Shown here in pieces: positions 1-64,000 of a stretch of 64,000 nucleotides of DNA; position 1 is the stretch's first letter; every line of letters begins with the position of its first letter. Under the pieces are notes generated by a model. That model did no database searches. It saw only the letters and a program-made list of their open reading frames with translations, and had not been told where the DNA came from. Both the position numbers and the translations under genes were made by a program. Source of the stretch: Actinoplanes sichuanensis. GTDB taxonomy: Bacteria; Actinomycetota; Actinomycetes; Mycobacteriales; Micromonosporaceae. The stretch spans positions 7,502,001 to 7,566,000 of the forward strand of contig NZ_AP028461.1 of the NCBI RefSeq assembly GCF_033097365.1, written 5' to 3'.

Positions 1-537
1 GAGCGCGTCCCGGAACTCGTCGCCGCCTGCCTCGGCCAGCCCGGTCCAGTAGGCCTGCCCCGGGTCGAAGGCGAGCGTCGAGTTGCAGCCGACCAGGACG
101 TCCGCGCCGAGCCGGGCCACCTCGTCGCGGGCCGCGAGCACCCCCTCGATCAGGGCCCGCCGCACCGCCGGGAACTCGCCGTCACCACCCGGCCCGGCAT
201 TGTCCGGCTCCTCGGCGATCTGCACCTTGGCCAGCACCGGCGCGTGCCGGCGGATGCGCTCCCGGACGAATCCGAGCCAGCCGGTCAGATCCTCGCCCGG
301 CTCCCGGAAACACAGCACCAGGTCGAGGCGGCGCCGGCCGGTCGCATAACGCTCGGGCTCGGGCGGCGCCTGGGGCGAACCCGGCGCCGCGTCGCTGTAG
401 TGCAGATAACCACGCACCAGGAACGGGCGGTCGCCGTGCAGATCGTCGAGGGCCGCGCCGATGCGCTGCGGGTCCTCGGCCGGGCCGTCCACCGCGATGG
501 AGAGACCACCCGGGTAGATACCGAAGTCGATGGGCAT
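1..537 (-). CDS. Conserved hypothetical protein, 3' end outside window
   Basis: The reading frame opens at an ATG on the minus strand and runs off the left edge after 179 codons. The product starts MPIDFGIYPGG and includes KVQIAEEPDNAGPGG and a later GCNSTLAFDPGQAYWTG stretch. The alternating hydrophobic strands and acidic loops look like a TIM-barrel enzyme, possibly glycosidase-like, but I cannot name the family. There is no signal peptide. It is divergent from the TetR-family gene, with 58 bp between the starts, so that regulator may control it. Codon use is normal for the window. Confidence 0.6.
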   Translation of the reverse strand, partial: MPIDFGIYPGGLSIAVDGPAEDPQRIGAALDDLHGDRPFLVRGYLHYSDAAPGSPQAPPEPERYATGRRRLDLVLCFREPGEDLTGWLGFVRERIRRHAPVLAKVQIAEEPDNAGPGGDGEFPAVRRALIEGVLAARDEVARLGADVLVGCNSTLAFDPGQAYWTGLAEAGGDEFRDAL

Positions 538-559
538 GCGACCGTACCGAAAAAATGGT

Positions 560-589
560 GTCACCCCAAGTTTTGAGTGACGCTAAGAT
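560..589 (+). promoter_or_regulatory. Divergent promoter with small inverted repeat, TetR gene
   Basis: GTCAC (560-564) and GTGAC (577-581) form a 5-bp inverted repeat between the two divergent genes. TAAGAT (584-589) ends six bases before the GTG start of the TetR gene, so it would act as a -10 box giving a leaderless transcript. No Shine-Dalgarno is visible before that GTG. The repeat is a candidate autoregulatory operator, but it is short. Confidence 0.35.
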
Positions 590-595
590 TCCTGC

Positions 596-1177
596 GTGGG
601 TCTTCGAGACGAGAAGAAGCAGGCGACCCGGACGGCGATCGCCGACTCCGCGCTGATGCTGTTCCTGAAGAAGGGGTTCGACCGGGTCACCGTGGCCGAG
701 GTGGCCCGGGCCGCGAACGTGTCGGTGAACACGGTCTTCAACTACTTCCCGACGAAGGAGGACCTGCTCTTCGACCGGCAGGACGAGGTGGTGCGACGGC
801 TGGCCCGGGCCGTGCACGACCGCGCGGGCGACGAGAGCCCGGCCGCCGCGGTGTGCCGCGCATTCCTCGACCGACTGGACCGCGACGACCCGACACTCGG
901 CCTGCACCCCGGGGCGGCCCGGCTCTGGCGGGTCGTCGACGACAGCCCGGCCCTGCTGGCCCGTGTGCGACTGCTCCGGGAGCTCACCGAGGACGCCCTG
1001 GCCGAGGCCCTGCCGTCCGGGTCCCGCCTGACCGCCGCCGTCCTCGCGGCCGCCGACCACGCGTTGCACGCCGAGATCCGGCGACGCGTCACCCTGGGCG
1101 AGCCCACATCGGACATCCGGGCGGCGATCCGGGCCGACGCCGAACGGGCATTCGCGGTCATCGGCGGGCTGACCTGA
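596..1177 (+). CDS. TetR/AcrR family transcriptional regulator
   Basis: The 193-residue product has the TetR N-terminal helix-turn-helix at about residues 10-55, including TVAEVARAANVSVNTVFNYF followed by PTKEDL. This is the usual length for the family. The C-terminal ligand domain is alpha-helical and not diagnostic of a ligand. The GTG start has no Shine-Dalgarno but lies just after a TAAGAT box, so the message is probably leaderless. It is divergent from the unknown gene at 1-537, its most likely target. The next gene (the Ser/Thr kinase) is 219 bp downstream and probably separate. Confidence 0.9.
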   Translation: MGLRDEKKQATRTAIADSALMLFLKKGFDRVTVAEVARAANVSVNTVFNYFPTKEDLLFDRQDEVVRRLARAVHDRAGDESPAAAVCRAFLDRLDRDDPTLGLHPGAARLWRVVDDSPALLARVRLLRELTEDALAEALPSGSRLTAAVLAAADHALHAEIRRRVTLGEPTSDIRAAIRADAERAFAVIGGLT

Positions 1178-1396
1178 CCCTCTCCGATACGCCCGATTAA
1201 TCCGATCGCCCGGATGGTGTCGGAACTCTGACATCGAGCCCGCGCCCGCCGGTCGGACGATGGACCGCGCCCTGGTCACAGTGGATAGTCGTACCGGTGC
1301 ACAGAGTTACCAAGCTCGATTTTCGTCAGCTCGCACCGGCTACTCTCGACAGAGCTTCTGACCTGCGTAAACACATCTTGAAGACGGGGTAAATAC

Positions 1397-2923
1397 ATGG
1401 CCGCGGTGGGAGAGGTCGTCGGGGGACGTTATCGACTCGTCCGCTCGCTCGCCTCAGGTCACATGAGTCGCATCTGGCTGTCCGTCGACGAGAAGACCGA
1501 CGAATACGTCGTGGCCAAACACTGCGCCCTCCCCGACGGCCTCACCATCGGTCAGCAGGAACTCCTCCGGGACTGGGCGCTCCCGGAGGCCGCCGCCGCC
1601 TCCCGCGTCGAGCACCCCAACGTGATCCAGACCCACGACGTCCTACCGTCCTGGGACGGGCCGTGGATCATCATGGAGTACCTGCCGTCCCGCTCGCTGC
1701 ACCAGATGATCGACGAGTCCGGGCCGATGTCCCCGGTCCGCGTCGCCCGGATCGGCCTGCTGCTGGTGTCCGCGCTGCGGGCGGCCGGGCGCGCCGGAGT
1801 GCTGCACCTCGACGTCAAACCGGGCAACGTGCTGATCACCGACGAGGGTCGGGTCGTGCTCACCGACTTCGGCCCGGCCGTCACACCGAACGGCATCCGC
1901 ACCCTCGCCGACGCCGGGATCGTGCTCGGCTCCCCGAAATACATCGCACCCGAACGCATCTACGACCACGCCACCGACGAGCGGTCCGACCTGTGGTCCC
2001 TCGGGGCGACGCTCTACCACGCCGTCGAGGGTCGGCCGCCGTTCCTGTACCCCACCACCGCCGAGGTGCTGCGGGCCGTCGGTGCCGCCCGGCCCGACCC
2101 GCCCCGCCGGGCCGGGCCACTCACACCGGTGCTGGCCGGGCTCCTGCGCCGTGACCCGTCCGACCGGCTCACCGTCACCGGCGCCGAGTGGGCGTTGCGC
2201 GGCGTCATCGAGGCCGGCCGCCGCCGGCCACGCTCCACGACACGCCGCCGCATTCCGGCCATCGTCGCGGCGGTCGCCGTCACCACGACGCTCACCGCGG
2301 TCGCGGCGACCGCACAGGGCGAGACCCGCGCGCGTACGGACACCGCCGCCGTCACCACCACCGCACCCACCCACACCGCCCGGTCCACTCCCGCCGTCGC
2401 CCACCCGAACCAGGGTCCCGCCGGTGCGGCGGGTCCCGTCGGCACCGGTGGTCTCGCCGGTGCGGGGGACGGCCGGGGCGGGCTACCGGAGATCCCACCG
2501 CCGGACGGCCATACCTGGTGGGACAGCCCGGAGGGGTACCGGATCGCGGTACCGGCCGGTTGGCACCGCGACGAGATCCCGGGCGGGCAGGCCTTCCGAT
2601 CCGACCGGAACCGGGCGATGTTCGGCATCACGGCCCTACCCGAACCCCCATCGGACGTGGTCGCCGAACTGGAGATCGCCGAGATGGAGACCCACCTGCC
2701 GGGCTACCGCCGACTCCGCCTGGAAGCGCTTCCGGACCCGCTGGCTGCCGTCTGGGAGTACACCTTCCAGGATCCGGACGGCACCGCCATGCGCTCACTA
2801 CGCCGGGTCACCAGCGTCGGCGGCCGCTCCTACGTCCTGGAGTGGCAGTCCACCCGCAAGGCCTGGGCCGAGCAGCTGGCCGACTACACCGTCGTACTGG
2901 CCTCGTTCACCACCCACCCCTGA
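1397..2923 (+). CDS. Membrane Ser/Thr protein kinase with extracellular C-terminal domain
   Basis: The 508-residue protein has a Hanks-type kinase domain at about residues 10-265, a membrane segment near 285-305, a Thr/Pro/Gly-rich linker and an extracellular domain at about 370-505 that begins WWDSPEGYRIAVPAGW. Catalytic landmarks are Lys41 (VVAKH), LDVKPGN with Asp139, DFG at 157-159 and a SPKYIAPERI activation end. Two departures are visible: the glycine loop is LASGHMSRIW, with a single glycine, and the usual HRD is HLD. Activity is therefore likely but not certain. The external domain resembles those that sense or bind the cell surface in PknB-like kinases, though it is not a PASTA domain. 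It ends 18 bp before the convergent histidine kinase gene. Confidence 0.9.
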   Translation: MAAVGEVVGGRYRLVRSLASGHMSRIWLSVDEKTDEYVVAKHCALPDGLTIGQQELLRDWALPEAAAASRVEHPNVIQTHDVLPSWDGPWIIMEYLPSRSLHQMIDESGPMSPVRVARIGLLLVSALRAAGRAGVLHLDVKPGNVLITDEGRVVLTDFGPAVTPNGIRTLADAGIVLGSPKYIAPERIYDHATDERSDLWSLGATLYHAVEGRPPFLYPTTAEVLRAVGAARPDPPRRAGPLTPVLAGLLRRDPSDRLTVTGAEWALRGVIEAGRRRPRSTTRRRIPAIVAAVAVTTTLTAVAATAQGETRARTDTAAVTTTAPTHTARSTPAVAHPNQGPAGAAGPVGTGGLAGAGDGRGGLPEIPPPDGHTWWDSPEGYRIAVPAGWHRDEIPGGQAFRSDRNRAMFGITALPEPPSDVVAELEIAEMETHLPGYRRLRLEALPDPLAAVWEYTFQDPDGTAMRSLRRVTSVGGRSYVLEWQSTRKAWAEQLADYTVVLASFTTHP

Positions 2924-2941
2924 TCCACGGCATCGGGCGGG

Positions 2942-4840
2942 TCAGCCGTACCCCCGGATGAGGTTCGGCAGGACCTCGGCGACCTTGTGCAGCAGGTCGT
3001 GGGCGGTGAAGGGCTTCTCGATGAAGGCGATGTCGCCGTCCAGGACGTGGGTGGTGCCGAGGAGGCCGTTGCTGTAGCCGGACATGTAGAGGACCGGCAG
3101 ACCGGGCTCGGCCTGGTGGACGAGTTCGGCGAGGCGGCGGCCGGACATCTCCGGCATGATCACGTCGGTCAGCAGAAGATCGCAGCCGTGCTGGTGGAAC
3201 AGGGTCAGCGCCTGCGGGCCGCCGGTGGCGGTGAGCACGCGGTAGCCGCCCCCCGCGAGGATCCGGGTGACCACCCGGGCCAGGGCCGGCTCGTCCTCGA
3301 CGACCAGGATGGTGCGGCCGTCCCCGGACGGCGGGTCGTCCTGGCGCAGGACCGCGGGGACCCCGGTGCCGGAGGCGACGGCGATCGGCAGGTAGATACG
3401 GAACGTGGTGCCGACACCGGGTTCGGAGTAGACGTTGATGCTGCCGCCCGCCTCGGCGACGATGCCGTAGACCGTGGACAATCCCAGCCCGGTGCCCTGA
3501 CCTCGGGGTTTGGTCGTGTAGAAGGGTTCGAAGATGTGTGCCGCCACGTCCGCGGTCATGCCTTCGCCGGTGTCGCTGACCAGCAGGCGGGCGTAGGTTC
3601 CGGCGGGCAGTGGGGGCTGCATCTCGAGTTCGCCGCCGTCCAGGGCCGCGGTGTTGGCCTCCAGGACCAGGGTGCCACCGTCCGGCATCGCGTCGCGGGC
3701 GTTGATCGCCAGGTTGAGCAGCACCTGCTGGAGCCGGCCGGGGTCGGCGTGGACCATCACCGGCGCCGGGGACGGCACCATGATCAGGTTGATGTGTTCG
3801 CCGATGGTGCGGCCGAGCATCGCGTGCACCTCGGCCAGGCCGGCGTTCAGGTCGACGTCCTGCGGCTGGATGGTGTCGCCGCGGGTGAAGGTCAGCAGCT
3901 GGCGGGTCAGATTGATGGCCCGGTCGGCGGCGCTGCGCACGTGTTTCAGGTCGGCGGCCAGGGCGTCGTTGCCGGCCGCCTCCTCAGCGGCGAAGTCGGT
4001 GTAGTTCACGATGATCGCCAGGATGTTGTTGAAGTCGTGGGCCACCCCGCCGGCCAGTTTGCCGAGACTCTCCATCCGCTGGGCCTGGTGGGTGCGTTCC
4101 TCGATGGCCCGCCGGCGTTCCGCCGCCTCCTTGATCGCGGTGATGTCCCGGACCACCGCGGAGAACCCGATCGGCTGCCCGAACCGGTCCTTGACCAGGG
4201 CCACACTGAACGACGCCTCGACCGGCGTGCCGTCCTTGCGGAAGCGGCGGGTCTCGTACGACACACCGCGCTCCCCGGCCCGGATCCGCCGCATCATGTC
4301 CCGCTGCTCCACCGCGCCGGCATCGTCGGTCAGCACCTGGGCGTGCACTCCGATGACCTCGTCGGCGGTCCAGCCGAAGAGCCGTTCCGCGCCACGGTTC
4401 CAGGCGGTGAGGACGCCGTCCAGGTCAGAGCCGATGATCGCCTCGTCGGTGTGCTCGACCACCGCCTCCAGGGTGGCCCGGTGCGCGTCGGCCTCGTCTT
4501 GGAACCGTTTCCGCTGCGGGTCGGGGTAGATCGCCCCGGCCGGTGACCGGCTGCGCCGTCGGACCGTCCAGTAGTAGACACCGGCTCCCCCGGTCACCAC
4601 GTTCCAGCAGGCCAGCGCCCACACCCAGGCGCGGCTCACCTCGGTGAAGACCAGGTAGGCGTGCAGTCCGTGCCCGACCGCGGCGGTCAGGAAGATCAGC
4701 GCCGTGGCCACCGCGAGCCTGTTGCTCCGCAGCTGCCCGGCCCGCGCGACCGGCACCGCGATGGCCACCGTGATCGCCGCGTAAGTGATCATGGTGCCCA
4801 GGTTGCCGAGCAGAAAAAGCTGTTCCGGCACGGTCGTCAT
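2942..4840 (-). CDS. Hybrid PAS-sensor histidine kinase with receiver domain
   Basis: The protein is 632 residues from the ATG at 4840; a GTG three codons upstream (4849) is an alternative. The order is three hydrophobic segments (about 1-105), a PAS domain with PAC (about 140-255), a dimerization/phosphoacceptor domain with His268 in GGVAHDFNN, an HATPase domain with DTGEGM and GQGTGLGLS, and a C-terminal receiver with Asp559 in LLLTDVIMP. A receiver after the kinase makes it a hybrid phosphorelay kinase. No partner regulator with an output domain is adjacent. It is divergent from the ketosynthase gene with 51 bp between starts and an inverted repeat there. Whether it senses a signal for that cluster is only inference. 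Confidence 0.9.
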   Translation of the reverse strand: MTTVPEQLFLLGNLGTMITYAAITVAIAVPVARAGQLRSNRLAVATALIFLTAAVGHGLHAYLVFTEVSRAWVWALACWNVVTGGAGVYYWTVRRRSRSPAGAIYPDPQRKRFQDEADAHRATLEAVVEHTDEAIIGSDLDGVLTAWNRGAERLFGWTADEVIGVHAQVLTDDAGAVEQRDMMRRIRAGERGVSYETRRFRKDGTPVEASFSVALVKDRFGQPIGFSAVVRDITAIKEAAERRRAIEERTHQAQRMESLGKLAGGVAHDFNNILAIIVNYTDFAAEEAAGNDALAADLKHVRSAADRAINLTRQLLTFTRGDTIQPQDVDLNAGLAEVHAMLGRTIGEHINLIMVPSPAPVMVHADPGRLQQVLLNLAINARDAMPDGGTLVLEANTAALDGGELEMQPPLPAGTYARLLVSDTGEGMTADVAAHIFEPFYTTKPRGQGTGLGLSTVYGIVAEAGGSINVYSEPGVGTTFRIYLPIAVASGTGVPAVLRQDDPPSGDGRTILVVEDEPALARVVTRILAGGGYRVLTATGGPQALTLFHQHGCDLLLTDVIMPEMSGRRLAELVHQAEPGLPVLYMSGYSNGLLGTTHVLDGDIAFIEKPFTAHDLLHKVAEVLPNLIRGYG

Positions 4841-4850
4841 ATCGGACACT

Positions 4851-4875
4851 GTTCGGTCATGCTGAGGGACCGAAC
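4851..4875. promoter_or_regulatory. Inverted repeat in the kinase/ketosynthase divergent promoter
   Basis: GTTCGGTC (4851-4858) and GACCGAAC (4868-4875) are perfect 8-bp inverted arms separated by 9 bp. They fill half of the 51-bp gap between the histidine kinase start (4840, minus) and the ketosynthase start (4892, plus). The position suits an operator controlling one or both genes. The binding protein is unknown, and no DNA-binding regulator sits next to the site. Confidence 0.5.
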
Positions 4876-4891
4876 CGTCAGTGGGGGGATA

Positions 4892-5872
4892 GTGCGAGTC
4901 GGAATCACCGGGGTGGGCGCCCATCTGCCGGAGCGCGAGGTCACCACGACCGAGCTGCAGGACCGGATCGGGAAGCTCCCCCGCGGCCTGCTCGCCCGGC
5001 TCACCGGGATCGAACGGCGGCGGATCGCGGCCGACCACGAGTACGCCTCCACGCTCGGCCTGCACGCCGCCCGCAACGCCCTCGCCTCGGCCGGCCGGCG
5101 CCCGGAGGACGTCGACCTGCTGCTGTTCGCGTCGGCCAGCCGGGACATGGTCGAACCGGCGACCGCGCACATCCTGCAGGACGCGCTCGGCAGCCGGGCC
5201 CACGCGCTGGACGTGACGAACGCCTGCAACAGTTTCGTCAACGGGATCGACCTGGCCCGGTCGATGATCCTGGCCGGGCGGGCCCGGCGGGCACTGGTGG
5301 TCACCGGGGAGACACCGAGCCGGGTGATGCGACCGCGGGTGTCCGGGCTGGCCGAGGCACGGCGGGCGTTCGCCGGGTACACGTTCGGCGACGCCGGGGC
5401 GGCCGTGGTGGTCGAACCGGTCGAGCGGGGCGGGATCATCGACGTGGACACCGCCACCCACTCCGAGCACTGGACGGTCGGCGGGATCCCGGGCGGCGGG
5501 TCACGGCATCCGCGGGGCGAGGAGCACACCTACTTCACCGGCGACGGGCACCGGCTGCGCGGGGTGTTCGAGACGATCGGGGCGGGCATCCTGGACCGGG
5601 TCCGGGAACGCACCGGGATGGAGTACACCGAGTACGCCCGGATTCTGGTGCACCAGGTGACGATGCCCTACCTGGAGAAGTTCGTCGAGGTGACCGGGGT
5701 GCCGAAGGACCGGCTCGACATCACCGTCACGACTCTCGGCAACATGGCCAGCGCGACCCTCGGCGTGCAGCTCAGCCGCATCCACCCGGAGTTGGCGCCG
5801 GGCGACCGGGTGCTGTTCATCGGGCTCGGCGGCGGTGTCAGCATGATGACCATGGTGTGGGAACGATCATGA
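4892..5872 (+). CDS. Type III 3-oxoacyl synthase (FabH/OleA-like)
   Basis: The 326-residue protein is a thiolase-fold condensing enzyme. The triad is complete: Cys112 (DVTNACNSF), His254 (LVHQVTMP) and Asn284 (LGNMASATL), close to the spacing known for FabH (112/244/274). TGIERRRIA near the N-terminus and a C-terminal GLGGGVSMM are typical of the family. The GTG start at 4892 follows a G-rich Shine-Dalgarno (GGGGGG). The stop overlaps the next start (ATGA), so translation is coupled to the glycosyltransferase. Primary FabH normally sits with other fab genes; here the neighbours are a ligase, glycosyltransferases and an OleD-like reductase. That suggests a specialised acyl condensation, head-to-head as in OleA or with another acceptor. 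The substrate cannot be read from sequence. Confidence 0.88.
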   Translation: MRVGITGVGAHLPEREVTTTELQDRIGKLPRGLLARLTGIERRRIAADHEYASTLGLHAARNALASAGRRPEDVDLLLFASASRDMVEPATAHILQDALGSRAHALDVTNACNSFVNGIDLARSMILAGRARRALVVTGETPSRVMRPRVSGLAEARRAFAGYTFGDAGAAVVVEPVERGGIIDVDTATHSEHWTVGGIPGGGSRHPRGEEHTYFTGDGHRLRGVFETIGAGILDRVRERTGMEYTEYARILVHQVTMPYLEKFVEVTGVPKDRLDITVTTLGNMASATLGVQLSRIHPELAPGDRVLFIGLGGGVSMMTMVWERS

Positions 5873-6606
5873 CCAGGCTGTGGGTGGTGGTGCCCGCTTA
5901 CAACGAGGCGACCCGGATCAGCGCCACCCTGGACGCGCTGGCCGCACAGACCGACACCGACTTCACCCTGCTCGTCGTCGACAACGCCTCGACCGACACG
6001 ACGGTCGCGACGGTCGAGGCGTTCCGTGGCCGCGCGCCGTTCCCGATGCGGGTGCTCGTCGAGACCGAGAAGGGTGTGGGCTGCGCGGTCGACACCGGGT
6101 TCCGGCACGCCATCGCGGCGGGGGCGGTGCTGCTGGCGCGTACCGACGCCGACTGCCTGCCCCGGCCCGGCTGGGTGGCGGCGGCCCGGGCCGCGCTGGA
6201 CGACGGAGCCGGCCTGGTGTGCGGCCGGATCACCGCCCGCCGCGACGAGCACGGACCGGCCGGGCGTGCGGTGTTCCGGCTGCTGGTGGCATTGGCGGCG
6301 GCGTTCGGGCGGATCCGGCCGGCACATCGCGACAGCGGGTTCCGGGCGCCCTACCGGATGCACGCGGGCAACAACATGGCGATCACCGCGGCGCTCTACC
6401 AGGAGTGCGGCGGGATGCCGCGGCGGCCGTCGCCGACCGACCGGCTCTTCCTCAACCGGGTACGCCGGACCACCTCATCGATCGTGCACAGCCGGTCGAT
6501 GGTGGTGGAGAACTCGACCCGGCGGCTGCGTGCGTACGGGGTGCTGCGGACCGCCCGCTGGTACCTCGACCGTGGCAGTGGCGCCCTGACCCCGGACCCA
6601 CGATGA
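5869..6606 (+). CDS. Family 2 glycosyltransferase (first of two paralogues)
   Basis: The 245-residue GT-A type protein begins with LWVVVPAYNEATRISATLDA and contains VVDNASTD (nucleotide binding) and LARTDADCLP, whose DAD is the metal-binding DxD. The start is taken at the ATG overlapping the ketosynthase stop. It shares several blocks with the protein at 8059-8823: DTGFRHAI, LARTDADCLP, a conserved FR-PY segment and a C-terminal RRLRA-G-RT block. The two are therefore tandem paralogues that flank the ligase. There is no membrane segment. It probably transfers a sugar to the lipid or polyketide made by the cluster; donor and acceptor are unknown. Confidence 0.88.
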   Translation: MTRLWVVVPAYNEATRISATLDALAAQTDTDFTLLVVDNASTDTTVATVEAFRGRAPFPMRVLVETEKGVGCAVDTGFRHAIAAGAVLLARTDADCLPRPGWVAAARAALDDGAGLVCGRITARRDEHGPAGRAVFRLLVALAAAFGRIRPAHRDSGFRAPYRMHAGNNMAITAALYQECGGMPRRPSPTDRLFLNRVRRTTSSIVHSRSMVVENSTRRLRAYGVLRTARWYLDRGSGALTPDPR

Positions 6607-6616
6607 GGGGAGCCCC

Positions 6617-8062
6617 TTGCTCGACGCGCTGAGCACCGGTGTGATGTCCGGCCCCGCCCTGTTGCGGGGCCGGAAGACCGTCTCCGGGGAGGACCTGACC
6701 AGGCTCCGCGACCGGTACGCGACCGCCCTGCACGCCCGTGGCCTGGGCGCCGGCGACACGCTCGGGCTGGCGATCCGCCCCGGACCACGGGCGGTGGCCA
6801 TGGTGCTCGCGGCGTACCGGCTGGGCGTGCGGGTGGCGCTGCTCGACCCGACCGCCGGCCCGGACGTGCTCACCGCCCGGTTGTCGCTGGCCCGGCCCGC
6901 CCTGATCGTCGCCGACGCGGCCGCCCAGGCGGTCGCCGGATGGGCCGCCCCACTGGCCCGCCGGGCCGGATTGGCCCTTCCCGACTTCACCGCGCTCGGG
7001 CCGACCGTCACCGTCGGCGCCCGGCTGCCGGGCAACGCCCCGGCGCTGGAGCTGCGGCCCGGCCCGGTGCCGGCCGCCTACGACGGTGACGGCGACGCGG
7101 TGATCATCTTCACCTCGGGGACCACCAGCAGCCCGCGCGCGGTCGTGCACACCCGGGCCGGGCTCGACGCCGGGCTACGGTCGGTGGCCGAGTTGGTCCG
7201 GCCGGTCGCCGGAGTGCCGGTGCTCGGCGGCACGTTCTTCGTGATGGTGCCGTCGCTGGCCGCCGGTGCGCCGGTCGCCACCCCCGATCGCCGCCCGCGG
7301 GTGCTGGCCCGGCAGGTCCTCGGCCTGCGGCCGCAGGCCGTCTATCTCACTCCGCCGCAGCTGCGGGCCGCACTGGACGGCGGGGTGCCGTTCCGCGGGC
7401 GGGTCTACAGCGGGTCGGCGCCGGTGTCGGCACACCTACTCGACCGGGTGCGGGCCGCCGGCGCCGACGAAGCCTGGGGGGTCTACGCGCTGACCGAGGT
7501 GTTCCCGGCGGCCGCCGTCGAATCCCGGGACAAGGGCGCCTGGGACGGCGCCGGTGATCTCGTCGGCGACCTGCTCCCCGGGGTGCACGGTCGGGTCGGC
7601 GACGACGGGCAGCTGCTGCTCGCCGGCACCGGGGTCTGTGACCGCTACCTCGGCGCCGAACCGCACGAATGGGTCGCCACCGGGGACATCGCCACCCTGT
7701 CCGGGCGACGGGTGGTGCTCGGCGGGCGCAGCAAGGACATGATCCTGCGCAACGCGGAGAACATCTATCCCGGCCTGTACGAGCCGTCGCTGCACGTACC
7801 CGGCGTCTCGCTCGCCGTCCTGGTCGGGGTGCCGGCCGGCGACGGTGACGAACACGTGGTCGCCATCGTCGAGACCGTCCCCGGCGTCGATCGGGCCGGC
7901 GTCGAGGCGGCACTGCGCGGGCCCCTCGACCGGATGGGTTCGGCGCGGCCGGACCGCGTCATGTTCGCCCCGGTGCCCCTGGCCGGGCGTTCCCGCAAAC
8001 CCGACCGGAACGCTGCGGCTTCGCTCGCCTCATCGATACCCCATCAGCGGGTACGGCCATGA
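6617..8062 (+). CDS. AMP-forming acyl ligase/synthetase (OleC-like)
   Basis: The 481-residue protein belongs to the ANL adenylating superfamily. The P-loop is IIFTSGTTSSPRAVVHT; the hinge region reads ATGDIATLSGRRVVLGGRSK and is followed by DMILRNAENIYPGLYEP. The end has a short lysine-containing tail (GRSRKPDRN). It is somewhat shorter than typical acyl-CoA ligases (over 500 residues). The TTG start at 6617 follows GAGGGGAG, the better of the local options. Its stop overlaps the next start (ATGA). By family it activates a carboxylate as an adenylate. With a ketosynthase and an OleD-like reductase nearby, a role like OleC (beta-lactone formation from a beta-hydroxy acid) is plausible but unproven. 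No carrier protein gene is adjacent. Confidence 0.85.
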   Translation: MLDALSTGVMSGPALLRGRKTVSGEDLTRLRDRYATALHARGLGAGDTLGLAIRPGPRAVAMVLAAYRLGVRVALLDPTAGPDVLTARLSLARPALIVADAAAQAVAGWAAPLARRAGLALPDFTALGPTVTVGARLPGNAPALELRPGPVPAAYDGDGDAVIIFTSGTTSSPRAVVHTRAGLDAGLRSVAELVRPVAGVPVLGGTFFVMVPSLAAGAPVATPDRRPRVLARQVLGLRPQAVYLTPPQLRAALDGGVPFRGRVYSGSAPVSAHLLDRVRAAGADEAWGVYALTEVFPAAAVESRDKGAWDGAGDLVGDLLPGVHGRVGDDGQLLLAGTGVCDRYLGAEPHEWVATGDIATLSGRRVVLGGRSKDMILRNAENIYPGLYEPSLHVPGVSLAVLVGVPAGDGDEHVVAIVETVPGVDRAGVEAALRGPLDRMGSARPDRVMFAPVPLAGRSRKPDRNAAASLASSIPHQRVRP

Positions 8063-8823
8063 GCGCGCCGGTCGTCGCGGTCGTCGTGCCCGCCTTCGAC
8101 GAGGCCGGGTCGATCGGGGCGACCCTGGCGGCGCTCGGGCGGCAGACCGATCAGGGGTTCCGGCTGATCGTCGTCGACAACGCGTCCACCGACGACACCG
8201 TCGGGGTCGTCCGGCGTTTCGCGGAGACGGCCGCGTTCCCGGTGGAGATCGTCACCGAGACCGAACGCGGGGCGGGCACCGCCGCCGACACCGGATTCCG
8301 GCACGCCATCACGACCGGCAGCCGGTTCCTGGCCCGCACCGACGCCGACTGCCTGCCGGCGGTCGACTGGGTGGCGACACTTCGGGCGTACCTCGGCAAC
8401 GGTTTCGATCTTGTCTGTGGCCGCAGTGTCCCGCGCCGCGACGAGCAACCGACCTGGGCCGAACGCCACGTCTTCCCGGCCGCCGTGCGGCTCGCCGCGG
8501 TGTACGGCCGCTATCGCAAGGCGCACCGGACGCCGGACTTCCGCAGCCCTTATGTCCTGGTCCACGGGCACAATCTGGCCCTGACCGCCGACCTCTACCT
8601 GCGTTGCGGAGGCACCGCGCGGGAGGCGCTGGAGGACGGCTCCGAGGACGTGACGCTCCTCAACCGGGCCCGCCGCGTCACCGACCGCATCATCCGGGCC
8701 GAGGACCTCGTCGTCGAGTCCAGTCTGCGACGGTTACGAGCGTGGGGCCCCCGCCGAACCCTCCTCTGGTATTGGGACCGCCGATACCGCCCCACCACCC
8801 CGTCCCAGGTCCACGTCCGCTGA
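8059..8823 (+). CDS. Family 2 glycosyltransferase (second paralogue)
   Basis: The 254-residue GT-A enzyme begins VAVVVPAFDEAGSIGATLAA, with VVDNASTDDTV and LARTDADCLP (DxD) in the same positions as the gene at 5869-6606. The second half has FRSPYVLVHGHNLALTADLY and a final RRLRAWGPRRTLLWYWDRR. The start overlaps the ligase stop, so it is translationally coupled. Duplicated glycosyltransferases either side of the ligase suggest two successive sugar additions or two acceptors. The gene is followed by a repeat-rich 404-bp spacer, where the tight coupling ends. Confidence 0.88.
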   Translation: MSAPVVAVVVPAFDEAGSIGATLAALGRQTDQGFRLIVVDNASTDDTVGVVRRFAETAAFPVEIVTETERGAGTAADTGFRHAITTGSRFLARTDADCLPAVDWVATLRAYLGNGFDLVCGRSVPRRDEQPTWAERHVFPAAVRLAAVYGRYRKAHRTPDFRSPYVLVHGHNLALTADLYLRCGGTAREALEDGSEDVTLLNRARRVTDRIIRAEDLVVESSLRRLRAWGPRRTLLWYWDRRYRPTTPSQVHVR

Positions 8824-9227
8824 CCCCCAACGCCGCTCCGCCCCTACCCACACACACAACAACCCGACCCCACCCACCGCCACCCAAACCCCCGCCGCCA
8901 CCGCCACCGCCACCCGAACCCCACCGCCACCCGAATCCCACCGCCACCCGAATCCCCCACCACCACCCGGATCACCCACCACCACCCGGATCACCCACCA
9001 CCACCCGGATCACCCACCGGGCGGCTCCGCCGGCTGGTTGACCGGGCTGTCGCATGGCTCACCGCGACAGCGCCCAGAGCTAGCCGGGCATTTCGGGCTT
9101 TCGGCCGACCTGAAGGCGGCGGCATGCGCGGGCGACGGCGGCCGCTTCCGGGTCGAGGCGCGAATTGACCTCGGCTGCGAAGCGAACGATGATCGCGTTC
9201 TCTGGACGGGGCTACGGGAGGCCGAAC
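8824..9227. repeat. C-rich spacer with tandem repeats upstream of P450
   Basis: No gene is visible in this 404-bp gap. Three exact 19-bp copies (CCACCACCACCCGGATCAC) lie at 8957-9013, preceded from about 8907 by degenerate 16-17-bp CCGCCACCCGAA units. The + strand is almost pure C/A here, with very little G or T. The rest (9014-9220) is ordinary GC-rich sequence leading to the GGGAGG Shine-Dalgarno of the P450. Confidence 0.75.
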
Positions 9228-10415
9228 ATGTCGCACGCGCGGGCGCGCCGCCGGGACCGTCAGGTCTACCTGCGCAGCCACCCGGTGCTGTTCGCGCTGA
9301 TGGCAGCCGCTCGCCGCCGGCCGACGACCCGAATCGGCACGACCGTTCTCGCCCACTCACGCTCCGCGTTCACCGACGGCCTGACTCGGATACCGCTGGA
9401 CCGCACGGCCGAAGGCACCACCGGCGGCGCGGCGGGCCGGTTGACCGGTGGCGGCCTGCTTTTCGATCAGGAGGGCGACGATCATCGCGGTTCCCGACGC
9501 GACCTGGCCGAATCTCTCGGAGCCGACGGGGTCGCGCGGTTACGCCCGGTATGGACCGATGTCCTGGACCGCCGCCTGAAACCGCTGGCCGACGGCGACC
9601 CGATCGACCTGGTCGACGTGGCCGCCGAACTCTCCGGCGCCACCGCCGCCGCCCTCCTCGGCCTCACCGTCGATCCCCTCGAACTGGCATCCGCAGCCCG
9701 AGCCGCCGCCGCGGCCGGCGCCCGCGAACATCTGCCCGGCCTACCGTTCCCCCGCCGCCGCCGAGCCGCCGAACAGGCCGCCGCCCGGCTGAACACCCTG
9801 CTCGCGCCGTCGCCCGACGCCCGCCTGAACGCCCCGCTCGCGCCGTCGCCCGACGCCCGCCTGAACGCCCCGCCCGCGCCGTCGCCCGACGCCCGGCTGA
9901 ACGCCCCGCTCGCGCCGCCGCCCGACACCGGCCTCGCCGCGATGCTCGCGGTGGCCGCGATCAACACGACGGTCGCGGGGTTGCCGCGGGCGGCGGCCTG
10001 GTGTGCCGACGCAGACCTCTGGGCGTACGTCGAAACCGCCCCCGAAGCTCTGACCGGCGAACTCCTCCGCGTGACCGCCCCCACACCGCTGCTTCCCCGG
10101 TCGGCCGCGGCCCCGGGCACGATCGCCGGGCGCCCGATCCGCCGAGGCGACCGTCTGATTCTGATCACCCGGCACGCGGTGAACGCCCACAACCACGACC
10201 CCTCCCCCACCGCCCCGGCTCCACCACACGTCGCACAACTGGTCTTCGGCGTGGGCCCACACGCCTGCCCGGGCGCCCGCCTGGCCCGCACCCAGTTGCT
10301 CGACGCCCTGACCGCCCTCGCCCCATACCGCCCCGTGGTGACAAGGGCTCGCGCCTCCCGAAGAAGCGCCCTACCCGGCTGGTCGTCCCTGATCATCACC
10401 GCCACCACCTGCTGA
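9228..10415 (+). CDS. Cytochrome P450
   Basis: The 395-residue protein has the heme loop FGVGPHACPGARLA with Cys347 as the thiolate ligand, and an ExxR (GELLR, from Glu278). The I-helix is degenerate: INTTVAGLP carries two threonines but not the usual AGxDT. The ATG at 9228 follows GGGAGG by six bases. Residues about 188-235 are four near-identical 12-residue repeats (LNAPLAPSPDAR), an in-frame insertion of 36-bp units. They fall between the N-terminal half and the I-helix region and are not part of the fold. The P450 may oxidise the cluster's lipid product. Reduced activity is possible given the insertion and weak I-helix. Confidence 0.85.
   Translation: MSHARARRRDRQVYLRSHPVLFALMAAARRRPTTRIGTTVLAHSRSAFTDGLTRIPLDRTAEGTTGGAAGRLTGGGLLFDQEGDDHRGSRRDLAESLGADGVARLRPVWTDVLDRRLKPLADGDPIDLVDVAAELSGATAAALLGLTVDPLELASAARAAAAAGAREHLPGLPFPRRRRAAEQAAARLNTLLAPSPDARLNAPLAPSPDARLNAPPAPSPDARLNAPLAPPPDTGLAAMLAVAAINTTVAGLPRAAAWCADADLWAYVETAPEALTGELLRVTAPTPLLPRSAAAPGTIAGRPIRRGDRLILITRHAVNAHNHDPSPTAPAPPHVAQLVFGVGPHACPGARLARTQLLDALTALAPYRPVVTRARASRRSALPGWSSLIITATTC
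9789..9932 (+). repeat. Four 36-bp tandem repeats inside the P450 gene
   Basis: Four consecutive 36-bp units each start CTGAAC and encode L-N-x-x-x-A-P-x-P-D-x-x. The second unit differs from the first by only two bases; the third and fourth are more diverged. The unit length is a multiple of three, so the frame is kept. This is a coding minisatellite. Confidence 0.85.
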
Positions 10416-10986
10416 TCCACCCGTGCGGTGCGGAGCAGCGACCCGTCGAGTTCCCGCCGCTCCTCGCGACATGACCGCCCCACCATGGAACACAGCCGCC
10501 GACCGGCCACGCCCGACGACCGGCCGATTCAGCCCGGACCGAGACCGGCAGCCACTCCCGACCCCAACCCGGACCGAGACCGGCAGCCACTCCCAACCCC
10601 AACCCGGACCGAGACCGGCAGCCACTCCCAACCCCAACCCGGACCGAGACCGGCAGCCGCACCCAGCCCCAAGCCCGGACCCACGCACGCAGCCGCACCC
10701 AACCCCAACCCGGACCGACACCGACAACCGCTCCCAGCCCTAGCCCGAATCGGGGCCGGCAGCCGCACCCAGCCCCAGCCCGGATCGGGGCCGGCAGCCG
10801 CACCCAGCCCCAGCCCGCGCGACCGAAAGGGAAGGGCCGGCTGTCCGTGGCCGGGCGACTGTCACACATCACCTCGGGCGGACGTGACCACGTCGGCGCA
10901 CCGCTGGCAGCCCCTCCACAACCCCGGTGGAGACGCCCGGAGCTGGGCTTGAGCCGCCGGGTGGGTGGGGTGGGAGGATCCTGGGC
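10416..10986. repeat. Intergenic minisatellite of eight 35-36-bp units
   Basis: The 571-bp gap between the P450 and the OleD-like gene holds no convincing gene. From 10536 to 10816 it contains eight tandem units of 35 (one 36) bp, each close to GGACCGAGACCGGCAGCCAC followed by a CCC-AACCCC-type tail. The first three are nearly identical and the last ones drift to GGATCGGGGCCGGCAGCCGC. The flanks (10416-10535 and 10817-10980) show nothing else beyond GC-rich spacer. Confidence 0.8.
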
Positions 10987-12051
10987 ATGATCGCGGTGAC
11001 CGGGGGGAGCGGGTTCTGCGGCAGTGTGGTGGCTCGGGCGGCCGCCGGGCTCGGGGCCACGGTCGTCTGTCTGGGGCGGCGGCCCGGGCCGGTCGGGGAG
11101 TTCCGGTACTGGGACGCTGCCCGTACCACGCCGGATCTGACCGGGATCGACGTCGTGCTGCATCTCGCGGCCGCCGTCGGTGACCCGCCGCCCGGCCGCG
11201 GATCGGAGGCCGCCTTCCGGGCGGTCAATGTGGACGGGGCCGCCCGCCTGCTGGACGCGGCCGGCGATCGGCCGATCGTGTGGGTGAGCAGCGCGAGCGT
11301 CTACGCACCGGCCGGACCGGAAGCGATCAGTGAGGACCATCCGCTGGCCGGGATGACCGCCTACGGGCGGACGAAAGCGGCAGGCGAACGGCTGGCCCTC
11401 GACGCGGGGGCCGTGGTGCTACGGCCGCGGGCCGTCTACGGGACCGGTGATCCGCATCTGCTGCCCCGGCTGCGGCGGGCGGTTCGGGGCGGGCGGGCGC
11501 TGCTACCCGGACCCGATGTGACGCTCAGCCTGACCGCCGTCGAAAACCTGGCCGATGCCTGCCTGGCCGCGGCGGGTTTGTCGGCGGGCGGCACGGGCCC
11601 GCAAAGCAACACGAGCCCGGAAAGCCGCACAAACCCGGAAATCGGAACAAACCCGGCGAGTACAGCGGCGGGCGGCGCGACCGCGGCAGGTGCGGCGGCG
11701 GGCTCGACGGGACGGGCGGGTGCGTCGGCGGGCTCGGCGGGACGGGCGGGTGGGGTGGGCTGGGTGGCCGGCGCCTACAACATCGCGGACGCGGTCGCCT
11801 ATCAGCGGGACGCGGTGGTGGCCGCGGTGTGTGGTGTGCCGGTGATGCACCTGCCGATTCCGCTGGTCGGCGCGGCCGCCGCGATGGTCGGCGCGGCGGC
11901 GCGGTTCACCCGACGTCCGCCGATCCTCTCCCGGTACGCCGTGGAGCAGCTCACCAGCCCGGTCGTCCTCGACATCAGCCGGGCCCGGGCGCAGGGCTGG
12001 GTGCCGCGCCGTTCGTTCGCCGATTACCTGGGCACGCTGCCGCCACGCTGA
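10987..12051 (+). CDS. NAD-dependent epimerase/dehydrogenase, OleD-like (3-beta-HSD type)
   Basis: The 354-residue extended SDR starts MIAVTGGSGFCG (Rossmann glycine motif). It has DVVLHLAAAV, SSASVYAPAG and the catalytic pair in TAYGRTKAAGE (Tyr-x3-Lys). The C-terminal part, from YNIADAVAYQRDAV to RYAVEQLTSPVVLDISRARA, matches the layout of 3-beta-hydroxysteroid dehydrogenase and OleD proteins that reduce 2-alkyl-3-keto acids. The ATG at 10987 is chosen because the glycine motif follows at once. Residues about 205-265 are a Gly/Ala/Ser/Thr-rich insertion with imperfect repeats that ordinary members lack. Its likely role is to reduce the beta-keto product of the ketosynthase. Confidence 0.82.
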   Translation: MIAVTGGSGFCGSVVARAAAGLGATVVCLGRRPGPVGEFRYWDAARTTPDLTGIDVVLHLAAAVGDPPPGRGSEAAFRAVNVDGAARLLDAAGDRPIVWVSSASVYAPAGPEAISEDHPLAGMTAYGRTKAAGERLALDAGAVVLRPRAVYGTGDPHLLPRLRRAVRGGRALLPGPDVTLSLTAVENLADACLAAAGLSAGGTGPQSNTSPESRTNPEIGTNPASTAAGGATAAGAAAGSTGRAGASAGSAGRAGGVGWVAGAYNIADAVAYQRDAVVAAVCGVPVMHLPIPLVGAAAAMVGAAARFTRRPPILSRYAVEQLTSPVVLDISRARAQGWVPRRSFADYLGTLPPR

Positions 12052-12087
12052 TCCCGGGTCGGACCGGGCCCGGGTGCGCGGTGCCGG

Positions 12088-13257
12088 TCACCGCCGGCCG
12101 GTGTGCTGACGGGCCAGGTAGGCGGCTCGGCGGTCGGGGGTGGCGGCCAGGTCGGTGGCGGTCCGGGCGAGGAGTTTGGCGGCGTGCAGCAGGGCCTCGT
12201 CGGCGGCCGGGGTGACGGTCACGGCCGCGAACTCGTGGGTGTGCGGCATCGCGGTCACGCCCCGGAGGCCGATCATCGGGTGGATGGACGGTACGACGTG
12301 GCTGACGTTGCCCATGTCGGTGGAGGCCGCGCTGACACCGCCCGGCAGCGGCACCGCGGCCCGACCGAACGCCGGCAGGTGGCTGCCGTAGCGTTCGATC
12401 AGCCAGGGATCGTTGCGCAGGTCGAGGTAGTCGGGTTCGGTGCGGCGGAACTCGACCGTGGCGCCGGTGGCCAGTGCCCCGGCCTCGAAGCAGGCGTGCA
12501 CCCGGCGGCGCAGGGCGTCCAGCTGGGCGGCGCCGGGGGTGCGGACCTCGTATTCGAGGACGCTGCGTTCGGGGATGATGTTGGTCTTGTCGCCGCCGGA
12601 GCTGACGAAACCGGCGATCCGGTAGACGGGTGGCGTCTGCTGGCGGAGCAGGCCGATCGCCACCTGGGCGACGACCGCGGCGTCGGCGGCGTTCACCCCG
12701 TCCCACGGTGCGCCCGCCGCGTGCGCCGGACGGCCCCGGAACGTGACCGCGAAACGGCTGCACGCCTGGGTGCTGTCGCCGACCGCGGCGGTGTCGGCGG
12801 CCGGGCCGGGGTGGGCCATCATCGCCACGGTCACGTCGTCGAAGCCGCCGCGTTCGAGCATCAGCTGTTTACCGGCGCCGCTCTCCTCGGCCGGGGTGCC
12901 GAGCAGGACGATTCGGAAGCCGTAGCGGTCGGCGGCGGCCCGTAACGCGATCGCCGCCCCGGCCGACGACGCGCAGATGACGTTGTGGCCGCAGCCGTGG
13001 CCGATGCCGGGGAGTGCGTCGTATTCGGCGCAGATCCCGATCGTCAGCTCACCCTCGCCGTAGGTGGCACGCAGGGCCGTCGGCAGTTCGCAGACACCCT
13101 CGCTGACGTCGAACCCGGCCGCCCCCATGATCGCCGCGAGTTTCGCCGCCGAGGCGTGCTCCTCGAACGCCGTCTCGGGTTCGGCGTGCAGGCTGTGACT
13201 GAGGCCGAGCAGCCGGGCCTGCCATTCGTCCACCGCGGCGTCGGTCACCAGCGACAT
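12088..13257 (-). CDS. M20 family metallopeptidase/amidohydrolase
   Basis: The 389-residue protein is an M20D-type amidohydrolase (aminoacylase / AbgB-like). Metal-binding motifs are GHGCGHN (after AEYDALPGI), TPAEESGAGK and MMAHPG, with a final MPHTHEFA histidine pair. The dimerization domain holds GRPAHAAGAPWDGVNA. The start is set at the ATG at 13257, where homology begins (MSLVTDAAVDEWQ); the open frame upstream is Arg-rich and unlikely to be translated. It probably hydrolyses an N-acyl amino acid or a small amide in the cytoplasm. A 14-bp terminator stem separates it from the wall protein gene upstream. Confidence 0.88.
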   Translation of the reverse strand: MSLVTDAAVDEWQARLLGLSHSLHAEPETAFEEHASAAKLAAIMGAAGFDVSEGVCELPTALRATYGEGELTIGICAEYDALPGIGHGCGHNVICASSAGAAIALRAAADRYGFRIVLLGTPAEESGAGKQLMLERGGFDDVTVAMMAHPGPAADTAAVGDSTQACSRFAVTFRGRPAHAAGAPWDGVNAADAAVVAQVAIGLLRQQTPPVYRIAGFVSSGGDKTNIIPERSVLEYEVRTPGAAQLDALRRRVHACFEAGALATGATVEFRRTEPDYLDLRNDPWLIERYGSHLPAFGRAAVPLPGGVSAASTDMGNVSHVVPSIHPMIGLRGVTAMPHTHEFAAVTVTPAADEALLHAAKLLARTATDLAATPDRRAAYLARQHTGRR

Positions 13258-13329
13258 TCCGTCATCGTAGGCCGGACCGTCCGACCCGGCACGCCGAGCG
13301 AGGCGGCGGCGACCGGAGGAACGGAAGGG

Positions 13330-13363
13330 CCGGGCAGGCCGGCGGGACGGCCGGCCTGCCCGG
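13330..13363 (-). terminator. Stem-loop terminator after the LAxTG protein gene
   Basis: CCGGGCAGGCCGGC (13330-13343) and its exact complement (13350-13363) form a 14-bp stem with a 6-nt loop. It lies 14 bp past the stop of the wall protein gene on the minus strand. There is no T-run, as is common for actinobacterial terminators. Confidence 0.65.
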
Positions 13364-13376
13364 TGCACGAGAGCGT

Positions 13377-14720
13377 CTAGTCGCGGGTGGGCCGGCGACG
13401 GGTCAGCAGCAGGGAGAGCAGACCGGCGAGGATCAGGCCGGCTCCGGCGAAACCGAAGACGGTCACATCGGTTCCGGTCAAGGCGAGACCGCTTCCACCC
13501 GTACCACCTGGGATGTCGTCGGAAGCGGAGGGGACCGCGACCGGAACGTCATCGATCGGGGTGGAGGTGTCCGGCGACGCCGAAGGCGAGTGGTCGACGT
13601 CGGGCGATGCCGAAGGCGAGGAGCCGACATCGGTGTCGACGTCGTCCGGGTAGTCCGGGAGCGGAGACGGCCGGAGCGGGCCCGGCTGTTGCGGGTGATC
13701 GGTCGCGACGGGCGCGCAGGCGACCACCGACAGGCTGCCGAGGGCGACGTCGAGCAGGTGGCTCATGCCGAGTTTGACCTCGACGCGCACGGTCGACGCC
13801 TCGGCCGAGACCTGACGTCCGCGCTGACCGTCCCGGACCTCACCGAGCGTGAACCGGACCTCGAGCGCGGCCGGCGGGCCCTGCGCGGTGCCGGTGAGCA
13901 GGCCGAGCGACACGGCGGCGCCGGCGTCCTTGAGGACCTGGACCGGCCGGCCGGCGGTGGTGATCCGCAGCACGGCCGGGCGGTAGTTCACGTCGGTCTC
14001 GCCCGGGCGGCTGCCGGCGACCACTTCGAGGGTGGGCTGGTTGACCACCTTGATCGAGATCTCCTGGGGCGTGCCGGGGAAGAGGCTCAGGTCACCGAGG
14101 GAGACACCGGCGCCGGATCGTACGCCCACCCGCCCGTGCCGCAGGTCGACCAGGTCGGTCGCGCTCTGTGCGGAGCCGGTCGGCCCGATCCGCAGCAGAC
14201 TGGTCGGTCGGCCACCCACGTTCACCGCGCCGTCCAGCACGGACAGCCCGCTGAGCATGGTCGCCGCCCGGGTCAGGGCGCCGGTCTTACCGCAGCGGTA
14301 GGCGTCGTCCCAGGTGGCATACGCGGTCGACCGTCCGGCGGCGGTGGTGGCGAGACCGGCGGCGTGGAAGGCGACGAGGTTCTTCTCATCGGGCCCGCCC
14401 GGTCCGGGCGCGGCGTGCCGGGCGCCGGCGCCACCGCCGGGGAGGCCCAGGATGCGGGCGTCGGCGTGCCGGCCGGAGGCGATGCTGCGGTACGGCCGTG
14501 CGGCGCTGTCCACGGTGCCCTCGGCGCTGGCGAGCCGCACGTCGGCCAGGGCGGGCATGCCTCTGGCGAGTGGGCCTGGATCCAGGACGGTGATCTTCGC
14601 GAGGTCGGCCCGGGAGCGCGCGGTGAAGTCTCCGGCGCAGTCCCGGGGTGTCGTGGCGGCCACCGGGGCGGCGGGCACGGCGAGCGCGGCGGCCACCAGC
14701 GCGTGCAGAGCGATCGGCAT
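13377..14720 (-). CDS. Secreted LAxTG cell-wall anchored protein
   Basis: The 447-residue protein has an N-terminal signal peptide (MPIALHALVAAALAVPAAPVA) and a C-terminal sorting signal: LALTG, a hydrophobic segment (VFGFAGAGLILAGLLSLLLT) and RRRPTRD. LAxTG is the motif used by class E sortases of actinobacteria. Between them is a roughly 300-residue beta-rich ectodomain without a family I can name, then an Asp/Ser/Pro spacer (about 345-410) with a repeated DxxxSPSASPD unit that would span the wall. Four cysteines may form disulfides. GGAAGGGAT lies just before the ATG. No sortase gene is adjacent. Confidence 0.82.
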   Translation of the reverse strand: MPIALHALVAAALAVPAAPVAATTPRDCAGDFTARSRADLAKITVLDPGPLARGMPALADVRLASAEGTVDSAARPYRSIASGRHADARILGLPGGGAGARHAAPGPGGPDEKNLVAFHAAGLATTAAGRSTAYATWDDAYRCGKTGALTRAATMLSGLSVLDGAVNVGGRPTSLLRIGPTGSAQSATDLVDLRHGRVGVRSGAGVSLGDLSLFPGTPQEISIKVVNQPTLEVVAGSRPGETDVNYRPAVLRITTAGRPVQVLKDAGAAVSLGLLTGTAQGPPAALEVRFTLGEVRDGQRGRQVSAEASTVRVEVKLGMSHLLDVALGSLSVVACAPVATDHPQQPGPLRPSPLPDYPDDVDTDVGSSPSASPDVDHSPSASPDTSTPIDDVPVAVPSASDDIPGGTGGSGLALTGTDVTVFGFAGAGLILAGLLSLLLTRRRPTRD

Positions 14721-14855
14721 GAGATCCCTTCCGAAAGGGGCGGGTTGTCCGATCTCTCATCGCCTTGCGCGGATTGCTAGGTACGGGGCTTTAGGACCTC
14801 TTTCACAGTGAGCATCTATGCGCAAACCAGACAGTTCCTCCGTTAACCGCCTATC

Positions 14856-16604
14856 TCAACGATCGGTACGGTCCTCCGGATAGCTCGCTCCCCCACTGGA
14901 TTCCTCGGTCAGTGGCCGAGCCCCTCCCTCGGGCGGCCCGGCCACCGACTCACCACCGGCCGCCAGCTGCGGAAACTTGACGTCGAAGGCGGGCCGCTCG
15001 GAACGGATCCGGGGCATCCGGTCGAAGTTGCGCAGCGGCGGCGGGCTGGACGTGGCCCACTCCAGCGAATTCCCGTGCCCCCACGGGTCGTCGACGGTCA
15101 CCACCGGACCGGCCCGGTACGACTTCCACACGTTGTAGAGGAACGGCAGCGTGGCCGCGCCCAGCACGAACGACCCGACCGTGGAGATCATGTTCAGCGT
15201 GGTGAAGCCGTCGCCGGGCAGGTAGTCCGCGTACCGCCGGGGCATGCCCTCGTTGCCGACCCAGTGCTGCACCAGGAACGTGGTGTGGAACCCGATGAAG
15301 GTCAGCCAGAAATGCACCTTCGCCAACTTCTCGTCGAGCATCCGGCCGAACATCTTCGGGAACCAGAAGTAGATGCCGGAGAAGACCGCGAACACGATCG
15401 TCCCGAACAGCACGTAATGGAAGTGGGCCACCACGAAATAGCTGTCGGTCACGTGGAAGTCGACCGGCGGCGACGCGAGCAGCACCCCGGTCAGACCGCC
15501 CAGCAGGAACGTCACCATGAACCCGACCGCGAACAGCATCGGCGACTCGAACGTGAGCTGCCCGCGCCACATCGTCCCGATCCAGACGAAGAACTTCATC
15601 CCGGTCGGAATCGCGATCAGATAACTGAGCAGACTGAAGAACGGCAGCAGCACCTGGCCGGTGGCGAACATGTGGTGCGCCCACACGCTCATCGACAGCA
15701 TGGTGATCAGAATCGTGGCGGCGACCAGTGTCTTGTAGCCGAACACCGGCTTGCGGCTGAACACCGGGACCACCTCGGTGATGATCCCGAAGAACGGCAG
15801 CGCGATGATGTAGACCTCGGGATGACCGAAGAACCAGAACAGGTGCTGCCACAGCATCGGGCCGCCGGTCTCCACGTTGAACACCTGCGCGCCGAGCACC
15901 CGGTCGGCCGCCAGGGCGAAGAGCGCGGCCGCCAGGAACGGGAAGACCAGCACCACGAGCACGCTGGTGAGCAGGATGTTCCACGTCATGATCGGCATCC
16001 GGAACATGGTCATCCCGGGAGCCCGCAGGCACAGGATCGTGGTGATCATGTTGACCGCGCCGAGGATCGTGCCGACACCGGAGATCGCCAGCCCGACCAC
16101 CCACATGTTGCCACCGACGCCCGGCGAATGCTGCCACGTACTCAGCGGCGTGTAGGCGGTCCAGCCGAAGTCGGCCGCACCACCCGGCACCAGGAAACCG
16201 CCGAACGCGATCAGTCCCCCGAAGAAATAGAGCCAGTACGCGAACGAGTTCAGCCGCGGGAACGCCACATCGGGAGCACCGATCTGAATCGGCACGACGA
16301 AGTTGGCGAAGGCGAAAACGATAGGCGTCGCGAAGAACAGCAGCATGATCGTGCCGTGCATGGTGAACAGCTGGTTGTACTGCTCCGGCGAGAGGATCTG
16401 CATGCCCGGCCGGCCCAACTCGGCCCGCATCAGCAGCGCCATCGCACCACCGAGCACGAACCACACGAACGCCGTGACCAGATACATGATCCCGATCTGT
16501 TTCGCATCGGTGGTACGCAGAGTCCGGGCCAACCAGGAGCCCCTGACCTGCCGCCGCAGCGGCCACGACCGGGATTGCACGGGGCGCGGGGAAACAGCGG
16601 TCAT
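14856..16604 (-). CDS. ctaD: Cytochrome c oxidase subunit I (aa3 type)
   Basis: The 582-residue, 12-helix protein is the catalytic subunit of the respiratory aa3 oxidase. Diagnostic ligands are visible: the low-spin heme histidine in [13 protein letters not shown] (the cross-linked His-Tyr of the CuB site), AHHMFATG (two CuB histidines) and HFHYVLFGT (heme a and a3 ligands). The ATG at 16604 follows GGGAGG by nine bases. The C-terminal hydrophilic tail is typical of actinobacterial CtaD. The gene stands alone; subunits II-IV are not in the window. Actinomycetes often keep a second, detached ctaD copy, and this may be one. Confidence 0.95.
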
Positions 16605-17423
16605 CGAAAGTCCTCCCTGGACTGTTCGTACTCCGCGGCGCCCGTCAGCACAACCCGGCAATGCCGGTCAACCCCTTTGAAGATCAACGATCATGCGGTA
16701 CGGAATGAGCGCCGTAACGCGGTTCCGCCCCGGTGCCGATGAGCGCCGTAACGCGGTTCCGCCCCGGTGCCGTGGCCGGGATGTCCCCGCCATCCGGAAC
16801 AGCCGGCCGGGTGGCATTCCGGCACCCGGCGACCGCTGTTCGGATGTCTGCGGTTGCGGCGTTCCCCCATCGAGCATGAACAAACCGGTCCCGGCGAAGA
16901 CGGCGGGCGTTCCATGCTCGATCTGCCGCCGGGCTGGAGATCACCGCACCAGGGGCCCGGTCGACAGGAAGACCGGCTGATCCTGCGCGGAGGCGGCGCT
17001 CGATGCGATCGAACCCGGCCCGCAGACCGAACTCGTCCAGCACGCCCGAACTCGTTCGCCCGACCTCATCCAGCCCGCAGACCGAAGCAGAACAACCGGC
17101 CGAAGCATCGCAGCCAGCGAGAGAAGGACAAATACTGAATAGTGCGGAAAAACCCCAAAACCTCATTGACCGACGCGGATGACTGACCCCCATCAAGCAG
17201 CCAACCTCAAGCGGGCCCGCGGATTTCAAAACGGGGCGGCCGACTTCGAGCGGGGCAAGCCAGCCGAAGCAGGGCAGCGGTGCGGGTGCATAGGCGAAGC
17301 GCCTTGCACTCGCTGAAGTGCCGGAAAGCCGGAAGGTCGACGACCGGGCGTTATGGCAGTCGGTCCGGTGTGGTGGCAGTCGGTCCGGAGTTGGGACGGT
17401 CGGTCCGGTGTGGTGGCAGTCGG
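16605..17423. other. 819-bp gap without a convincing gene; short repeats
   Basis: A 34-bp unit beginning ATGAGCGCCGTAACGCGG is repeated exactly twice in tandem at 16705-16738 and 16739-16772. Around 17120-17180 the sequence is locally less GC-rich, with A-runs. From about 17352 the motif GGCAGTCGGTCCGG recurs three to four times up to the end of the polymerase IV gene. Frames across this stretch are Arg/Pro-rich with no start signals, so I call none of them genes. The first 80 bp should contain the ctaD promoter on the minus strand. Confidence 0.55.
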
Positions 17424-19445
17424 TCAGGTGTCGGCGGGGTCGGGGGCGGTGAGGGTCCAGTCGGGTGGGTCGGCGGGATGAAGTCGGGGGTCGTCGACGA
17501 AAAAGGTTCGGACACGGCCGATCGGGGTCGAAGGGCCCTCGAAGCGGACCGTGACGCGCCCGACGCCGCTGCCGTGAACCCAGCCGGAGCCGTGGTCGTC
17601 GTGGCGGACGTCCTGGCCGGGGCGCCACACCGGAACAGAGGCCGGAACCGGTGGCGCTGCTGGACCGACTGCCGGCCGAGTCGACGGACCCGGCGCGACC
17701 CCGGGATCGGTCGAGGAAGGCGACACCGAACCGGCCGCAGAAGACGACGACGCAGCAGCAGGCAGCGACGGAACACCCGCTGTGGAAGGTGCCGACCCGG
17801 CAACTGGAGCGAGCGGCGGCCTACCAGTGAACGTCGGCGAGCCAGGACCCGGCCCGGGACCGGCCGGAACGATCGAATCAGGCGTTTCGGCCTCGACGGC
17901 CGGGGTCGTCGGGGCAGTCGCAGGGCCGGACCGCACAGCCGCGGGCGTGGACGACATGCGCGGCCCGGAACCGGACGACACAGACTCGGCAGAGGAAGAC
18001 ACCTGCGGTCCCGACACCAGCGACGCGGAATCGGACAGTGAATGCGGCCCGGACGTGCGCGGCGCAGATCCGGAGAAGAACGACACCGGCGACCCCGACG
18101 CAGGCGACCCGGACACGGGTGCTCCGGACGCAGCCGGCGCGGACAGGGGCAACCCAGACACAGGCGACGCGGACACAGGCGACGCGGACGCGGGCACCCC
18201 AGACACAGGCGACCCAGACACAGGCGACCCAGACACAGGCGACCCAGACACAGGCGACCCAGACACAGGCGACCCAGACACGGGCGACCCAAACCCAGGT
18301 GGCGCGGACACGGGCAACCCGGACGCCGGTGGAGGGTCCTCGGGGAAGTTGAGGGTCGGTGGGTCTTCGCCCGCGGCGGAGAACAGGTCGTCCTGGGCGA
18401 AGTCATAGAGCGTCGAAACTCCGACGCCCAACAGGCGGATGCCGCCGGCCGTCGGGATTTCGGCGAGGAGGCGGCGGGCCAGTTGGGCGATCAGGAGGCC
18501 GTCGTCGGTGGGCTGGTCTCGGGTCACGGCTCGGGTCACCGTGGTGAAGTCGGGGTGGCGGACCTTGATGTTCACGGTCCGGCCGGTCAGCCCGCCGCGA
18601 CGGAGGCGGCCGGCCACCCGGGCGGAGAGCAGGTCCAACTCGTAGGTGAGGCGGGCCGGGTCACGCACATCTATGTCGAAGGTCTCCTCGGCCGAGACGG
18701 ACTTCGCCTCGCGGGAGCTGACCACCGCACGCGGATCGTCGGCGCGGGCCAGCCGGAACAGGCCGTGACCGTGCGCCGTGCCGAACCAGTCGACGAGGTC
18801 TTCGAGAGCGGCCGCGGCCAGGTCGCCGACCGTACGGATACCGGAGCGGTGCAGGCGCTGCTCGGTGGCCGGGCCGACTCCGCCGAGGCGCCGGACCGGC
18901 AGCGGGTGCAGGACCAGCAGTTCGTCGCCGGGCGGGACGACCGTGAGGCCGTCGGGTTTGTGCAGGTCGGAGCCGATCTTGGCGAGCAGCTTGCTGGAGG
19001 CGGCGCCGATCGAGCCGGTGACCCCACCGGTGGCGGCGGCGATCTCCGATTTCAGCCGGCGGGCGAGCGCGGTCACCGCGGGGACGCTCAGGTCGCTGCC
19101 GGTGGGGGCGAGGTCGATATACGCCTCGTCGATGCTGACCTGCTCGACCAGCGGCGACACCGTGCCGAGCAGCTCCATGACGACCGCGCTGGTCTTCTGA
19201 TACGCCGGGAACCGTGGCGACAGGAACGCCGTGTTGGGCGGGCACCGGCGGCGGGCCTGCGCCATCGGCATCGCCGAGTGCGCGCCGAAGGCCCGCGCCT
19301 CATAGGACGCGGTGGACACCACGCCACGCCCGGCCACGCCGCCGACGATCACCGGCTTGCCCCGCAGCGACGGCTTGTCACGCTGCTCGACCGCGGCGAA
19401 CATCGCGTCGAGGTCGACGTGCAGAATGCTCGCTTCCCTCCTCAC
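17424..19445 (-). CDS. dinB: DNA polymerase IV (Y family) with long repeat-rich insertion
   Basis: The 673-residue protein begins with the Y-family palm ILHVDLDAMFAAVEQ and carries VSIDEAYIDL with the catalytic acidic pair, followed by thumb (GGVGPATEQRL) and little-finger regions to about residue 355. The GTG at 19445 is the start closest to the conserved core. After the polymerase comes about 240 residues of Ser/Pro/Gly/Val low-complexity sequence, including tandem SPVSG pentapeptides, then a short conserved C-terminal domain (about 605-665) with DVRHDDHGSGWVHGSG and VTVRFE. That end domain follows Pol IV in many actinomycetes; the long linker is unusual. Predicted role: translesion synthesis. 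Confidence 0.92.
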   Translation of the reverse strand: MRREASILHVDLDAMFAAVEQRDKPSLRGKPVIVGGVAGRGVVSTASYEARAFGAHSAMPMAQARRRCPPNTAFLSPRFPAYQKTSAVVMELLGTVSPLVEQVSIDEAYIDLAPTGSDLSVPAVTALARRLKSEIAAATGGVTGSIGAASSKLLAKIGSDLHKPDGLTVVPPGDELLVLHPLPVRRLGGVGPATEQRLHRSGIRTVGDLAAAALEDLVDWFGTAHGHGLFRLARADDPRAVVSSREAKSVSAEETFDIDVRDPARLTYELDLLSARVAGRLRRGGLTGRTVNIKVRHPDFTTVTRAVTRDQPTDDGLLIAQLARRLLAEIPTAGGIRLLGVGVSTLYDFAQDDLFSAAGEDPPTLNFPEDPPPASGLPVSAPPGFGSPVSGSPVSGSPVSGSPVSGSPVSGSPVSGVPASASPVSASPVSGLPLSAPAASGAPVSGSPASGSPVSFFSGSAPRTSGPHSLSDSASLVSGPQVSSSAESVSSGSGPRMSSTPAAVRSGPATAPTTPAVEAETPDSIVPAGPGPGPGSPTFTGRPPLAPVAGSAPSTAGVPSLPAAASSSSAAGSVSPSSTDPGVAPGPSTRPAVGPAAPPVPASVPVWRPGQDVRHDDHGSGWVHGSGVGRVTVRFEGPSTPIGRVRTFFVDDPRLHPADPPDWTLTAPDPADT
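18106..18330 (-). repeat. 15-bp tandem repeats coding SPVSG in dinB
   Basis: On the + strand the unit GACCCAGACACAGGC is present four times exactly and once with one change at 18211-18285. It is flanked on both sides by diverged 15-bp copies. In the gene's frame each unit encodes SPVSG. The low divergence of the central copies suggests recent slippage or unequal exchange. Confidence 0.85.
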
Positions 19446-19739
19446 CCCCGCAGCGTAAACGCCGGGTATGACACTTCCGCCGATCCCCGGAGCGACGACG
19501 AACGATCGCCGAGGCAGAGGCGGGGCAGCAACGAACAGATTGGTGGCGGAGAGTAGATGCACGAGCGTGGGAGCGATAACAAAAACTCACCAAGTGCCGC
19601 TTTACAGTTCTCCGAAAGCTGTGCCACGATACGGCTCGATCAGAAGTAAGCGGGCATTCTCGCAGCTAGCGGGCACGGATCAAGGAAACGGCACGCATCA
19701 CCTTCGATTTTCGCCGGTCAAGACGAAGGAAGCGAGACG

Positions 19740-21830
19740 GTGACGGAGAGTCAGATCACGGCGGCGAGGGGCGTGGCGGACCTGGCCCGCGAGGCCCAGC
19801 GTGGGAGCGTTCCCGCCCGGGATCAGCTGATCACCGGCCATCTCTCGCTGATCTACAACATCATCGGTCGCGCGCTGAACGGGCATCCGGACGTCGACGA
19901 TCTGGTGCAGGACACGATGCTCCAGGCGATCAACGCGTTGGGCGGGCTGCGTGACCCGGAGCGGTTCCGGTCGTGGCTGGTGGCGATCGCGTTCCGCCGG
20001 GTCCAGATGCACATGCGTACCCGCAAGATGACCCTGATGCGGCACCTGCCGGAGCCGGTCGACGTGCCCGACCCGGTCGGCGACTTCGCCGAGCGGACCA
20101 CCGCCGAACTGGTCGTCGCCGATCAGCGGCGGGAGCTGGCCGAGGCGACCCGCTGGTTGGAGGACGCCGACCGGCAACTGCTCGGCCTCTGGTGGCAGGA
20201 GGCGCGCGGCGACCTGTCGCGGGCCGAGCTGGCCGCCGCGATCGAGGTGACGCCGAAACACGCCGCGGTCCGGGTGCAGCGGATGAAGGCGCAGCTGGAG
20301 CTCTCCCGCGGGGTGGTCCGAGCGCTGCGGGCGAAACCGATCTGCCCGGAGCTGTCGAGCACGATCCGGTTCTGGGACGGGACCGTCGACTCGGTATGGC
20401 GCAAGCGCCTGGCCCGGCACGTGCGGGACTGCCCGAAGTGCCACTTCCACCAGGCCGGGATGGTCTCGCCGGAGCGGCTACTGCTCGGCGTGGCGGCGCT
20501 GCCGGTGCCGGTCGCGCTGTGGGCCGGCATCCAGTCCGCCTTCCAGGCCGGGGTGACCGCTCCCCCACTGGTCACGACCGCTTCGCTGGCCGCGCAGGTG
20601 GTGCAGCACAAGACCCTGGTGGCGGCGGTCACGGCGGCGACCGTCGCGGTGGGCGGCGGTCTGTCCTTCGCGGTCTTCAACGAGCCGGACACTCCGCAGG
20701 CCGTCGCGCCGCCGCCGGGCGTCACCGCGACCCCGACGACGGCGCCGACCACCGCGGCGGCTCCGAGTCCGAGCGAAGCGGCATCGGCGAAGTCGACCAA
20801 GGCCGCGATAACCGCGAAAGCCGACATCTTCGTGGCCCCGAACGGGTCGGACGACGGTGACGGCACGCAGGCCCGCCCGTACGCCTCGGTGGCCAAGGCC
20901 GTCGCGGTGGTGAAACCGGGCCAGACGATCGCGTTGCGCGCCGGCACCTACCGCCCGACGAGTCCGATCTCGATCACCACGAGCGGCACCGCGGAGAAGC
21001 GCGTGACGATCAGCTCCTACCAGGGGGAACGCGCGGTCATCGACGCGTCCGGGATCCCGGCCGACCAGTGGGCGATCACCCAGGAGGCGTCCTACTGGAC
21101 CATTCACGACCTCGAGGTCACCGGCGCCCGTAACGCCACCTGGACCTGTCTGTCCTGCACGAACAACGTGTTCCAGCGGCTCACCGTGCACGACAACGCC
21201 GGGGTCGGTCTGATGCTGCGCAACGCCGGCACCTCGGGCAACCAGGTGCTGGACAGTGACTTCTACGCCAATCAGGGTTCCGGGCTGTCGGTGCAGTTCG
21301 GGGACGGCGGCGGAAACCTGGTGCGGGGCAACCGGGCGTGGGACAACCGCCAGGACGGCATCGATCTCGGCTCGTTCCGCACCCGGGTGGCGGTCGAGTA
21401 CAACTGGTCGTTCCGCAACGGCTCCAACGGGTTCGCGCTCGGTGGCGGCACCGAACCGATGGCGGCGCCGCATTCGGTCCGGCACAACGCGGCCTGGGGG
21501 AATCAGGGTCAGGGTTTCGTCGACGAGGGCAACACCGGGGCGATCGAACTGGGCAACAACACGGCTTTCCAGAATGCCGGGCTGGGTTTCTCGATGACCA
21601 CCGCCCCGGCGGTGCTGCGTAACAACGCGGCGGTCGGCAACACCCGTGGTGAGCAGGCTCTTTCCGCGAGTGCGAAGCCGAACAACAACAGCTGGCAGGT
21701 GGACGGGTTCGAGTTCGGCTCGGAGGATCCGTCGGTCGCCGAGGGCGCGCGGACCGCGGCCGGAAAACTGCCGGGCACCGATTATCTGGCGACCGGCAAC
21801 GGTATCGGGGCATCGATGTCCGGCGGTTAA
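19740..21830 (+). CDS. ECF-type sigma factor fused to ZAS motif, TM segment and secreted beta-helix
   Basis: The 696-residue protein combines regulation and an external domain. Sigma region 2 lies at about 30-100 (DVDDLVQDTMLQAI, FRSWLVAIAFRRV) and region 4 at about 135-195 (LSRAELAAAIEVTPKHAAVRVQRMK when read through). Then comes H227-x3-C231-x2-C234 in ARHVRDCPKCHFH, the zinc anti-sigma (ZAS) signature. A hydrophobic stretch at 246-262 and a clear membrane segment at about 292-315 precede a Thr/Ala/Pro linker. Residues 363-690 are a right-handed parallel beta-helix (IFVAPNGSDDGDGTQARPY, repeated NxxxxN turns) like polysaccharide lyase or DUF1565 proteins. The GTG start follows GAAGGAAG. Function of the fusion is inferred: a membrane-tethered sigma factor that senses or binds glycans. 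Confidence 0.85.
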   Translation: MTESQITAARGVADLAREAQRGSVPARDQLITGHLSLIYNIIGRALNGHPDVDDLVQDTMLQAINALGGLRDPERFRSWLVAIAFRRVQMHMRTRKMTLMRHLPEPVDVPDPVGDFAERTTAELVVADQRRELAEATRWLEDADRQLLGLWWQEARGDLSRAELAAAIEVTPKHAAVRVQRMKAQLELSRGVVRALRAKPICPELSSTIRFWDGTVDSVWRKRLARHVRDCPKCHFHQAGMVSPERLLLGVAALPVPVALWAGIQSAFQAGVTAPPLVTTASLAAQVVQHKTLVAAVTAATVAVGGGLSFAVFNEPDTPQAVAPPPGVTATPTTAPTTAAAPSPSEAASAKSTKAAITAKADIFVAPNGSDDGDGTQARPYASVAKAVAVVKPGQTIALRAGTYRPTSPISITTSGTAEKRVTISSYQGERAVIDASGIPADQWAITQEASYWTIHDLEVTGARNATWTCLSCTNNVFQRLTVHDNAGVGLMLRNAGTSGNQVLDSDFYANQGSGLSVQFGDGGGNLVRGNRAWDNRQDGIDLGSFRTRVAVEYNWSFRNGSNGFALGGGTEPMAAPHSVRHNAAWGNQGQGFVDEGNTGAIELGNNTAFQNAGLGFSMTTAPAVLRNNAAVGNTRGEQALSASAKPNNNSWQVDGFEFGSEDPSVAEGARTAAGKLPGTDYLATGNGIGASMSGG

Positions 21831-21872
21831 AACGGATGCGCGTGCCGGGAACGGGACGCCACACTGATCGCC

Positions 21873-22934
21873 ATGCACTCCGCGATCACGGTGACCCCGG
21901 CTCAGCTGCCCGACCTGCTCCTGCATGTCGCGGTGGCCCGGCCGGTGTTCCTGTGGGGCGCCCCCGGCATCGGCAAGAGCTCGCTGGTCCGTGACTTCGC
22001 CGCATCGTCGGGTCTGACCTGTGTGACCCTGGTCGGTACCCAGTTGGCCGCCGAGGATCTGATCGGGGTGCCGGAGCTGCGGGACGGCCGCAGCCGGTTC
22101 GCGCCGCCCGAGTCGATCGCGCGCGACGAGCCGTACTGCCTGTTCCTGGACGAGCTGAACTCGTCGAGCCCGGAGGTGCAGAAGGCGTTCTACTCGCTGA
22201 TCCTGGACCGCCGGATCGGTGACTACGAGCTGCCGGCCGGGTCGATCGTGATCGGTGCCGGCAACCGGTCGAGCGACAACGCGCTCGCCCGCCCGATGGC
22301 GTCGGCACTGGTCAACCGTCTGATCCACGTGCACCTGCGGGCGTCCTGGGTGGACTGGTCGGCGTGGGCGCAGGACGCCGGCATTCACCACTGGGTGACC
22401 GGTTACCTCACCGAGCGCCCGGATCACCTGTGGTCGGCACCACCCAAGGTGGAGGAGGCGTTCTCCACGCCACGCAGCTGGCACATGCTCTCCGACGCGC
22501 TGCGCTCCTACGGTGACGGCATCGACGAGGAGACGTTGGGCCTGCTGGCGGCGGGCACGCTCAGCCCGGCGCACGCGACCGCCTTCGGCGGATACGTCAA
22601 GATCGTCCGGCATCGGTACGGGCTGGACGCGATCGTTCGTGGCGACGCCGGCTGGCCGTCCCGCCCGGACGACCGGGATCTGCTCTACTTCCTGGCCGAG
22701 GCGTTCCGGGCCCGCCTGATCAAGGACCTGCCGGCCGGCAAGGTGCACGCCTCGACCAGCCTGCGCCAGTTCGCGCACCGGGCCAAGGCGATGCTGGTCG
22801 AGCTGGCCGAACTGTCGCTGGAGTGCGGCCGCCTGGTGATCGCCCCGGACGACGACGGCAACCCGGTGCTGCCCGCCTGGTTCCTGGTCGAGGTGAGCCG
22901 CGACCTGCCGCGCCTGGTCGCGGCCCGGGCCTGA
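21873..22934 (+). CDS. MoxR-type AAA+ ATPase
   Basis: The 353-residue protein has a Walker A GAPGIGKSS (Lys35), a Walker B LFLDELNSS, and IGAGNRSSDN as sensor 1. MoxR-family AAA+ proteins usually act with a VWA-domain partner to remodel or load metals into client proteins. The next gene, nine bases downstream, encodes exactly such a protein, so the two form one operon. The start is the ATG at 21873, 42 bp after the sigma-fusion gene; co-transcription with that gene is possible but unproven. Confidence 0.9.
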   Translation: MHSAITVTPAQLPDLLLHVAVARPVFLWGAPGIGKSSLVRDFAASSGLTCVTLVGTQLAAEDLIGVPELRDGRSRFAPPESIARDEPYCLFLDELNSSSPEVQKAFYSLILDRRIGDYELPAGSIVIGAGNRSSDNALARPMASALVNRLIHVHLRASWVDWSAWAQDAGIHHWVTGYLTERPDHLWSAPPKVEEAFSTPRSWHMLSDALRSYGDGIDEETLGLLAAGTLSPAHATAFGGYVKIVRHRYGLDAIVRGDAGWPSRPDDRDLLYFLAEAFRARLIKDLPAGKVHASTSLRQFAHRAKAMLVELAELSLECGRLVIAPDDDGNPVLPAWFLVEVSRDLPRLVAARA

Positions 22935-22943
22935 CGCCGCCCG

Positions 22944-24737
22944 ATGACACGCAAGCCGAAACGAACCGCGGAGAACGACCCGAACATGCTCGCCTTCCAG
23001 GCCGCCTGGGGCGAGTTGGCCGGTCATCCGTTGTTCGAGCCGATGACCACTTTCGACCATCCGCGACCGCACGCCACCGTGGAGATCGTCGAAAAGCCGC
23101 TGCCGGCACTGGCCCGGGTGACGGTGGGCGGTCTGATCACCGTGAGCCGATCCCGCCGTCTGTCCAAGGACGAGTGGCTCTGGGTGCTCGCGCATTGCCT
23201 GCTCCATCTGGGTTTCGACCACCTCACCGCACCGGTCGATGGTGGCGACGACGACGCGTACCGGGCGGCGGCCTGTCTCGCCGTGGCCCGGTTCCAGCGT
23301 GCGGTGAAACTCGGCCGGGAGCCGGATCCGCTGCCCGATCTGCTGCCGACGACCGAGGAGGACGACCTGGCCGCCCGGTGGCGCCGCCAGGGTGTGCCGC
23401 CGGAGCTGGCCGCCGCCCCCGACCTGGACCTGAGCCCGTACCGGTTCCGGCCCGGCCAGGAGCCGTGCTGGCCGGACCGGTTCGCGCTGGGTCTGTCCGC
23501 AGCCGCGATGGCCGGTGTCGAGGTGGCCGGTGGCGCCCGCGAGTCGGTGACCGACGGCCCGGTCCGGCGCCGGCCGTGGGAGCTCGCGATGAGCTGGTTC
23601 ATCGGGTCGTATCCGCTGCTCGGCGGAGTGGCGGCCGGGTTCACGCTGGTCGCCGAGGGGCCGCTGGCCCGGGCCTGGGGCATTTCGATCGCCGCGGTGT
23701 CGGCGGAGGCCGGCGAGATCTACGTGAACCCGTGGCGGTCGCTGAGCGAGGACGAGTGGCGGTTCGTACTGGCCCACGAGTTGCTGCACGTGGCGCTGCG
23801 GCACGCCGACCGGGTCGGTGGCCGGGACCCGTACCTCTGGAACGTCGCCTGCGATTTCGTGATCAACGGCTGGCTGGTGGAGATGGGTGTCGGGGTGTTG
23901 CCGGACGGCACGCTGCACGACCCGGCGTTCGCCGGTTGTTCGGCCGAGCAGGTGTACGACCGGATCGCCGGTGACCTGCGCCGGATGCGGAAGCTGTCCA
24001 CGCTGCGCGGACAGGGCACCGGCGACATGCTGGGCGAACCGCTGCCGTGGGCCGACCGGCGGGGCGGCGGCGTGGACGTCGACGAGTACTGCCGCCGGGC
24101 GCTGCTGACCGGTTTCGCCTATCACCAGAGCAGTGGGCGCGGGCTGCTGCCGTCCGGACTGGTCGCCGAGATCCGGGTGTTGGAGCAGCCGCCGGTGCCG
24201 TGGGACGTGCGGCTGGCCCGCTGGTTCGAGGAGTTCGTGCCGATGGTGGAGCCGGTCCGGACGTACGCCCGGCCGTCCCGTCGGCAGGCCGCCACCCCGG
24301 ACATCCCGCGCCCCGGCCGGCACCGACCGGAGGAGGCGGTCCGGCGCAGCACGTTCGGTGTGGTGGTGGACACCTCCGGATCGATGGGCACGGCGCTGAT
24401 GGGCAAGGCGCTCGGCGCGATCGCGTCGTACGCGACGGCCCGGGACGTGCCTGCCGCGCGTGTGGTGTTCTGCGACGCGGCCGCCTATGACGCCGGGTAT
24501 CTGCCGGTGGCCGACATCGCCGGTCGGGTCCGGGTGCGCGGCCGGGGCGGCACCAGGCTGCAGCCGGCGATCGACCTGCTGGAACGCGTCGAGGACTTCC
24601 CGGCGAACGGCCCGATCCTGGTGATCACCGACGGCGAATGCGACGTGCTGCGGATCCGACGGCCGCACGCGTACCTGATGCCCCGCGGCGCCCGCCTGCC
24701 GTTCACCCCGCGCGGCCCGGTGTTCAGTCTGCGCTGA
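22944..24737 (+). CDS. VWA-like / putative metallopeptidase protein (DUF2201 type) with duplicated module
   Basis: The 597-residue protein holds two copies of a zinc-peptidase-like module. The first reads SKDEWLWVLAHCLLHLGF, with H84-C85-L-L-H88 so the catalytic Glu is missing. The second reads SEDEWRFVLAHELLHVALRH, with an intact H278-E279-L-L-H282. A conserved downstream helix follows each copy. The C-terminal part (about 470-597) is a VWA-like domain with the MIDAS motif DTSGSMG (Asp476) and ITDGECD. It follows the MoxR ATPase by nine bases and is its probable partner. Family members are called putative metallopeptidases; no substrate is known. Confidence 0.88.
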   Translation: MTRKPKRTAENDPNMLAFQAAWGELAGHPLFEPMTTFDHPRPHATVEIVEKPLPALARVTVGGLITVSRSRRLSKDEWLWVLAHCLLHLGFDHLTAPVDGGDDDAYRAAACLAVARFQRAVKLGREPDPLPDLLPTTEEDDLAARWRRQGVPPELAAAPDLDLSPYRFRPGQEPCWPDRFALGLSAAAMAGVEVAGGARESVTDGPVRRRPWELAMSWFIGSYPLLGGVAAGFTLVAEGPLARAWGISIAAVSAEAGEIYVNPWRSLSEDEWRFVLAHELLHVALRHADRVGGRDPYLWNVACDFVINGWLVEMGVGVLPDGTLHDPAFAGCSAEQVYDRIAGDLRRMRKLSTLRGQGTGDMLGEPLPWADRRGGGVDVDEYCRRALLTGFAYHQSSGRGLLPSGLVAEIRVLEQPPVPWDVRLARWFEEFVPMVEPVRTYARPSRRQAATPDIPRPGRHRPEEAVRRSTFGVVVDTSGSMGTALMGKALGAIASYATARDVPAARVVFCDAAAYDAGYLPVADIAGRVRVRGRGGTRLQPAIDLLERVEDFPANGPILVITDGECDVLRIRRPHAYLMPRGARLPFTPRGPVFSLR

Positions 24738-25287
24738 TCCCGGAGGCGAGGTCCGCGCTGATCCCGGCGGCGAGATCCGCGCCGCGCCCGGAAGCGAGGT
24801 CAGCGCTGATCGTCAGGGGGACGTTCCAGTCGGGGAAGGGCTCCTCGTCCGGGTCGCGGTCCGGGCCGCCCGCCGCGGTCGCCCGGAGCAGCAACGACGT
24901 GCCGTCGGCGGCGACGATCCGCAGGCCACGGGGCACCTTGCCACGCCCGCCGGTCGGCCCGAGGTCGGGCAGCGCGACGAGCTGCCAGGACCGGAACTCG
25001 GGCGGCCGGGCCACCTCCAGCAGCAGCACGACCAGGACCGCGGCGCGGTCCGGCCGGTTACCCCGGGGTGGCGGCAGGCGGTCCGGCGCCGGCAGATCGG
25101 TCTCGCCCGGCCAGATCGCACCCCAGAGGTACGCGAGAGCGCCGTTCACGTACCGGATCCGCAGTCCCGCCGGTGACGGCCCGCCGGGGGCCGCATCCGC
25201 GCCGAAGCATTCCACCGCGTCGATCTCCGGGTGCGCGGCGTTCCGCAACAGCCGGCCGATCACGTCGAGGACCTGACTGAGGTGCAA
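24724..25287 (-). CDS. Conserved hypothetical protein with repeat tail
   Basis: The 187-residue product starts MHLSQVLDVIGRLLRN and has a soluble alpha/beta body containing LRIRYVNGALAYLWGAIWP and SWQLVALPDLG. I recognise no family. Its last 25 residues are imperfect ISADLASG repeats, and its 3' end overlaps the convergent metallopeptidase gene by 14 bp, so the tail may be a recent extension. It is divergent from the NYN-domain gene (95 bp between starts). No signal peptide or membrane segment is visible. Confidence 0.6.
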   Translation of the reverse strand: MHLSQVLDVIGRLLRNAAHPEIDAVECFGADAAPGGPSPAGLRIRYVNGALAYLWGAIWPGETDLPAPDRLPPPRGNRPDRAAVLVVLLLEVARPPEFRSWQLVALPDLGPTGGRGKVPRGLRIVAADGTSLLLRATAAGGPDRDPDEEPFPDWNVPLTISADLASGRGADLAAGISADLASGISAD

Positions 25288-25382
25288 CGGCGGCTCCGAT
25301 CGTCGGACGGTGTCGCCGCAGTCAACAGGCTTTCGGAGCGGGCTGACCGCCCACCGTGTGCGACGCGGGGTAGGTTTCGGAC

Positions 25383-26621
25383 ATGGAACGCGTACGTGCC
25401 GCGCTGTACCTGGACTTCGACAACGTGTTCAGCGCATTGATCAGGCAGGACCCGGATGTCGCCGTGCAGTTCGCCGAGGAGCCGGGTGCCTGGCTGTCCC
25501 GGCTGACCACCTCGCTGACGGTGGAGGGGCCCCGGCGCTGGCTGATCCTGCGGTGCTACATGAATCCGGGTGGCTGGGTGCCGCACCCCGATCCGGCCAG
25601 TGGCCTGCAGCGGCTGTACTACTCACGGTTCCGGCCGTTCTTCGTCAACGCGGGGTTCGAGGTGATCGACTGCCCGCGGCTGACCCACACGAAGAACGCG
25701 GCCGACATCCGGATGGTGGTCGACGCGGTGGACGCGCTGGCCGACTCGGTGACGTATGACGAGTTCGTGATCGCGTCCGGCGACTCGGACATGACACCGC
25801 TGCTGGTGCGGTTGCGGCGGTCGGACCGGCGGACCACGATCGTCTCCCCGGCCGACGCCGCGCTGGCCTTCACCTCGATCGCGGACCGGCTGATCACCAG
25901 CCAGGAGCTGCTCGAGCTGGTGCAGGGCGAGCCGGTGGAGAGCGAGGAGGTCCCGGCCGCCGGACCGGGCGAGCCGGAGGTCGAGGCGTCCTACGAGCAG
26001 TTCCGTGACCTGGTGACCTGGCGGTTCACCGCGGCGCCGGGCCCGCTCAACCTGGCGTCGCTGGCCCACGACCTGCGGCGGCAGCTGGGCACCGGGGTGG
26101 ATTCGTCGAACTGGTTCGGCTTCGGTGGCTTCGTGCGTGCGCTGGAGAGCCTGCGGTTGCCGTACGCCAAGTTCTCCAATCATTTCGTCTGGGACGACAG
26201 CCGGCACGGCCCGCCGGAGTCGACCGGGGCGGCCGGGCCGGCGCCCGATTCGGTGGTGCGGCTCAGCGCCCCGCTCGGTCTGCCGCGGCTGCCGCGGGAG
26301 ATGTGGCCGCCGGTCTACCGGGCGCTCGCCGAGTACGCGGCGTCGCACCACTTCAACCTGACCGAGGCCACCCGCTGGGCCCGGGATCTGCTGGCCGAGC
26401 AGGGGGTGGACGTGAGCCGGTCGGCGATCGCGTTCGTCACCCGGGGTACCGCGTTCGGCGGGGCGCCGCTCTACCGGCAGCCGGCGCCGGATGCCGAGGA
26501 GATCGCCACGGCGTTCGCCGACAACGTGCTGAACCGGGCCGACGCGGCCGCGATCGCCCTGACCGACGAGGAGTGCGCCGAGGTCCGTTCATGGCTGGGC
26601 GCCCCCGACCCCAAGGCCTAG
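25383..26621 (+). CDS. NYN-domain (PIN-like) protein with OST-HTH/LOTUS-like domain
   Basis: The 412-residue protein opens with an NYN/LabA-type nuclease domain (about 1-180). The acidic residues are at LYLDFDN, NAADIRMVVDA and FVIASGDSD, the pattern that binds metal in PIN-like RNases. Residues about 205-280 (SYEQFRDLVTWRF through SSNWFGFGGFVRAL to NHFVWDD) resemble an OST-HTH/LOTUS RNA-binding domain, and about 300-410 looks like a second helical module. This NYN plus OST-HTH order is known in bacterial and eukaryotic RNA-silencing proteins. It probably cleaves or binds RNA. The start is the ATG at 25383. Confidence 0.82.
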   Translation: MERVRAALYLDFDNVFSALIRQDPDVAVQFAEEPGAWLSRLTTSLTVEGPRRWLILRCYMNPGGWVPHPDPASGLQRLYYSRFRPFFVNAGFEVIDCPRLTHTKNAADIRMVVDAVDALADSVTYDEFVIASGDSDMTPLLVRLRRSDRRTTIVSPADAALAFTSIADRLITSQELLELVQGEPVESEEVPAAGPGEPEVEASYEQFRDLVTWRFTAAPGPLNLASLAHDLRRQLGTGVDSSNWFGFGGFVRALESLRLPYAKFSNHFVWDDSRHGPPESTGAAGPAPDSVVRLSAPLGLPRLPREMWPPVYRALAEYAASHHFNLTEATRWARDLLAEQGVDVSRSAIAFVTRGTAFGGAPLYRQPAPDAEEIATAFADNVLNRADAAAIALTDEECAEVRSWLGAPDPKA

Positions 26622-26668
26622 CCGACTCGAAAGCCTGACCGACCCGAAAGCCCGGCCGACCCGGAGAC

Positions 26669-27283
26669 CTAGCCGGCCGGCGGGAAGAGGCGGCGGGCGG
26701 CCGCCTGCCAGGCGCTGACCAGGTCGACCGTCTCCGGTTCGCGCAGCCACTGGATCTGCAGGCCGTCCATCATGGCGACGACCTGGGCGGCCAACGCGCC
26801 CGGGTCGTCGACGACGCCCTCGGCCAGGGCGGCGAACTCCTCCAGGGTGCGTCGCTGGCGGGTCTTGAAGTAGGCGTGCGCCGGGTGGCCGGGCGCCAGT
26901 GACTCGGCCTCCAGGACCGCGAAGAGCCGGACGATCTCCGGCTGCTCGGCGTTGCGCCGGACGACCGCGTCGCACACCTCGGACAGGCTGATCCGGCCGT
27001 CGGTCCAGAGCTGGTGGGCGGGCCGGCCCAGTTTCTCGGCCAGCGAGCGGGAGTCCTGCTCGTCCCGGTACTCCAGAACCGCCACCAGCAGGCTGTCCTT
27101 GGAGCCGACGTGGTGCAGCATGCCGGGCACGGTGAGCCCGCAGCCGTCGGCGACATCCTGCATCGACAGGCCCCAGAAGCCGCGCTCGGCGATCAGTTTC
27201 GTGGTCATCTCGAGGATCTGCCGGCGGCGCTCGGCGGCGGGTAACCGGGCACGGTCGCGGCGGATTCCTGGGGTGGTCTGCAC
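26669..27283 (-). CDS. TetR family repressor of the adjacent GH3 glucosidase
   Basis: The 204-residue protein has a TetR DNA-binding domain (about 18-65; LSMQDVADGCGLTVPGMLHH) and a C-terminal helical ligand domain. It is divergent from the GH3 gene, 99 bp between starts. A perfect palindrome, TACCTAGTAGGTA, lies in that gap just downstream of the likely GH3 transcription start. The simplest reading is repression of the glucosidase, relieved by a sugar or glycoside. The ligand is not predictable. Confidence 0.88.
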   Translation of the reverse strand: MQTTPGIRRDRARLPAAERRRQILEMTTKLIAERGFWGLSMQDVADGCGLTVPGMLHHVGSKDSLLVAVLEYRDEQDSRSLAEKLGRPAHQLWTDGRISLSEVCDAVVRRNAEQPEIVRLFAVLEAESLAPGHPAHAYFKTRQRRTLEEFAALAEGVVDDPGALAAQVVAMMDGLQIQWLREPETVDLVSAWQAAARRLFPPAG

Positions 27284-27306
27284 AGCTCTTTCCTACCAGC
27301 AGCCCC

Positions 27307-27362
27307 TTGCCACACCGCTTCTGACCTGGCTATGTTTCTGAGGAGTTAATACCTAGTAGGTA
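27307..27362 (+). promoter_or_regulatory. GH3 promoter and TetR operator
   Basis: TTGCCA (27307-27312) and TATGTT (27331-27336) are spaced by 18 bp and resemble a housekeeping promoter. The palindrome TACCTA-G-TAGGTA (27350-27362) lies about 7-20 bases past the expected start point, where a bound repressor would block transcription. The GH3 start codon is at 27383, after AAGGATGG. Confidence 0.6.
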
Positions 27363-27382
27363 CTAAGTAAGGATGGGACCCG

Positions 27383-29575
27383 ATGGGACTCAGCACCTCG
27401 GAACAGGCGGCTATCACCAGCGGCAGCGACTTCTGGCACACCGAGGGCGTCGAGTCCGCGGGCATTCCCTCGGTCACCGTCACCGACGGCCCGCACGGAG
27501 TGCGCATGCAGGCGTCCGGCGAGGACATGCTGGCCGGCGTGCCCGCCACCTGCTTCCCACCGGCCGTGGCCAGTGCCTCCACGTGGGACCCGGAACTGCT
27601 GCGGCGGATGGGTGAGGCGCTCGGCGACGAGTGCCGGGCGCAAGACGTGGCGGTGCTGCTCGGGCCGGGGGTCAACCTCAAGCGCAGCCCGCTCGGCGGC
27701 CGCAACTTCGAATACTTCTCCGAGGACCCGATCCTCACCGGTGTGCTCGCCACCGAGTGGGTGCGCGGCCTGCAGAGCCGTGGCGTCGGGGCGTCGCTCA
27801 AGCACTTCGCGGTCAACAGCCAGGAGACCGACCGGATGCGGATCAGCGCCGACGTCGACGAGCGCACACTGCGGGAGATGTACCTGCGGGCCTTCCACAA
27901 GGTGGTCACCCGGGCCCAACCGTGGACCGTGATGTGCGCCTACAACAAGGTCAACGGGGTGTACGCGAGCGAGCACCACTGGCTGCTCACCGAGGTGCTG
28001 CGCGGCGAGTGGGGCTTCGAGGGCCTGGTCGTGTCCGACTGGGGCGCCGTGGTCGACCGGGTGGCGGCGATCGCGGCCGGACTCGACCTGACCATGCCGG
28101 GGCCGGACGCGGCGGGCGACCAGGCGCTGGTCGAGGCGGTGGAGGCGGGACGGCTCGACCCGGCCGCACTGGACAAGAGTGCGGAGCTCGTACGCAAGCT
28201 GGTGGAGAAGGCCGGGGACCGGCCGGCCGGAACCTATGACGCGGACGCCCACCACGCACTCGCCCGGGAGATCGCCGGACGGGCGATCGTCCTGCTGAAG
28301 AACGACGGTGACCTGCTGCCGCTCGACGGCACCCAGCGGATCGCGGTGCTCGGCGAGTTCGCCCGGACCCCGCGTTACCAGGGCGGCGGCTCCTCGCAGA
28401 TCACCCCGACGAGGCTCGACGACGCCCTCACCGAGATCACCGCGGCCGTGGGGGACACGACGTTCGCGCCCGGCTACACGGTCCAGGGCGAGGCCGACGA
28501 GGCGCTGCTCACCGAGGCCGTCGCGGCGGCACGCAACGCCGACGTGGCGATCGTGTTCGTCGGCAGCGTGCACGAGACCGAGGGCGCCGACCGGGACTCG
28601 ATCGACCTGCCCGCCCCGCAGCTGGCGCTGATCGAGCGGGTCGCCGCCGTCAACCCGAACACGGTCGTGGTGCTCTCCAACGGCGCGGTCATCGCCACGA
28701 AGCCGTGGGACGAGCGGGTACCGGCCCTGGTCGAGGGCTGGCTGCTCGGGCAGGCCGGTGGCAGCGCGATCGCCGACGTGCTGTTCGGCCGGGTCAACCC
28801 GTCCGGCCGGCTCGCCGAGACGATCCCGGTCCGGCTCGCCGACCACCCGTCCTACCTGGACTTCCCGGGCGAGCACGGCCACGTCCGGTACGGCGAGGGC
28901 CTGCACGTCGGCTACCGGGGTTTCGACGCGCGCGGGCAGGAGGTGGCGTACCCGTTCGGGTTCGGGCTGTCGTACACCACGTTCGGCTACGGCGCGGCCC
29001 ACGCATCGGCGACCACGGCCGGTGTCGAGGTGCGTGTCCCGGTCACCAACACCGGCGGGCGGGACGGCCGTGAGGTGGTGCAGGTCTACGTGAGCCGTCC
29101 CGGTTCGAAGGTGCGGCGGGCCCCGCGCGAGCTGAAGGCGTTCGCCAGTGTCGAGATCGGCGTCGGCGACACCACCGAGGTGCGGCTGACGATCGAGCGG
29201 GAGGACCTCGCCTACTGGGACACCCGGCTCGGCCGGTGGATCGTCGAGGACGGCGAGTACCTGGTCGAGGTCGGCTCGTCGTCGCGGGACGTGCGCGCCT
29301 CGGTGACCGTGCACGTGGCGGGCGACCCGGCGCGGGTGCCGCTGACCAGCGAGTCGAGCGTCGGGGAGTGGATGGCCGACCCGCGTGGTGCGGAGGTGCT
29401 GGGCGCGGCGTTCGCGGCGGCCGCGGGGCAGTCCGAGGGGTTGATGGCGTCGATGACCGCCAACCCGGAGATGCTGATGATGCTGGGCAGCCTGCCGCTG
29501 AGCCGGATGGCCGCCTTCCCGGGCAGTCCACTCAACGCCGGCGACCTGGAGAAACTGGTGGAGGCCGCCAACTAG
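27383..29575 (+). CDS. Glycoside hydrolase family 3 beta-glucosidase
   Basis: The 730-residue protein has the GH3 N-terminal barrel (VTDGPHGVRMQ, KHFAVNSQETDR, MCAYNKVNG). The nucleophile aspartate is in GLVVSDWGAV, as in other GH3 glucosidases. The (alpha/beta)6 sandwich follows (IAVLGEFA, then GGGSSQI), and a fibronectin III-like domain (FGFGLSYTTF, VTNTGGRDGREVVQVYV) is near residues 510-610. A further 90 residues follow this. There is no signal peptide, so it acts in the cytoplasm on imported glycosides. It is controlled by the divergent TetR. It ends five bases before the convergent receiver gene. Confidence 0.93.
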   Translation: MGLSTSEQAAITSGSDFWHTEGVESAGIPSVTVTDGPHGVRMQASGEDMLAGVPATCFPPAVASASTWDPELLRRMGEALGDECRAQDVAVLLGPGVNLKRSPLGGRNFEYFSEDPILTGVLATEWVRGLQSRGVGASLKHFAVNSQETDRMRISADVDERTLREMYLRAFHKVVTRAQPWTVMCAYNKVNGVYASEHHWLLTEVLRGEWGFEGLVVSDWGAVVDRVAAIAAGLDLTMPGPDAAGDQALVEAVEAGRLDPAALDKSAELVRKLVEKAGDRPAGTYDADAHHALAREIAGRAIVLLKNDGDLLPLDGTQRIAVLGEFARTPRYQGGGSSQITPTRLDDALTEITAAVGDTTFAPGYTVQGEADEALLTEAVAAARNADVAIVFVGSVHETEGADRDSIDLPAPQLALIERVAAVNPNTVVVLSNGAVIATKPWDERVPALVEGWLLGQAGGSAIADVLFGRVNPSGRLAETIPVRLADHPSYLDFPGEHGHVRYGEGLHVGYRGFDARGQEVAYPFGFGLSYTTFGYGAAHASATTAGVEVRVPVTNTGGRDGREVVQVYVSRPGSKVRRAPRELKAFASVEIGVGDTTEVRLTIEREDLAYWDTRLGRWIVEDGEYLVEVGSSSRDVRASVTVHVAGDPARVPLTSESSVGEWMADPRGAEVLGAAFAAAAGQSEGLMASMTANPEMLMMLGSLPLSRMAAFPGSPLNAGDLEKLVEAAN

Positions 29576-29579
29576 GGAG

Positions 29580-29954
29580 TCACGTTCGCGCCCGCGTGAG
29601 CAGTGCCTGGATCCGGGACACCAGCTCGCGCGGGCTGAACGGCTTCGTCACGTAGTCGTCGGCGCCGGCGCTGAAGCCGCCCTCGACGTCCTGCTCCTGC
29701 ACCCGGGCGGTGAGCATGATGATCAGCATCCCGGCGGTGGACGGGTCGGAACGCAGCATGCGGCACACGTCGATGCCCGAGAGCCCCGGCATCGACACGT
29801 CCAGCACGGCCAGTGCGGGCAGCCTGGCGCGTGCCGTGTCCACCGCGGCCTGACCGTCACCGACCGCGAGAACCTCCAGGCCCGCCTGCTCCAACTTGAA
29901 GGCCACCAGGTCGCGGATGTCGGCGTCGTCGTCAGCCACCAGGACGGTCGTCAC
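29580..29954 (-). CDS. Single-domain response regulator (CheY-like receiver)
   Basis: The 124-residue protein is a lone receiver: LVADDDADIRD (acidic pair), VLDVSMPG (phosphorylated Asp), MLTAR and YVTKPFSPREL (Lys). The GTG at 29954 follows GGGGGAAG; it fits the CheY length exactly. No output domain is present and no kinase is adjacent, so it may relay phosphate to or from a remote kinase. The hybrid kinase at 2942 is one candidate. Confidence 0.88.
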   Translation of the reverse strand: MTTVLVADDDADIRDLVAFKLEQAGLEVLAVGDGQAAVDTARARLPALAVLDVSMPGLSGIDVCRMLRSDPSTAGMLIIMLTARVQEQDVEGGFSAGADDYVTKPFSPRELVSRIQALLTRART

Positions 29955-30140
29955 GCGGCTTCCCCCGATCCGTAGCAATGTTTGTTCGGACCATATACCG
30001 ATGAACACCCGAATGTCGGTGATCTTCGTAAATCTCGTCCGCAACCAGGTCGCAACCGGCAGATCACCTACCTGCAGCCGACGGACGGTGTGCTGATGTC
30101 CAGACCACCACCGCGCACCAACACGGCTGGGGAGGAACCG

Positions 30141-30374
30141 ATGAACGCGACGATCGACGACGTCCGCTGCGAAGCCCTGTTCGCATCCGACCTGCAGCGC
30201 TCCTGGGCGCCGACGGCGGAGCTGATCCGGGCCGCGGTCACCGACGTCGTGGACCGGATCGGCGAGAACGGATGCGCTGAACTGGTCGCCCAGGAGTTCG
30301 GGGAACACCCGGACTGCGCGATCCTGCGGATGCTGTGGGCCCGCGACGCCATCCGGCTGGCCTTCGCCGCATGA
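30141..30374 (+). CDS. Small conserved hypothetical protein
   Basis: The 77-residue product (MNATIDDVRCEALFASDLQR onward) is predicted helical, with no membrane segment. GGGGAGGAACCG directly before the ATG is a strong ribosome binding site and fixes the start; an upstream ATG at 30096 has none. It lies just before a long stem-loop and the trp leader and may be a small regulatory or adaptor protein. I do not recognise the family. Confidence 0.65.
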   Translation: MNATIDDVRCEALFASDLQRSWAPTAELIRAAVTDVVDRIGENGCAELVAQEFGEHPDCAILRMLWARDAIRLAFAA

Positions 30375-30375
30375 C

Positions 30376-30426
30376 GACCCCTTTTTGTGTACGGGGGCAC
30401 GCGTCGCCCGTACACGAAAGGGGGTC
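30376..30426 (+). terminator. Long stem-loop between small gene and trp leader
   Basis: Arms at 30376-30395 and 30407-30426 pair over 20 bases with an 11-nt loop. The two non-Watson-Crick positions are G-U in the + strand RNA, so the stem is unbroken only in that strand. It begins two bases after the stop of the 77-residue gene, which fits a terminator without a U-run. It would insulate the trp operon promoter downstream. Confidence 0.6.
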
Positions 30427-30462
30427 TGGCGCGACCGGCCGGCCGGCCGTAAGCTGACCGCC

Positions 30463-30498
30463 ATGCGCGCACATTCGACCATGTGGTGGCCCGCCTGA
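30463..30498 (+). CDS. trpL: trp leader peptide
   Basis: ATG at 30463 opens an 11-codon peptide, MRAHSTMWWPA, ending at TGA (30496-30498). The adjacent TGG-TGG codons (30484-30489) are the tryptophan sensor. Fast translation through them would leave the downstream terminator free to form; stalling would favour the antiterminator. The gene is followed by an attenuator and the fused trpEG. A TAAGCT at 30450-30455 could be the -10 box, which would make the leader message start at or next to the ATG. Confidence 0.85.
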   Translation: MRAHSTMWWPA

Positions 30499-30554
30499 CA
30501 GGCGGTCACCTTCCGCGCGATACCCCGCGGCCGCCTCGCTGAGGCGGCCTTTTT
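30491..30554 (+). promoter_or_regulatory. Tryptophan attenuator
   Basis: Three alternative pairings are readable. Segment 1:2 is CCGCCT-GAC-AGGCGG (30491-30505), overlapping the leader stop. The antiterminator pairs AGGCGG (30500-30505) with CCGCCT (30531-30536). The terminator is GGCCGCCTC-GCT-GAGGCGGCC (30529-30549) followed by five T (30550-30554). This is the classic trp attenuation layout known from Streptomyces trpEG. Confidence 0.85.
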
Positions 30555-30608
30555 CGTGGCCGGATCTCGGCTCGGCGGCCCTCACCCGCTCACCCGAAAC
30601 GAGGGGCC

Positions 30609-32426
30609 ATGCCATCCGCTCTGTTGCACCGCGACGGTGCCGACCACGTGGAAGTCCTCACCGGCGACGTCGTCACGGTGGCCACGCTCGACGACATCCC
30701 GATGACACCCGGCACACCGGTGCTCGCCGTCATTCCCTACCGGCAGATCACCGAACGCGGTTTCGAATGCGTCGACGACGGTGCTCCGCTCGAATGTCTG
30801 CTGGTCAGATCACGTCATACCGAGCCGCTGTCGAACTTCCCGCCCGGCGACATCACCCTTCGGGACGGCGGATTCGATCTGTCCGACGACGACTACGCCC
30901 GGGTCGTCGAGGAGGTGCTGCGCGACGAGATCGGGCACGGCGAGGGCGCCAACTTCGTCATCCACCGCACCTATCGGGCCGGGTTCGAGGGTGATCCGCG
31001 GGCCGCGTTCGGCCGGTTGCTGCATGCCGAGCAGGGCACCTATTGGACGTTCCTGGTCGACACCGGCAACCGGATCCTGATCGGCGCCACCCCGGAACGG
31101 CACGTCAGCGTCCTCGACGGCATCGTCATGATGAACCCGATCAGCGGCACGTTCCGGCACGGATCCGGCGACATCCTCGACTTCCTGCGCGACCCCAAGG
31201 AGATCGAGGAGCTGTACATGGTCCTCGACGAGGAACTCAAGATGATGGCCACCGTCGCCGAACACGGTGGGCAGGTCGCCGGTCCGTACCTCAAGGAGAT
31301 GGCCCGCCTCACCCACACCGAATACCTGCTGGCCGGGCGTGGTTCGCTGGACGTCCGGGCGGTGCTGCGCGAAACCATGTTCGCGCCGACCGTCACCGGC
31401 AGCCCCATCGAGAACGCCTGCCGGGTCATCGCCCGCCACGAACGCCGCGGCCGCCGTTACTACGCGGGGGTCCTCGCCCTTCTCGACCACGACGACTCGG
31501 GCCGGCAGACGCTGGACGCGCCGATCCTGATCCGGACCGCCGAGATCACCCCGGACGGCCTGCTGCGGGTGCCGGTCGGCGCCACGCTGGTCCGCCATTC
31601 GACACCCGCGGGCGAGGTGGCCGAGACCCACACCAAGGCGGCCGGCCTGCTGTCCGCGCTGGGCGCGGTTCCTTCTCGACCCGCGGCGGTACGGGGTACC
31701 GCACCGTCTCCGGAGATCCAGCGCCTGCTGGCGTCCCGGAACGACGAACTGGCCCGCTTCTGGCTCGATTCGCGGGCGCCGGGCGCCTTGACGGTCCCGG
31801 CGCTGGCGGGCCGGCACGCGGTGATCGTCGACGCTGAGGACACCTTCACCGCGATGCTGGCCCACCAGCTGAAGGCCTTGGGACTCGCGGTGACGATCCG
31901 CCCCTGGACCACCGTGTCCGACACCCCGGATCTTCCGAAGGTGTTGAGTGGTGCGGATCTGGTGGTGGTCGGGCCCGGGCCCGGGGACCCGTCGGACCTC
32001 GGCGACCCGAAGATGGCGGCGCTGCACGGGCTCGTCACCTCGGTGCTCGCGGCGGGCCGGCCACTCTTCGCGGTCTGCCTCGGCCAGCAGATCCTCGCCT
32101 CGTTGCTGGGTCTCCCGCTACGCCGTCGGGACTCCCCCTACCAGGGTCTGGCCCGGGAGATCGACTTCTTCGGCACCCCACGACGGGTCGGCTTCTACTC
32201 CAGTTTCTCGGCGGTGGCCGCCCGACCCACGGTCGCCACCCGGTACGGCCCGGTGACCCTGGCCGTCGACCCCGCCGACGAAACCGTCCACGCCCTCCGG
32301 GGCCGGGGTTTCGCCGGAGTCCAGTTCCACCCGGAGTCGGTGCTGAGCCGCGACGGCGTGGAGATCCTCCAAGAACTTCTCCCACCACTTCTCACCGAAG
32401 CGATTAGCCCCGCGATTCCCGGGTAG
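30609..32426 (+). CDS. trpEG: Fused anthranilate synthase TrpE-TrpG (chorismate + glutamine)
   Basis: The 605-residue protein has an N-terminal chorismate-binding domain (about 60-380; LIGATPERHVSV, MMNPISGTFRHG, LLAGRGSLDVRA) and a C-terminal glutamine amidotransferase domain (about 400-600). The latter has the nucleophile Cys490 (AVCLGQQ) and His574/Glu576 (QFHPESV). It makes anthranilate, the first committed step to tryptophan. The NPISGTF motif and the E-G order also occur in PhzE (ADIC synthase), so phenazine-type chemistry is the alternative. The trp leader with tandem Trp codons argues for tryptophan supply. An ATG after GAGGGG starts it; an 18-bp terminator follows. Confidence 0.9.
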   Translation: MPSALLHRDGADHVEVLTGDVVTVATLDDIPMTPGTPVLAVIPYRQITERGFECVDDGAPLECLLVRSRHTEPLSNFPPGDITLRDGGFDLSDDDYARVVEEVLRDEIGHGEGANFVIHRTYRAGFEGDPRAAFGRLLHAEQGTYWTFLVDTGNRILIGATPERHVSVLDGIVMMNPISGTFRHGSGDILDFLRDPKEIEELYMVLDEELKMMATVAEHGGQVAGPYLKEMARLTHTEYLLAGRGSLDVRAVLRETMFAPTVTGSPIENACRVIARHERRGRRYYAGVLALLDHDDSGRQTLDAPILIRTAEITPDGLLRVPVGATLVRHSTPAGEVAETHTKAAGLLSALGAVPSRPAAVRGTAPSPEIQRLLASRNDELARFWLDSRAPGALTVPALAGRHAVIVDAEDTFTAMLAHQLKALGLAVTIRPWTTVSDTPDLPKVLSGADLVVVGPGPGDPSDLGDPKMAALHGLVTSVLAAGRPLFAVCLGQQILASLLGLPLRRRDSPYQGLAREIDFFGTPRRVGFYSSFSAVAARPTVATRYGPVTLAVDPADETVHALRGRGFAGVQFHPESVLSRDGVEILQELLPPLLTEAISPAIPG

Positions 32427-32435
32427 CGAAACAGT

Positions 32436-32480
32436 GTCGGTGGTCCAAGGTGATCGAGAGCCTCACCTTGGACCACCGAC
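32436..32480 (+). terminator. trpEG terminator, perfect 18-bp stem
   Basis: GTCGGTGGTCCAAGGTGA (32436-32453) is exactly complementary to 32463-32480, with a 9-nt loop. It starts nine bases after the trpEG stop codon. No T-run follows. Confidence 0.75.
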
Positions 32481-32625
32481 CCGTTCCCGCGGTCCCGGCC
32501 ACGACAGGCGCATCGGTGATCGACACCCTCTTCGAGGTGAAACGCGGACGGGGTGGCCGTGGTGGGTTTACCGTCGCGAGAGAAACGGGTATCCGGCTGG
32601 CGTCGCTGACCTCCGGAGGACAACC

Positions 32626-32898
32626 TTGGCCGAGCCACACATCACCCTGGACCCGCGGACGCTCACCCCGGTGGAGCAGAAGCTGCGCGGGCCGCTGGAG
32701 GACCAGCTCAGCTCCGCGCTGCAGGCCGCGACCGTCAAGGTCGAGCAGCAGTACGCCGGGGAGAGCGTCGAACAGGTCACCGCGATGCTCCTGGAGCAGG
32801 CGAAGGCGGGCCTGCACCCGGACATCGCCGCCGGTTTCAACCCGGACCCCGCGCAACTGCGCCATGTGGCCGAGGTGATCGTCACCCGCGCCCACTGA
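32626..32898 (+). CDS. Small conserved hypothetical protein
   Basis: The 90-residue soluble protein (AEPHITLDPRTLTPVEQKLR near the start) is mostly helical, ending RHVAEVIVTRAH. The TTG start at 32626 is set by GGAGGACAACC immediately before it. The family is unknown to me. It is convergent with the lipoprotein gene, 11 bp between stops. Confidence 0.65.
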   Translation: MAEPHITLDPRTLTPVEQKLRGPLEDQLSSALQAATVKVEQQYAGESVEQVTAMLLEQAKAGLHPDIAAGFNPDPAQLRHVAEVIVTRAH

Positions 32899-32909
32899 CC
32901 GCCCGTCGG

Positions 32910-33644
32910 TCAGGAGGCCATGATGTCCTTGGCGGCCGGCGCCTTCAGGTTCACCGGAGTGCCGAAGTCGGAGTACTTCATGTCGAAGTCGTAGGCCGCC
33001 TGCGACCCCACCGCCGGCATCGTGAACTTGTAGGTGGCGAGCCGGCCCGCGCTGTCGATGTCGGCCTGGAACGGCAGTTTGGTGCTGGACAGTTTGCCCA
33101 GCACCTCGGTGCCGACGCCGAGCTGCTTGGCCGACTCGGCCAGGTCGATGGTGCCCTTGACGGTGTCGTCGTCGACCCAGGCGACCTCGGCCGCCGACTC
33201 GAGGCTCTTGGTCATCTGGGTGGCGTCGAAGTTGCCGAGGGTGCCGAGCTCACCTGAGCTGTCCAGCTTGCGCCACTTCTTGCCGTCGAAACCGGGCAGC
33301 CCGCCCGACTCCTTCAAAGCGATCTTGATGTACGTGACCCCGTCGACGACGCGCAGGGTGGTGGTGCCCTCGGCGCCGGCGGACGTGCTCTCCATGACGA
33401 ACTCGGCGTTCTTGCTCTTCGGGTCGGCGACGCCGGTCATGGTGCCCTGGTCACCGAGGTTCACGGTGGTCTTGTAGGTGTCCTTCTGCAGCTCGGTGGC
33501 GGCCGAGGCGAGCGCGGCGGCGGCGTCCTTCTGCTTCTCCGGCACGGCACCGCCACCGGGAGCCGAGGTGGTGGTCGAGTCGGAGCCGGCACACCCGCCG
33601 GCCGCCAGCACCCCGGCCGCGATGAGCGCGATGAACTTCTTCAC
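32910..33644 (-). CDS. LppX/LprG-like lipoprotein
   Basis: The 244-residue protein has a lipoprotein signal with lipobox AAGGC (Cys about residue 18), a short linker, then a beta-rich body: YKTTVNLGDQGTMTGVADP, TTTLRVVDGVTYIKI, and LATYKFTMPA. This matches the LppX/LprAFG fold, known from mycobacteria to carry lipids across the envelope. The GTG at 33644 follows GGGGAGG. It is anchored on the outer face of the membrane. Lipid transport is inferred from the fold only. Confidence 0.75.
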   Translation of the reverse strand: MKKFIALIAAGVLAAGGCAGSDSTTTSAPGGGAVPEKQKDAAAALASAATELQKDTYKTTVNLGDQGTMTGVADPKSKNAEFVMESTSAGAEGTTTLRVVDGVTYIKIALKESGGLPGFDGKKWRKLDSSGELGTLGNFDATQMTKSLESAAEVAWVDDDTVKGTIDLAESAKQLGVGTEVLGKLSSTKLPFQADIDSAGRLATYKFTMPAVGSQAAYDFDMKYSDFGTPVNLKAPAAKDIMAS

Positions 33645-33716
33645 AGTCGCCTCCCCGTTGAGACCCGGCACCGGCCGGGCGTACGAGTGGGCCACTTTAG
33701 CGACAATTGTCGATCT

Positions 33717-36359
33717 TTACGTGCCCGGGTGCCGCCGGAGGTTGAAGACGAGATCGATGACCAGGGCCGTCCACCCGGTCTGATGCCAGGCGCCGAGCCC
33801 GGCCCCGTTGTCGCCGTTGAAATACTCCGGGAAGACGATCAGATCCTTCCAGTCCGGGTGGGTCTGGAAGAGTTCGGTGGCGCCGTAGATGGGCCGCCGC
33901 CCGGTCACCGGGTCGGGCACGAACAGGCCGATCAGTCGCCGGGACAGGTCGTCGGCGATCTCGGTGAGCCCGGCCTTGCCCTGTGACCCGGTCGGGTACT
34001 CGGCTTTCAGGTCCTCGCCGTAGAACTCCGCGTACTCCCGGAGCGCCTGGATGAGCAGGTAGTTGACCGGCATCCAGACCGGCCCGCGCCAGTTGGAGTT
34101 GCCACCGAACAGCCCGCTGGTGCTCTCGGCCGCCTCGTAGCCGACGGTGAAGTCCGAGCCGCCGAGCGAGACGGTGAACGGTTTCTCCAGATGTGCTCGA
34201 GACAGGGTGCGCAGGCCGTACGGCGAAAGGAACTCCTCCGGATCCAACAAGCGGGCCAGGATCCGGAGCAACTGGTCTTGGCCCACCATGCTGAGGAGGC
34301 GCTGCTGGCGCCGGTCGGCGCCGCCGAGGCGCCGCGCGCTGATCACGTCACCGAATTCACCCTGATGGTGGAGCATCCAACGGACCCGGGCGCTGATCTC
34401 GGGCAGCCGGGCCAGGGTCTCCGAGGTGAGCCGGGTGGTGGCGGCGAGCGGCAGGAGACCGACGATCGAGCGGGCCTTGAGCGGCACCTTGTGACCGTCG
34501 GGCAGGCGCAGCACGTCGTAGAAGAAACTGTCCTCCTCGTCCCACAGCCCCTGCCGGTACGCGGCCTCCGCGATGTATGTGAAGTGCTCGAAGAACTTGG
34601 TGGCCATGTCCTCGTAGGCCCGGTCGTGCAGGGCCAGGATGATCGCCATGTCGAGCAGGTTGAGCGCGTACATGGCCATCCAGCCGGTGCCGTCGGACTG
34701 TTCGAGCACACCGGCGACGGGCAGGGCCGCCGACCTGTCGAACGGGCCGACGTTGTCCAGACCGAGGAAGCCGCCCTCGAAGACGTTGTTGCCGCCGACA
34801 TCCTTGCGGTTGACCCACCAGGTGAAGTTGAGCAGCAACTTGTGCATCACTCGGGACAGGAAGTCGAAGTCGCGACCACCGTCGATCTGGAACACCTGCA
34901 ACGCCGCCCACGCGTGCACGGGTGGATTGACGTCGGAGAACGACCACTCGTACGCCGGAATCTGGCCGTTGGGGTGCATGTACCACTCGCGGAGCAGCAG
35001 CAGGAGCTGGGACTTCGCGAAGCCGGGGTCGACGCGCGCGATGCTGACACAGTGGAAGGCCAGGTCCCACGCGGCGTACCAGGGGTACTCCCACGGGTCG
35101 GGCATGCTGATGACGTCGAAGCTGTTCATGTGCCACCAGTTGTTGTTGCGCCCGTAGCGCCGGCCCGGTGGCGGCGGCGCGTTGCCGGGATCGCCGTGCA
35201 GCCACTGCTTCACGTCGAAGTGGTAGAACTGCTTGCCCCACATGAGACCGGCGACGGCCTGCCGGGCGACGTCCTTCTCCGCGTCGGTCGCCGCCGCCGG
35301 CAGCACTTCGGCGAAGAATTCGTCGGCCTCCGCGCTGCGCGCGGCCATCACCTCGGCCCAGCCGTCCCCCAGGTCCGCGGGCGGCATCGGGCGGTCACTC
35401 TGGGTCAATCGCAATCGGAGGGTACGGGTCTCGCCCGCCCCCATCCACAGTCGGTAGTGCAGCGCCCCCTTGGTGCCGACCCCGTTCGGGTTGACCGTCG
35501 GCGTCCGGTGGATCAGGTGGTCGTTGATGCCGTCCTTCGGGTACGGACTGCGCCCCGGCAGCCCCCACAGACGCTGCGCGTTCGTCTCGTTGTCGCACAT
35601 CAGCGCGACCGGCGCGCCCTGCCCGTCGAGGGTGACGTGACCGAGCGACCGGTGCCGCCCGTCGAGGCGCCCGGGTGTGCCGGTCATGGTCGGCGTCTGC
35701 CGGTTGGGCAGCCCCCACGACCAGGTGTTGCGGAACCACAGGGTGGGCAGCACGTGCAGGATCGCCGGGTCGGGACCGCGGTTGCTGACGGTGATGGCGA
35801 TGCAGACGTCGGTGGGCCCGGCCTTGGCGTAGTCGACGGTGACCGCCCAGAACCGGTCGTGGTCGAAGATGCCGGTGTCGACGAGTTCGTACTCCGACTC
35901 GTTGCGGGACCGGGCGCCGTTGACCCGGACCAGCTGGTCGTAGGGGAACGCGGCCTGCGGGTAGTGGTATCGCCAGCGCATCCACGAGTGGGTGGGCGTG
36001 GAGTCCTGATACCACCAGTAGTCCTTGGCGTCCTCGCCGTGGTTGCCGCCGTCGCCGCCGAGCCCGAACATCCGCTCCTTGAGGATCGGGTCCTTACCGT
36101 TCCAGAGGGCGAGCGCGAAGGCGAACGTCTGACGGTCGTCGCAGAGGCCGGCCATGCCGTCCTCATTCCAGCGGTACGCCCGGGAGCGCGCGTGGTCGTG
36201 CGGGAAGTAGTCCCATGCGGTGCCGTGTTCGCTGTAGTCCTCGCGGACCGTGCCCCAGGCGCGCTCGGCGAGGTATGGCCCCCACGCCCGCCAAGGCTGC
36301 TCTCCGGAATCGGCCTGGGCCAAGCGCACCCGCTCCGACACGTCCGTTCTCACCCCCAC
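33717..36359 (-). CDS. Glucosidase, GH63/MGH1-like
   Basis: The 880-residue cytoplasmic protein has the N-terminal pattern WGPYLAERAWGTVREDYSEHG and WDYFPHDHARSRAYRWNEDG, and a C-terminal (alpha/alpha)6 barrel (FHCVSIARVDPGFAK, SDGTGWMAMYALNLLDMA, WRGPVWMPVNYL). This is the layout of bacterial GH63-type glucosidases and related mannosylglycerate hydrolases. The start is the GTG at 36359; another GTG two codons in is possible and no clear Shine-Dalgarno precedes either. It is divergent from a debranching enzyme (86 bp), so the two likely act on the same glucan or glycoside under shared control. Confidence 0.85.
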   Translation of the reverse strand: MGVRTDVSERVRLAQADSGEQPWRAWGPYLAERAWGTVREDYSEHGTAWDYFPHDHARSRAYRWNEDGMAGLCDDRQTFAFALALWNGKDPILKERMFGLGGDGGNHGEDAKDYWWYQDSTPTHSWMRWRYHYPQAAFPYDQLVRVNGARSRNESEYELVDTGIFDHDRFWAVTVDYAKAGPTDVCIAITVSNRGPDPAILHVLPTLWFRNTWSWGLPNRQTPTMTGTPGRLDGRHRSLGHVTLDGQGAPVALMCDNETNAQRLWGLPGRSPYPKDGINDHLIHRTPTVNPNGVGTKGALHYRLWMGAGETRTLRLRLTQSDRPMPPADLGDGWAEVMAARSAEADEFFAEVLPAAATDAEKDVARQAVAGLMWGKQFYHFDVKQWLHGDPGNAPPPPGRRYGRNNNWWHMNSFDVISMPDPWEYPWYAAWDLAFHCVSIARVDPGFAKSQLLLLLREWYMHPNGQIPAYEWSFSDVNPPVHAWAALQVFQIDGGRDFDFLSRVMHKLLLNFTWWVNRKDVGGNNVFEGGFLGLDNVGPFDRSAALPVAGVLEQSDGTGWMAMYALNLLDMAIILALHDRAYEDMATKFFEHFTYIAEAAYRQGLWDEEDSFFYDVLRLPDGHKVPLKARSIVGLLPLAATTRLTSETLARLPEISARVRWMLHHQGEFGDVISARRLGGADRRQQRLLSMVGQDQLLRILARLLDPEEFLSPYGLRTLSRAHLEKPFTVSLGGSDFTVGYEAAESTSGLFGGNSNWRGPVWMPVNYLLIQALREYAEFYGEDLKAEYPTGSQGKAGLTEIADDLSRRLIGLFVPDPVTGRRPIYGATELFQTHPDWKDLIVFPEYFNGDNGAGLGAWHQTGWTALVIDLVFNLRRHPGT

Positions 36360-36381
36360 TAACCGAAATCCCGGAGTCGAT

Positions 36382-36416
36382 CACACTGAGACTGTCACGC
36401 TGATGTGTCAAGTGTG
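36382..36416. promoter_or_regulatory. Shared divergent control region of two glucan enzymes
   Basis: CACACT (36382-36387) and AGTGTG (36411-36416) are inverted 6-bp arms within the 86-bp gap. A TTGACA on the minus strand (36411-36406) overlaps the right arm and could be the -35 box of the glucosidase gene. The -10 region is weak. It is a candidate operator for a sugar-responsive regulator. Confidence 0.4.
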
Positions 36417-36445
36417 TAAGGCTCCGCGCGATTAGGGGTTTCTCC

Positions 36446-38356
36446 GTGCCCACGGCCCACCCGATCACTTTCGGTCCTCAGGTCTGCGCCCGCCTCAACG
36501 AGGGCGCCACACGGGAGTGGTTGGTACCCGATGGGGTCGGCGGCTATGCCATGGGAACGGTCAGCGGTCTGCGAACCCGCCGCTATCACGGCCTGCTCGT
36601 GGTGGCCGGAGACACACCGGCCTCCCGAAACATGGGACTCGCGTCTCTCGATGCGGTCGTGACACTGCCCTCCGGCGCGGTCGTCCGGCTGGGGGTGCAC
36701 GAGTGGGCGGACGGCGCGATCGCCCCGGCCGGGCACCGACTGCTGGCCGGCTTCGCGCTGATCGACGGGGTGCCGCGGTGGCGGTGGCGGCTCGGCGCGA
36801 TGGTGATCGAACGGGAGATCGCCGCCGTACACGGCCGACCCGCGATCGCGATCACCCACCGGCTGGTCACCGGCGGCCCGGTCCGGCTCACCCTCGAAGC
36901 GCTCTGCACGTGGCGGGACGCGCACGGCGAGCGGACCGCGGACGGCCCGCCTCCGGCGGTCACCACGGCCGCGGACGGCTGCGTGGTCGAGGACGCCTAC
37001 CGGATCAGCGGGCCGGGCTTCACCCCGGCTGGCGAGTGGTTCCGCGACGTCCGTCACCGCACGGAGGACGAGCGAGGCCTCACTTCGACCGAGGATCTGT
37101 GGTACGCGGGAAGCTTCCACGCCGAACTGGGTCGTCCCGGAGAGATCGCCGAAGTGTCGGCGTGGGCCGGTGACCTGAACGATCAGCCGCCACCCGCGGG
37201 CACGGCCGTGACCGCCGCCCGCGCCCGGAACCGGGCCGTCGTCGCGGCCGCCGCACCCGGCGACGGGACACAGGCGACACTGGCGCTGGCCGCCGACGCG
37301 TTCATCGTGCACACCGCGAACGGGCCGGACGTGGTGGCCGGCTACCCGTGGTTCGGGTCGTGGTCCCGGGACACGATGATCAGCTACGAGGGGTTGTTCC
37401 TGGCCACCGACCGGGCCGACGAGGGGCGGGAGTTGCTGCGCGCCTACGCCGGCACCCTCTCCGAGGGGATGCTCGCGAACACCGCGGACACCGGCAAGGT
37501 CGAGTACAACACCGTCGACGGGACGCTCTGGTTCCTGCACGCGATCGGGCGGCACGTGGCCCAGACCGGCGACGACGACCTGGCCGCCGAGATGCTGCCG
37601 CTGCTGCGTGACGTGATCACCTACCACCTCTCCGGCACCAGATACGGGATCCGCGCCGACCCGGCCGACGGACTGCTCCGGGCGGGCGCCCCCGGACACG
37701 CCCTGACCTGGATGGACGCCCGCGTCGACGGGGTTCCGGTGACCGCCCGCACGGGCAAGCCGGTCGAGGTGAACGCGCTCTGGATCAACGGGTTGGCGAC
37801 CGTGCTGGACCTGTCCGCCCGCACCGGGATCCCGCCCGGCCCGGCCGAACGCGCCTGCCCGCAGGCCCGGGAGGGGTTCGCCCGGCACTATCCGGCGCCC
37901 GGCGGCCTACTGCACGACGTGGTCGGCGGGGCCGGCGAGGACCCGGTGCTGCGCCCCAACCAACTGCTGGCCTGGTCGCTGCCGCACGCCCCGGCCCGCC
38001 CGGACCGGGCCACCCTGGACCGGCTCGGCGCCGCGCTGCTCACCCCCCTCGGGCCGCGCAGCCTGGCGCCGGGTGAACTCGGGTACGCCGGACGACACCG
38101 CGGCACCCCGGCCGAGCGGGACAGCGCGTACCACACCGGAACCGTCTGGCCGTGGCTCACCGGGCCGTGGGTGACCGCCCTGCACCGGGTCGGGGCGAGC
38201 GGTGCCGACCTGCTCACCGACATCGAGGGCCACCTGTCCGAACACGGCCTCGGCTCGATCTCGGAGACCGCCGACGGCGACCCGCCGCACCGGGCCACCG
38301 GATGCCCGTTCCAGGCCTGGTCGGTGGCCGAGCACCTACGCGCCCGGCGGCTCTGA
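36446..38356 (+). CDS. Glycogen debranching enzyme (amylo-alpha-1,6-glucosidase)
   Basis: The 636-residue protein has the family's N-terminal signature REWLVPDGVGGYAMGTVSGL and TRRYHGLLV. The C-terminal GH133-type barrel (from about 290) includes GYPWFGSWSRDTM (Asp near 305), EYNTVDGTLWF and a final HTGTVWPWLTGPWVTAL. It hydrolyses alpha-1,6 branch points left by phosphorylase. The GTG at 36446 is used as start; the Shine-Dalgarno is poor (GGGGTTTCTCC). It is divergent from the GH63-like gene. Confidence 0.9.
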   Translation: MPTAHPITFGPQVCARLNEGATREWLVPDGVGGYAMGTVSGLRTRRYHGLLVVAGDTPASRNMGLASLDAVVTLPSGAVVRLGVHEWADGAIAPAGHRLLAGFALIDGVPRWRWRLGAMVIEREIAAVHGRPAIAITHRLVTGGPVRLTLEALCTWRDAHGERTADGPPPAVTTAADGCVVEDAYRISGPGFTPAGEWFRDVRHRTEDERGLTSTEDLWYAGSFHAELGRPGEIAEVSAWAGDLNDQPPPAGTAVTAARARNRAVVAAAAPGDGTQATLALAADAFIVHTANGPDVVAGYPWFGSWSRDTMISYEGLFLATDRADEGRELLRAYAGTLSEGMLANTADTGKVEYNTVDGTLWFLHAIGRHVAQTGDDDLAAEMLPLLRDVITYHLSGTRYGIRADPADGLLRAGAPGHALTWMDARVDGVPVTARTGKPVEVNALWINGLATVLDLSARTGIPPGPAERACPQAREGFARHYPAPGGLLHDVVGGAGEDPVLRPNQLLAWSLPHAPARPDRATLDRLGAALLTPLGPRSLAPGELGYAGRHRGTPAERDSAYHTGTVWPWLTGPWVTALHRVGASGADLLTDIEGHLSEHGLGSISETADGDPPHRATGCPFQAWSVAEHLRARRL

Positions 38357-38415
38357 CACCCGGCGGGTCAGCCGATCGCACCCGAACCGCACCCGGGGCC
38401 GGGGATGCTCCAGAC

Positions 38416-39993
38416 ATGGGACGTGATCGGTGGACCGGGATCGCGTGGCTCGTGGTGCTGGCGGGCTGCGTGGTGCTGCGTGTCCTCCTCGGCACGTCCG
38501 AGTCGGAGTACCTGCTGACCGTCACGCCGTACATGGTGGTCAGCGTGGCGACGCCGTTCGTGATCCTCTACGGCACGGCCCGCCACCGGCCGCCGCACCG
38601 GGCCGGCTGGTTCCTGCTGGCCGCCGCCCACTTGCTGTACGCCGTCGCGGACGGCCTGACGGTGGCCGACGACTACCTGTCCGGGGAGTTCCTCGAACCC
38701 ACCCCGGCGGACCTCTTCTACTTCGCCTACTACCTGCTGTTCGCGGCCGCGGTGCTGATCTTCATTCGGCGTCGCACTCCCGGCTGGGACGGGCCGAGCG
38801 CCATCGACGCCCTGGTAATCGCGATCAGCGCCGGGCTGCTCAGCTGGATCTACATCCTCCAGCCGCTCACCTCCGACTCGGAACTGCCGCTCAACGCGAA
38901 GCTGACCCAGTCGGCGTACCCGGTGCTCGATCTGATGCTGTTGATCCTCGCGGTCCGCCTCGTGATGGGCGCCGGAACCCGCGGCCCGGTCCTGTATCTG
39001 CTGCTCACCAGCATGGCGCTGATGCTCGCCGTGGACACCGCCTACCTGGCCACGGCGATCGCCGACGGCGGGGCGGTGTCCGAGGCGTACCTCGACGCGA
39101 TGTGGATGCTCTCGCTGGGCCTGCTAGGCCTGGCCGGACTGCACCCCGGCATCAAACACTTCGACCGGCGCACCGCCACCGCCCTGCCGGACGCGTCACC
39201 GTCCCGGCTCGGCGCGCTCGCGGTGGCGGTGCTGATGGCGCCGGGCGTCCAGTTCATCCAATGGCTGCGCGGCGAACCACCCAGCGTGCCGCTGATCAGT
39301 GGCGCCTGCACGGTGATGTTCCTGCTGGTCCTGGCGAGGATGTCGGGCCTGGTGGCGGCTCAGCGTCGGGCCGCCGTCACGGACGGCCTGACCGGCCTGC
39401 GCACCCGTCGCTTCTTCGGCGAGGCGCTCACCACCGAATGCCGCCGTGCCCTCCGCAGCGGCCACGACCTGGGCCTGCTGATCATCGACGTAGATCACTT
39501 CAAGAAGATCAACGACGGGTACGGCCATCCGGCCGGCGATCAGGTCCTGCGCGAGGTGGCCCGCCGTCTGACCTCCGCGGTCCGGGCGGGCGCGGTGGTG
39601 GCCCGATACGGCGGCGAGGAGTTCGTGGTGCTGGCCCCGCACACCGCCCCCACCGAACTGTTCAGCATGGCCGAACGCCTCCGCTCCGAGGTGGCCGACC
39701 TCCCCATCGACATCGGCGGCGACCTCCTCTCGGTAACCGTCTCGGTAGGCGCCGCCACCACCACGACTCCCCGTTCTTCCGCCACCGGCGCCTCCCCCAC
39801 CGCCGGCCCTTCCACCGCCAGCCCTTCTTCCACCGCCGGTGCCTCCCCCACCGCCGCCGGCCTTTCCTCCACCGGAACCGTCCGCACCGAACCGGAGTCC
39901 CTCCTCCGTGCCGCGGACCAGGCCCTTTACGCCGCGAAGGCAGCCGGCCGCAACCGCTCAATCCTGGCCGGCACGGTCCCCGCCACCCCCTGA
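38416..39993 (+). CDS. Membrane diguanylate cyclase (GGDEF)
   Basis: The 525-residue protein has about eight to nine membrane helices in residues 1-310, then a GGDEF domain. The active site is ARYGGEEFVVL with GGEEF at 399-403; the substrate loop DVDHFKKINDGYGH is intact. The usual RxxD inhibitory site before GGEEF is not present (RAGA), so product inhibition is unlikely. Residues about 446-492 are a Ser/Thr/Ala/Pro-rich insertion between the last strands of the domain (VTVSVGAAT and LLRAADQALYAAK). The ATG at 38416 starts the first helix. Predicted product: cyclic di-GMP, under control of an unknown membrane signal. Confidence 0.88.
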   Translation: MGRDRWTGIAWLVVLAGCVVLRVLLGTSESEYLLTVTPYMVVSVATPFVILYGTARHRPPHRAGWFLLAAAHLLYAVADGLTVADDYLSGEFLEPTPADLFYFAYYLLFAAAVLIFIRRRTPGWDGPSAIDALVIAISAGLLSWIYILQPLTSDSELPLNAKLTQSAYPVLDLMLLILAVRLVMGAGTRGPVLYLLLTSMALMLAVDTAYLATAIADGGAVSEAYLDAMWMLSLGLLGLAGLHPGIKHFDRRTATALPDASPSRLGALAVAVLMAPGVQFIQWLRGEPPSVPLISGACTVMFLLVLARMSGLVAAQRRAAVTDGLTGLRTRRFFGEALTTECRRALRSGHDLGLLIIDVDHFKKINDGYGHPAGDQVLREVARRLTSAVRAGAVVARYGGEEFVVLAPHTAPTELFSMAERLRSEVADLPIDIGGDLLSVTVSVGAATTTTPRSSATGASPTAGPSTASPSSTAGASPTAAGLSSTGTVRTEPESLLRAADQALYAAKAAGRNRSILAGTVPATP

Positions 39994-40195
39994 CCCGGCG
40001 AGATTCCCACCCCCACCTCCCAACCGCATCCGTCCCGAAGCCGGATCGCCGAACGGCACACCACGAGTCCTTCTGGCCCGAAGCCGATCACCGAGCGGCA
40101 CAGCGCGGCTGCTTATCGGGGGTTTGGCGTTCGTATCGCACTGCTGGAGAGAGCGGACCCTGATGCCGGCGGCTCTCATGGCCGGCTGGAGTTGA

Positions 40196-40873
40196 TCAAC
40201 CCAGCCATCCCGGGCGGATCACGCCCGCCTCGTAGGCGTAGACGACCAGCTGGGCCCGGTCCCGCGCGCCGAGTTTGATCATCGTGCGGCTCACGTGGGT
40301 CTTCGCGGTGGCCGGGCTGATCACCAGGCGGGCGGCGATCTCGTCGTTGGACAGTCCCTCGGCTACCAGTACCAGGACTTCGCGTTCCCGGTCGGTGAGC
40401 TGATCCAGGTCGCGGGGCGGCTCGGGTGGTCGGCCGTGCGCTACAGCCGCGGCCGCGAACGAACCGATCACCCGCCGGGTCACGCTCGGCGACAGCAGTC
40501 CGTCACCGGCCGCCACCGCCCGCACCCCGCGCAGCAGGTCGACCGGTTCGGTGTCCTTCACCAGGAACCCGGACGCCCCGGTCCGCAACGCCTCGAACAC
40601 ATATTCATCCAGCTCGAACGTGGTGAGGATGACCACCCGGGTGGCGACCAGATCCGGATCGGCGGCGATCCGGCGGGTCGCCTCCAGTCCGTCCACGCCG
40701 GGCATTCGGATGTCCATCAGCACGACGTCGGGCCGGGTGGCCCGGACCACCTCGACCGCCCGCAGGCCGTCCGCCGCCTCGCCGACCACCTCGATGCCGG
40801 GTTCCGCGTCGAGCAGCGCCCGGAACCCGGCTCGGACCAGCGCCTGGTCATCCGCCAGCACCACCGAGATCAT
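40196..40873 (-). CDS. NarL/LuxR-family response regulator
   Basis: The 225-residue protein has a receiver (VVLADDQALVR, VLMDIRMPG, FLVKDTEP) and a LuxR helix-turn-helix (LTDREREVLVLVAEGLSNDE, then SPATAKTHVSR). The start overlaps the kinase stop (ATGA), so it is translationally coupled to its cognate kinase. No target is obvious next to it; the operon may be autoregulated. Confidence 0.93.
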   Translation of the reverse strand: MISVVLADDQALVRAGFRALLDAEPGIEVVGEAADGLRAVEVVRATRPDVVLMDIRMPGVDGLEATRRIAADPDLVATRVVILTTFELDEYVFEALRTGASGFLVKDTEPVDLLRGVRAVAAGDGLLSPSVTRRVIGSFAAAAVAHGRPPEPPRDLDQLTDREREVLVLVAEGLSNDEIAARLVISPATAKTHVSRTMIKLGARDRAQLVVYAYEAGVIRPGWLG

Positions 40874-42582
40874 TCGGCCTCCCCCGTTCGCCCGGTCCCC
40901 GACCTCACACTCCCACCCGCCGAACCGAACCCGGAATCGGGGGCGGACGAGGCGCCCGACCCGGAAACCGCCTCCGCCCCGAAATCCGATACCGAAGAAG
41001 GAACAGACTCGGAAACGGGCCCGGAAGAAGCGACAGGCCCGGAGGCCGCTCCGGACCCGAAATCGGGGGGTGGCGCGGGCGGCACGGAAACGGAGGCGGG
41101 AGAAGACGTGGACCCGGAGACGGATTGCGAGCCGGGATCCGGAGCAGGAGACACGGTAGGACCGGTCCCGGATCGCGAACCGGGATCCGGGACAGGAGAC
41201 GCGGTAGGACGGGAGACGGATCGCGAACCGGGATCCGGGGTGTGGGCGGCGCCGGCCGGTGGGATGGGGAGGAACGCGGTCACCCGGTAACCGGTGGTTT
41301 CGCCGTCTGCCGGGCCCGCTGTGAAGGAGCCGCCCAGGCTTTCGGCTCGGGCTCGCATTCCGGTCAGGCCGCTTGAGCCCTCCGCGGGTGGGGACTCGTC
41401 GGGGGCGCCGGTGTTCGTTATGGACAGGTGCAGGGCGTCCGAAGTCTGCCTGATCTCGACCGACGCGGTCGGGGTGGGACCGGCGTGCTTGCGGACGTTC
41501 GTCAGGGACTCCTGGACTATCCGGTAGGCGGCACGGTCCACCTCGGCGGGCAGGTCGCGGGGCTCGCCGAGGATCTCGGTCCGGACCGGGAAGCCGGCAT
41601 CCGCGGTCAGGTCGCTCAGGCGGCTCAGGCCCAGCGCGGGCTGGCGGGGCGCCGCCTCACCCTCGGTTCGTAGGACGCCCAGCACCGAACGGACCTCGCG
41701 CAGCGCCTCGGCGCTCGCCGTCTTGATCGCGGACAGGGCTTCGCGGGCCTGCTCCGGGCGGCTGTCCATCAGGTGCAGGCCCACTCCGGCCTGCACGTTG
41801 ATCAACGACAGGTGGTGACCGAGGACGTCGTGCAACTCGCGGGCCATCCGCAACCGCTCCTCGGAGGCCTGCCGGCGTTTCTGCTCGGCACGCGCCCGTT
41901 CCTGCTCCTCGTGGGCCCGGGCGAGGGCGGCCAACTGCTCGTGCCGGACCTTCGACACCGTGCCGGCCAGCGCCGCCACACCGAGCCCGACCCCGGCGAG
42001 CGCTGCCTCACGCACGTCCGGTGTGACCCCGGCGGGTAGGCCGAGCGGGCCGGCCAGGACCACGTCGAGCAGCAGGTAGAGCACCCAGGCCACCGCCGCG
42101 CCGATCGCCGCCTCGGTCCGTCGGCCCGCTTTGGCGAGGGCGAACAGCGCCAGCGCGGGAGCCACCGCATACATCCAGTAGGGGTCGGCGTGGGTGGCGA
42201 ACAGCAGCGACGCGGCCGCGGCGATCACGAAGACGGCGAGTGGGGCGCGGCGTTTCCAGAACAGCGCGACCGGGCCGGCGATCAGCAACAGGTAATACAG
42301 CACCGGCGAGGTGAGGTGCACCCCGCCGCGGTCGGCGAGATCGTTCGACCCGGCGAGGTGGAAGATCATGGCGGCGATCACCGCGCCGGGCGGCCAGCCG
42401 TTGTGCCCGCCGCGCCGCGAACGCCGCCACGGCGGCTCGGACGTCACCATCGGCTCCGCCTCGTCACACGACTCCGACCCGGACCGCCGCCACGAAGACC
42501 CGTCACGCCATGCGGGCCCGGACCGCCGCCAGGGCGGACCGCCCCGGCTGTCGGGCGACTGCCACCGGCCCACATGCCTCAT
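40870..42582 (-). CDS. NarX-type sensor histidine kinase (HisKA_3) with repeat tail
   Basis: The 570-residue protein has an Arg/Ser-rich N-terminus, four to five membrane helices (about 65-195), a coiled coil, a HisKA_3 phosphoacceptor (MARELHDVLGHHLSLI) and an HATPase domain ending near residue 425 (SGLTGMRARAESLGG). The last 140 residues are Ser/Pro/Gly low complexity with PDPGSRS-type repeats and no known role. The start at 42582 lacks a Shine-Dalgarno; ATG at 42450, preceded by GAGGCGGAG, is a serious alternative. It is coupled to the NarL regulator. Confidence 0.88.
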   Translation of the reverse strand: MRHVGRWQSPDSRGGPPWRRSGPAWRDGSSWRRSGSESCDEAEPMVTSEPPWRRSRRGGHNGWPPGAVIAAMIFHLAGSNDLADRGGVHLTSPVLYYLLLIAGPVALFWKRRAPLAVFVIAAAASLLFATHADPYWMYAVAPALALFALAKAGRRTEAAIGAAVAWVLYLLLDVVLAGPLGLPAGVTPDVREAALAGVGLGVAALAGTVSKVRHEQLAALARAHEEQERARAEQKRRQASEERLRMARELHDVLGHHLSLINVQAGVGLHLMDSRPEQAREALSAIKTASAEALREVRSVLGVLRTEGEAAPRQPALGLSRLSDLTADAGFPVRTEILGEPRDLPAEVDRAAYRIVQESLTNVRKHAGPTPTASVEIRQTSDALHLSITNTGAPDESPPAEGSSGLTGMRARAESLGGSFTAGPADGETTGYRVTAFLPIPPAGAAHTPDPGSRSVSRPTASPVPDPGSRSGTGPTVSPAPDPGSQSVSGSTSSPASVSVPPAPPPDFGSGAASGPVASSGPVSESVPSSVSDFGAEAVSGSGASSAPDSGFGSAGGSVRSGTGRTGEAE

Positions 42583-42808
42583 CAGCCGAACCTACGCCGG
42601 CGCCCCGGCCCCGGCATCGGCCCGCGGGCGGTCATCCTGCCTACGACCCGGGTCTCACATCCGCACGGTCCCGTACTCCTCCGGGCGTACCAGAAAGATC
42701 AAAAGCGGCGCTGGGTGCGCCTGACGGATGCCTCCCCGGGCCGACGCGGGCGGTCTTTGAACGGCCGATGCTGGAGCGGTACCCGAGAGAACCGTCGAAG
42801 GAGTTGCC

Positions 42809-43237
42809 ATGCACCCCCAGGGAACCGCCCGGCTGCGGACGTCCGACGCGGAGCGGGAGGAGACCGCCGAGATCCTGCGCGCCGCGATGGCCGAGGGTCG
42901 GCTCGACCTCTCCGAGGGCGAGGAACGGCTGGCCACAGCGTACGCCGCCAAGTTCCGTGACGAACTGATGCCGCTCACCGCCGACCTGCCGTTCGGAGGT
43001 CGCCAGGCACTGGCCCGCACCCCGGCGCGCCGGGCCGAGACACGCCGGGCACTGAGCCGGCACGCGAGTCTCATCCTGATCATCGCGGGGGTCCTGACCG
43101 GAGTGTGGATGCTGTCCAACGCCACCTTCTTCTGGCCGGTCATCCCGCTGGCGTTCCTGGTGATGGGCCTGTTCAAGCACGCGCGGTACGGCCGCTGGCG
43201 TCCCGAGTACACGTTCGGCCACCACCACCGGCACTGA
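42809..43237 (+). CDS. DUF1707 domain membrane protein
   Basis: The 142-residue protein has an N-terminal DUF1707 domain (LRTSDAEREETAEILRAAMA, then LSEGEERLATAYAAK) and two C-terminal membrane helices (about 75-90 and 98-115). A His-rich end follows. DUF1707 proteins are widespread small actinobacterial membrane proteins without a defined role. AAGGAGTTGCC before the ATG is a good ribosome binding site. It is divergent from the NarX-type kinase. Confidence 0.88.
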   Translation: MHPQGTARLRTSDAEREETAEILRAAMAEGRLDLSEGEERLATAYAAKFRDELMPLTADLPFGGRQALARTPARRAETRRALSRHASLILIIAGVLTGVWMLSNATFFWPVIPLAFLVMGLFKHARYGRWRPEYTFGHHHRH

Positions 43238-43348
43238 CCGCCCGCTGTCGGGTGGCCGACCCCACGTACGACATGCCGATCGGATCGTTGATCTTCTTCG
43301 TTCTCTCTGCCACAGTGGCCGAGTTTTGTTCGGGGAGGGACAACGCAC

Positions 43349-44170
43349 ATGATGGGTCCGTCGCACGCGCTATCCGGCGCGGCCGCCTGGCTGGCAGGCA
43401 GTTGGGCGCTCGACCAGTTCGCCGGTATCAGTCAGTCGCCGCTGGAGGTGGCGGTCGGCACGGCGATCTGTGCGGGTGGCGCGCTCCTGCCCGACCTGGA
43501 CATGTCCGGCAAGGTCACCCGTAACCAGGGTGGCGCGACGGTGGCCCGCACGTTCGGTGTGGCGTCGCTGTTCGTGGCCGAGGTGGTGGAGAAGTTCTCG
43601 CTCGGCGTCTACACGGCGACGAAGCTGAAGCGGGACCCGCGACGTGACAACGGGCACCGTACGTTCACTCACACGCTGCCGTTCTGCGCGCTGCTCGCCT
43701 GGGGCACGACCGCGCTGGCCGACACCTACGGCTACTGGGCGGTCATCGGGATCGTCTTCTTCATGAGCGGTCTCGCGCTGCGTGGTCTGTTCGACGACTG
43801 GGCCGAGCGTGCCGGCTGGGTCATCGTGACGCTGGCCTCGGCGGCGATCGCCTGGTTCACCGCCGCCAACCTGCCCAGCGACCGCGGCTATCCGCTGCTC
43901 GGCCTGGCGGTCGGGGTCGGCTGTTTCGTGCACATCCTGGGCGACATGATCACCAAGAACGGCGTGCCGATCCTCTGGCCGATCCCGATCAAACGCCGCA
44001 TGTGGATGATGATCGGCATCCCGAACAGCATGGCCGTGAAGGTCGGCGGCAAGGTCGAGGTGGTCGTGCTGCGCACCGCCTTCACGGTCATCTCGCTGCT
44101 GTCGATCGCCGGCCTGTTCATCCCGAGCGTGTTGGAGCGCTTCAACCTGGACGTCTGGGCCAGCAAGTAG
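43349..44170 (+). CDS. YdjM/DUF457-type membrane metal-dependent hydrolase
   Basis: The 273-residue membrane protein begins MMGPSHALSGAAAWLAG, with GALLPDLDMSG and NGHRTFTHTLPF: conserved His and Asp residues of the LexA-regulated, membrane-bound hydrolase family (DUF457, YdjM-like). About six membrane helices follow. GGGGAGGG lies before the ATG at 43349. Members are thought to be phospholipase-like metal enzymes, but the substrate is unknown. It is convergent with the alcohol dehydrogenase (21 bp). Confidence 0.85.
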   Translation: MMGPSHALSGAAAWLAGSWALDQFAGISQSPLEVAVGTAICAGGALLPDLDMSGKVTRNQGGATVARTFGVASLFVAEVVEKFSLGVYTATKLKRDPRRDNGHRTFTHTLPFCALLAWGTTALADTYGYWAVIGIVFFMSGLALRGLFDDWAERAGWVIVTLASAAIAWFTAANLPSDRGYPLLGLAVGVGCFVHILGDMITKNGVPILWPIPIKRRMWMMIGIPNSMAVKVGGKVEVVVLRTAFTVISLLSIAGLFIPSVLERFNLDVWASK

Positions 44171-44191
44171 GCGATCCCGTCCCCGCGATCG

Positions 44192-45376
44192 CTACGGCTT
44201 GAGGACGACCTTGATGCAGCCGTCGGACTTCTGCTTGAACATCTCGTAGGCGTCCGGCGCCTGCTCCAGCGGCACCCGATGGGTGACCAGGTCACCGACA
44301 CCGAGCGGATCGTCGTCGCCGGTCAGTAGCGGCATCAGGTCGTCCACCCAGCGTTTCACGTGTGCCTGGCCCATCCGCAGGGTCACCCCCTTGTCGAACA
44401 GGTCCTTCATCGGGAACGGGTCGGCGTTGCCGCCGTACACCCCGATGATCGAGATGGTGCCGGCCCGGCGGACCGCGTCGAACGCCGTGTTCAGGGCGGC
44501 CATCCGGTCCACACCGATGGTCTCGGTCGCCTTCCGGGCCAGCGGATCGGGCAGCATTCCGGCAGCCTTCATCGCGGCCGACTGGATCGGCGAGCCGTGC
44601 GCCTCCATGCCGACGGCCTCGATCACCCGGTCGGCACCACGGCCGCCGGTGAGGTCCCGGACTGCTTCTCCGATGTCGTCGACCGTACCCCCGTCGAGGG
44701 TTTGAATGCCGTTGCGCGAAGCCATCGCCAGGCGCTCGGGCACGCTGTCCACGCCGATCACCCGGTCCGCGCCGAGGTGCCTCGCGATCCGGGCGGACAT
44801 CTGCCCGATCGGGCCGAGCCCGGTGACCAGGACCGTGTCGCCGGGTTCGACCTCGGCGAACCGAACCGCCTGCCAGGACGTGGTGAGCACATCGGACAGG
44901 AAGAGGAAGCGTTCGTCGGGATGCCCGTCCGGCACCTTGATCGGGCCGAAGTGGGCCTGCGGCACCCGCAGATACTCGGCCTGACCGCCGGGCACCTGCC
45001 CGTACAACTTGGTGTATCCGAACAGCGACGCGCCGGTCCCCTGGGACCGGGTCTGGGTGGTCTCGCACTGCGCGAACAGGCCGCGCGAACACATCCAGCA
45101 GTGTCCGCAGGAGATGTTGAACGGAATCACCACCCGGTCGCCGGGCCGGATGTGGGTCACCTCGGGGCCGACCTCCTCGACGATCCCCATCGGCTCGTGG
45201 CCGAGGATGTCGCCCTTGTCGAGATACATCCCGAGGACGTCGTAGAGGTGCAGGTCAGAGCCGCAGATCGCGGTCGAGGTGATCCGGATGATCGCGTCGG
45301 TGGGCTCTTCGATCTTCGGGTCGGGAACGGTTTCCACGGACACCTTGCCGGTGCCCTGCCAGGTCAGTGCTCGCAT
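44192..45376 (-). CDS. Zinc-dependent alcohol dehydrogenase (formaldehyde dehydrogenase-like)
   Basis: The 394-residue MDR enzyme has the catalytic zinc site (AICGSDLHLY, GHEPMGIVEEVG), a structural-zinc cysteine region (ISCGHCWMCSRGLFAQC) and the NAD fold (VTGLGPIGQMSARIA). It resembles glutathione-independent formaldehyde dehydrogenases and related Zn-ADHs. The ATG at 45376 is where homology begins; a TTG 11 codons upstream (45409) has a better-spaced GGAGG and may be used instead. It lies downstream of the metH terminator and is probably a separate unit. Confidence 0.88.
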   Translation of the reverse strand: MRALTWQGTGKVSVETVPDPKIEEPTDAIIRITSTAICGSDLHLYDVLGMYLDKGDILGHEPMGIVEEVGPEVTHIRPGDRVVIPFNISCGHCWMCSRGLFAQCETTQTRSQGTGASLFGYTKLYGQVPGGQAEYLRVPQAHFGPIKVPDGHPDERFLFLSDVLTTSWQAVRFAEVEPGDTVLVTGLGPIGQMSARIARHLGADRVIGVDSVPERLAMASRNGIQTLDGGTVDDIGEAVRDLTGGRGADRVIEAVGMEAHGSPIQSAAMKAAGMLPDPLARKATETIGVDRMAALNTAFDAVRRAGTISIIGVYGGNADPFPMKDLFDKGVTLRMGQAHVKRWVDDLMPLLTGDDDPLGVGDLVTHRVPLEQAPDAYEMFKQKSDGCIKVVLKP

Positions 45377-45435
45377 GACCTCCGGCATGCCCACGGAGAA
45401 GCGGTCCAATCCGCCTCCGGGGTACGGAGAAGGCG

Positions 45436-45492
45436 CCGGCTGGTCGTGCGGGCTGTCTCCGAGTTCTCGGGACAGCCCTGGCGACCAGCCGG
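45436..45492 (-). terminator. metH terminator, three-tier stem-loop
   Basis: Nested arms pair as CCGGCTGGTCG (45436-45446 with 45482-45492), GGGCTGTC (45450-45457 with 45471-45478) and CCGAG (45459-45463 with 45466-45470). They are separated by a 3x3 internal loop and one bulged base. The hairpin starts 20 bases past the metH stop and precedes the alcohol dehydrogenase start. Confidence 0.75.
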
Positions 45493-45512
45493 AGCCTTAC
45501 CGCGGCGAGCGG

Positions 45513-49112
<3,600 letters not shown>

Positions 49113-49120
49113 CGCCAACA

Positions 49121-49206
49121 CCTCCGATAGTGAGTCGGAGGCGCCCTTGTTTCGGGTGTTTCACCGGTCGAGCGTGACGGGTGTCGGGCCCGCTGCAGCG
49201 CCTCTC
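49121..49206 (-). promoter_or_regulatory. S-adenosylhomocysteine (SAH) riboswitch with Shine-Dalgarno sequester
   Basis: Read on the minus strand, P1 pairs GAGGCGC (49204-49198) with GCGCCTC (49144-49138). P1 is followed directly by TGCAGCGGG, and the interior holds CACGCTCG, an inner GGTG-AAA-CACC stem and ACAAGGGCGC. These match the SAH aptamer layout (P1, then UGC-purine-rich stretch, CAGGCUCG-like core, ACGGCGC closing). The P1 3' strand overlaps CCTCCGA (49141-49135), which otherwise pairs with TCGGAGG (49127-49121) and hides the metH Shine-Dalgarno. Ligand binding would therefore free the site: an ON switch. Confidence 0.75.
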
Positions 49207-49234
49207 GGCCGGACCGTCAACGATACCGACTCTT

Positions 49235-50872
49235 TCATTTGGCGTCGGCGTAGGCACCAACCACTGAGACGTCCAGAGGAAAACGCACCGGGGTGTCGCC
49301 GAACAGCAACCGGCCCGCCGATAGCGCGCTCTCCCGGACCGCCTCCACCACCGCTTCGGCCTGCTCCTCGGGACAGTGCACCACCACCTCGTCGTGCACG
49401 AACAGGACGAGTTCGGCCTCGGTGCCGGCCAGCCGGGTCCGCAGAGTGGCCAGCAGAACCAGCGCCCACTCGGCGGCTGTGGCCTGGATCACGAAGTTGC
49501 GGGTGAAGCGGCCCCGGGCTCGGCCGGGTGGGGGCGCCACCTCGTCCGGCGGGTCCAGGCCGGCGTCCCGCCAGGCGCCCGACGCCGGCGGACAGGTCCG
49601 GCCCAACCAGGAACGGACCAGGCCACCGGCCTCACCGGTACGGGCGGCAGCCTCCACATACTCGAACGCGGTCGGATAGTGCCGGCGCAACACGGCCAGG
49701 GCCGGGATGGCGTCGCCGCCGGTCTGCCCATACATCGCACCGAGCAGCGCGATCTTGGCCTTGCCCCGGTCACCGTCGAACGAGTCGGTGGCCAGCGCCG
49801 CATACAGATCGCCGGCCGCCGCCGCCTTGGCCAGCCGCCCGTCACCGGAGACCGCGGCCAGCACCCGGGGCTCCAGCTGGCCGGCGTCGGCGACCACGAA
49901 CCGCCGGCCCGGGTCGGCGATCACCGCCCGGCGGACCACCTTGGGCACCTGCAGGGCACCGCCGCCGCGGGTCGCCCAGCGGCCGGACACCACCCCACCC
50001 GCCACATACTCCGGGCGGAACCGGCCGTCGCGCACCCAGGCGTCGCACCAGGCCCAGCCGTGTGCCGTCCAGATCCGATACAGCTCCTTGAACTCCAGCA
50101 GCGGGGCCACCGCCGGATGGTCGACCTGGCGCAGCACCCAGCGTCTGGTGTTGGGGATGTCGATCCCGGCCCGATGGAACGCCTTCACCACCTCGGCCGG
50201 CAGGTCCGGATGCAGGCCGTGGGTGCCGAACGCGGCGTTGATCTCGGCGGTCAGCTCGGCCAGCCGGCGGGGCGGACCCATCGGCTGGGGTGGGCCGAGC
50301 AGGTCACGCAGCAGCTCGTCGTGCACGTCGGGCCGCCACGGCAGGCCGGTGTGACCCATCTCGGCGGCGATCAGGGCGCCCGCCGACTCGGCGGCCACCA
50401 GCAGCCGGAAACGGCCCGGGTGGGTCGTCTCGGTGATCCGGCGAGCCTGCTCCCCGTACACCTCAAGGAGGTCTTTGATCTCGGGATGATCGGCCGGGAC
50501 CGCGTCGAAGAGGGCGACCTGGGCGAAACCTGGCGGCTCGGCATCCGGCCGTGGCCGGTCCGGAGGGACCGCAAGGCCGCGCAGTCGGGCGACCGCGGCC
50601 GCCAGACTCCGTGGCTCGCCCCAGCGGCCGGCATGGCCGGAGAGTAGTGCCTCGGTGAGCTCCAGATCGTGGCAGCGGGCCACCCGGACCCCGGCCCGCA
50701 GCAGCGGTGGGTAGACGTCGGCCGTCGAGGTCCAGAGCCAGCGTGGCTGCTCGGTGGCCTCCAACACGGTGATCTCGGCGGCCAGGTCGGGAACGTGCCA
50801 CAGCTCCCCCGAGACGGCGCGACCCAGACGGCCACCAGGGCCGTCCGGGTCGGGCACCACAGCTATCCGCAC
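49235..50872 (-). CDS. Family A DNA polymerase (bifunctional 3'-5' exonuclease/polymerase type)
   Basis: The 545-residue protein ends with a Pol I-like domain. Motif A is VVADAGQLEPRVLAAVSGD (in place of DYSQIELR), motif B is KAKIALLGAMYGQTGG and motif C is LVLFVHDEVVVHCP. The N-terminal 200 residues occupy the exonuclease position but look degenerate, without a clear DEDD set. This small Pol I relative is known in actinobacteria beside the full PolA and may serve repair. The GTG at 50872 is the likely start. It is on the same strand as the sugar importers but not clearly in their operon (64-bp gap). Confidence 0.85.
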   Translation of the reverse strand: MRIAVVPDPDGPGGRLGRAVSGELWHVPDLAAEITVLEATEQPRWLWTSTADVYPPLLRAGVRVARCHDLELTEALLSGHAGRWGEPRSLAAAVARLRGLAVPPDRPRPDAEPPGFAQVALFDAVPADHPEIKDLLEVYGEQARRITETTHPGRFRLLVAAESAGALIAAEMGHTGLPWRPDVHDELLRDLLGPPQPMGPPRRLAELTAEINAAFGTHGLHPDLPAEVVKAFHRAGIDIPNTRRWVLRQVDHPAVAPLLEFKELYRIWTAHGWAWCDAWVRDGRFRPEYVAGGVVSGRWATRGGGALQVPKVVRRAVIADPGRRFVVADAGQLEPRVLAAVSGDGRLAKAAAAGDLYAALATDSFDGDRGKAKIALLGAMYGQTGGDAIPALAVLRRHYPTAFEYVEAAARTGEAGGLVRSWLGRTCPPASGAWRDAGLDPPDEVAPPPGRARGRFTRNFVIQATAAEWALVLLATLRTRLAGTEAELVLFVHDEVVVHCPEEQAEAVVEAVRESALSAGRLLFGDTPVRFPLDVSVVGAYADAK

Positions 50873-50936
50873 CGGGCCATTGTCACCCGGGGGTATGACA
50901 AGTTCGGGGACCGCAGGATTTGACGGCGCCCACTGT

Positions 50937-51836
50937 CTATTTCACGGCACCCGAGGTCAGACCGGCCTGGATCTGCCGCTGGAAGACCGCATAGACGATG
51001 ATCATCGGCAGGATGGAGAGCGTCAGCGCGGCGAACAGCTGACCCCACTCGGCCTGGTAACCGGCCGACACGCTGATGTTCGCGATGCCCTGGGTGAGCA
51101 CGTACTTGTCCTCACTCTGCATGATCACGACCGGCAACAGGTACTGGTTCCACTGGCCGACGATGTTGAAGATCGCGATGCTGACCAGGCCGGACTTCGC
51201 CATCGGCAGCATCACCTGGAAGAACCGGCGCACGTGCCCGGCCCCGTCGACGGTGGCCGCCTCCTCGATCTCGTGCGGGAGCGTCTTGAAGAACGCCACC
51301 AGGAAGAAGACCGTGAACGACAGCGAATACGCGATGTAGATGACGATCAGGCCGAAGAACGAGTCGAGCAGGTTCATCGCCTGGGCGATGCCGAACAGCG
51401 GGGCCAGCGCCATGAAGGTCGGGAAGGCGAGCCCGGACACGAACAGGTAGTAGATGAACCGGTTGCCGGGGAACTTGTAACGGGCCAGCACGTACGCGGC
51501 CATCGACCCGAGCAGCATGGTGCCGGCCGTGCTGACCACCACGACGAAGACGCTGTTCAGGAAGTACTGCCCGATGTGCGCCTCGCTCCAGGCGTCCGCG
51601 AAGTTGTCGATCGCCCAGCTCTGCGGCAGCCCGAACGGCTCGTCGAGGAAGATCTCCTCGTTGCTCTTGAACGAGGCGAGCGCGACCCAGATCAGCGGTG
51701 CGACGGTGGCCAGCGCCCACAGGAAGAGCGCCGCGTGCGCGACCCCGCCGAGCGGGTTGACCCGGCGGCCGGTGTCCTTGGCCGGCACGACCGGCTCGGT
51801 GGTCGCCGCGCGGGGAGTCTTGGTGAGGTTCGTCAT
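50937..51836 (-). CDS. ngcG: Carbohydrate ABC permease, NgcG-like
   Basis: The 299-residue, six-helix MalG-type permease has the EAA loop EEAATVDGAGHVRRFFQV facing the ATPase. The start is the ATG at 51836 after GAGAGGCCGAGAG; the open frame continues upstream into ngcF coding sequence and is not used. Together with the two upstream genes it forms the NgcEFG type N-acetylglucosamine/diacetylchitobiose importer of actinomycetes. The ATPase is missing here, and the shared MsiK protein elsewhere probably serves. Confidence 0.88.
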   Translation of the reverse strand: MTNLTKTPRAATTEPVVPAKDTGRRVNPLGGVAHAALFLWALATVAPLIWVALASFKSNEEIFLDEPFGLPQSWAIDNFADAWSEAHIGQYFLNSVFVVVVSTAGTMLLGSMAAYVLARYKFPGNRFIYYLFVSGLAFPTFMALAPLFGIAQAMNLLDSFFGLIVIYIAYSLSFTVFFLVAFFKTLPHEIEEAATVDGAGHVRRFFQVMLPMAKSGLVSIAIFNIVGQWNQYLLPVVIMQSEDKYVLTQGIANISVSAGYQAEWGQLFAALTLSILPMIIVYAVFQRQIQAGLTSGAVK

Positions 51837-51859
51837 CGTCTCTCGGCCTCTCTCGGCGA

Positions 51860-52765
51860 TCAGGCGTCGACGCTGTCGGACCGGTTGACCCGCAGGGTCA
51901 GCCAGGCGAAGCTCAGGGCCAGGAAGAACAACACGACACCGATCGCCGAGGCGTAACCGGCCTGGGAGTACTTGAAGGCGTTGAGGTAGATCTGCATGCT
52001 CAGCACCTGGGTCGAGTTGTTCGGGCCGCCCTGGTTCACGGTCATGATGTTGACCAGCGCGAAGGCGTCGAAGGCGGCGATGCCGAGGTAGATCCAGGCG
52101 ACCTGGATGTTGCCCCAGAGCAGAGGCAGCGTGATCTTGAAGAAGAGGGTGATCCGGCTCGCCCCGTCCAGAGCGGCCGCCTCGTAGATCTCCTGCCCGA
52201 TCGAGCCCATGCCGGCTGAGAAGAGCACCACGTAGAAGCCGACCGCCTGCCAGATCAGCACGATCAGGATGCAGGTCAGCGCCCACTTCTCGTCGGCCAG
52301 GAACAGCCACGGCTCCCACGAGTCCGGGAGCAGACCGTTGATCATGCCGCTCTTGTCCGGGCCGTACACGCGCTGGAAGATCACCGCGACCAGGGCCAGC
52401 GCGAGCAGTTGCGGGAAGAAGAAGACCACCCGGTAGACCTTGGAGCCCCAGACACCCTGGGTCATCCCGCCCTTGGAGCCGCCGCCCACGTTGAGCAGGA
52501 AGGCGAACAGCAGGGCGATCGCGATCGTGACGATCGGCAACAGGAGCAGCAGGTAGCCGTTGTGCCGGAGGGCGATCCAGATGACCTCGTCGTTCCACAG
52601 CTTCACGAAGTTGTCGAAGCCGACGTCCTTGAAGGTGCCGTAGCCGGACCAGTCGGTCAGCGACAGCCGGAACATCTGGAGATAGGCGCCCACCACGAAG
52701 ATGGCGTAGAGCGCCACCGGCACGGCAAGGAAACCGATGATGAAGGGGTACTTGCCGTGCCGCAT
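51860..52765 (-). CDS. ngcF: Carbohydrate ABC permease, NgcF-like
   Basis: The 301-residue MalF-type permease has about six helices and an EAA loop (EIYEAAALDGASRITLFF). It lies 46 bp after the binding protein gene and 23 bp before the NgcG-like gene, in one operon. It lacks the large periplasmic loop of E. coli MalF, as is normal for actinobacterial members. Confidence 0.88.
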   Translation of the reverse strand: MRHGKYPFIIGFLAVPVALYAIFVVGAYLQMFRLSLTDWSGYGTFKDVGFDNFVKLWNDEVIWIALRHNGYLLLLLPIVTIAIALLFAFLLNVGGGSKGGMTQGVWGSKVYRVVFFFPQLLALALVAVIFQRVYGPDKSGMINGLLPDSWEPWLFLADEKWALTCILIVLIWQAVGFYVVLFSAGMGSIGQEIYEAAALDGASRITLFFKITLPLLWGNIQVAWIYLGIAAFDAFALVNIMTVNQGGPNNSTQVLSMQIYLNAFKYSQAGYASAIGVVLFFLALSFAWLTLRVNRSDSVDA

Positions 52766-52811
52766 GGCGCTCGACCGTCCTACTGCTCGGGGTGCGGGGT
52801 TACCGGGCCGC

Positions 52812-54257
52812 TCAGGCGCGGGTGTTCTTGGAGATCGAGGAGTCCTTGGCCACGTCCTGGGCCACCTTCTCCATCGTGTCGCAGAACTTCTGTGCGTCGC
52901 CGCCGTTGAACATCAGGGCATTGACGGCCTCGAGCGAGGCGTCGTTCATCTTCTTGTACCAGGTGTCCCAGAGGTAACCCATGAAGATGTCCTTGCCGGC
53001 CTTGCTCAGCATCTCGTTACCGCTGGTCAGACCGGGCGAGATGGTCTGGCCGTCGGCGGCGCCGGCCACCACGGTGAGCGACTTGGTGAGCTTGGTGAAC
53101 TCCAGCGCGGCCGCCTTGGAGAGCATGACCCGCAGGTACTCCTTGCCGCCCTGGACGTTGCTGCCCTTGGTCGACGCGAAGTAGATCTCACCCGCGGCCG
53201 CGTTGATCGCGGTCGCCGGCAGCTGGTCCGAGGTGGTGACGCTCGGGTACGGCATGACCGCGTACTCGAAGTTCGGCGTGATGCTGGCGGCCTGCTCGTT
53301 CTCCAGCCACGAGCCGCACGGGTAGAACGCGACCTTGTCCTGGTTCTGCTGGAGCTGGACCTCGGTGTGACGCAGGCCGAGGAAGCTCTTGTTCATGTAC
53401 TTGACGCCGATCTGGCCCCACGCCTCGGCCGCCTGCTTGATGGCCGGCGCCGTCCAGGCACCCGGCTTCAGGTTGTCGAGGTCCTTGAGGACCTGCTCGG
53501 TGCCGATCTTGGCCGCACTGGTCATGATCGCGCGGACCATGTAGTACGACGCGTTGGCGCCCGCGTAGGCGAACGGGGTGATGCCGGCCGCCTTGATCTT
53601 GTCGCACAGGGCGATGAAGTCGGCCCACGTGGTCGGCACGGTCCAGCTGTTCTTCTCGAACAGCTTCTTGTTGTAGTACAGGCCGAAGACGGTGAAGGAG
53701 TAGTTCACCGCGAACGGCTTACGACCACCCTCGACGTCGTAGGTGCCCTGCTCGATGGCGCCCGGAACCAGCGTCTCGGCGACCGTCTTGCCGGTGACGT
53801 CGAACGACGGCGCGGCGAAGAGGTCGGTCAGGTCGGCCGCCTGGCCGGCCTTGACGATGGCGCCGAAGTCCATCATGTCGGCGCCCGAGTTGTTGATCAT
53901 GTCGGGGGCGGTGCCGGAGTTCAGCCGCGGCTTGATCGTGGTGGCGATCTGCTCGGTGGCCGAGTACTTGACCTCGGACTCCGGCCACTTCTTCTTGTAC
54001 ATCGGAGTGTCCACGTCGGTGGCGTACTTGGTGCCCAGGCCGCCGTCGAAGATCACGATCTCGACCGGCGCCTTGGTGTCGATGCCGAGCGGGTTGTCCG
54101 CCGACTTCGTACCGGTGGCCTGGTCGTTCTTCTCGTCCGAGCCGCCACCCACACAGGCGCTGAGCATGCCCACCGCCGGGGTCGCCGCCAGGCCGACCGC
54201 GGCGGCACGACGCAGCAGGCTACGACGGTCCAGCTCGGATTTCGTTATGTCAGACAT
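52812..54257 (-). CDS. ngcE: Sugar-binding lipoprotein, NgcE-like (GlcNAc/chitobiose)
   Basis: The 481-residue protein has a twin-arginine-like signal (LDRRSLLRRAAAVGLA) and a lipobox, LSAC (Cys35). The mature part matches the NgcE family: NPLGIDTKAPVEIVIFDGG, PRLNSGTAPDMINNSGADMM, ETLVPGAIEQGTYD, and FYPCGSWLENEQA. NgcE binds N-acetylglucosamine and N,N'-diacetylchitobiose in streptomycetes; the same substrates are likely here. It sits on the outer membrane face and feeds NgcF/G. Confidence 0.88.
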   Translation of the reverse strand: MSDITKSELDRRSLLRRAAAVGLAATPAVGMLSACVGGGSDEKNDQATGTKSADNPLGIDTKAPVEIVIFDGGLGTKYATDVDTPMYKKKWPESEVKYSATEQIATTIKPRLNSGTAPDMINNSGADMMDFGAIVKAGQAADLTDLFAAPSFDVTGKTVAETLVPGAIEQGTYDVEGGRKPFAVNYSFTVFGLYYNKKLFEKNSWTVPTTWADFIALCDKIKAAGITPFAYAGANASYYMVRAIMTSAAKIGTEQVLKDLDNLKPGAWTAPAIKQAAEAWGQIGVKYMNKSFLGLRHTEVQLQQNQDKVAFYPCGSWLENEQAASITPNFEYAVMPYPSVTTSDQLPATAINAAAGEIYFASTKGSNVQGGKEYLRVMLSKAAALEFTKLTKSLTVVAGAADGQTISPGLTSGNEMLSKAGKDIFMGYLWDTWYKKMNDASLEAVNALMFNGGDAQKFCDTMEKVAQDVAKDSSISKNTRA

Positions 54258-54273
54258 CGATGTTCCTCTCGGG

Positions 54274-55131
54274 TCAACCCTTGACGGCGCCGGCCGTCAG
54301 ACCGGTGGCGATGTTGCGCTGAATGATCAGGAAGAAGACCACCACGGGAATGGACGTGATGATCGCACCGGCCATGAGGGGGCCCCAGGCGGTACCGCGT
54401 TCGGTCTGGTTGTAGAGCAGCCAGGCCATCAGGTTCTGTTTCTGCGGGTTGTTCAGGGTGTTGATGATGATGAATTCATTCCACGCCTGGATGAACCCGT
54501 AGACCGAGGTCGCGACCAGACCGGGGCCGGTGAGCGGCAGGATGATCCGCCAGAACACCTGGGCCCGGGTACAGCCGTCGATCATCGCGGCCTCGTCCAG
54601 CTCCCGGGGGATGCCGGAGATGAAACCGCGGAGCGTCCACACCGTGTACGGCAGCAGCAGCACCAGGTACACGAGTGCGACGCCGACCAGTGAGTTGGTC
54701 AGGTTCGCGCCCTGCAACATCAGGAAGAGCGGGATGAGCAGAGCAAGGAAGGGCACCAGCTGTACGGCCAGGATGACCAGGATGATCGCCTTGCGTCCGT
54801 AGAAGCTGAACCGGGCGATCGCGAGTGCCGCGAGGAACCCTACGACCAGGGCGGCGGCAACCGCCATAGCCGTGATGATCAAACCGTTGATCATGCTCGG
54901 GATGAAGAGTTCCTCACCGAGCGCCGACTTGAAGTTGTCCAGCGTGAAATCGTTCGGGAAGAACGTGGGCGTGAAGCTGCGAACCTCGGAGTCCGGCTTG
55001 AACGCCGTGTTCAGCACCCAGTACACCGGGAAGATCATGACCAGGCCGAAGACGATACCGGTGGTGTTCGCGAAGAACGTACCGATACGGCTACGCCCGA
55101 CGGTGATGACGCCGTCGTCATGCCTCGCCAT
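54274..55131 (-). CDS. Carbohydrate ABC permease, MalG/DasC-like
   Basis: The 285-residue permease has six helices and the EAA loop LDEAAMIDGCTRAQVFW. Its ATG overlaps the TGA of the upstream permease (TGATG), so the two are translationally coupled. It is the second inner-membrane subunit of the importer headed by the binding protein at 56180-57493. The NgcE-like gene follows after 16 bp, so both importers may share a transcript. Confidence 0.88.
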   Translation of the reverse strand: MARHDDGVITVGRSRIGTFFANTTGIVFGLVMIFPVYWVLNTAFKPDSEVRSFTPTFFPNDFTLDNFKSALGEELFIPSMINGLIITAMAVAAALVVGFLAALAIARFSFYGRKAIILVILAVQLVPFLALLIPLFLMLQGANLTNSLVGVALVYLVLLLPYTVWTLRGFISGIPRELDEAAMIDGCTRAQVFWRIILPLTGPGLVATSVYGFIQAWNEFIIINTLNNPQKQNLMAWLLYNQTERGTAWGPLMAGAIITSIPVVVFFLIIQRNIATGLTAGAVKG

Positions 55132-56105
55132 CAGTCCACCTCCCCGATCTTGAACATCTGGCGGATGTAGAAGACCATCACGCCGAGCATCAGCAGCACC
55201 GTGATCACCGAGATCGCCGAGCCGTAGCTGTAGTTGGACCGCCCGAAGGCCTGCGTGTACGAGAACGTCGCCAGGGTCTGGTAGACCGGCTCCGGATGCC
55301 CGTCGCGCAGCGCCCAGTTCTGGGTGAAGAGGCCGAAGTTCCAGATCACCGACAGCGTGGTGACGATCATCAGCAGCGGCTTCAGGATCGGCAGGGTGAT
55401 GTTGCGCAGGGCCTGCCAGGCCGAGGCGCCGTCCACCGTCGCGGCTTCCAGCAGCTCCTTCGGGACCTGGGTGAGACCGGCGCTCAGCGAGATCGCCAGG
55501 AACGGGATGCCGGCCCACACCACCAGCGTGGTGATCACCGCCCAGCCCTCCCAGGGATTCACGAACCAGCTGTGCGTCGCGTAGTCGAAGCCCAGCTCGG
55601 TGAGCACGTAGTTGAGGACACCGAAGTCGGAGTCGGTCAGCCAGCGGAACGACTGCGCGGCGACCAGCTGGGGCAGCGCCCAGACGAACATCATCGCGAT
55701 CATCATGAACAGCCGGACCTTGGCGTGCACCCGGCGCATCAGCAGCGCGATGCCGAGGCCGGCCAGGACCGAGAGGGTCACCGACACGACCGTGAAGGCG
55801 GCGGTACGGCCCACGACGCCCCAGAAGACGCTGTCGGTCAGAGCCTTCGTGTACTGGTCGACACCCGCCCACGGCGGCGTCTTACCGGAGAACAGCTCCT
55901 TCAGCCGCATGTTCTGGAAGGACAGCACGATCATGCGGTAGAGCGGGTAGGCCAGCATCGCGACCAGGATCGCGAGCGTGGGCAGGGAGAGCAGCCACGC
56001 CACCCGGGAGTCGCGCTGGCTTCGGTTGCGTACCCGGGCCACGTGCCGCGGCGGCGGTGCCTGCGGCGCCTCCGCCGGGTTCGGCCGGGAGTCGACGGCG
56101 TGCAT
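55131..56105 (-). CDS. Carbohydrate ABC permease, MalF/DasB-like
   Basis: The 324-residue permease has an N-terminal Pro-rich cytoplasmic stretch, six helices and the EAA loop LLEAATVDGASAWQALR. The ATG at 56105 follows GAGGATC; the frame upstream is untranslated spacer. It is coupled to the next permease by a one-base stop/start overlap. Confidence 0.88.
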   Translation of the reverse strand: MHAVDSRPNPAEAPQAPPPRHVARVRNRSQRDSRVAWLLSLPTLAILVAMLAYPLYRMIVLSFQNMRLKELFSGKTPPWAGVDQYTKALTDSVFWGVVGRTAAFTVVSVTLSVLAGLGIALLMRRVHAKVRLFMMIAMMFVWALPQLVAAQSFRWLTDSDFGVLNYVLTELGFDYATHSWFVNPWEGWAVITTLVVWAGIPFLAISLSAGLTQVPKELLEAATVDGASAWQALRNITLPILKPLLMIVTTLSVIWNFGLFTQNWALRDGHPEPVYQTLATFSYTQAFGRSNYSYGSAISVITVLLMLGVMVFYIRQMFKIGEVD

Positions 56106-56179
56106 CAAAGATCCTCTTCCACCGTGAGGAGGGGGTGTGCCGCCCGCCCGGCAGAAGGACGAGCGGGCGGCACGGGTCA

Positions 56180-57493
56180 TCAGGCCTCGTTGAGCGTCGT
56201 GGCGATCTGCTCGTCAGCCCACTTGGCACCGTCGGCGACCGACTTCTTGCCGGTCAGAATGTCGGTCAGCATGGTCTGGAGGATGGAGGCCTTCTCCACG
56301 TCGGCCCACTTGGGGGCGTTCGGCGGGAACCAGCTGCTCTTCGCGGCGAGCGCGGCCGGGGCGATCTTCGGGTTGTCGGTCGCGGCCTTGTCCAGCAGGC
56401 TCGTGGCGTTCGGCAGCGCACCGCCCTTGACCAGGCCCTCCATCGACTTGCTGTCGGTGAAGGCCTTGATCCACTGAGCGGCCAGTTCCTTGTTCTGGCT
56501 CTTGGCGGTCACGCCGAGGTTCGAGCCACCGAGGAAGGACGGAACCTCCGGCAGCGGCGCGGCGGCCAGCTTGCCCTTGACCTTGGTCGGGACCAGCGGA
56601 GAGGTCGGGTCGTTCGGGTCCTTACGGACCTCCTCGGCCACACCCTGCTCCCAGGCGTTGCCGTAGAAGATGCCGCCGGAACCCTGGGAGAAGATGCCGG
56701 CCTGCTCGTTCTCGTTCTTGGTGACGTCAGCCTTGGAGTACTTCTTGGTCAGGTCGACCCACTTCTGCAGGCCCTCCTGCGACTGCGGGGTGGAGAGCTG
56801 GCCGACCCACTTGTCGCCCTCCTTCTTCGCGATCTCGCCGCCGGTCGACTTGACCCAGGACATCGCGGCGTACCAGTACTGGCCCGGCATGTAGAAGGCG
56901 CTGAACTTGTTGTCCGCGGCGTTGCCGGCCTGCAGCTTGTCGGCGGCGGCCAGCAGGTCGGCGTAGGTCTTCGGGGCGTCGGTGATGCCGGCCTTCTGGA
57001 AGAGGTCGGTGCGGTAGATCATCACGCGGGCACCGGCGTAGTAGGGCACGCAGTAGACCTTGCCGTCGGACTCGCAGGCACCGGAGAGGCCGGAGAGCCA
57101 GGTGCCGGAGTTCTCGAAGTCACCCTTGTTCAGCTCGGCGAAGCCCTCGGAGAAGACGTACTTGGAGAACTCGGTGTTGCCGAGCTCGACCACGTCCGGG
57201 ACGTCCTGGCCGGCCAGGGTGGCGTCCAGCTTGGTGAGGTGGTTGGCCCACTGCTGGTACTCGACGGTGACCTGCGCGCCGGTGGCGTCGGTGAACCGCT
57301 TGGAGGCGTCGTCGACGACGGCCTTCCAGGAGGTCTCGGCGTCGACCATGAGCCAGACCTTGATGGTCTTGCCCTTGCCGTCGACCTGGCCGTTGGCCGA
57401 GGTCGCGCCGTCGTCGCTGCTGGTGCCGCCACAGGCTGCGGTCCCGAAGAGCGACGCGGCGAGCGCCGCGGCGACCGCGATCTTGCGCTTCAC
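56180..57493 (-). CDS. Sugar-binding lipoprotein, DasA-like
   Basis: The 437-residue protein has a lipoprotein signal (VKRKIAVAAALAASLFG, lipobox TAAC) and a family 1 solute-binding fold: IKVWLMVDAETSWKAVVDD, QDVPDVVELGNTEF, YCVPYYAGARVMIYRTDLF. The GTG at 57493 is preferred because GGGAGG lies four bases before it; an ATG 14 codons upstream (57535) lacks a site. Overall layout is like the chitobiose binder DasA, but substrate assignment is uncertain (other di- or oligosaccharides possible). It lies directly downstream of the RpiR regulator. Confidence 0.82.
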   Translation of the reverse strand: MKRKIAVAAALAASLFGTAACGGTSSDDGATSANGQVDGKGKTIKVWLMVDAETSWKAVVDDASKRFTDATGAQVTVEYQQWANHLTKLDATLAGQDVPDVVELGNTEFSKYVFSEGFAELNKGDFENSGTWLSGLSGACESDGKVYCVPYYAGARVMIYRTDLFQKAGITDAPKTYADLLAAADKLQAGNAADNKFSAFYMPGQYWYAAMSWVKSTGGEIAKKEGDKWVGQLSTPQSQEGLQKWVDLTKKYSKADVTKNENEQAGIFSQGSGGIFYGNAWEQGVAEEVRKDPNDPTSPLVPTKVKGKLAAAPLPEVPSFLGGSNLGVTAKSQNKELAAQWIKAFTDSKSMEGLVKGGALPNATSLLDKAATDNPKIAPAALAAKSSWFPPNAPKWADVEKASILQTMLTDILTGKKSVADGAKWADEQIATTLNEA

Positions 57494-57534
57494 TTTTCCT
57501 CCCGAAGGGATTTCATTCTTTGAAAAGGGTTTCA

Positions 57535-58533
57535 TCAGCTGTCCTTCACGGCCTTGTGCCCGTGCACCGCTTGCGCGGTGCGCTGGAACGCGGCGTGCGA
57601 ACGTTCGTGGGTTCGTTGCGCGACGGCGACGTACAGCAGGTCGAGAACGACAAGCTGGGGGTGGCGGGCGCTGAGCGCGTCCGGCCGGAAGGTCGTCGCC
57701 TGGGTTGCGGTGAGCAGAACGATGTCCGCCAACTCGGCCAGCGGGGATCGGGGGAAGCTGGTGAGCGCGATCGTGGTGGCGCCCCGGCTGTTCGCTTCCG
57801 CGAGCAGCTCGATCGTCTCGCCGGTCTCGCCACTGTGCGAGATGCCGAGCGCGACGTCGCCGGGCCGCGACAGCGCGGCGCTGGCCAGACCGTTGTGCAC
57901 GTCGGTCCAGGCCCACACCGGGATGCCGATGCGATGCAGACTGAACTGCATCTCCTCGCCGACCAACGCGCTTCCGCTGGCGCCGAAGATGTTCACGCGT
58001 TGCGCGGCGGCTATCGCCACCGCGGCCCGCTCCACCTCGCCCAGGTCCAGCAGCGTGGCGGTGTCGTGCATGGCCCGCGTGTCGGCCGCCATGATCTGGC
58101 CGAGGACCCGTTCGAGCGGATCGTTCGGCTGGATCTCACGGCCGATGTCCACGGTCCAGCCGGCCGAGCGAGCCCGGCCGGTCTCCGCCGCGATGCCGAG
58201 GCGGAGGTCCGCGTAACCGTCGAAACCGACCGCCCGGCAGAACCGGGTGATCGTGGCCGGCGAGGTTCCGCTGCGCTCGGCCAACTCGACGATGGTGGCC
58301 CGGGAGGCCGCGGCCGGATCGGCGAGCACCTGCTCGGCGACCCGCTGCAGCGCCCCGGTGAAGTCCGGCAGCAGCGTCCTGACACGAGCGAGCACCCCGT
58401 CAGCCGGTGCGCGATTCACGCCGTTCGTGGTGATTCGCTCGCCCCCGTGGTCACTCCCGATCCGGGCGGCGCCGCGAACCAGCGAGTCGGCGACCGCGGT
58501 CGACGCGGTGCCGTCCATCTCCGGCTCAGCCAT
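57535..58533 (-). CDS. MurR/RpiR family regulator with SIS domain
   Basis: The 332-residue protein has the RpiR N-terminal helix-turn-helix (about 75-130; IVELAERSGTSPATITRF) and a SIS sugar-phosphate binding domain (about 165-290; RVNIFGASGSALVGEEM, GISHSGETGET). RpiR proteins respond to sugar phosphates such as GlcNAc-6P or MurNAc-6P. It is the first gene of the seven-gene locus and probably controls the two importers and itself. An upstream GTTTTCAAAAC palindrome is a candidate site. Confidence 0.88.
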   Translation of the reverse strand: MAEPEMDGTASTAVADSLVRGAARIGSDHGGERITTNGVNRAPADGVLARVRTLLPDFTGALQRVAEQVLADPAAASRATIVELAERSGTSPATITRFCRAVGFDGYADLRLGIAAETGRARSAGWTVDIGREIQPNDPLERVLGQIMAADTRAMHDTATLLDLGEVERAAVAIAAAQRVNIFGASGSALVGEEMQFSLHRIGIPVWAWTDVHNGLASAALSRPGDVALGISHSGETGETIELLAEANSRGATTIALTSFPRSPLAELADIVLLTATQATTFRPDALSARHPQLVVLDLLYVAVAQRTHERSHAAFQRTAQAVHGHKAVKDS

Positions 58534-59004
58534 CGGTCACCCTTTCAGGAAGGACTGTTTACTGTCGCGGTAAAAGTTCTTACTAAAGGGCCCCTACTGT
58601 CAAGACTGTGAAGGAAGTTTTCAAAACCGTTACCGGCCAGGGCGAATGAACGCGTGTTTCGGCGGCGGCGCATGACAGCCATCGATCCCCAAATGGCCGA
58701 AACGACGTGACCGCCATCACATGTCCGATTTACGACCGTTTTCAACCCATCCATTGGTTGAGCGCGAGATGGCCATTCGGCCACCACGAGGTGGGTCTTT
58801 CGGACGATCTCAGTGACGCGGCGAAACCTCTCCGTCACGCAGGAAACAAGATCAAAAAAATTTCCGGTACGGGCCACCCGCCGCTCAGACCACGAAAGTG
58901 GGTGCCTGGCTCATCCGAATGGCCGGAAATCTGCCCTTTGGTCAGTGCCCGCGGAGCGCCGTGGAAGCATCGAATGATCGCTTCACAAATCAGGAGAAAA
59001 GGGC
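58534..59004. promoter_or_regulatory. Regulatory gap upstream of rpiR and secreted protein genes
   Basis: This 471-bp divergent gap has no gene and is less GC-rich than its flanks. GTTTTCAAAAC (58617-58627) is a perfect palindrome, and TTGACA on the minus strand (58603-58598) is a -35 candidate for rpiR about 20 bases downstream of it, with a TAAGAA-like -10 at a short 15-bp spacing. At the other end AGGAG lies shortly before the secreted protein's ATG. Nothing else is recognisable between 58640 and 58980. Confidence 0.5.
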
Positions 59005-59544
59005 ATGCGACTGCTTCCCGTATTCGTCGGCGCGATCGTCGCCGGCAGCGTCCTCGCCCCCGCCCCGGCCCACGCGGCGATCCGATTCGACCCGGCCACC
59101 AACACCGGGTTCATCGACGGCGAGGACGTCCGCAAGGCCTTCGGCTGGGACGAGGCCGGACTGGCCCGCAACGCCCCGGAGGTACGGTTCACCTATCACG
59201 TCGGCAAGGAGGCCGGATACGCGGTGACCTGCGAGAAGGGCGTCCGGGTGGAGGTCGGCCACAACCCGGGCAGCACCAGCGCCGGCCTGGTCGCCGTGGT
59301 CACCTGGAACCGTGCTACCCACGAACTCACCGGCTTCCGGATCACCGGGGCGAGCAGCGGCGCCTCCAGCATGGACGTCGCCCCGGAGCCGGGCCTGCCC
59401 TGCCCGGACGAGCGGGGCGGCGACATCCGCTCCGCGAAGTATGTGAACACCACCGTGATCACCGGCCTGTCCGCCGAATTCCGCGACGTACAGGCTTACT
59501 TCCCCCAACAGCGCACCGTGATCACCGACCCACCGAAGCCCTGA
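59005..59544 (+). CDS. Small secreted protein of unknown function
   Basis: The 179-residue protein has a clear signal peptide (MRLLPVFVGAIVAGSVLAPA, then PAHA-A cleavage). The mature part begins IRFDPATNTGFIDGEDVRKA and contains FTYHVGKEAGYAVTCEKG and two or three cysteines. I do not recognise a family; similar short secreted proteins are common in Actinoplanes-type genomes. AGGAGAAAAGGGC precedes the ATG. Confidence 0.78.
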   Translation: MRLLPVFVGAIVAGSVLAPAPAHAAIRFDPATNTGFIDGEDVRKAFGWDEAGLARNAPEVRFTYHVGKEAGYAVTCEKGVRVEVGHNPGSTSAGLVAVVTWNRATHELTGFRITGASSGASSMDVAPEPGLPCPDERGGDIRSAKYVNTTVITGLSAEFRDVQAYFPQQRTVITDPPKP

Positions 59545-59815
59545 CACCCACCGCCGCTCCGCCGCACCGCGACCCCGCCGCACCGCCGTAGCGCGGCCCC
59601 ATCACACCGCCGCACCGCGACCTCGCGACCCCACCGCACCGCCGTAGCGCGGCTCGTCACCCCGCCGCACCGCCGCACCGCGACCCCGCCGCACCGCCGC
59701 ACCGCGACCCCACCACACCGCCACACCGTCATACCGCCGCACCGCGACCCCGCCGCACCGCCGCACCGCCGCACCGCCGCACCGCCGCACCGCCGCATGA
59801 TCATGTGGGGTCCCC
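59545..59815. repeat. CCGCCGCACCG low-complexity array
   Basis: From about 59560 to 59797 the sequence is built almost only from CCGCCGCACCGC and CACCGCGACCCC units of about 9 and 15-18 bp in irregular order. It ends in five CCGCCGCA-type units. It lies directly after the secreted protein gene. It contains open frames only because it is Arg/Cys/Gly codon-repetitive, with no sign of translation. Confidence 0.75.
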
Positions 59816-59870
59816 CCACGGCAGCCCGGACTCGCATGTCTGCGGGAAGGGTGGCCGCAAGAGCTGCAGC

Positions 59871-60300
59871 GATCTTGTGAGGCTGCGCCAACGACGGCAC
59901 CCACATCACAAGATCACGCAAACGCGACGGCGAGGCGAGAACCACCACCCCTATTGCCTTCGCGATCTTGCAGGGTTGAGCGAACCGTGGCGCCCAGCCT
60001 CACAAGTTCCCGGAAACGCGACGGCGAGGCGAGAACCGCTGCCCCTATTGCCTTCGCGATCTTGCAGGGTTGAGCGAACCGTGGCGCCCAGCCTCACAAG
60101 TTCCCGGAAACGCGACGGCGAGGCGAGAACCGCTGCCCCCGCCCCCTTCTTCCCGATCTTGCAGGGTTGAGCCAACCGCGGCACCCAGCCTCACAACATC
60201 GCGCAAACGCCACGACGAGGCGAGAGCCGCACCCCGCCTCCCCTTCGCGATCTTGCAGGGTTGAGCCAACCGCGGCACCCAGCCTCACAAGATCCCGGAA
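59871..60300. repeat. Five tandem ~94-bp units, each with a stem-loop
   Basis: The block GATCTTG starts at 59871, 59964, 60058, 60155 and 60249 (spacing 93, 94, 97, 94). Units 2 and 3 are almost identical. Each begins GATCTTGCAGGGTTGAG (unit 1: GATCTTGTGA) and about 33-46 bases later has CCTCACAAG-TC or TCACAAGATC, so it can fold on itself. In unit 1 the 10-base arms are exact (59871-59880 and 59906-59915). Between the hairpins is ACGCGACGGCGAGGCGAGA spacer. Not CRISPR: the units are longer and the spacers conserved. Confidence 0.8.
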
Positions 60301-60600
60301 AGGGCCGGGCCGCACGGATTGAGGGAACTGGCGGAGGGGTGGGTGGAAGGGGCCGGGAGGGAAGGGCGGCAGAGAGGGGCCCGGGGCAAGGCCCGCCGGA
60401 AATGCGGCGCAGCCACAGGCGGCGCAGCCACAGGCGGCGCAGCCACAGGCGGCGCAGCCACAGGCGGCGCAGCCACAGGCGGCGCAGCCACAGGCGGCGC
60501 AGCCACAGGCGGAAGGGCACAGGCGGAAGGGCACGGAAGGAACCGACCGGGGCCGCGGGCTCGGGTGGACGGGGTGGGTGCGGAGGTCGGTGGCGGTGGG
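60301..60600. repeat. Gap with seven exact 15-bp repeats downstream of murD2
   Basis: GGCGCAGCCACAGGC is repeated exactly seven times at 60406-60510. Two shorter GGAAGGGCACAGGC variants follow. The flanks at 60301-60405 and 60535-60600 are G-rich spacer. No gene or terminator stem is visible before the murD2 stop at 60601. Confidence 0.8.
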
Positions 60601-61953
60601 CTACTCGGCGGTTTCTCGGACCGCCTGGGCGAAGACCTCGGAGCGGTGTTCGAAGTTGCGGAAACGGCCGTAGCTCGGGGCCGCCGGGGACAGCAGCACC
60701 ACACCGCCGGCTGGGGTCACCTTGCGGGCCAGGCGGACCGCGTCGATCAGGTCCTCGGCCGGTTCGGTGCGGACCCTCGGGAGCCGGGCCAGCGCCTCCA
60801 GGATCCGGGGGCCGCTGTCCGGCAGGCCGATCACGGTGAGTTCACGGTCGGCGAGGAAATCGCGTAACGGTGTGTAGTCGAGGCCGCGATCGGTGCCGCC
60901 GACCAATACGGTGAGTGGCCGGTTCTCGTACGCCTCGATGGCGTGCATGGCCGCGTAGGGACTGGTCGACAGGGTGTCGTCGACGAACGTCAGCCCGGAC
61001 GGGTCCTCGATCTCGGCCAACCGGTGCGGCAGCCCGGCGAAGTCACGCACGGCCGCCTCCAGGACCGCCCGCTCCCCCGGCACGTCGACGCCCATGCCGT
61101 CCAGCACGGCCAGCGCCACACACAGATTGCCCTCGTTGTGCCGGCCCTTGAGCCGCAACGTGTCCCGCTCGAACAGCGCCTCGTCACCGCACCAGAACCG
61201 GCCGTCCTCGACCCGGAACCGGGAGTCCGCAGCGGCCGCCGCGACCGGCGGGAAGTGGTTCACGTCGAGGATCCCGCGGATCTCGTCGCGCAGCCGCTGG
61301 TCCGTCCCGTTCACCACGATCAGCTCAGGTCCGTACCCGAGAAGGTTTAGTTTGTCCCGATAATATTCGCGCTCGCCACCGTGCGCGTCGAGGTGCTCCG
61401 GGAACAGCGAGGTGACCACCGCCACCCGGGGCGAATCGGTCAGGTCGGCGCACTGATAGCTGGACAGCTCCAGCACGTAGAGCTCGGCCTCGGGCATGTC
61501 GAGCAGCGGGACGCCGATGTTGCCGCCGTAGGCGTTCGGCCGCCCGACCGCGGTCAGCAGGTGGCTGATCAGGCTGGACGTGGTGCTCTTGCCCTTGCTG
61601 CCGGTCACCCCGACGGTCGTCGCGGCGTGCTCGGCCATCCACAGCGCGCTGCCGCCGGTGACCGGGATCCCGCGCTCCCGCAGCTTGATCATGAACGGGT
61701 GGGTGGAGGGCACCCCGGGCGACCGGACCACCACATCCGCACTGGCCAGGGCCGCGAAGGCGTGCTCGCCACCGGCCAGTGGGGCCAGCTCGGCCAGCTC
61801 CCCGGTCCACTCGACGGACAGGTAGCCGGCACTGTCGTCGACCGCGATCAGGCGGGACGGCTCGTGGCGGGCGATCGCGATCACCGCGGCCCGGCCCTCC
61901 CGGCCGGTCCCCCAGACCGCCACCGATCGGCCCCGCAGGTCTGCCAGGCGCAC
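60601..61953 (-). CDS. murD2: MurD2-type UDP-MurNAc-L-Ala : L-glutamate ligase
   Basis: The 450-residue Mur ligase has an N-terminal Rossmann domain (LRGRSVAVWGTGREGRAA), the ATP loop TVGVTGSKGKSTTSS, central YVLELSSYQCADL, and the C-terminal rotating domain (FVDDTLSTSPYAAMHAIE, VLVGGTDRGLDY). The GTG at 61953 follows GAGGAGACCAAC. Canonical murD lies in the mra/dcw cluster; here the gene is instead divergent from a MurL-like epimerase (73 bp). That pairing is the hallmark of the MurD2-MurL route known from Xanthomonas: L-Glu is added first and then epimerised. D-specificity cannot be excluded from sequence alone. Confidence 0.82.
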   Translation of the reverse strand: MRLADLRGRSVAVWGTGREGRAAVIAIARHEPSRLIAVDDSAGYLSVEWTGELAELAPLAGGEHAFAALASADVVVRSPGVPSTHPFMIKLRERGIPVTGGSALWMAEHAATTVGVTGSKGKSTTSSLISHLLTAVGRPNAYGGNIGVPLLDMPEAELYVLELSSYQCADLTDSPRVAVVTSLFPEHLDAHGGEREYYRDKLNLLGYGPELIVVNGTDQRLRDEIRGILDVNHFPPVAAAAADSRFRVEDGRFWCGDEALFERDTLRLKGRHNEGNLCVALAVLDGMGVDVPGERAVLEAAVRDFAGLPHRLAEIEDPSGLTFVDDTLSTSPYAAMHAIEAYENRPLTVLVGGTDRGLDYTPLRDFLADRELTVIGLPDSGPRILEALARLPRVRTEPAEDLIDAVRLARKVTPAGGVVLLSPAAPSYGRFRNFEHRSEVFAQAVRETAE

Positions 61954-62026
61954 GTTGGTCTCCTCGGGTCGCGCCGTCCTCGGACGCACTAATATTGCCC
62001 CTCGACCTTCACGACAGGAGTTCCGG

Positions 62027-63331
62027 GTGCAGTTCGACGTCATGCGCTTCCCCTCGTACGCGTTCGATCCGGCGACAGGGGTGGCGACGTTCGACTACCT
62101 GCTGGACGGGCCGTCGCCGCTGCGGTTCACCGAGACGATCACCCTTCCGGTGCCCGCCGATCCGGCCGTTCCGGAGGCCCTGACCAGGGTGCTCGACCTG
62201 CTGCACGTGGTCGCCGGGGTGAGCTACTTCAAGGTCGGCGCGCCGGCCCGGGTGGTCGCGCCGAAACCGGTGCCGGTCGAGGCGGCCGCCTTCTTCACCG
62301 CCGTCTACACCAAGGGCATGGCGGAGTACGCCTACCGCAACCGGCTGCCACACGTGTTGGAACTGACCGTCGAGACACCGGGTGTGCTGCCCGCCACCAC
62401 ACCGTCCGACGCCCCCGCCGGCCGGCCGCTCTCCGCGGTCGGCGGCGGCAAGGACTCGATCGTCACGCTGGAGATCCTGCGGGCGGCCGGGCTCGGCCCG
62501 GTGCCGTTCTCGGTCAACCCGAACCCGGTGATCGAGAACGTGAACGCCGCCTCCGGCCTGCCCGCGCTGGCCGCCCGGCGCAAACTCGACCCGCGGCTCT
62601 TCGAACTGAACAGGGCCGGCGCACTGAACGGGCACATCCCGGTCACCGCAATCAACTCGCTGATCTCGATCGCCACCGCGGTCTGGCACGGGCTCGGGCC
62701 GGTGGTGATGTCCAACGAGCGGTCCGCCTCCGATCCCAACCTGATCTGGAACGGTCACGAGGTCAACCACCAGTGGTCCAAGGGGGTCGAGGCGGAGGGG
62801 CTGCTGCGGGACGCCGTCGCGGCTTACGCGGGGCTCACCGACCCGTACTTCTCTCTGCTCCGCCCGCTGTCCGAGCTGCACATCGCGCAGCTGTTCGCCG
62901 GTCACACCGCGTACGACGACGTCGTCACGAGCTGTAACAAGGCGTTCAAGCTGCACGACCCGACGGCCCGCTGGTGCGGTGACTGTCCGAAGTGCCGGTT
63001 CGTCTTCCTGGCGATGGCACCGCACATGTCACGCGAGCGGCTGGCGCACATCTTCGGGCACGATCTGTTCGCCGACCCGGCCCAGACGCCCGGGTTCCTG
63101 GAGCTGCTCGGGGTCGACGCGCACAAGCCGTTCGAGTGTGTCGGCGAGGCCGAGGAGTGCCTGGTCGCCCTCTCGATGCTGACCGACGACGCGCCGGTGC
63201 TGGTCGCGTTGCGGGCTGCGGTGCCCGACTCGGCGTGGGCCGACGCATCGCACTCCAACGTCTTCACTCCGGGCGGGCCGAACCACATCCCGGCGGCCTA
63301 CCGCAAGCTGCTGGACGCCGCGGCCACCTGA
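62027..63331 (+). CDS. murL: MurL: UDP-MurNAc-L-Ala-L-Glu epimerase
   Basis: The 434-residue protein contains a PP-loop-like ATP motif, AVGGGKDS (Gly139-Ser144), and a cysteine patch at WCGDCPKCRFVFLA. The N-terminal part (FDVMRFPSYAFDPATG) and VMSNERSASDPNLIWNGHEV match the MurL family. MurL epimerises the terminal L-Glu of UDP-MurNAc-L-Ala-L-Glu to D-Glu using ATP, replacing glutamate racemase in the pathway. The GTG at 62027 follows AGGAG at six bases. It is divergent from murD2. Its 3' end overlaps the convergent MarR gene by 34 bp. Confidence 0.85.
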   Translation: MQFDVMRFPSYAFDPATGVATFDYLLDGPSPLRFTETITLPVPADPAVPEALTRVLDLLHVVAGVSYFKVGAPARVVAPKPVPVEAAAFFTAVYTKGMAEYAYRNRLPHVLELTVETPGVLPATTPSDAPAGRPLSAVGGGKDSIVTLEILRAAGLGPVPFSVNPNPVIENVNAASGLPALAARRKLDPRLFELNRAGALNGHIPVTAINSLISIATAVWHGLGPVVMSNERSASDPNLIWNGHEVNHQWSKGVEAEGLLRDAVAAYAGLTDPYFSLLRPLSELHIAQLFAGHTAYDDVVTSCNKAFKLHDPTARWCGDCPKCRFVFLAMAPHMSRERLAHIFGHDLFADPAQTPGFLELLGVDAHKPFECVGEAEECLVALSMLTDDAPVLVALRAAVPDSAWADASHSNVFTPGGPNHIPAAYRKLLDAAAT

Positions 63332-63750
63332 CCCAGCAGGGCCTTGAAGGACGCGTACGCCGCCACGCCCACCGTGGCGGCGGCGCGTTCCTCGATGGCG
63401 GCCACGATCGCGTCGGAGCGCTCCATCTGGTCCAGGCCGCGGACGGTCGGCACGATCAGTTTGGCGCGGCGGTCGCTGGGGTCGGGGCGGCGTTCCACGT
63501 ACCCCAGGGTCTCCAACTCGTCGATGAGTTTCCCGACGACCTGTTTGTGCTGGCCGGAGTGCCGGGCCAGATCGGTGGCCCGGCTGCCCTCGACGTCCAG
63601 GTGGGCCAGGACCGCGCCGTGCTGCGGCCGGAGGCCCGCGTGGCCCTGCTCGGCCAGCGTGGCGAACAGCTCGCCCTGCACCGAGAAGAGGAGCCGGCCG
63701 GCGAGCACCCCGAGGTCCGGGTCCTGCTGTTTCCGTTCACTGCGCCGCAT
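63298..63750 (-). CDS. MarR family transcriptional regulator
   Basis: The 150-residue winged-helix protein has the MarR core at about 45-110 (ATDLARHSGQHKQVVGKLID, then YVERRPDPSDRRAK). The ATG at 63750 begins 24 bp from an inverted repeat built of ATAGTCACC arms. The divergent gene is a broken beta-lactamase-like hydrolase, so the present target may be only itself. The 3' end overlaps murL. Confidence 0.88.
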   Translation of the reverse strand: MRRSERKQQDPDLGVLAGRLLFSVQGELFATLAEQGHAGLRPQHGAVLAHLDVEGSRATDLARHSGQHKQVVGKLIDELETLGYVERRPDPSDRRAKLIVPTVRGLDQMERSDAIVAAIEERAAATVGVAAYASFKALLGQVAAASSSLR

Positions 63751-63773
63751 TCGCGAGATGGTAACAGTCGTTC

Positions 63774-63810
63774 ATAGTCACCCATGTTGACTATATATTC
63801 CGGTGACTAT
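63774..63810. promoter_or_regulatory. MarR operator
   Basis: ATAGTCACC (63774-63782) and GGTGACTAT (63802-63810) are perfect 9-bp inverted arms. The centre holds TTGACTATATAT, so TGACTAT occurs also as a direct repeat. The region is AT-rich relative to its surroundings and serves the MarR gene (minus strand) and the remains of the divergent gene. Confidence 0.65.
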
Positions 63811-63812
63811 AG

Positions 63813-64000
63813 GCCGGTGGCCGGCTCGTGGTCGACCGGCTGACCCGCCAACGGCCGTACTGGGCACCCGGCCGCGCCTACGGCTACCACGCGTTCGTGA
63901 TCGGTGCCTCGCCGCCTGGATCAACGTCCCGGCCATGCGTGCTCTCGGCCAGTCCTCGGCCGGTGGTGTCGCCGGTGCCCGCGGCCTGGCCCACATGTAC
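63813..64000 (+). pseudogene. Decayed beta-lactamase family (EstB-like) serine hydrolase, fragment
   Basis: After a TAG at 63810-63812 the frame reads LVVDRLTRQRPYWAPGR, then AYGYHAFVIG, the region that follows the catalytic SxxK half in class C-like serine hydrolases. From about 63904 the conserved sequence continues in another frame as AWINVPAMRALGQSSAG, then GVAGARGLAHMY, a block normally some 100 residues further on. So the gene has lost its 5' part and has an internal deletion with a frameshift. It continues past the window edge. Confidence 0.65.

Follow-up and report, generated by a model that had tools for sequence, protein, structure and literature searches.

A putative glycosylated-lipid gene cluster with two glycosyltransferases in Actinoplanes sichuanensis: an OleA-type ketosynthase and a predicted Ole-like pathway

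What would an actinobacterium make with a ketosynthase, an acyl-activating ligase and a reductase resembling those of olefin synthesis, when glycosyltransferases and a cytochrome P450 stand among them? The question is raised by six consecutive genes at 4892-12051 on the + strand of a stretch of 64,000 nucleotides from Actinoplanes sichuanensis (the window), namely KS, GT2, AMP-forming ligase, second GT2, P450 and OleD-like SDR, in that order (Table 1). A first-pass annotation made from the letters alone suggested a glycosylated long-chain ketone, beta-lactone or related lipid.

Gene order and its conservation

The gene set, its order and its single strand, as first described, are confirmed by the open reading frames and by Pfam, which matches the six products to ACP_syn_III, Glycos_transf_2 (twice), AMP-binding, p450 and Epimerase. 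The close packing of the first four genes is also real: the probable GTa ATG at 5869 overlaps the KS stop, the ligase follows GTa after 10 bp, and the GTb ATG at 8059 again overlaps the stop of the gene before it, the ligase. The P450 and SDR are loosely packed in the window, each preceded by a stretch (about 400 and 570 bp, respectively) that contains tandem repeats; judging from conserved starts, they probably begin at 9228 and 10987. Within the P450 gene itself a tandem repeat of 36 bp lies in frame at 9778-9934, and the SDR has repeat-derived inserts at 11598-11752.

Table 1. Genes of the cluster, in positions of the window
Feature	Position	Strand	Remarks
KS, OleA-type thiolase-fold ketosynthase	4892..5872	+	326 aa; C112, H254, N284, E88; Pfam, tree
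GTa, family-2 glycosyltransferase	5869..6606	+	ORF from 5857; DxD at 97-99; Pfam, GT-A fold model
ANL, AMP-forming ligase, sister of oleC-type ligases	6617..8062	+	Pfam, tree
GTb, second family-2 glycosyltransferase	8059..8823	+	Pfam; 53% identical to GTa
Cytochrome P450	9228..10415	+	ORF from 9165; Pfam, ExxR, heme Cys368
SDR, OleD-like NAD(P)-dependent reductase	10987..12051	+	ORF from 10927; Pfam, Y126, K130

The first-pass annotation proposed to look for the same order in relatives, and it is indeed kept: KS-GT-ligase-(GT)-P450-SDR, on the same strand, is present in 71 of the 80 loci of named relatives, the other nine being cut by a contig end. Since the order recurs in this way and dN/dS is 0.15-0.32 for all six genes (window against two relatives), the cluster is more than a chance arrangement. 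Many relatives in Actinoplanes and Streptomyces have it, and 60 of the 67 genomes examined from the own genus contain the KS.

The catalytic residues are intact as well. D97, D99 and D195 of GTa are kept in 102 of 103 rows, the SDR pair Y126 and K130 in all 91, and the ligase residues E294, D357 and R371 in all 99 (K461 in 98). The P450 retains ExxR and the heme cysteine; the two rows that lack the cysteine end at a contig border (L104) or run into a stretch of N (L040). GTb is found at 41 of 80 loci, its rows form a single clade (support 100/99), and by this phylogeny the second glycosyltransferase is old. The fold was of no help in assigning donor or acceptor to the glycosyltransferases, the matches being generic GT-A ones (PcManGT, WrtF, TarS; TMq about 0.6).

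Many of the relatives' loci have a conserved, putative operator-like palindrome, which is frequent outside the window's own subclade and absent from the window. In Streptomyces it also adjoins acyl-CoA carboxylase epsilon/Maf genes and an acyltransferase gene. BldM was rejected as its reader, the consensus published for this protein (TCACcCgnncGgGTGA) being different. In seven of nine Streptomyces loci an orthologous tetR has the palindrome on its 3' side, at a distance of about 240-390 bp; the TetR protein stays a lead, against which count the two own-genus loci, neither of which shows this arrangement, and three genomes without tetR (G121, G036, G037) whose loci have a variant palindrome. 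An inverted repeat upstream of the window KS (8-bp arms at -41) was discarded, as it was not found in a close relative (L031). A scan for sigma-70-type promoters gave none before the KS and one weak match within the P450 start region. In the literature searched for a link to the sporangium, no paper was recognised as treating these genes, and in the sections consulted of an A. missouriensis acyltransferase paper the terms P450, 3-oxoacyl, AMP-binding, glycolipid and acyl-CoA do not occur.

Kinship of the ketosynthase and the ligase

Translated from 4892, the KS has precisely the triad first read, C112/H254/N284, and these residues are kept together with E88 in all 105 KS rows of the alignment. 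E88 occupies the position of Glu117 in Xanthomonas OleA, and a glutamate stands there in 50 of 50 OleA-side sequences versus none of 33 on the FabH side. The KS tree (midpoint-rooted, with a partial and long-branched Xanthomonas row) splits these two sides at 100/99; the window KS falls with OleA and two other KS-III proteins of the host, FabH-like, with FabH. Against the FabH model TIGR00747 the window KS scores 134 bits, well below the cut-off of 292. With a KS profile, members in a 396-genome sample of the phylum score at least 540 bits and the next protein 187, a gap that is widened by the profile having been built from the family itself. On these sequence comparisons, the KS is of the OleA type and not a FabH.

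Structure is uninformative as a discriminator here, since Foldseek places PqsD and FabH first and OleA from rank 22, all with the same TMq of 0.88. PqsD is the best match of the KS both in Foldseek and among single sequences; the alignment shows that it carries Asp, not Glu, at the position of E88.

In the ligase tree, the sister group of the window protein consists of ligases from oleABCD-like clusters of Streptomyces (96/95), with another host ligase (L213) next outward at 92/93. Hence both trees that the first-pass annotation had called for place the window proteins with oleA- and oleC-type proteins, apart from the FabH-like proteins of the host and from its other ligases. Curated models are not reached: the ligase scores 45 bits against OleC NF045786 (cut-off 900), a Xanthomonas-centred model that the ligase of an ole cluster (L176) also misses at 372 bits, and the SDR scores 59 bits against the NCBIfam OleD model NF042422 (cut-off 580). 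The SDR tree gives weak support (81/68) to a grouping with ole-cluster SDRs.

OleB was first noted as absent from the neighbourhood, and a search of the whole host genome (G000) found no comparable protein either: the best match there scores 28.7 bits, and those in three ole-cluster genomes 281-718. Carrier-protein and PKS domains are absent from the ten proteins at 1397-16661 scanned with Pfam. The outcome named beforehand as fatal to the lipid reading, a KS and ligase grouping with FabH and housekeeping enzymes and no conserved order in relatives, is the reverse of what was found, because the KS is by these comparisons OleA-type, the ligase is sister to ole-cluster ligases and the genome yielded no comparable OleB; relatives, moreover, keep the order of the genes.

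Possible products

We propose, with a confidence that is evenly divided, that the six genes are a self-contained Ole-type operon (head-to-head joining of fatty acyl chains) for a sugar-bearing product, ending in a glycosylated hydroxy-beta-lactone lipid. The KS would join two acyl-CoAs non-decarboxylatively to a 2-alkyl-3-ketoacid, which the SDR would reduce to the 2-alkyl-3-hydroxyacid; the P450 may hydroxylate a chain, and one or both GT2s may attach sugar to a hydroxyl. The ligase would then adenylate the carboxylate and close the beta-lactone as OleC does. Without OleB, the lactone would be kept, escaping decarboxylation to an olefin. We infer each of these reactions and their order, as well as the sugar, the lengths of the chains and the lactone. 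For the pathway count the gene order, the Glu117 equivalent, the KS and ligase trees, the lack of a comparable OleB, the catalytic residues, and the published prediction and activity for A. atraurantiacus (see below); against it count the missed OleC and OleD cut-offs, the weak SDR tree, the purified A. atraurantiacus OleA that gave no reaction with the acyl-CoAs tested, and the higher rank of PqsD or FabH over OleA in fold and single-sequence searches. Of the products first suggested, an Ole-type, sugar-bearing lipid made without OleB is supported by trees, gene order and the lack of a comparable OleB, while a plain ketone becomes the least likely in view of the ligase and the reductase.

A mycolate-like glycolipid is possible, though in our opinion unlikely. 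A 2-alkyl-3-hydroxy fatty acid is the core motif of mycolic acids; KS and SDR would make such an acid, the ligase would do no more than activate it for transfer, and the GT2s would form a glycoside or glycosyl ester or modify one, giving a structural envelope lipid with no lactone. Near-universality in the genus, which would be odd for an antibiotic cluster, speaks for this, as do the distance of the ligase from the OleC cut-off and the genes that the palindrome also adjoins in Streptomyces. Against it stand the sister position of the ligase to those of the oleC-like kind and the lack of an acyltransferase in the conserved unit. We consider it improbable that the KS works like PqsD, its best match by sequence and fold, with the ligase making a non-fatty (e.g. 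aromatic) acyl-CoA to which the KS joins a second acyl unit, so that a glycosylated aromatic or alkyl ketone or a signal molecule results instead of a two-chain lipid; the Asp of PqsD at the E88 position and the grouping of KS and ligase with ole-type proteins stand against it. That an ordinary FabH, whose fold and C-H-N triad the KS does share, and a housekeeping ligase are neighbours by accident is hardly credible and is rejected on the KS and ligase trees, the Glu117 equivalent and the profile-score gap, with the FabH-side position of the host's two other KS-III proteins and the conserved gene order also against it.

Returning to the Ole-type operon, a wider and rather doubtful suggestion is that it makes a new class of envelope or developmental glycolipid, which Actinoplanes would share with many streptomycetes. 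This would be a 2-alkyl-3-hydroxy or beta-lactone lipid built by the Ole route and bearing one or two sugars; it would be near-universal in the genus, and outside the window's subclade its genes would often be controlled by a conserved operator. If true, actinobacteria would have a second, mycolate-independent way to two-chain hydroxy-acyl glycolipids. A pathway predicted from one species turns out to be near-universal in its genus and frequent in Streptomyces, in fixed order and with a second GT in half of the loci examined, and cultured type strains should allow its product to be found. If this is a beta-lactone, it would be a further covalent-inhibitor scaffold, one that bears a sugar; if not, antibiotic-producing bacteria would have a new kind of two-chain glycolipid.

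Comparison with known systems

The lipstatin and nocardiolactone clusters have a second, inactive KS partner; the window has one KS, plus GT2s and a P450. As described in PMC7064751, these clusters resemble the window in having OleA, OleC and OleD types without oleB, and their products are beta-lactones. The Streptomyces oleABCD-like clusters (L168, L169, L172) have KS, ligase and SDR homologous to those of the window (KS 40% identical for L168, 38% for L172). They differ in having an OleB-type alpha/beta-hydrolase and in that nothing within the cluster matches the GT2s or the P450 of the window.

The first-pass annotation did not know the route as described. It is not new, because gene set and inferred chemistry were in print in 2020 for Actinoplanes atraurantiacus, whose OleA-GT-OleC-P450-OleD cluster was predicted from the gene map to make a hydroxylated, glycosylated beta-lactone, with no product named in the passages concerned (PMC7064751). 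Its OleA was active on p-nitrophenyl hexanoate in E. coli cells; the purified protein, which was scant and precipitated, gave no reaction with the acyl-CoAs tested (PMC7064751). The A. atraurantiacus locus in our set (L089), which we equate with the published cluster by species and gene content rather than accession, reads KS-GTa-ligase-P450-SDR in the order of the window, with a KS 71% identical to the window's. The window has the same five families on one strand, without oleB, and differs in having two GTs instead of one. It is thus a two-GT member of the A. atraurantiacus kind, and for this two-GT kind no product was found in the literature.

A rearranged sister type (L047-L049 and L161-L163, with L050 similar) has the five families in common with the window, in the order KS-GT-P450-ligase-SDR and with a single GT; except in L050, a further P450 adjoins the KS. 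The window KS is 46-47% identical to those of L047-L050. What is new here, relative to the published cluster, is the breadth of the distribution, the second GT, old by its clade, this rearranged sister type, and an operator-like palindrome conserved in many relatives but not in the window.

Gene content and spread of the operon

All six open reading frames proposed by the first-pass annotation are borne out. Pfam assigns ACP_syn_III, Glycos_transf_2, AMP-binding, Glycos_transf_2, p450 and Epimerase to the ketosynthase (KS), glycosyltransferase GTa, ligase, glycosyltransferase GTb, P450 and reductase (SDR), respectively. We take these six genes as the unit because the flanking genes differ between genera. 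The C-terminus of the neighbouring 447-aa ORF has only a sub-cut-off match to a LAXTG small protein.

Features of the operon region (window coordinates)
Feature	Position	Strand	Remark
KS	4892-5872	+	
GTa	5869-6606	+	start suggested by starts conserved in relatives
Ligase	6617-8062	+	
GTb	8059-8823	+	
Tandem-repeat array	8874-9019		
P450	9228-10415	+	start suggested by starts conserved in relatives
Tandem-repeat array	9778-9934		
Tandem-repeat array	10533-10817		
SDR	10987-12051	+	start suggested by starts conserved in relatives
Tandem-repeat array	11598-11752		
447-aa ORF	13377-14720	-	no Pfam domain; several Actinoplanes loci have a match to it close to the cluster

The repeat arrays lie in the P450-SDR half of the operon. 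Within the P450 and SDR genes the best-scoring units are 36, 18 and 30 bp, all multiples of three, and units between genes include 19 and 35 bp; it looks as if the reading frames were kept despite the repeats inside both genes. In the relative L031 the P450 and SDR frames are shorter, at 360 and 307 aa.

When the genome collection was scanned with a 13-row KS alignment, 454 relatives came up, and the best 80 of them were kept and examined; the closest named KS is that of Actinoplanes xinjiangensis (96%). The gene order that the first-pass annotation proposed to look for in relatives indeed recurs: 71 of these best 80 have KS-GTa-ligase-(GTb)-P450-SDR on one strand, and in the remaining nine a contig end cuts the cluster short, beyond KS and GTa at the least. 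In L051, L053 and L056, three of the 71, an antisense match masks the KS, but the KS-alignment scan puts a KS at that place. Locus L117 has an additional P450 on the opposite strand. Host genera among the best 80 include Actinoplanes, Paractinoplanes, Micromonospora, Couchioplanes, Virgisporangium, Streptomyces, Actinacidiphila and Yinghuangia.

Counted by genome, the KS was found in 60 of 67 of the own genus and in 47 of 246 Streptomyces, where 51 matches fall into bands (21 at at least 535 bits, 5 at about 440, 11 at 303-340 and 14 at 248-291). The ligase has matches in 65 of 200 genomes of the own family (12 of 44 genera), about one sixth of these being a distant sister type with 37-45% identity. 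This sister cluster, ordered KS-GT-P450-ligase-SDR, is seen in other Micromonosporaceae and in Streptomyces (L047-L050, L161-L163), its KS adjoined by a further P450 except in L050. In a phylum sample of 396 genomes the host genome (G000) and two others reach at least 540 bits with the KS profile and the next protein 187, a gap that is wide partly because the profile was built from members of this KS family.

Genome G852, one of the 60 with a KS in the own genus, holds a KS and P450 pair (L179, 6922-9122), 56% and 47% identical to those of the window; the fetched stretch has no matching GT or SDR and only distant ligase matches. Judged by eye, this pair adjoins inositol-catabolism-like genes.

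The operon is probably functional. KS residues E88, C112, H254 and N284 are present in all 105 rows of relatives; GTa D97, D99 and D195 in 102 of 103 (the odd one is a gap); GTb D95 in 51 of 52, and D97 and D197 in 52 of 52; ligase E294, D357 and R371 in 99 of 99 and K461 in 98 of 99; SDR S104 in 90 of 91, and Y126 and K130 in all 91. The P450 heme cysteine is found in 96 of 98 rows, the two exceptions being cut by a contig end (L104) or a run of N (L040), and E299 and R302 of the ExxR motif in at least 97% of the 98. The position preceding the I-helix threonine, where P450s usually have an acidic residue, is Asn in 77 of 98. Against the relatives L031 and L033, dN/dS is 0.15-0.32 for the six genes.

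The condensing enzyme and its partners

Judged by its sequence, the KS is OleA-type and not FabH. The KS tree that the first-pass annotation had proposed separates OleA from FabH at 100/99 and places the window KS on the OleA side, and the two other KS-III proteins of the host on the FabH side. The tree was rooted at midpoint, with a partial and long-branched Xanthomonas OleA row; its FabH side comprises the 27 best non-family matches from the phylum sample (FabH by inference), both host proteins and the second KS of four Streptomyces loci. In a three-row alignment E88 corresponds to Glu117 of OleA, 26 residues ahead of the active cysteine C143 (both numbers are given in PDB titles), and in an 83-row alignment Glu occupies this position in 50 of 50 rows on the OleA side and 0 of 33 on the FabH side. 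The evidence to the contrary is that PqsD or FabH comes out on top in single-sequence and Foldseek searches; hence the KS fold is not decisive.

In four Streptomyces loci (L171, L174, L177, L178) a KS of the OleA side and a second one of the FabH side lie within a few kb of each other, with another KS-like ORF between them in L174 and L178. These are possibly other condensing-enzyme clusters.

Twenty further places were fetched, 19 from the lower Streptomyces bit-score bands and one from the own genus (that of G852). Three of the Streptomyces loci (L168, L169, L172) combine KS, ligase and SDR with an OleB-kind alpha/beta-hydrolase, assigned in L169 because it is 62% identical to the L168 hydrolase. 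In several others of the lower bands (e.g. L164, L166, L170, L174) the queries used matched a KS but neither a ligase nor an SDR. In the ligase tree, likewise proposed at first pass, window-type and sister-type ligases together form the sister group of the ole-cluster ligases (96/95). Next to branch is a single host ligase, L213 (92/93), and the remaining 28 host rows fall outside. Support for grouping the SDR with ole-cluster SDRs is weak (81/68). Both window proteins fall far short of the curated OleC and OleD cut-offs and are therefore not filed as members, yet they probably function like OleC and OleD.

With the L168 hydrolase as query, no comparable OleB was found in G000 (one contig, 12.14 Mb), where the best match scores 28.7 bits; G090 and G550 give 46.9 and 54.6 bits, and three ole-cluster genomes 718, 419 and 281 bits. 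A very divergent OleB is conceivable.

Two glycosyltransferases and an operator-like palindrome

GTa and GTb are indeed paralogous, as claimed at first pass, with 53% identity. A 52-row tree unites the 19 GTb rows, from Streptomyces as well as Micromonosporaceae, at 100/99, and places the sister type's single GT with GTb, not GTa. GTb is therefore an old paralogue rather than a recent copy, and about half of the examined loci lack it (41 of the best 80 of 454 have it). The GTa model (mean pLDDT 81) gives generic matches only, to GT-A enzymes; automated labels on its relatives include '4,4'-diaponeurosporenoate glycosyltransferase', which is not evidence of substrate.

A palindrome, TGAGTAC-NN-GTACTCA (at most two mismatches in total, spacers 0-4 allowed), occurs within 300 bp upstream of KS in 45 of 104 loci, and five times in the remaining 1.69 Mb of the same loci. 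Counted from the matched KS start, it (TGAGTACNNGTACTCA) lies 51-119 bp upstream (e.g. L082, L092, L099). At spacer 2, the motif is found in 45 of 98 distinct upstream sequences, and 150 permutations of its half-sites in 0.04 on average and 2 at most; these counts express conservation, not 45 independent events, since the motif was derived from the data in which it was counted and the loci share ancestry. The window has no palindrome upstream of KS, and its three matches elsewhere, with three mismatches, are at chance level; among the 104 loci scanned, its closest relatives likewise have none upstream of KS.

A stricter pattern occurs 0-5 times per genome in 14 Streptomyces genomes. Seventeen such sites were inspected, with Pfam run on representatives: acyl-CoA carboxylase epsilon and Maf genes flank four of them, two precede a PF01553-type acyltransferase gene, and three are near a tetR and/or DUF4126 gene.

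Relation to the cluster of Actinoplanes atraurantiacus

The reading of the operon as an Ole-type glycolipid route is sound. The view of the first-pass annotation that the route was not known as described is not supported, since the gene set and chemistry were predicted in 2020: an mBio paper (PMC7064751) lists OleA, a glycosyltransferase, OleC, a P450 and OleD for A. atraurantiacus, in a genome that according to the paper has no candidate oleB. The product of this kind of cluster was not recognised as named in open-access full text, subscription journals being mostly outside that coverage. In E. coli the A. atraurantiacus OleA was active on p-nitrophenyl hexanoate, and the purified protein, in limited amount, gave no reaction with the acyl-CoAs tested (PMC7064751). 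Its published identity to Xanthomonas OleA is 29%; we obtain 33% over the 299 OleA residues compared for the KS of L089, the locus matched to it by species and gene content. The chemistry inferred in that paper comprises condensation, reduction, hydroxylation, glycosylation and beta-lactone closure. For the window operon, a beta-lactone step is plausible. The operon of A. sichuanensis is real, conserved and of the kind predicted in 2020.
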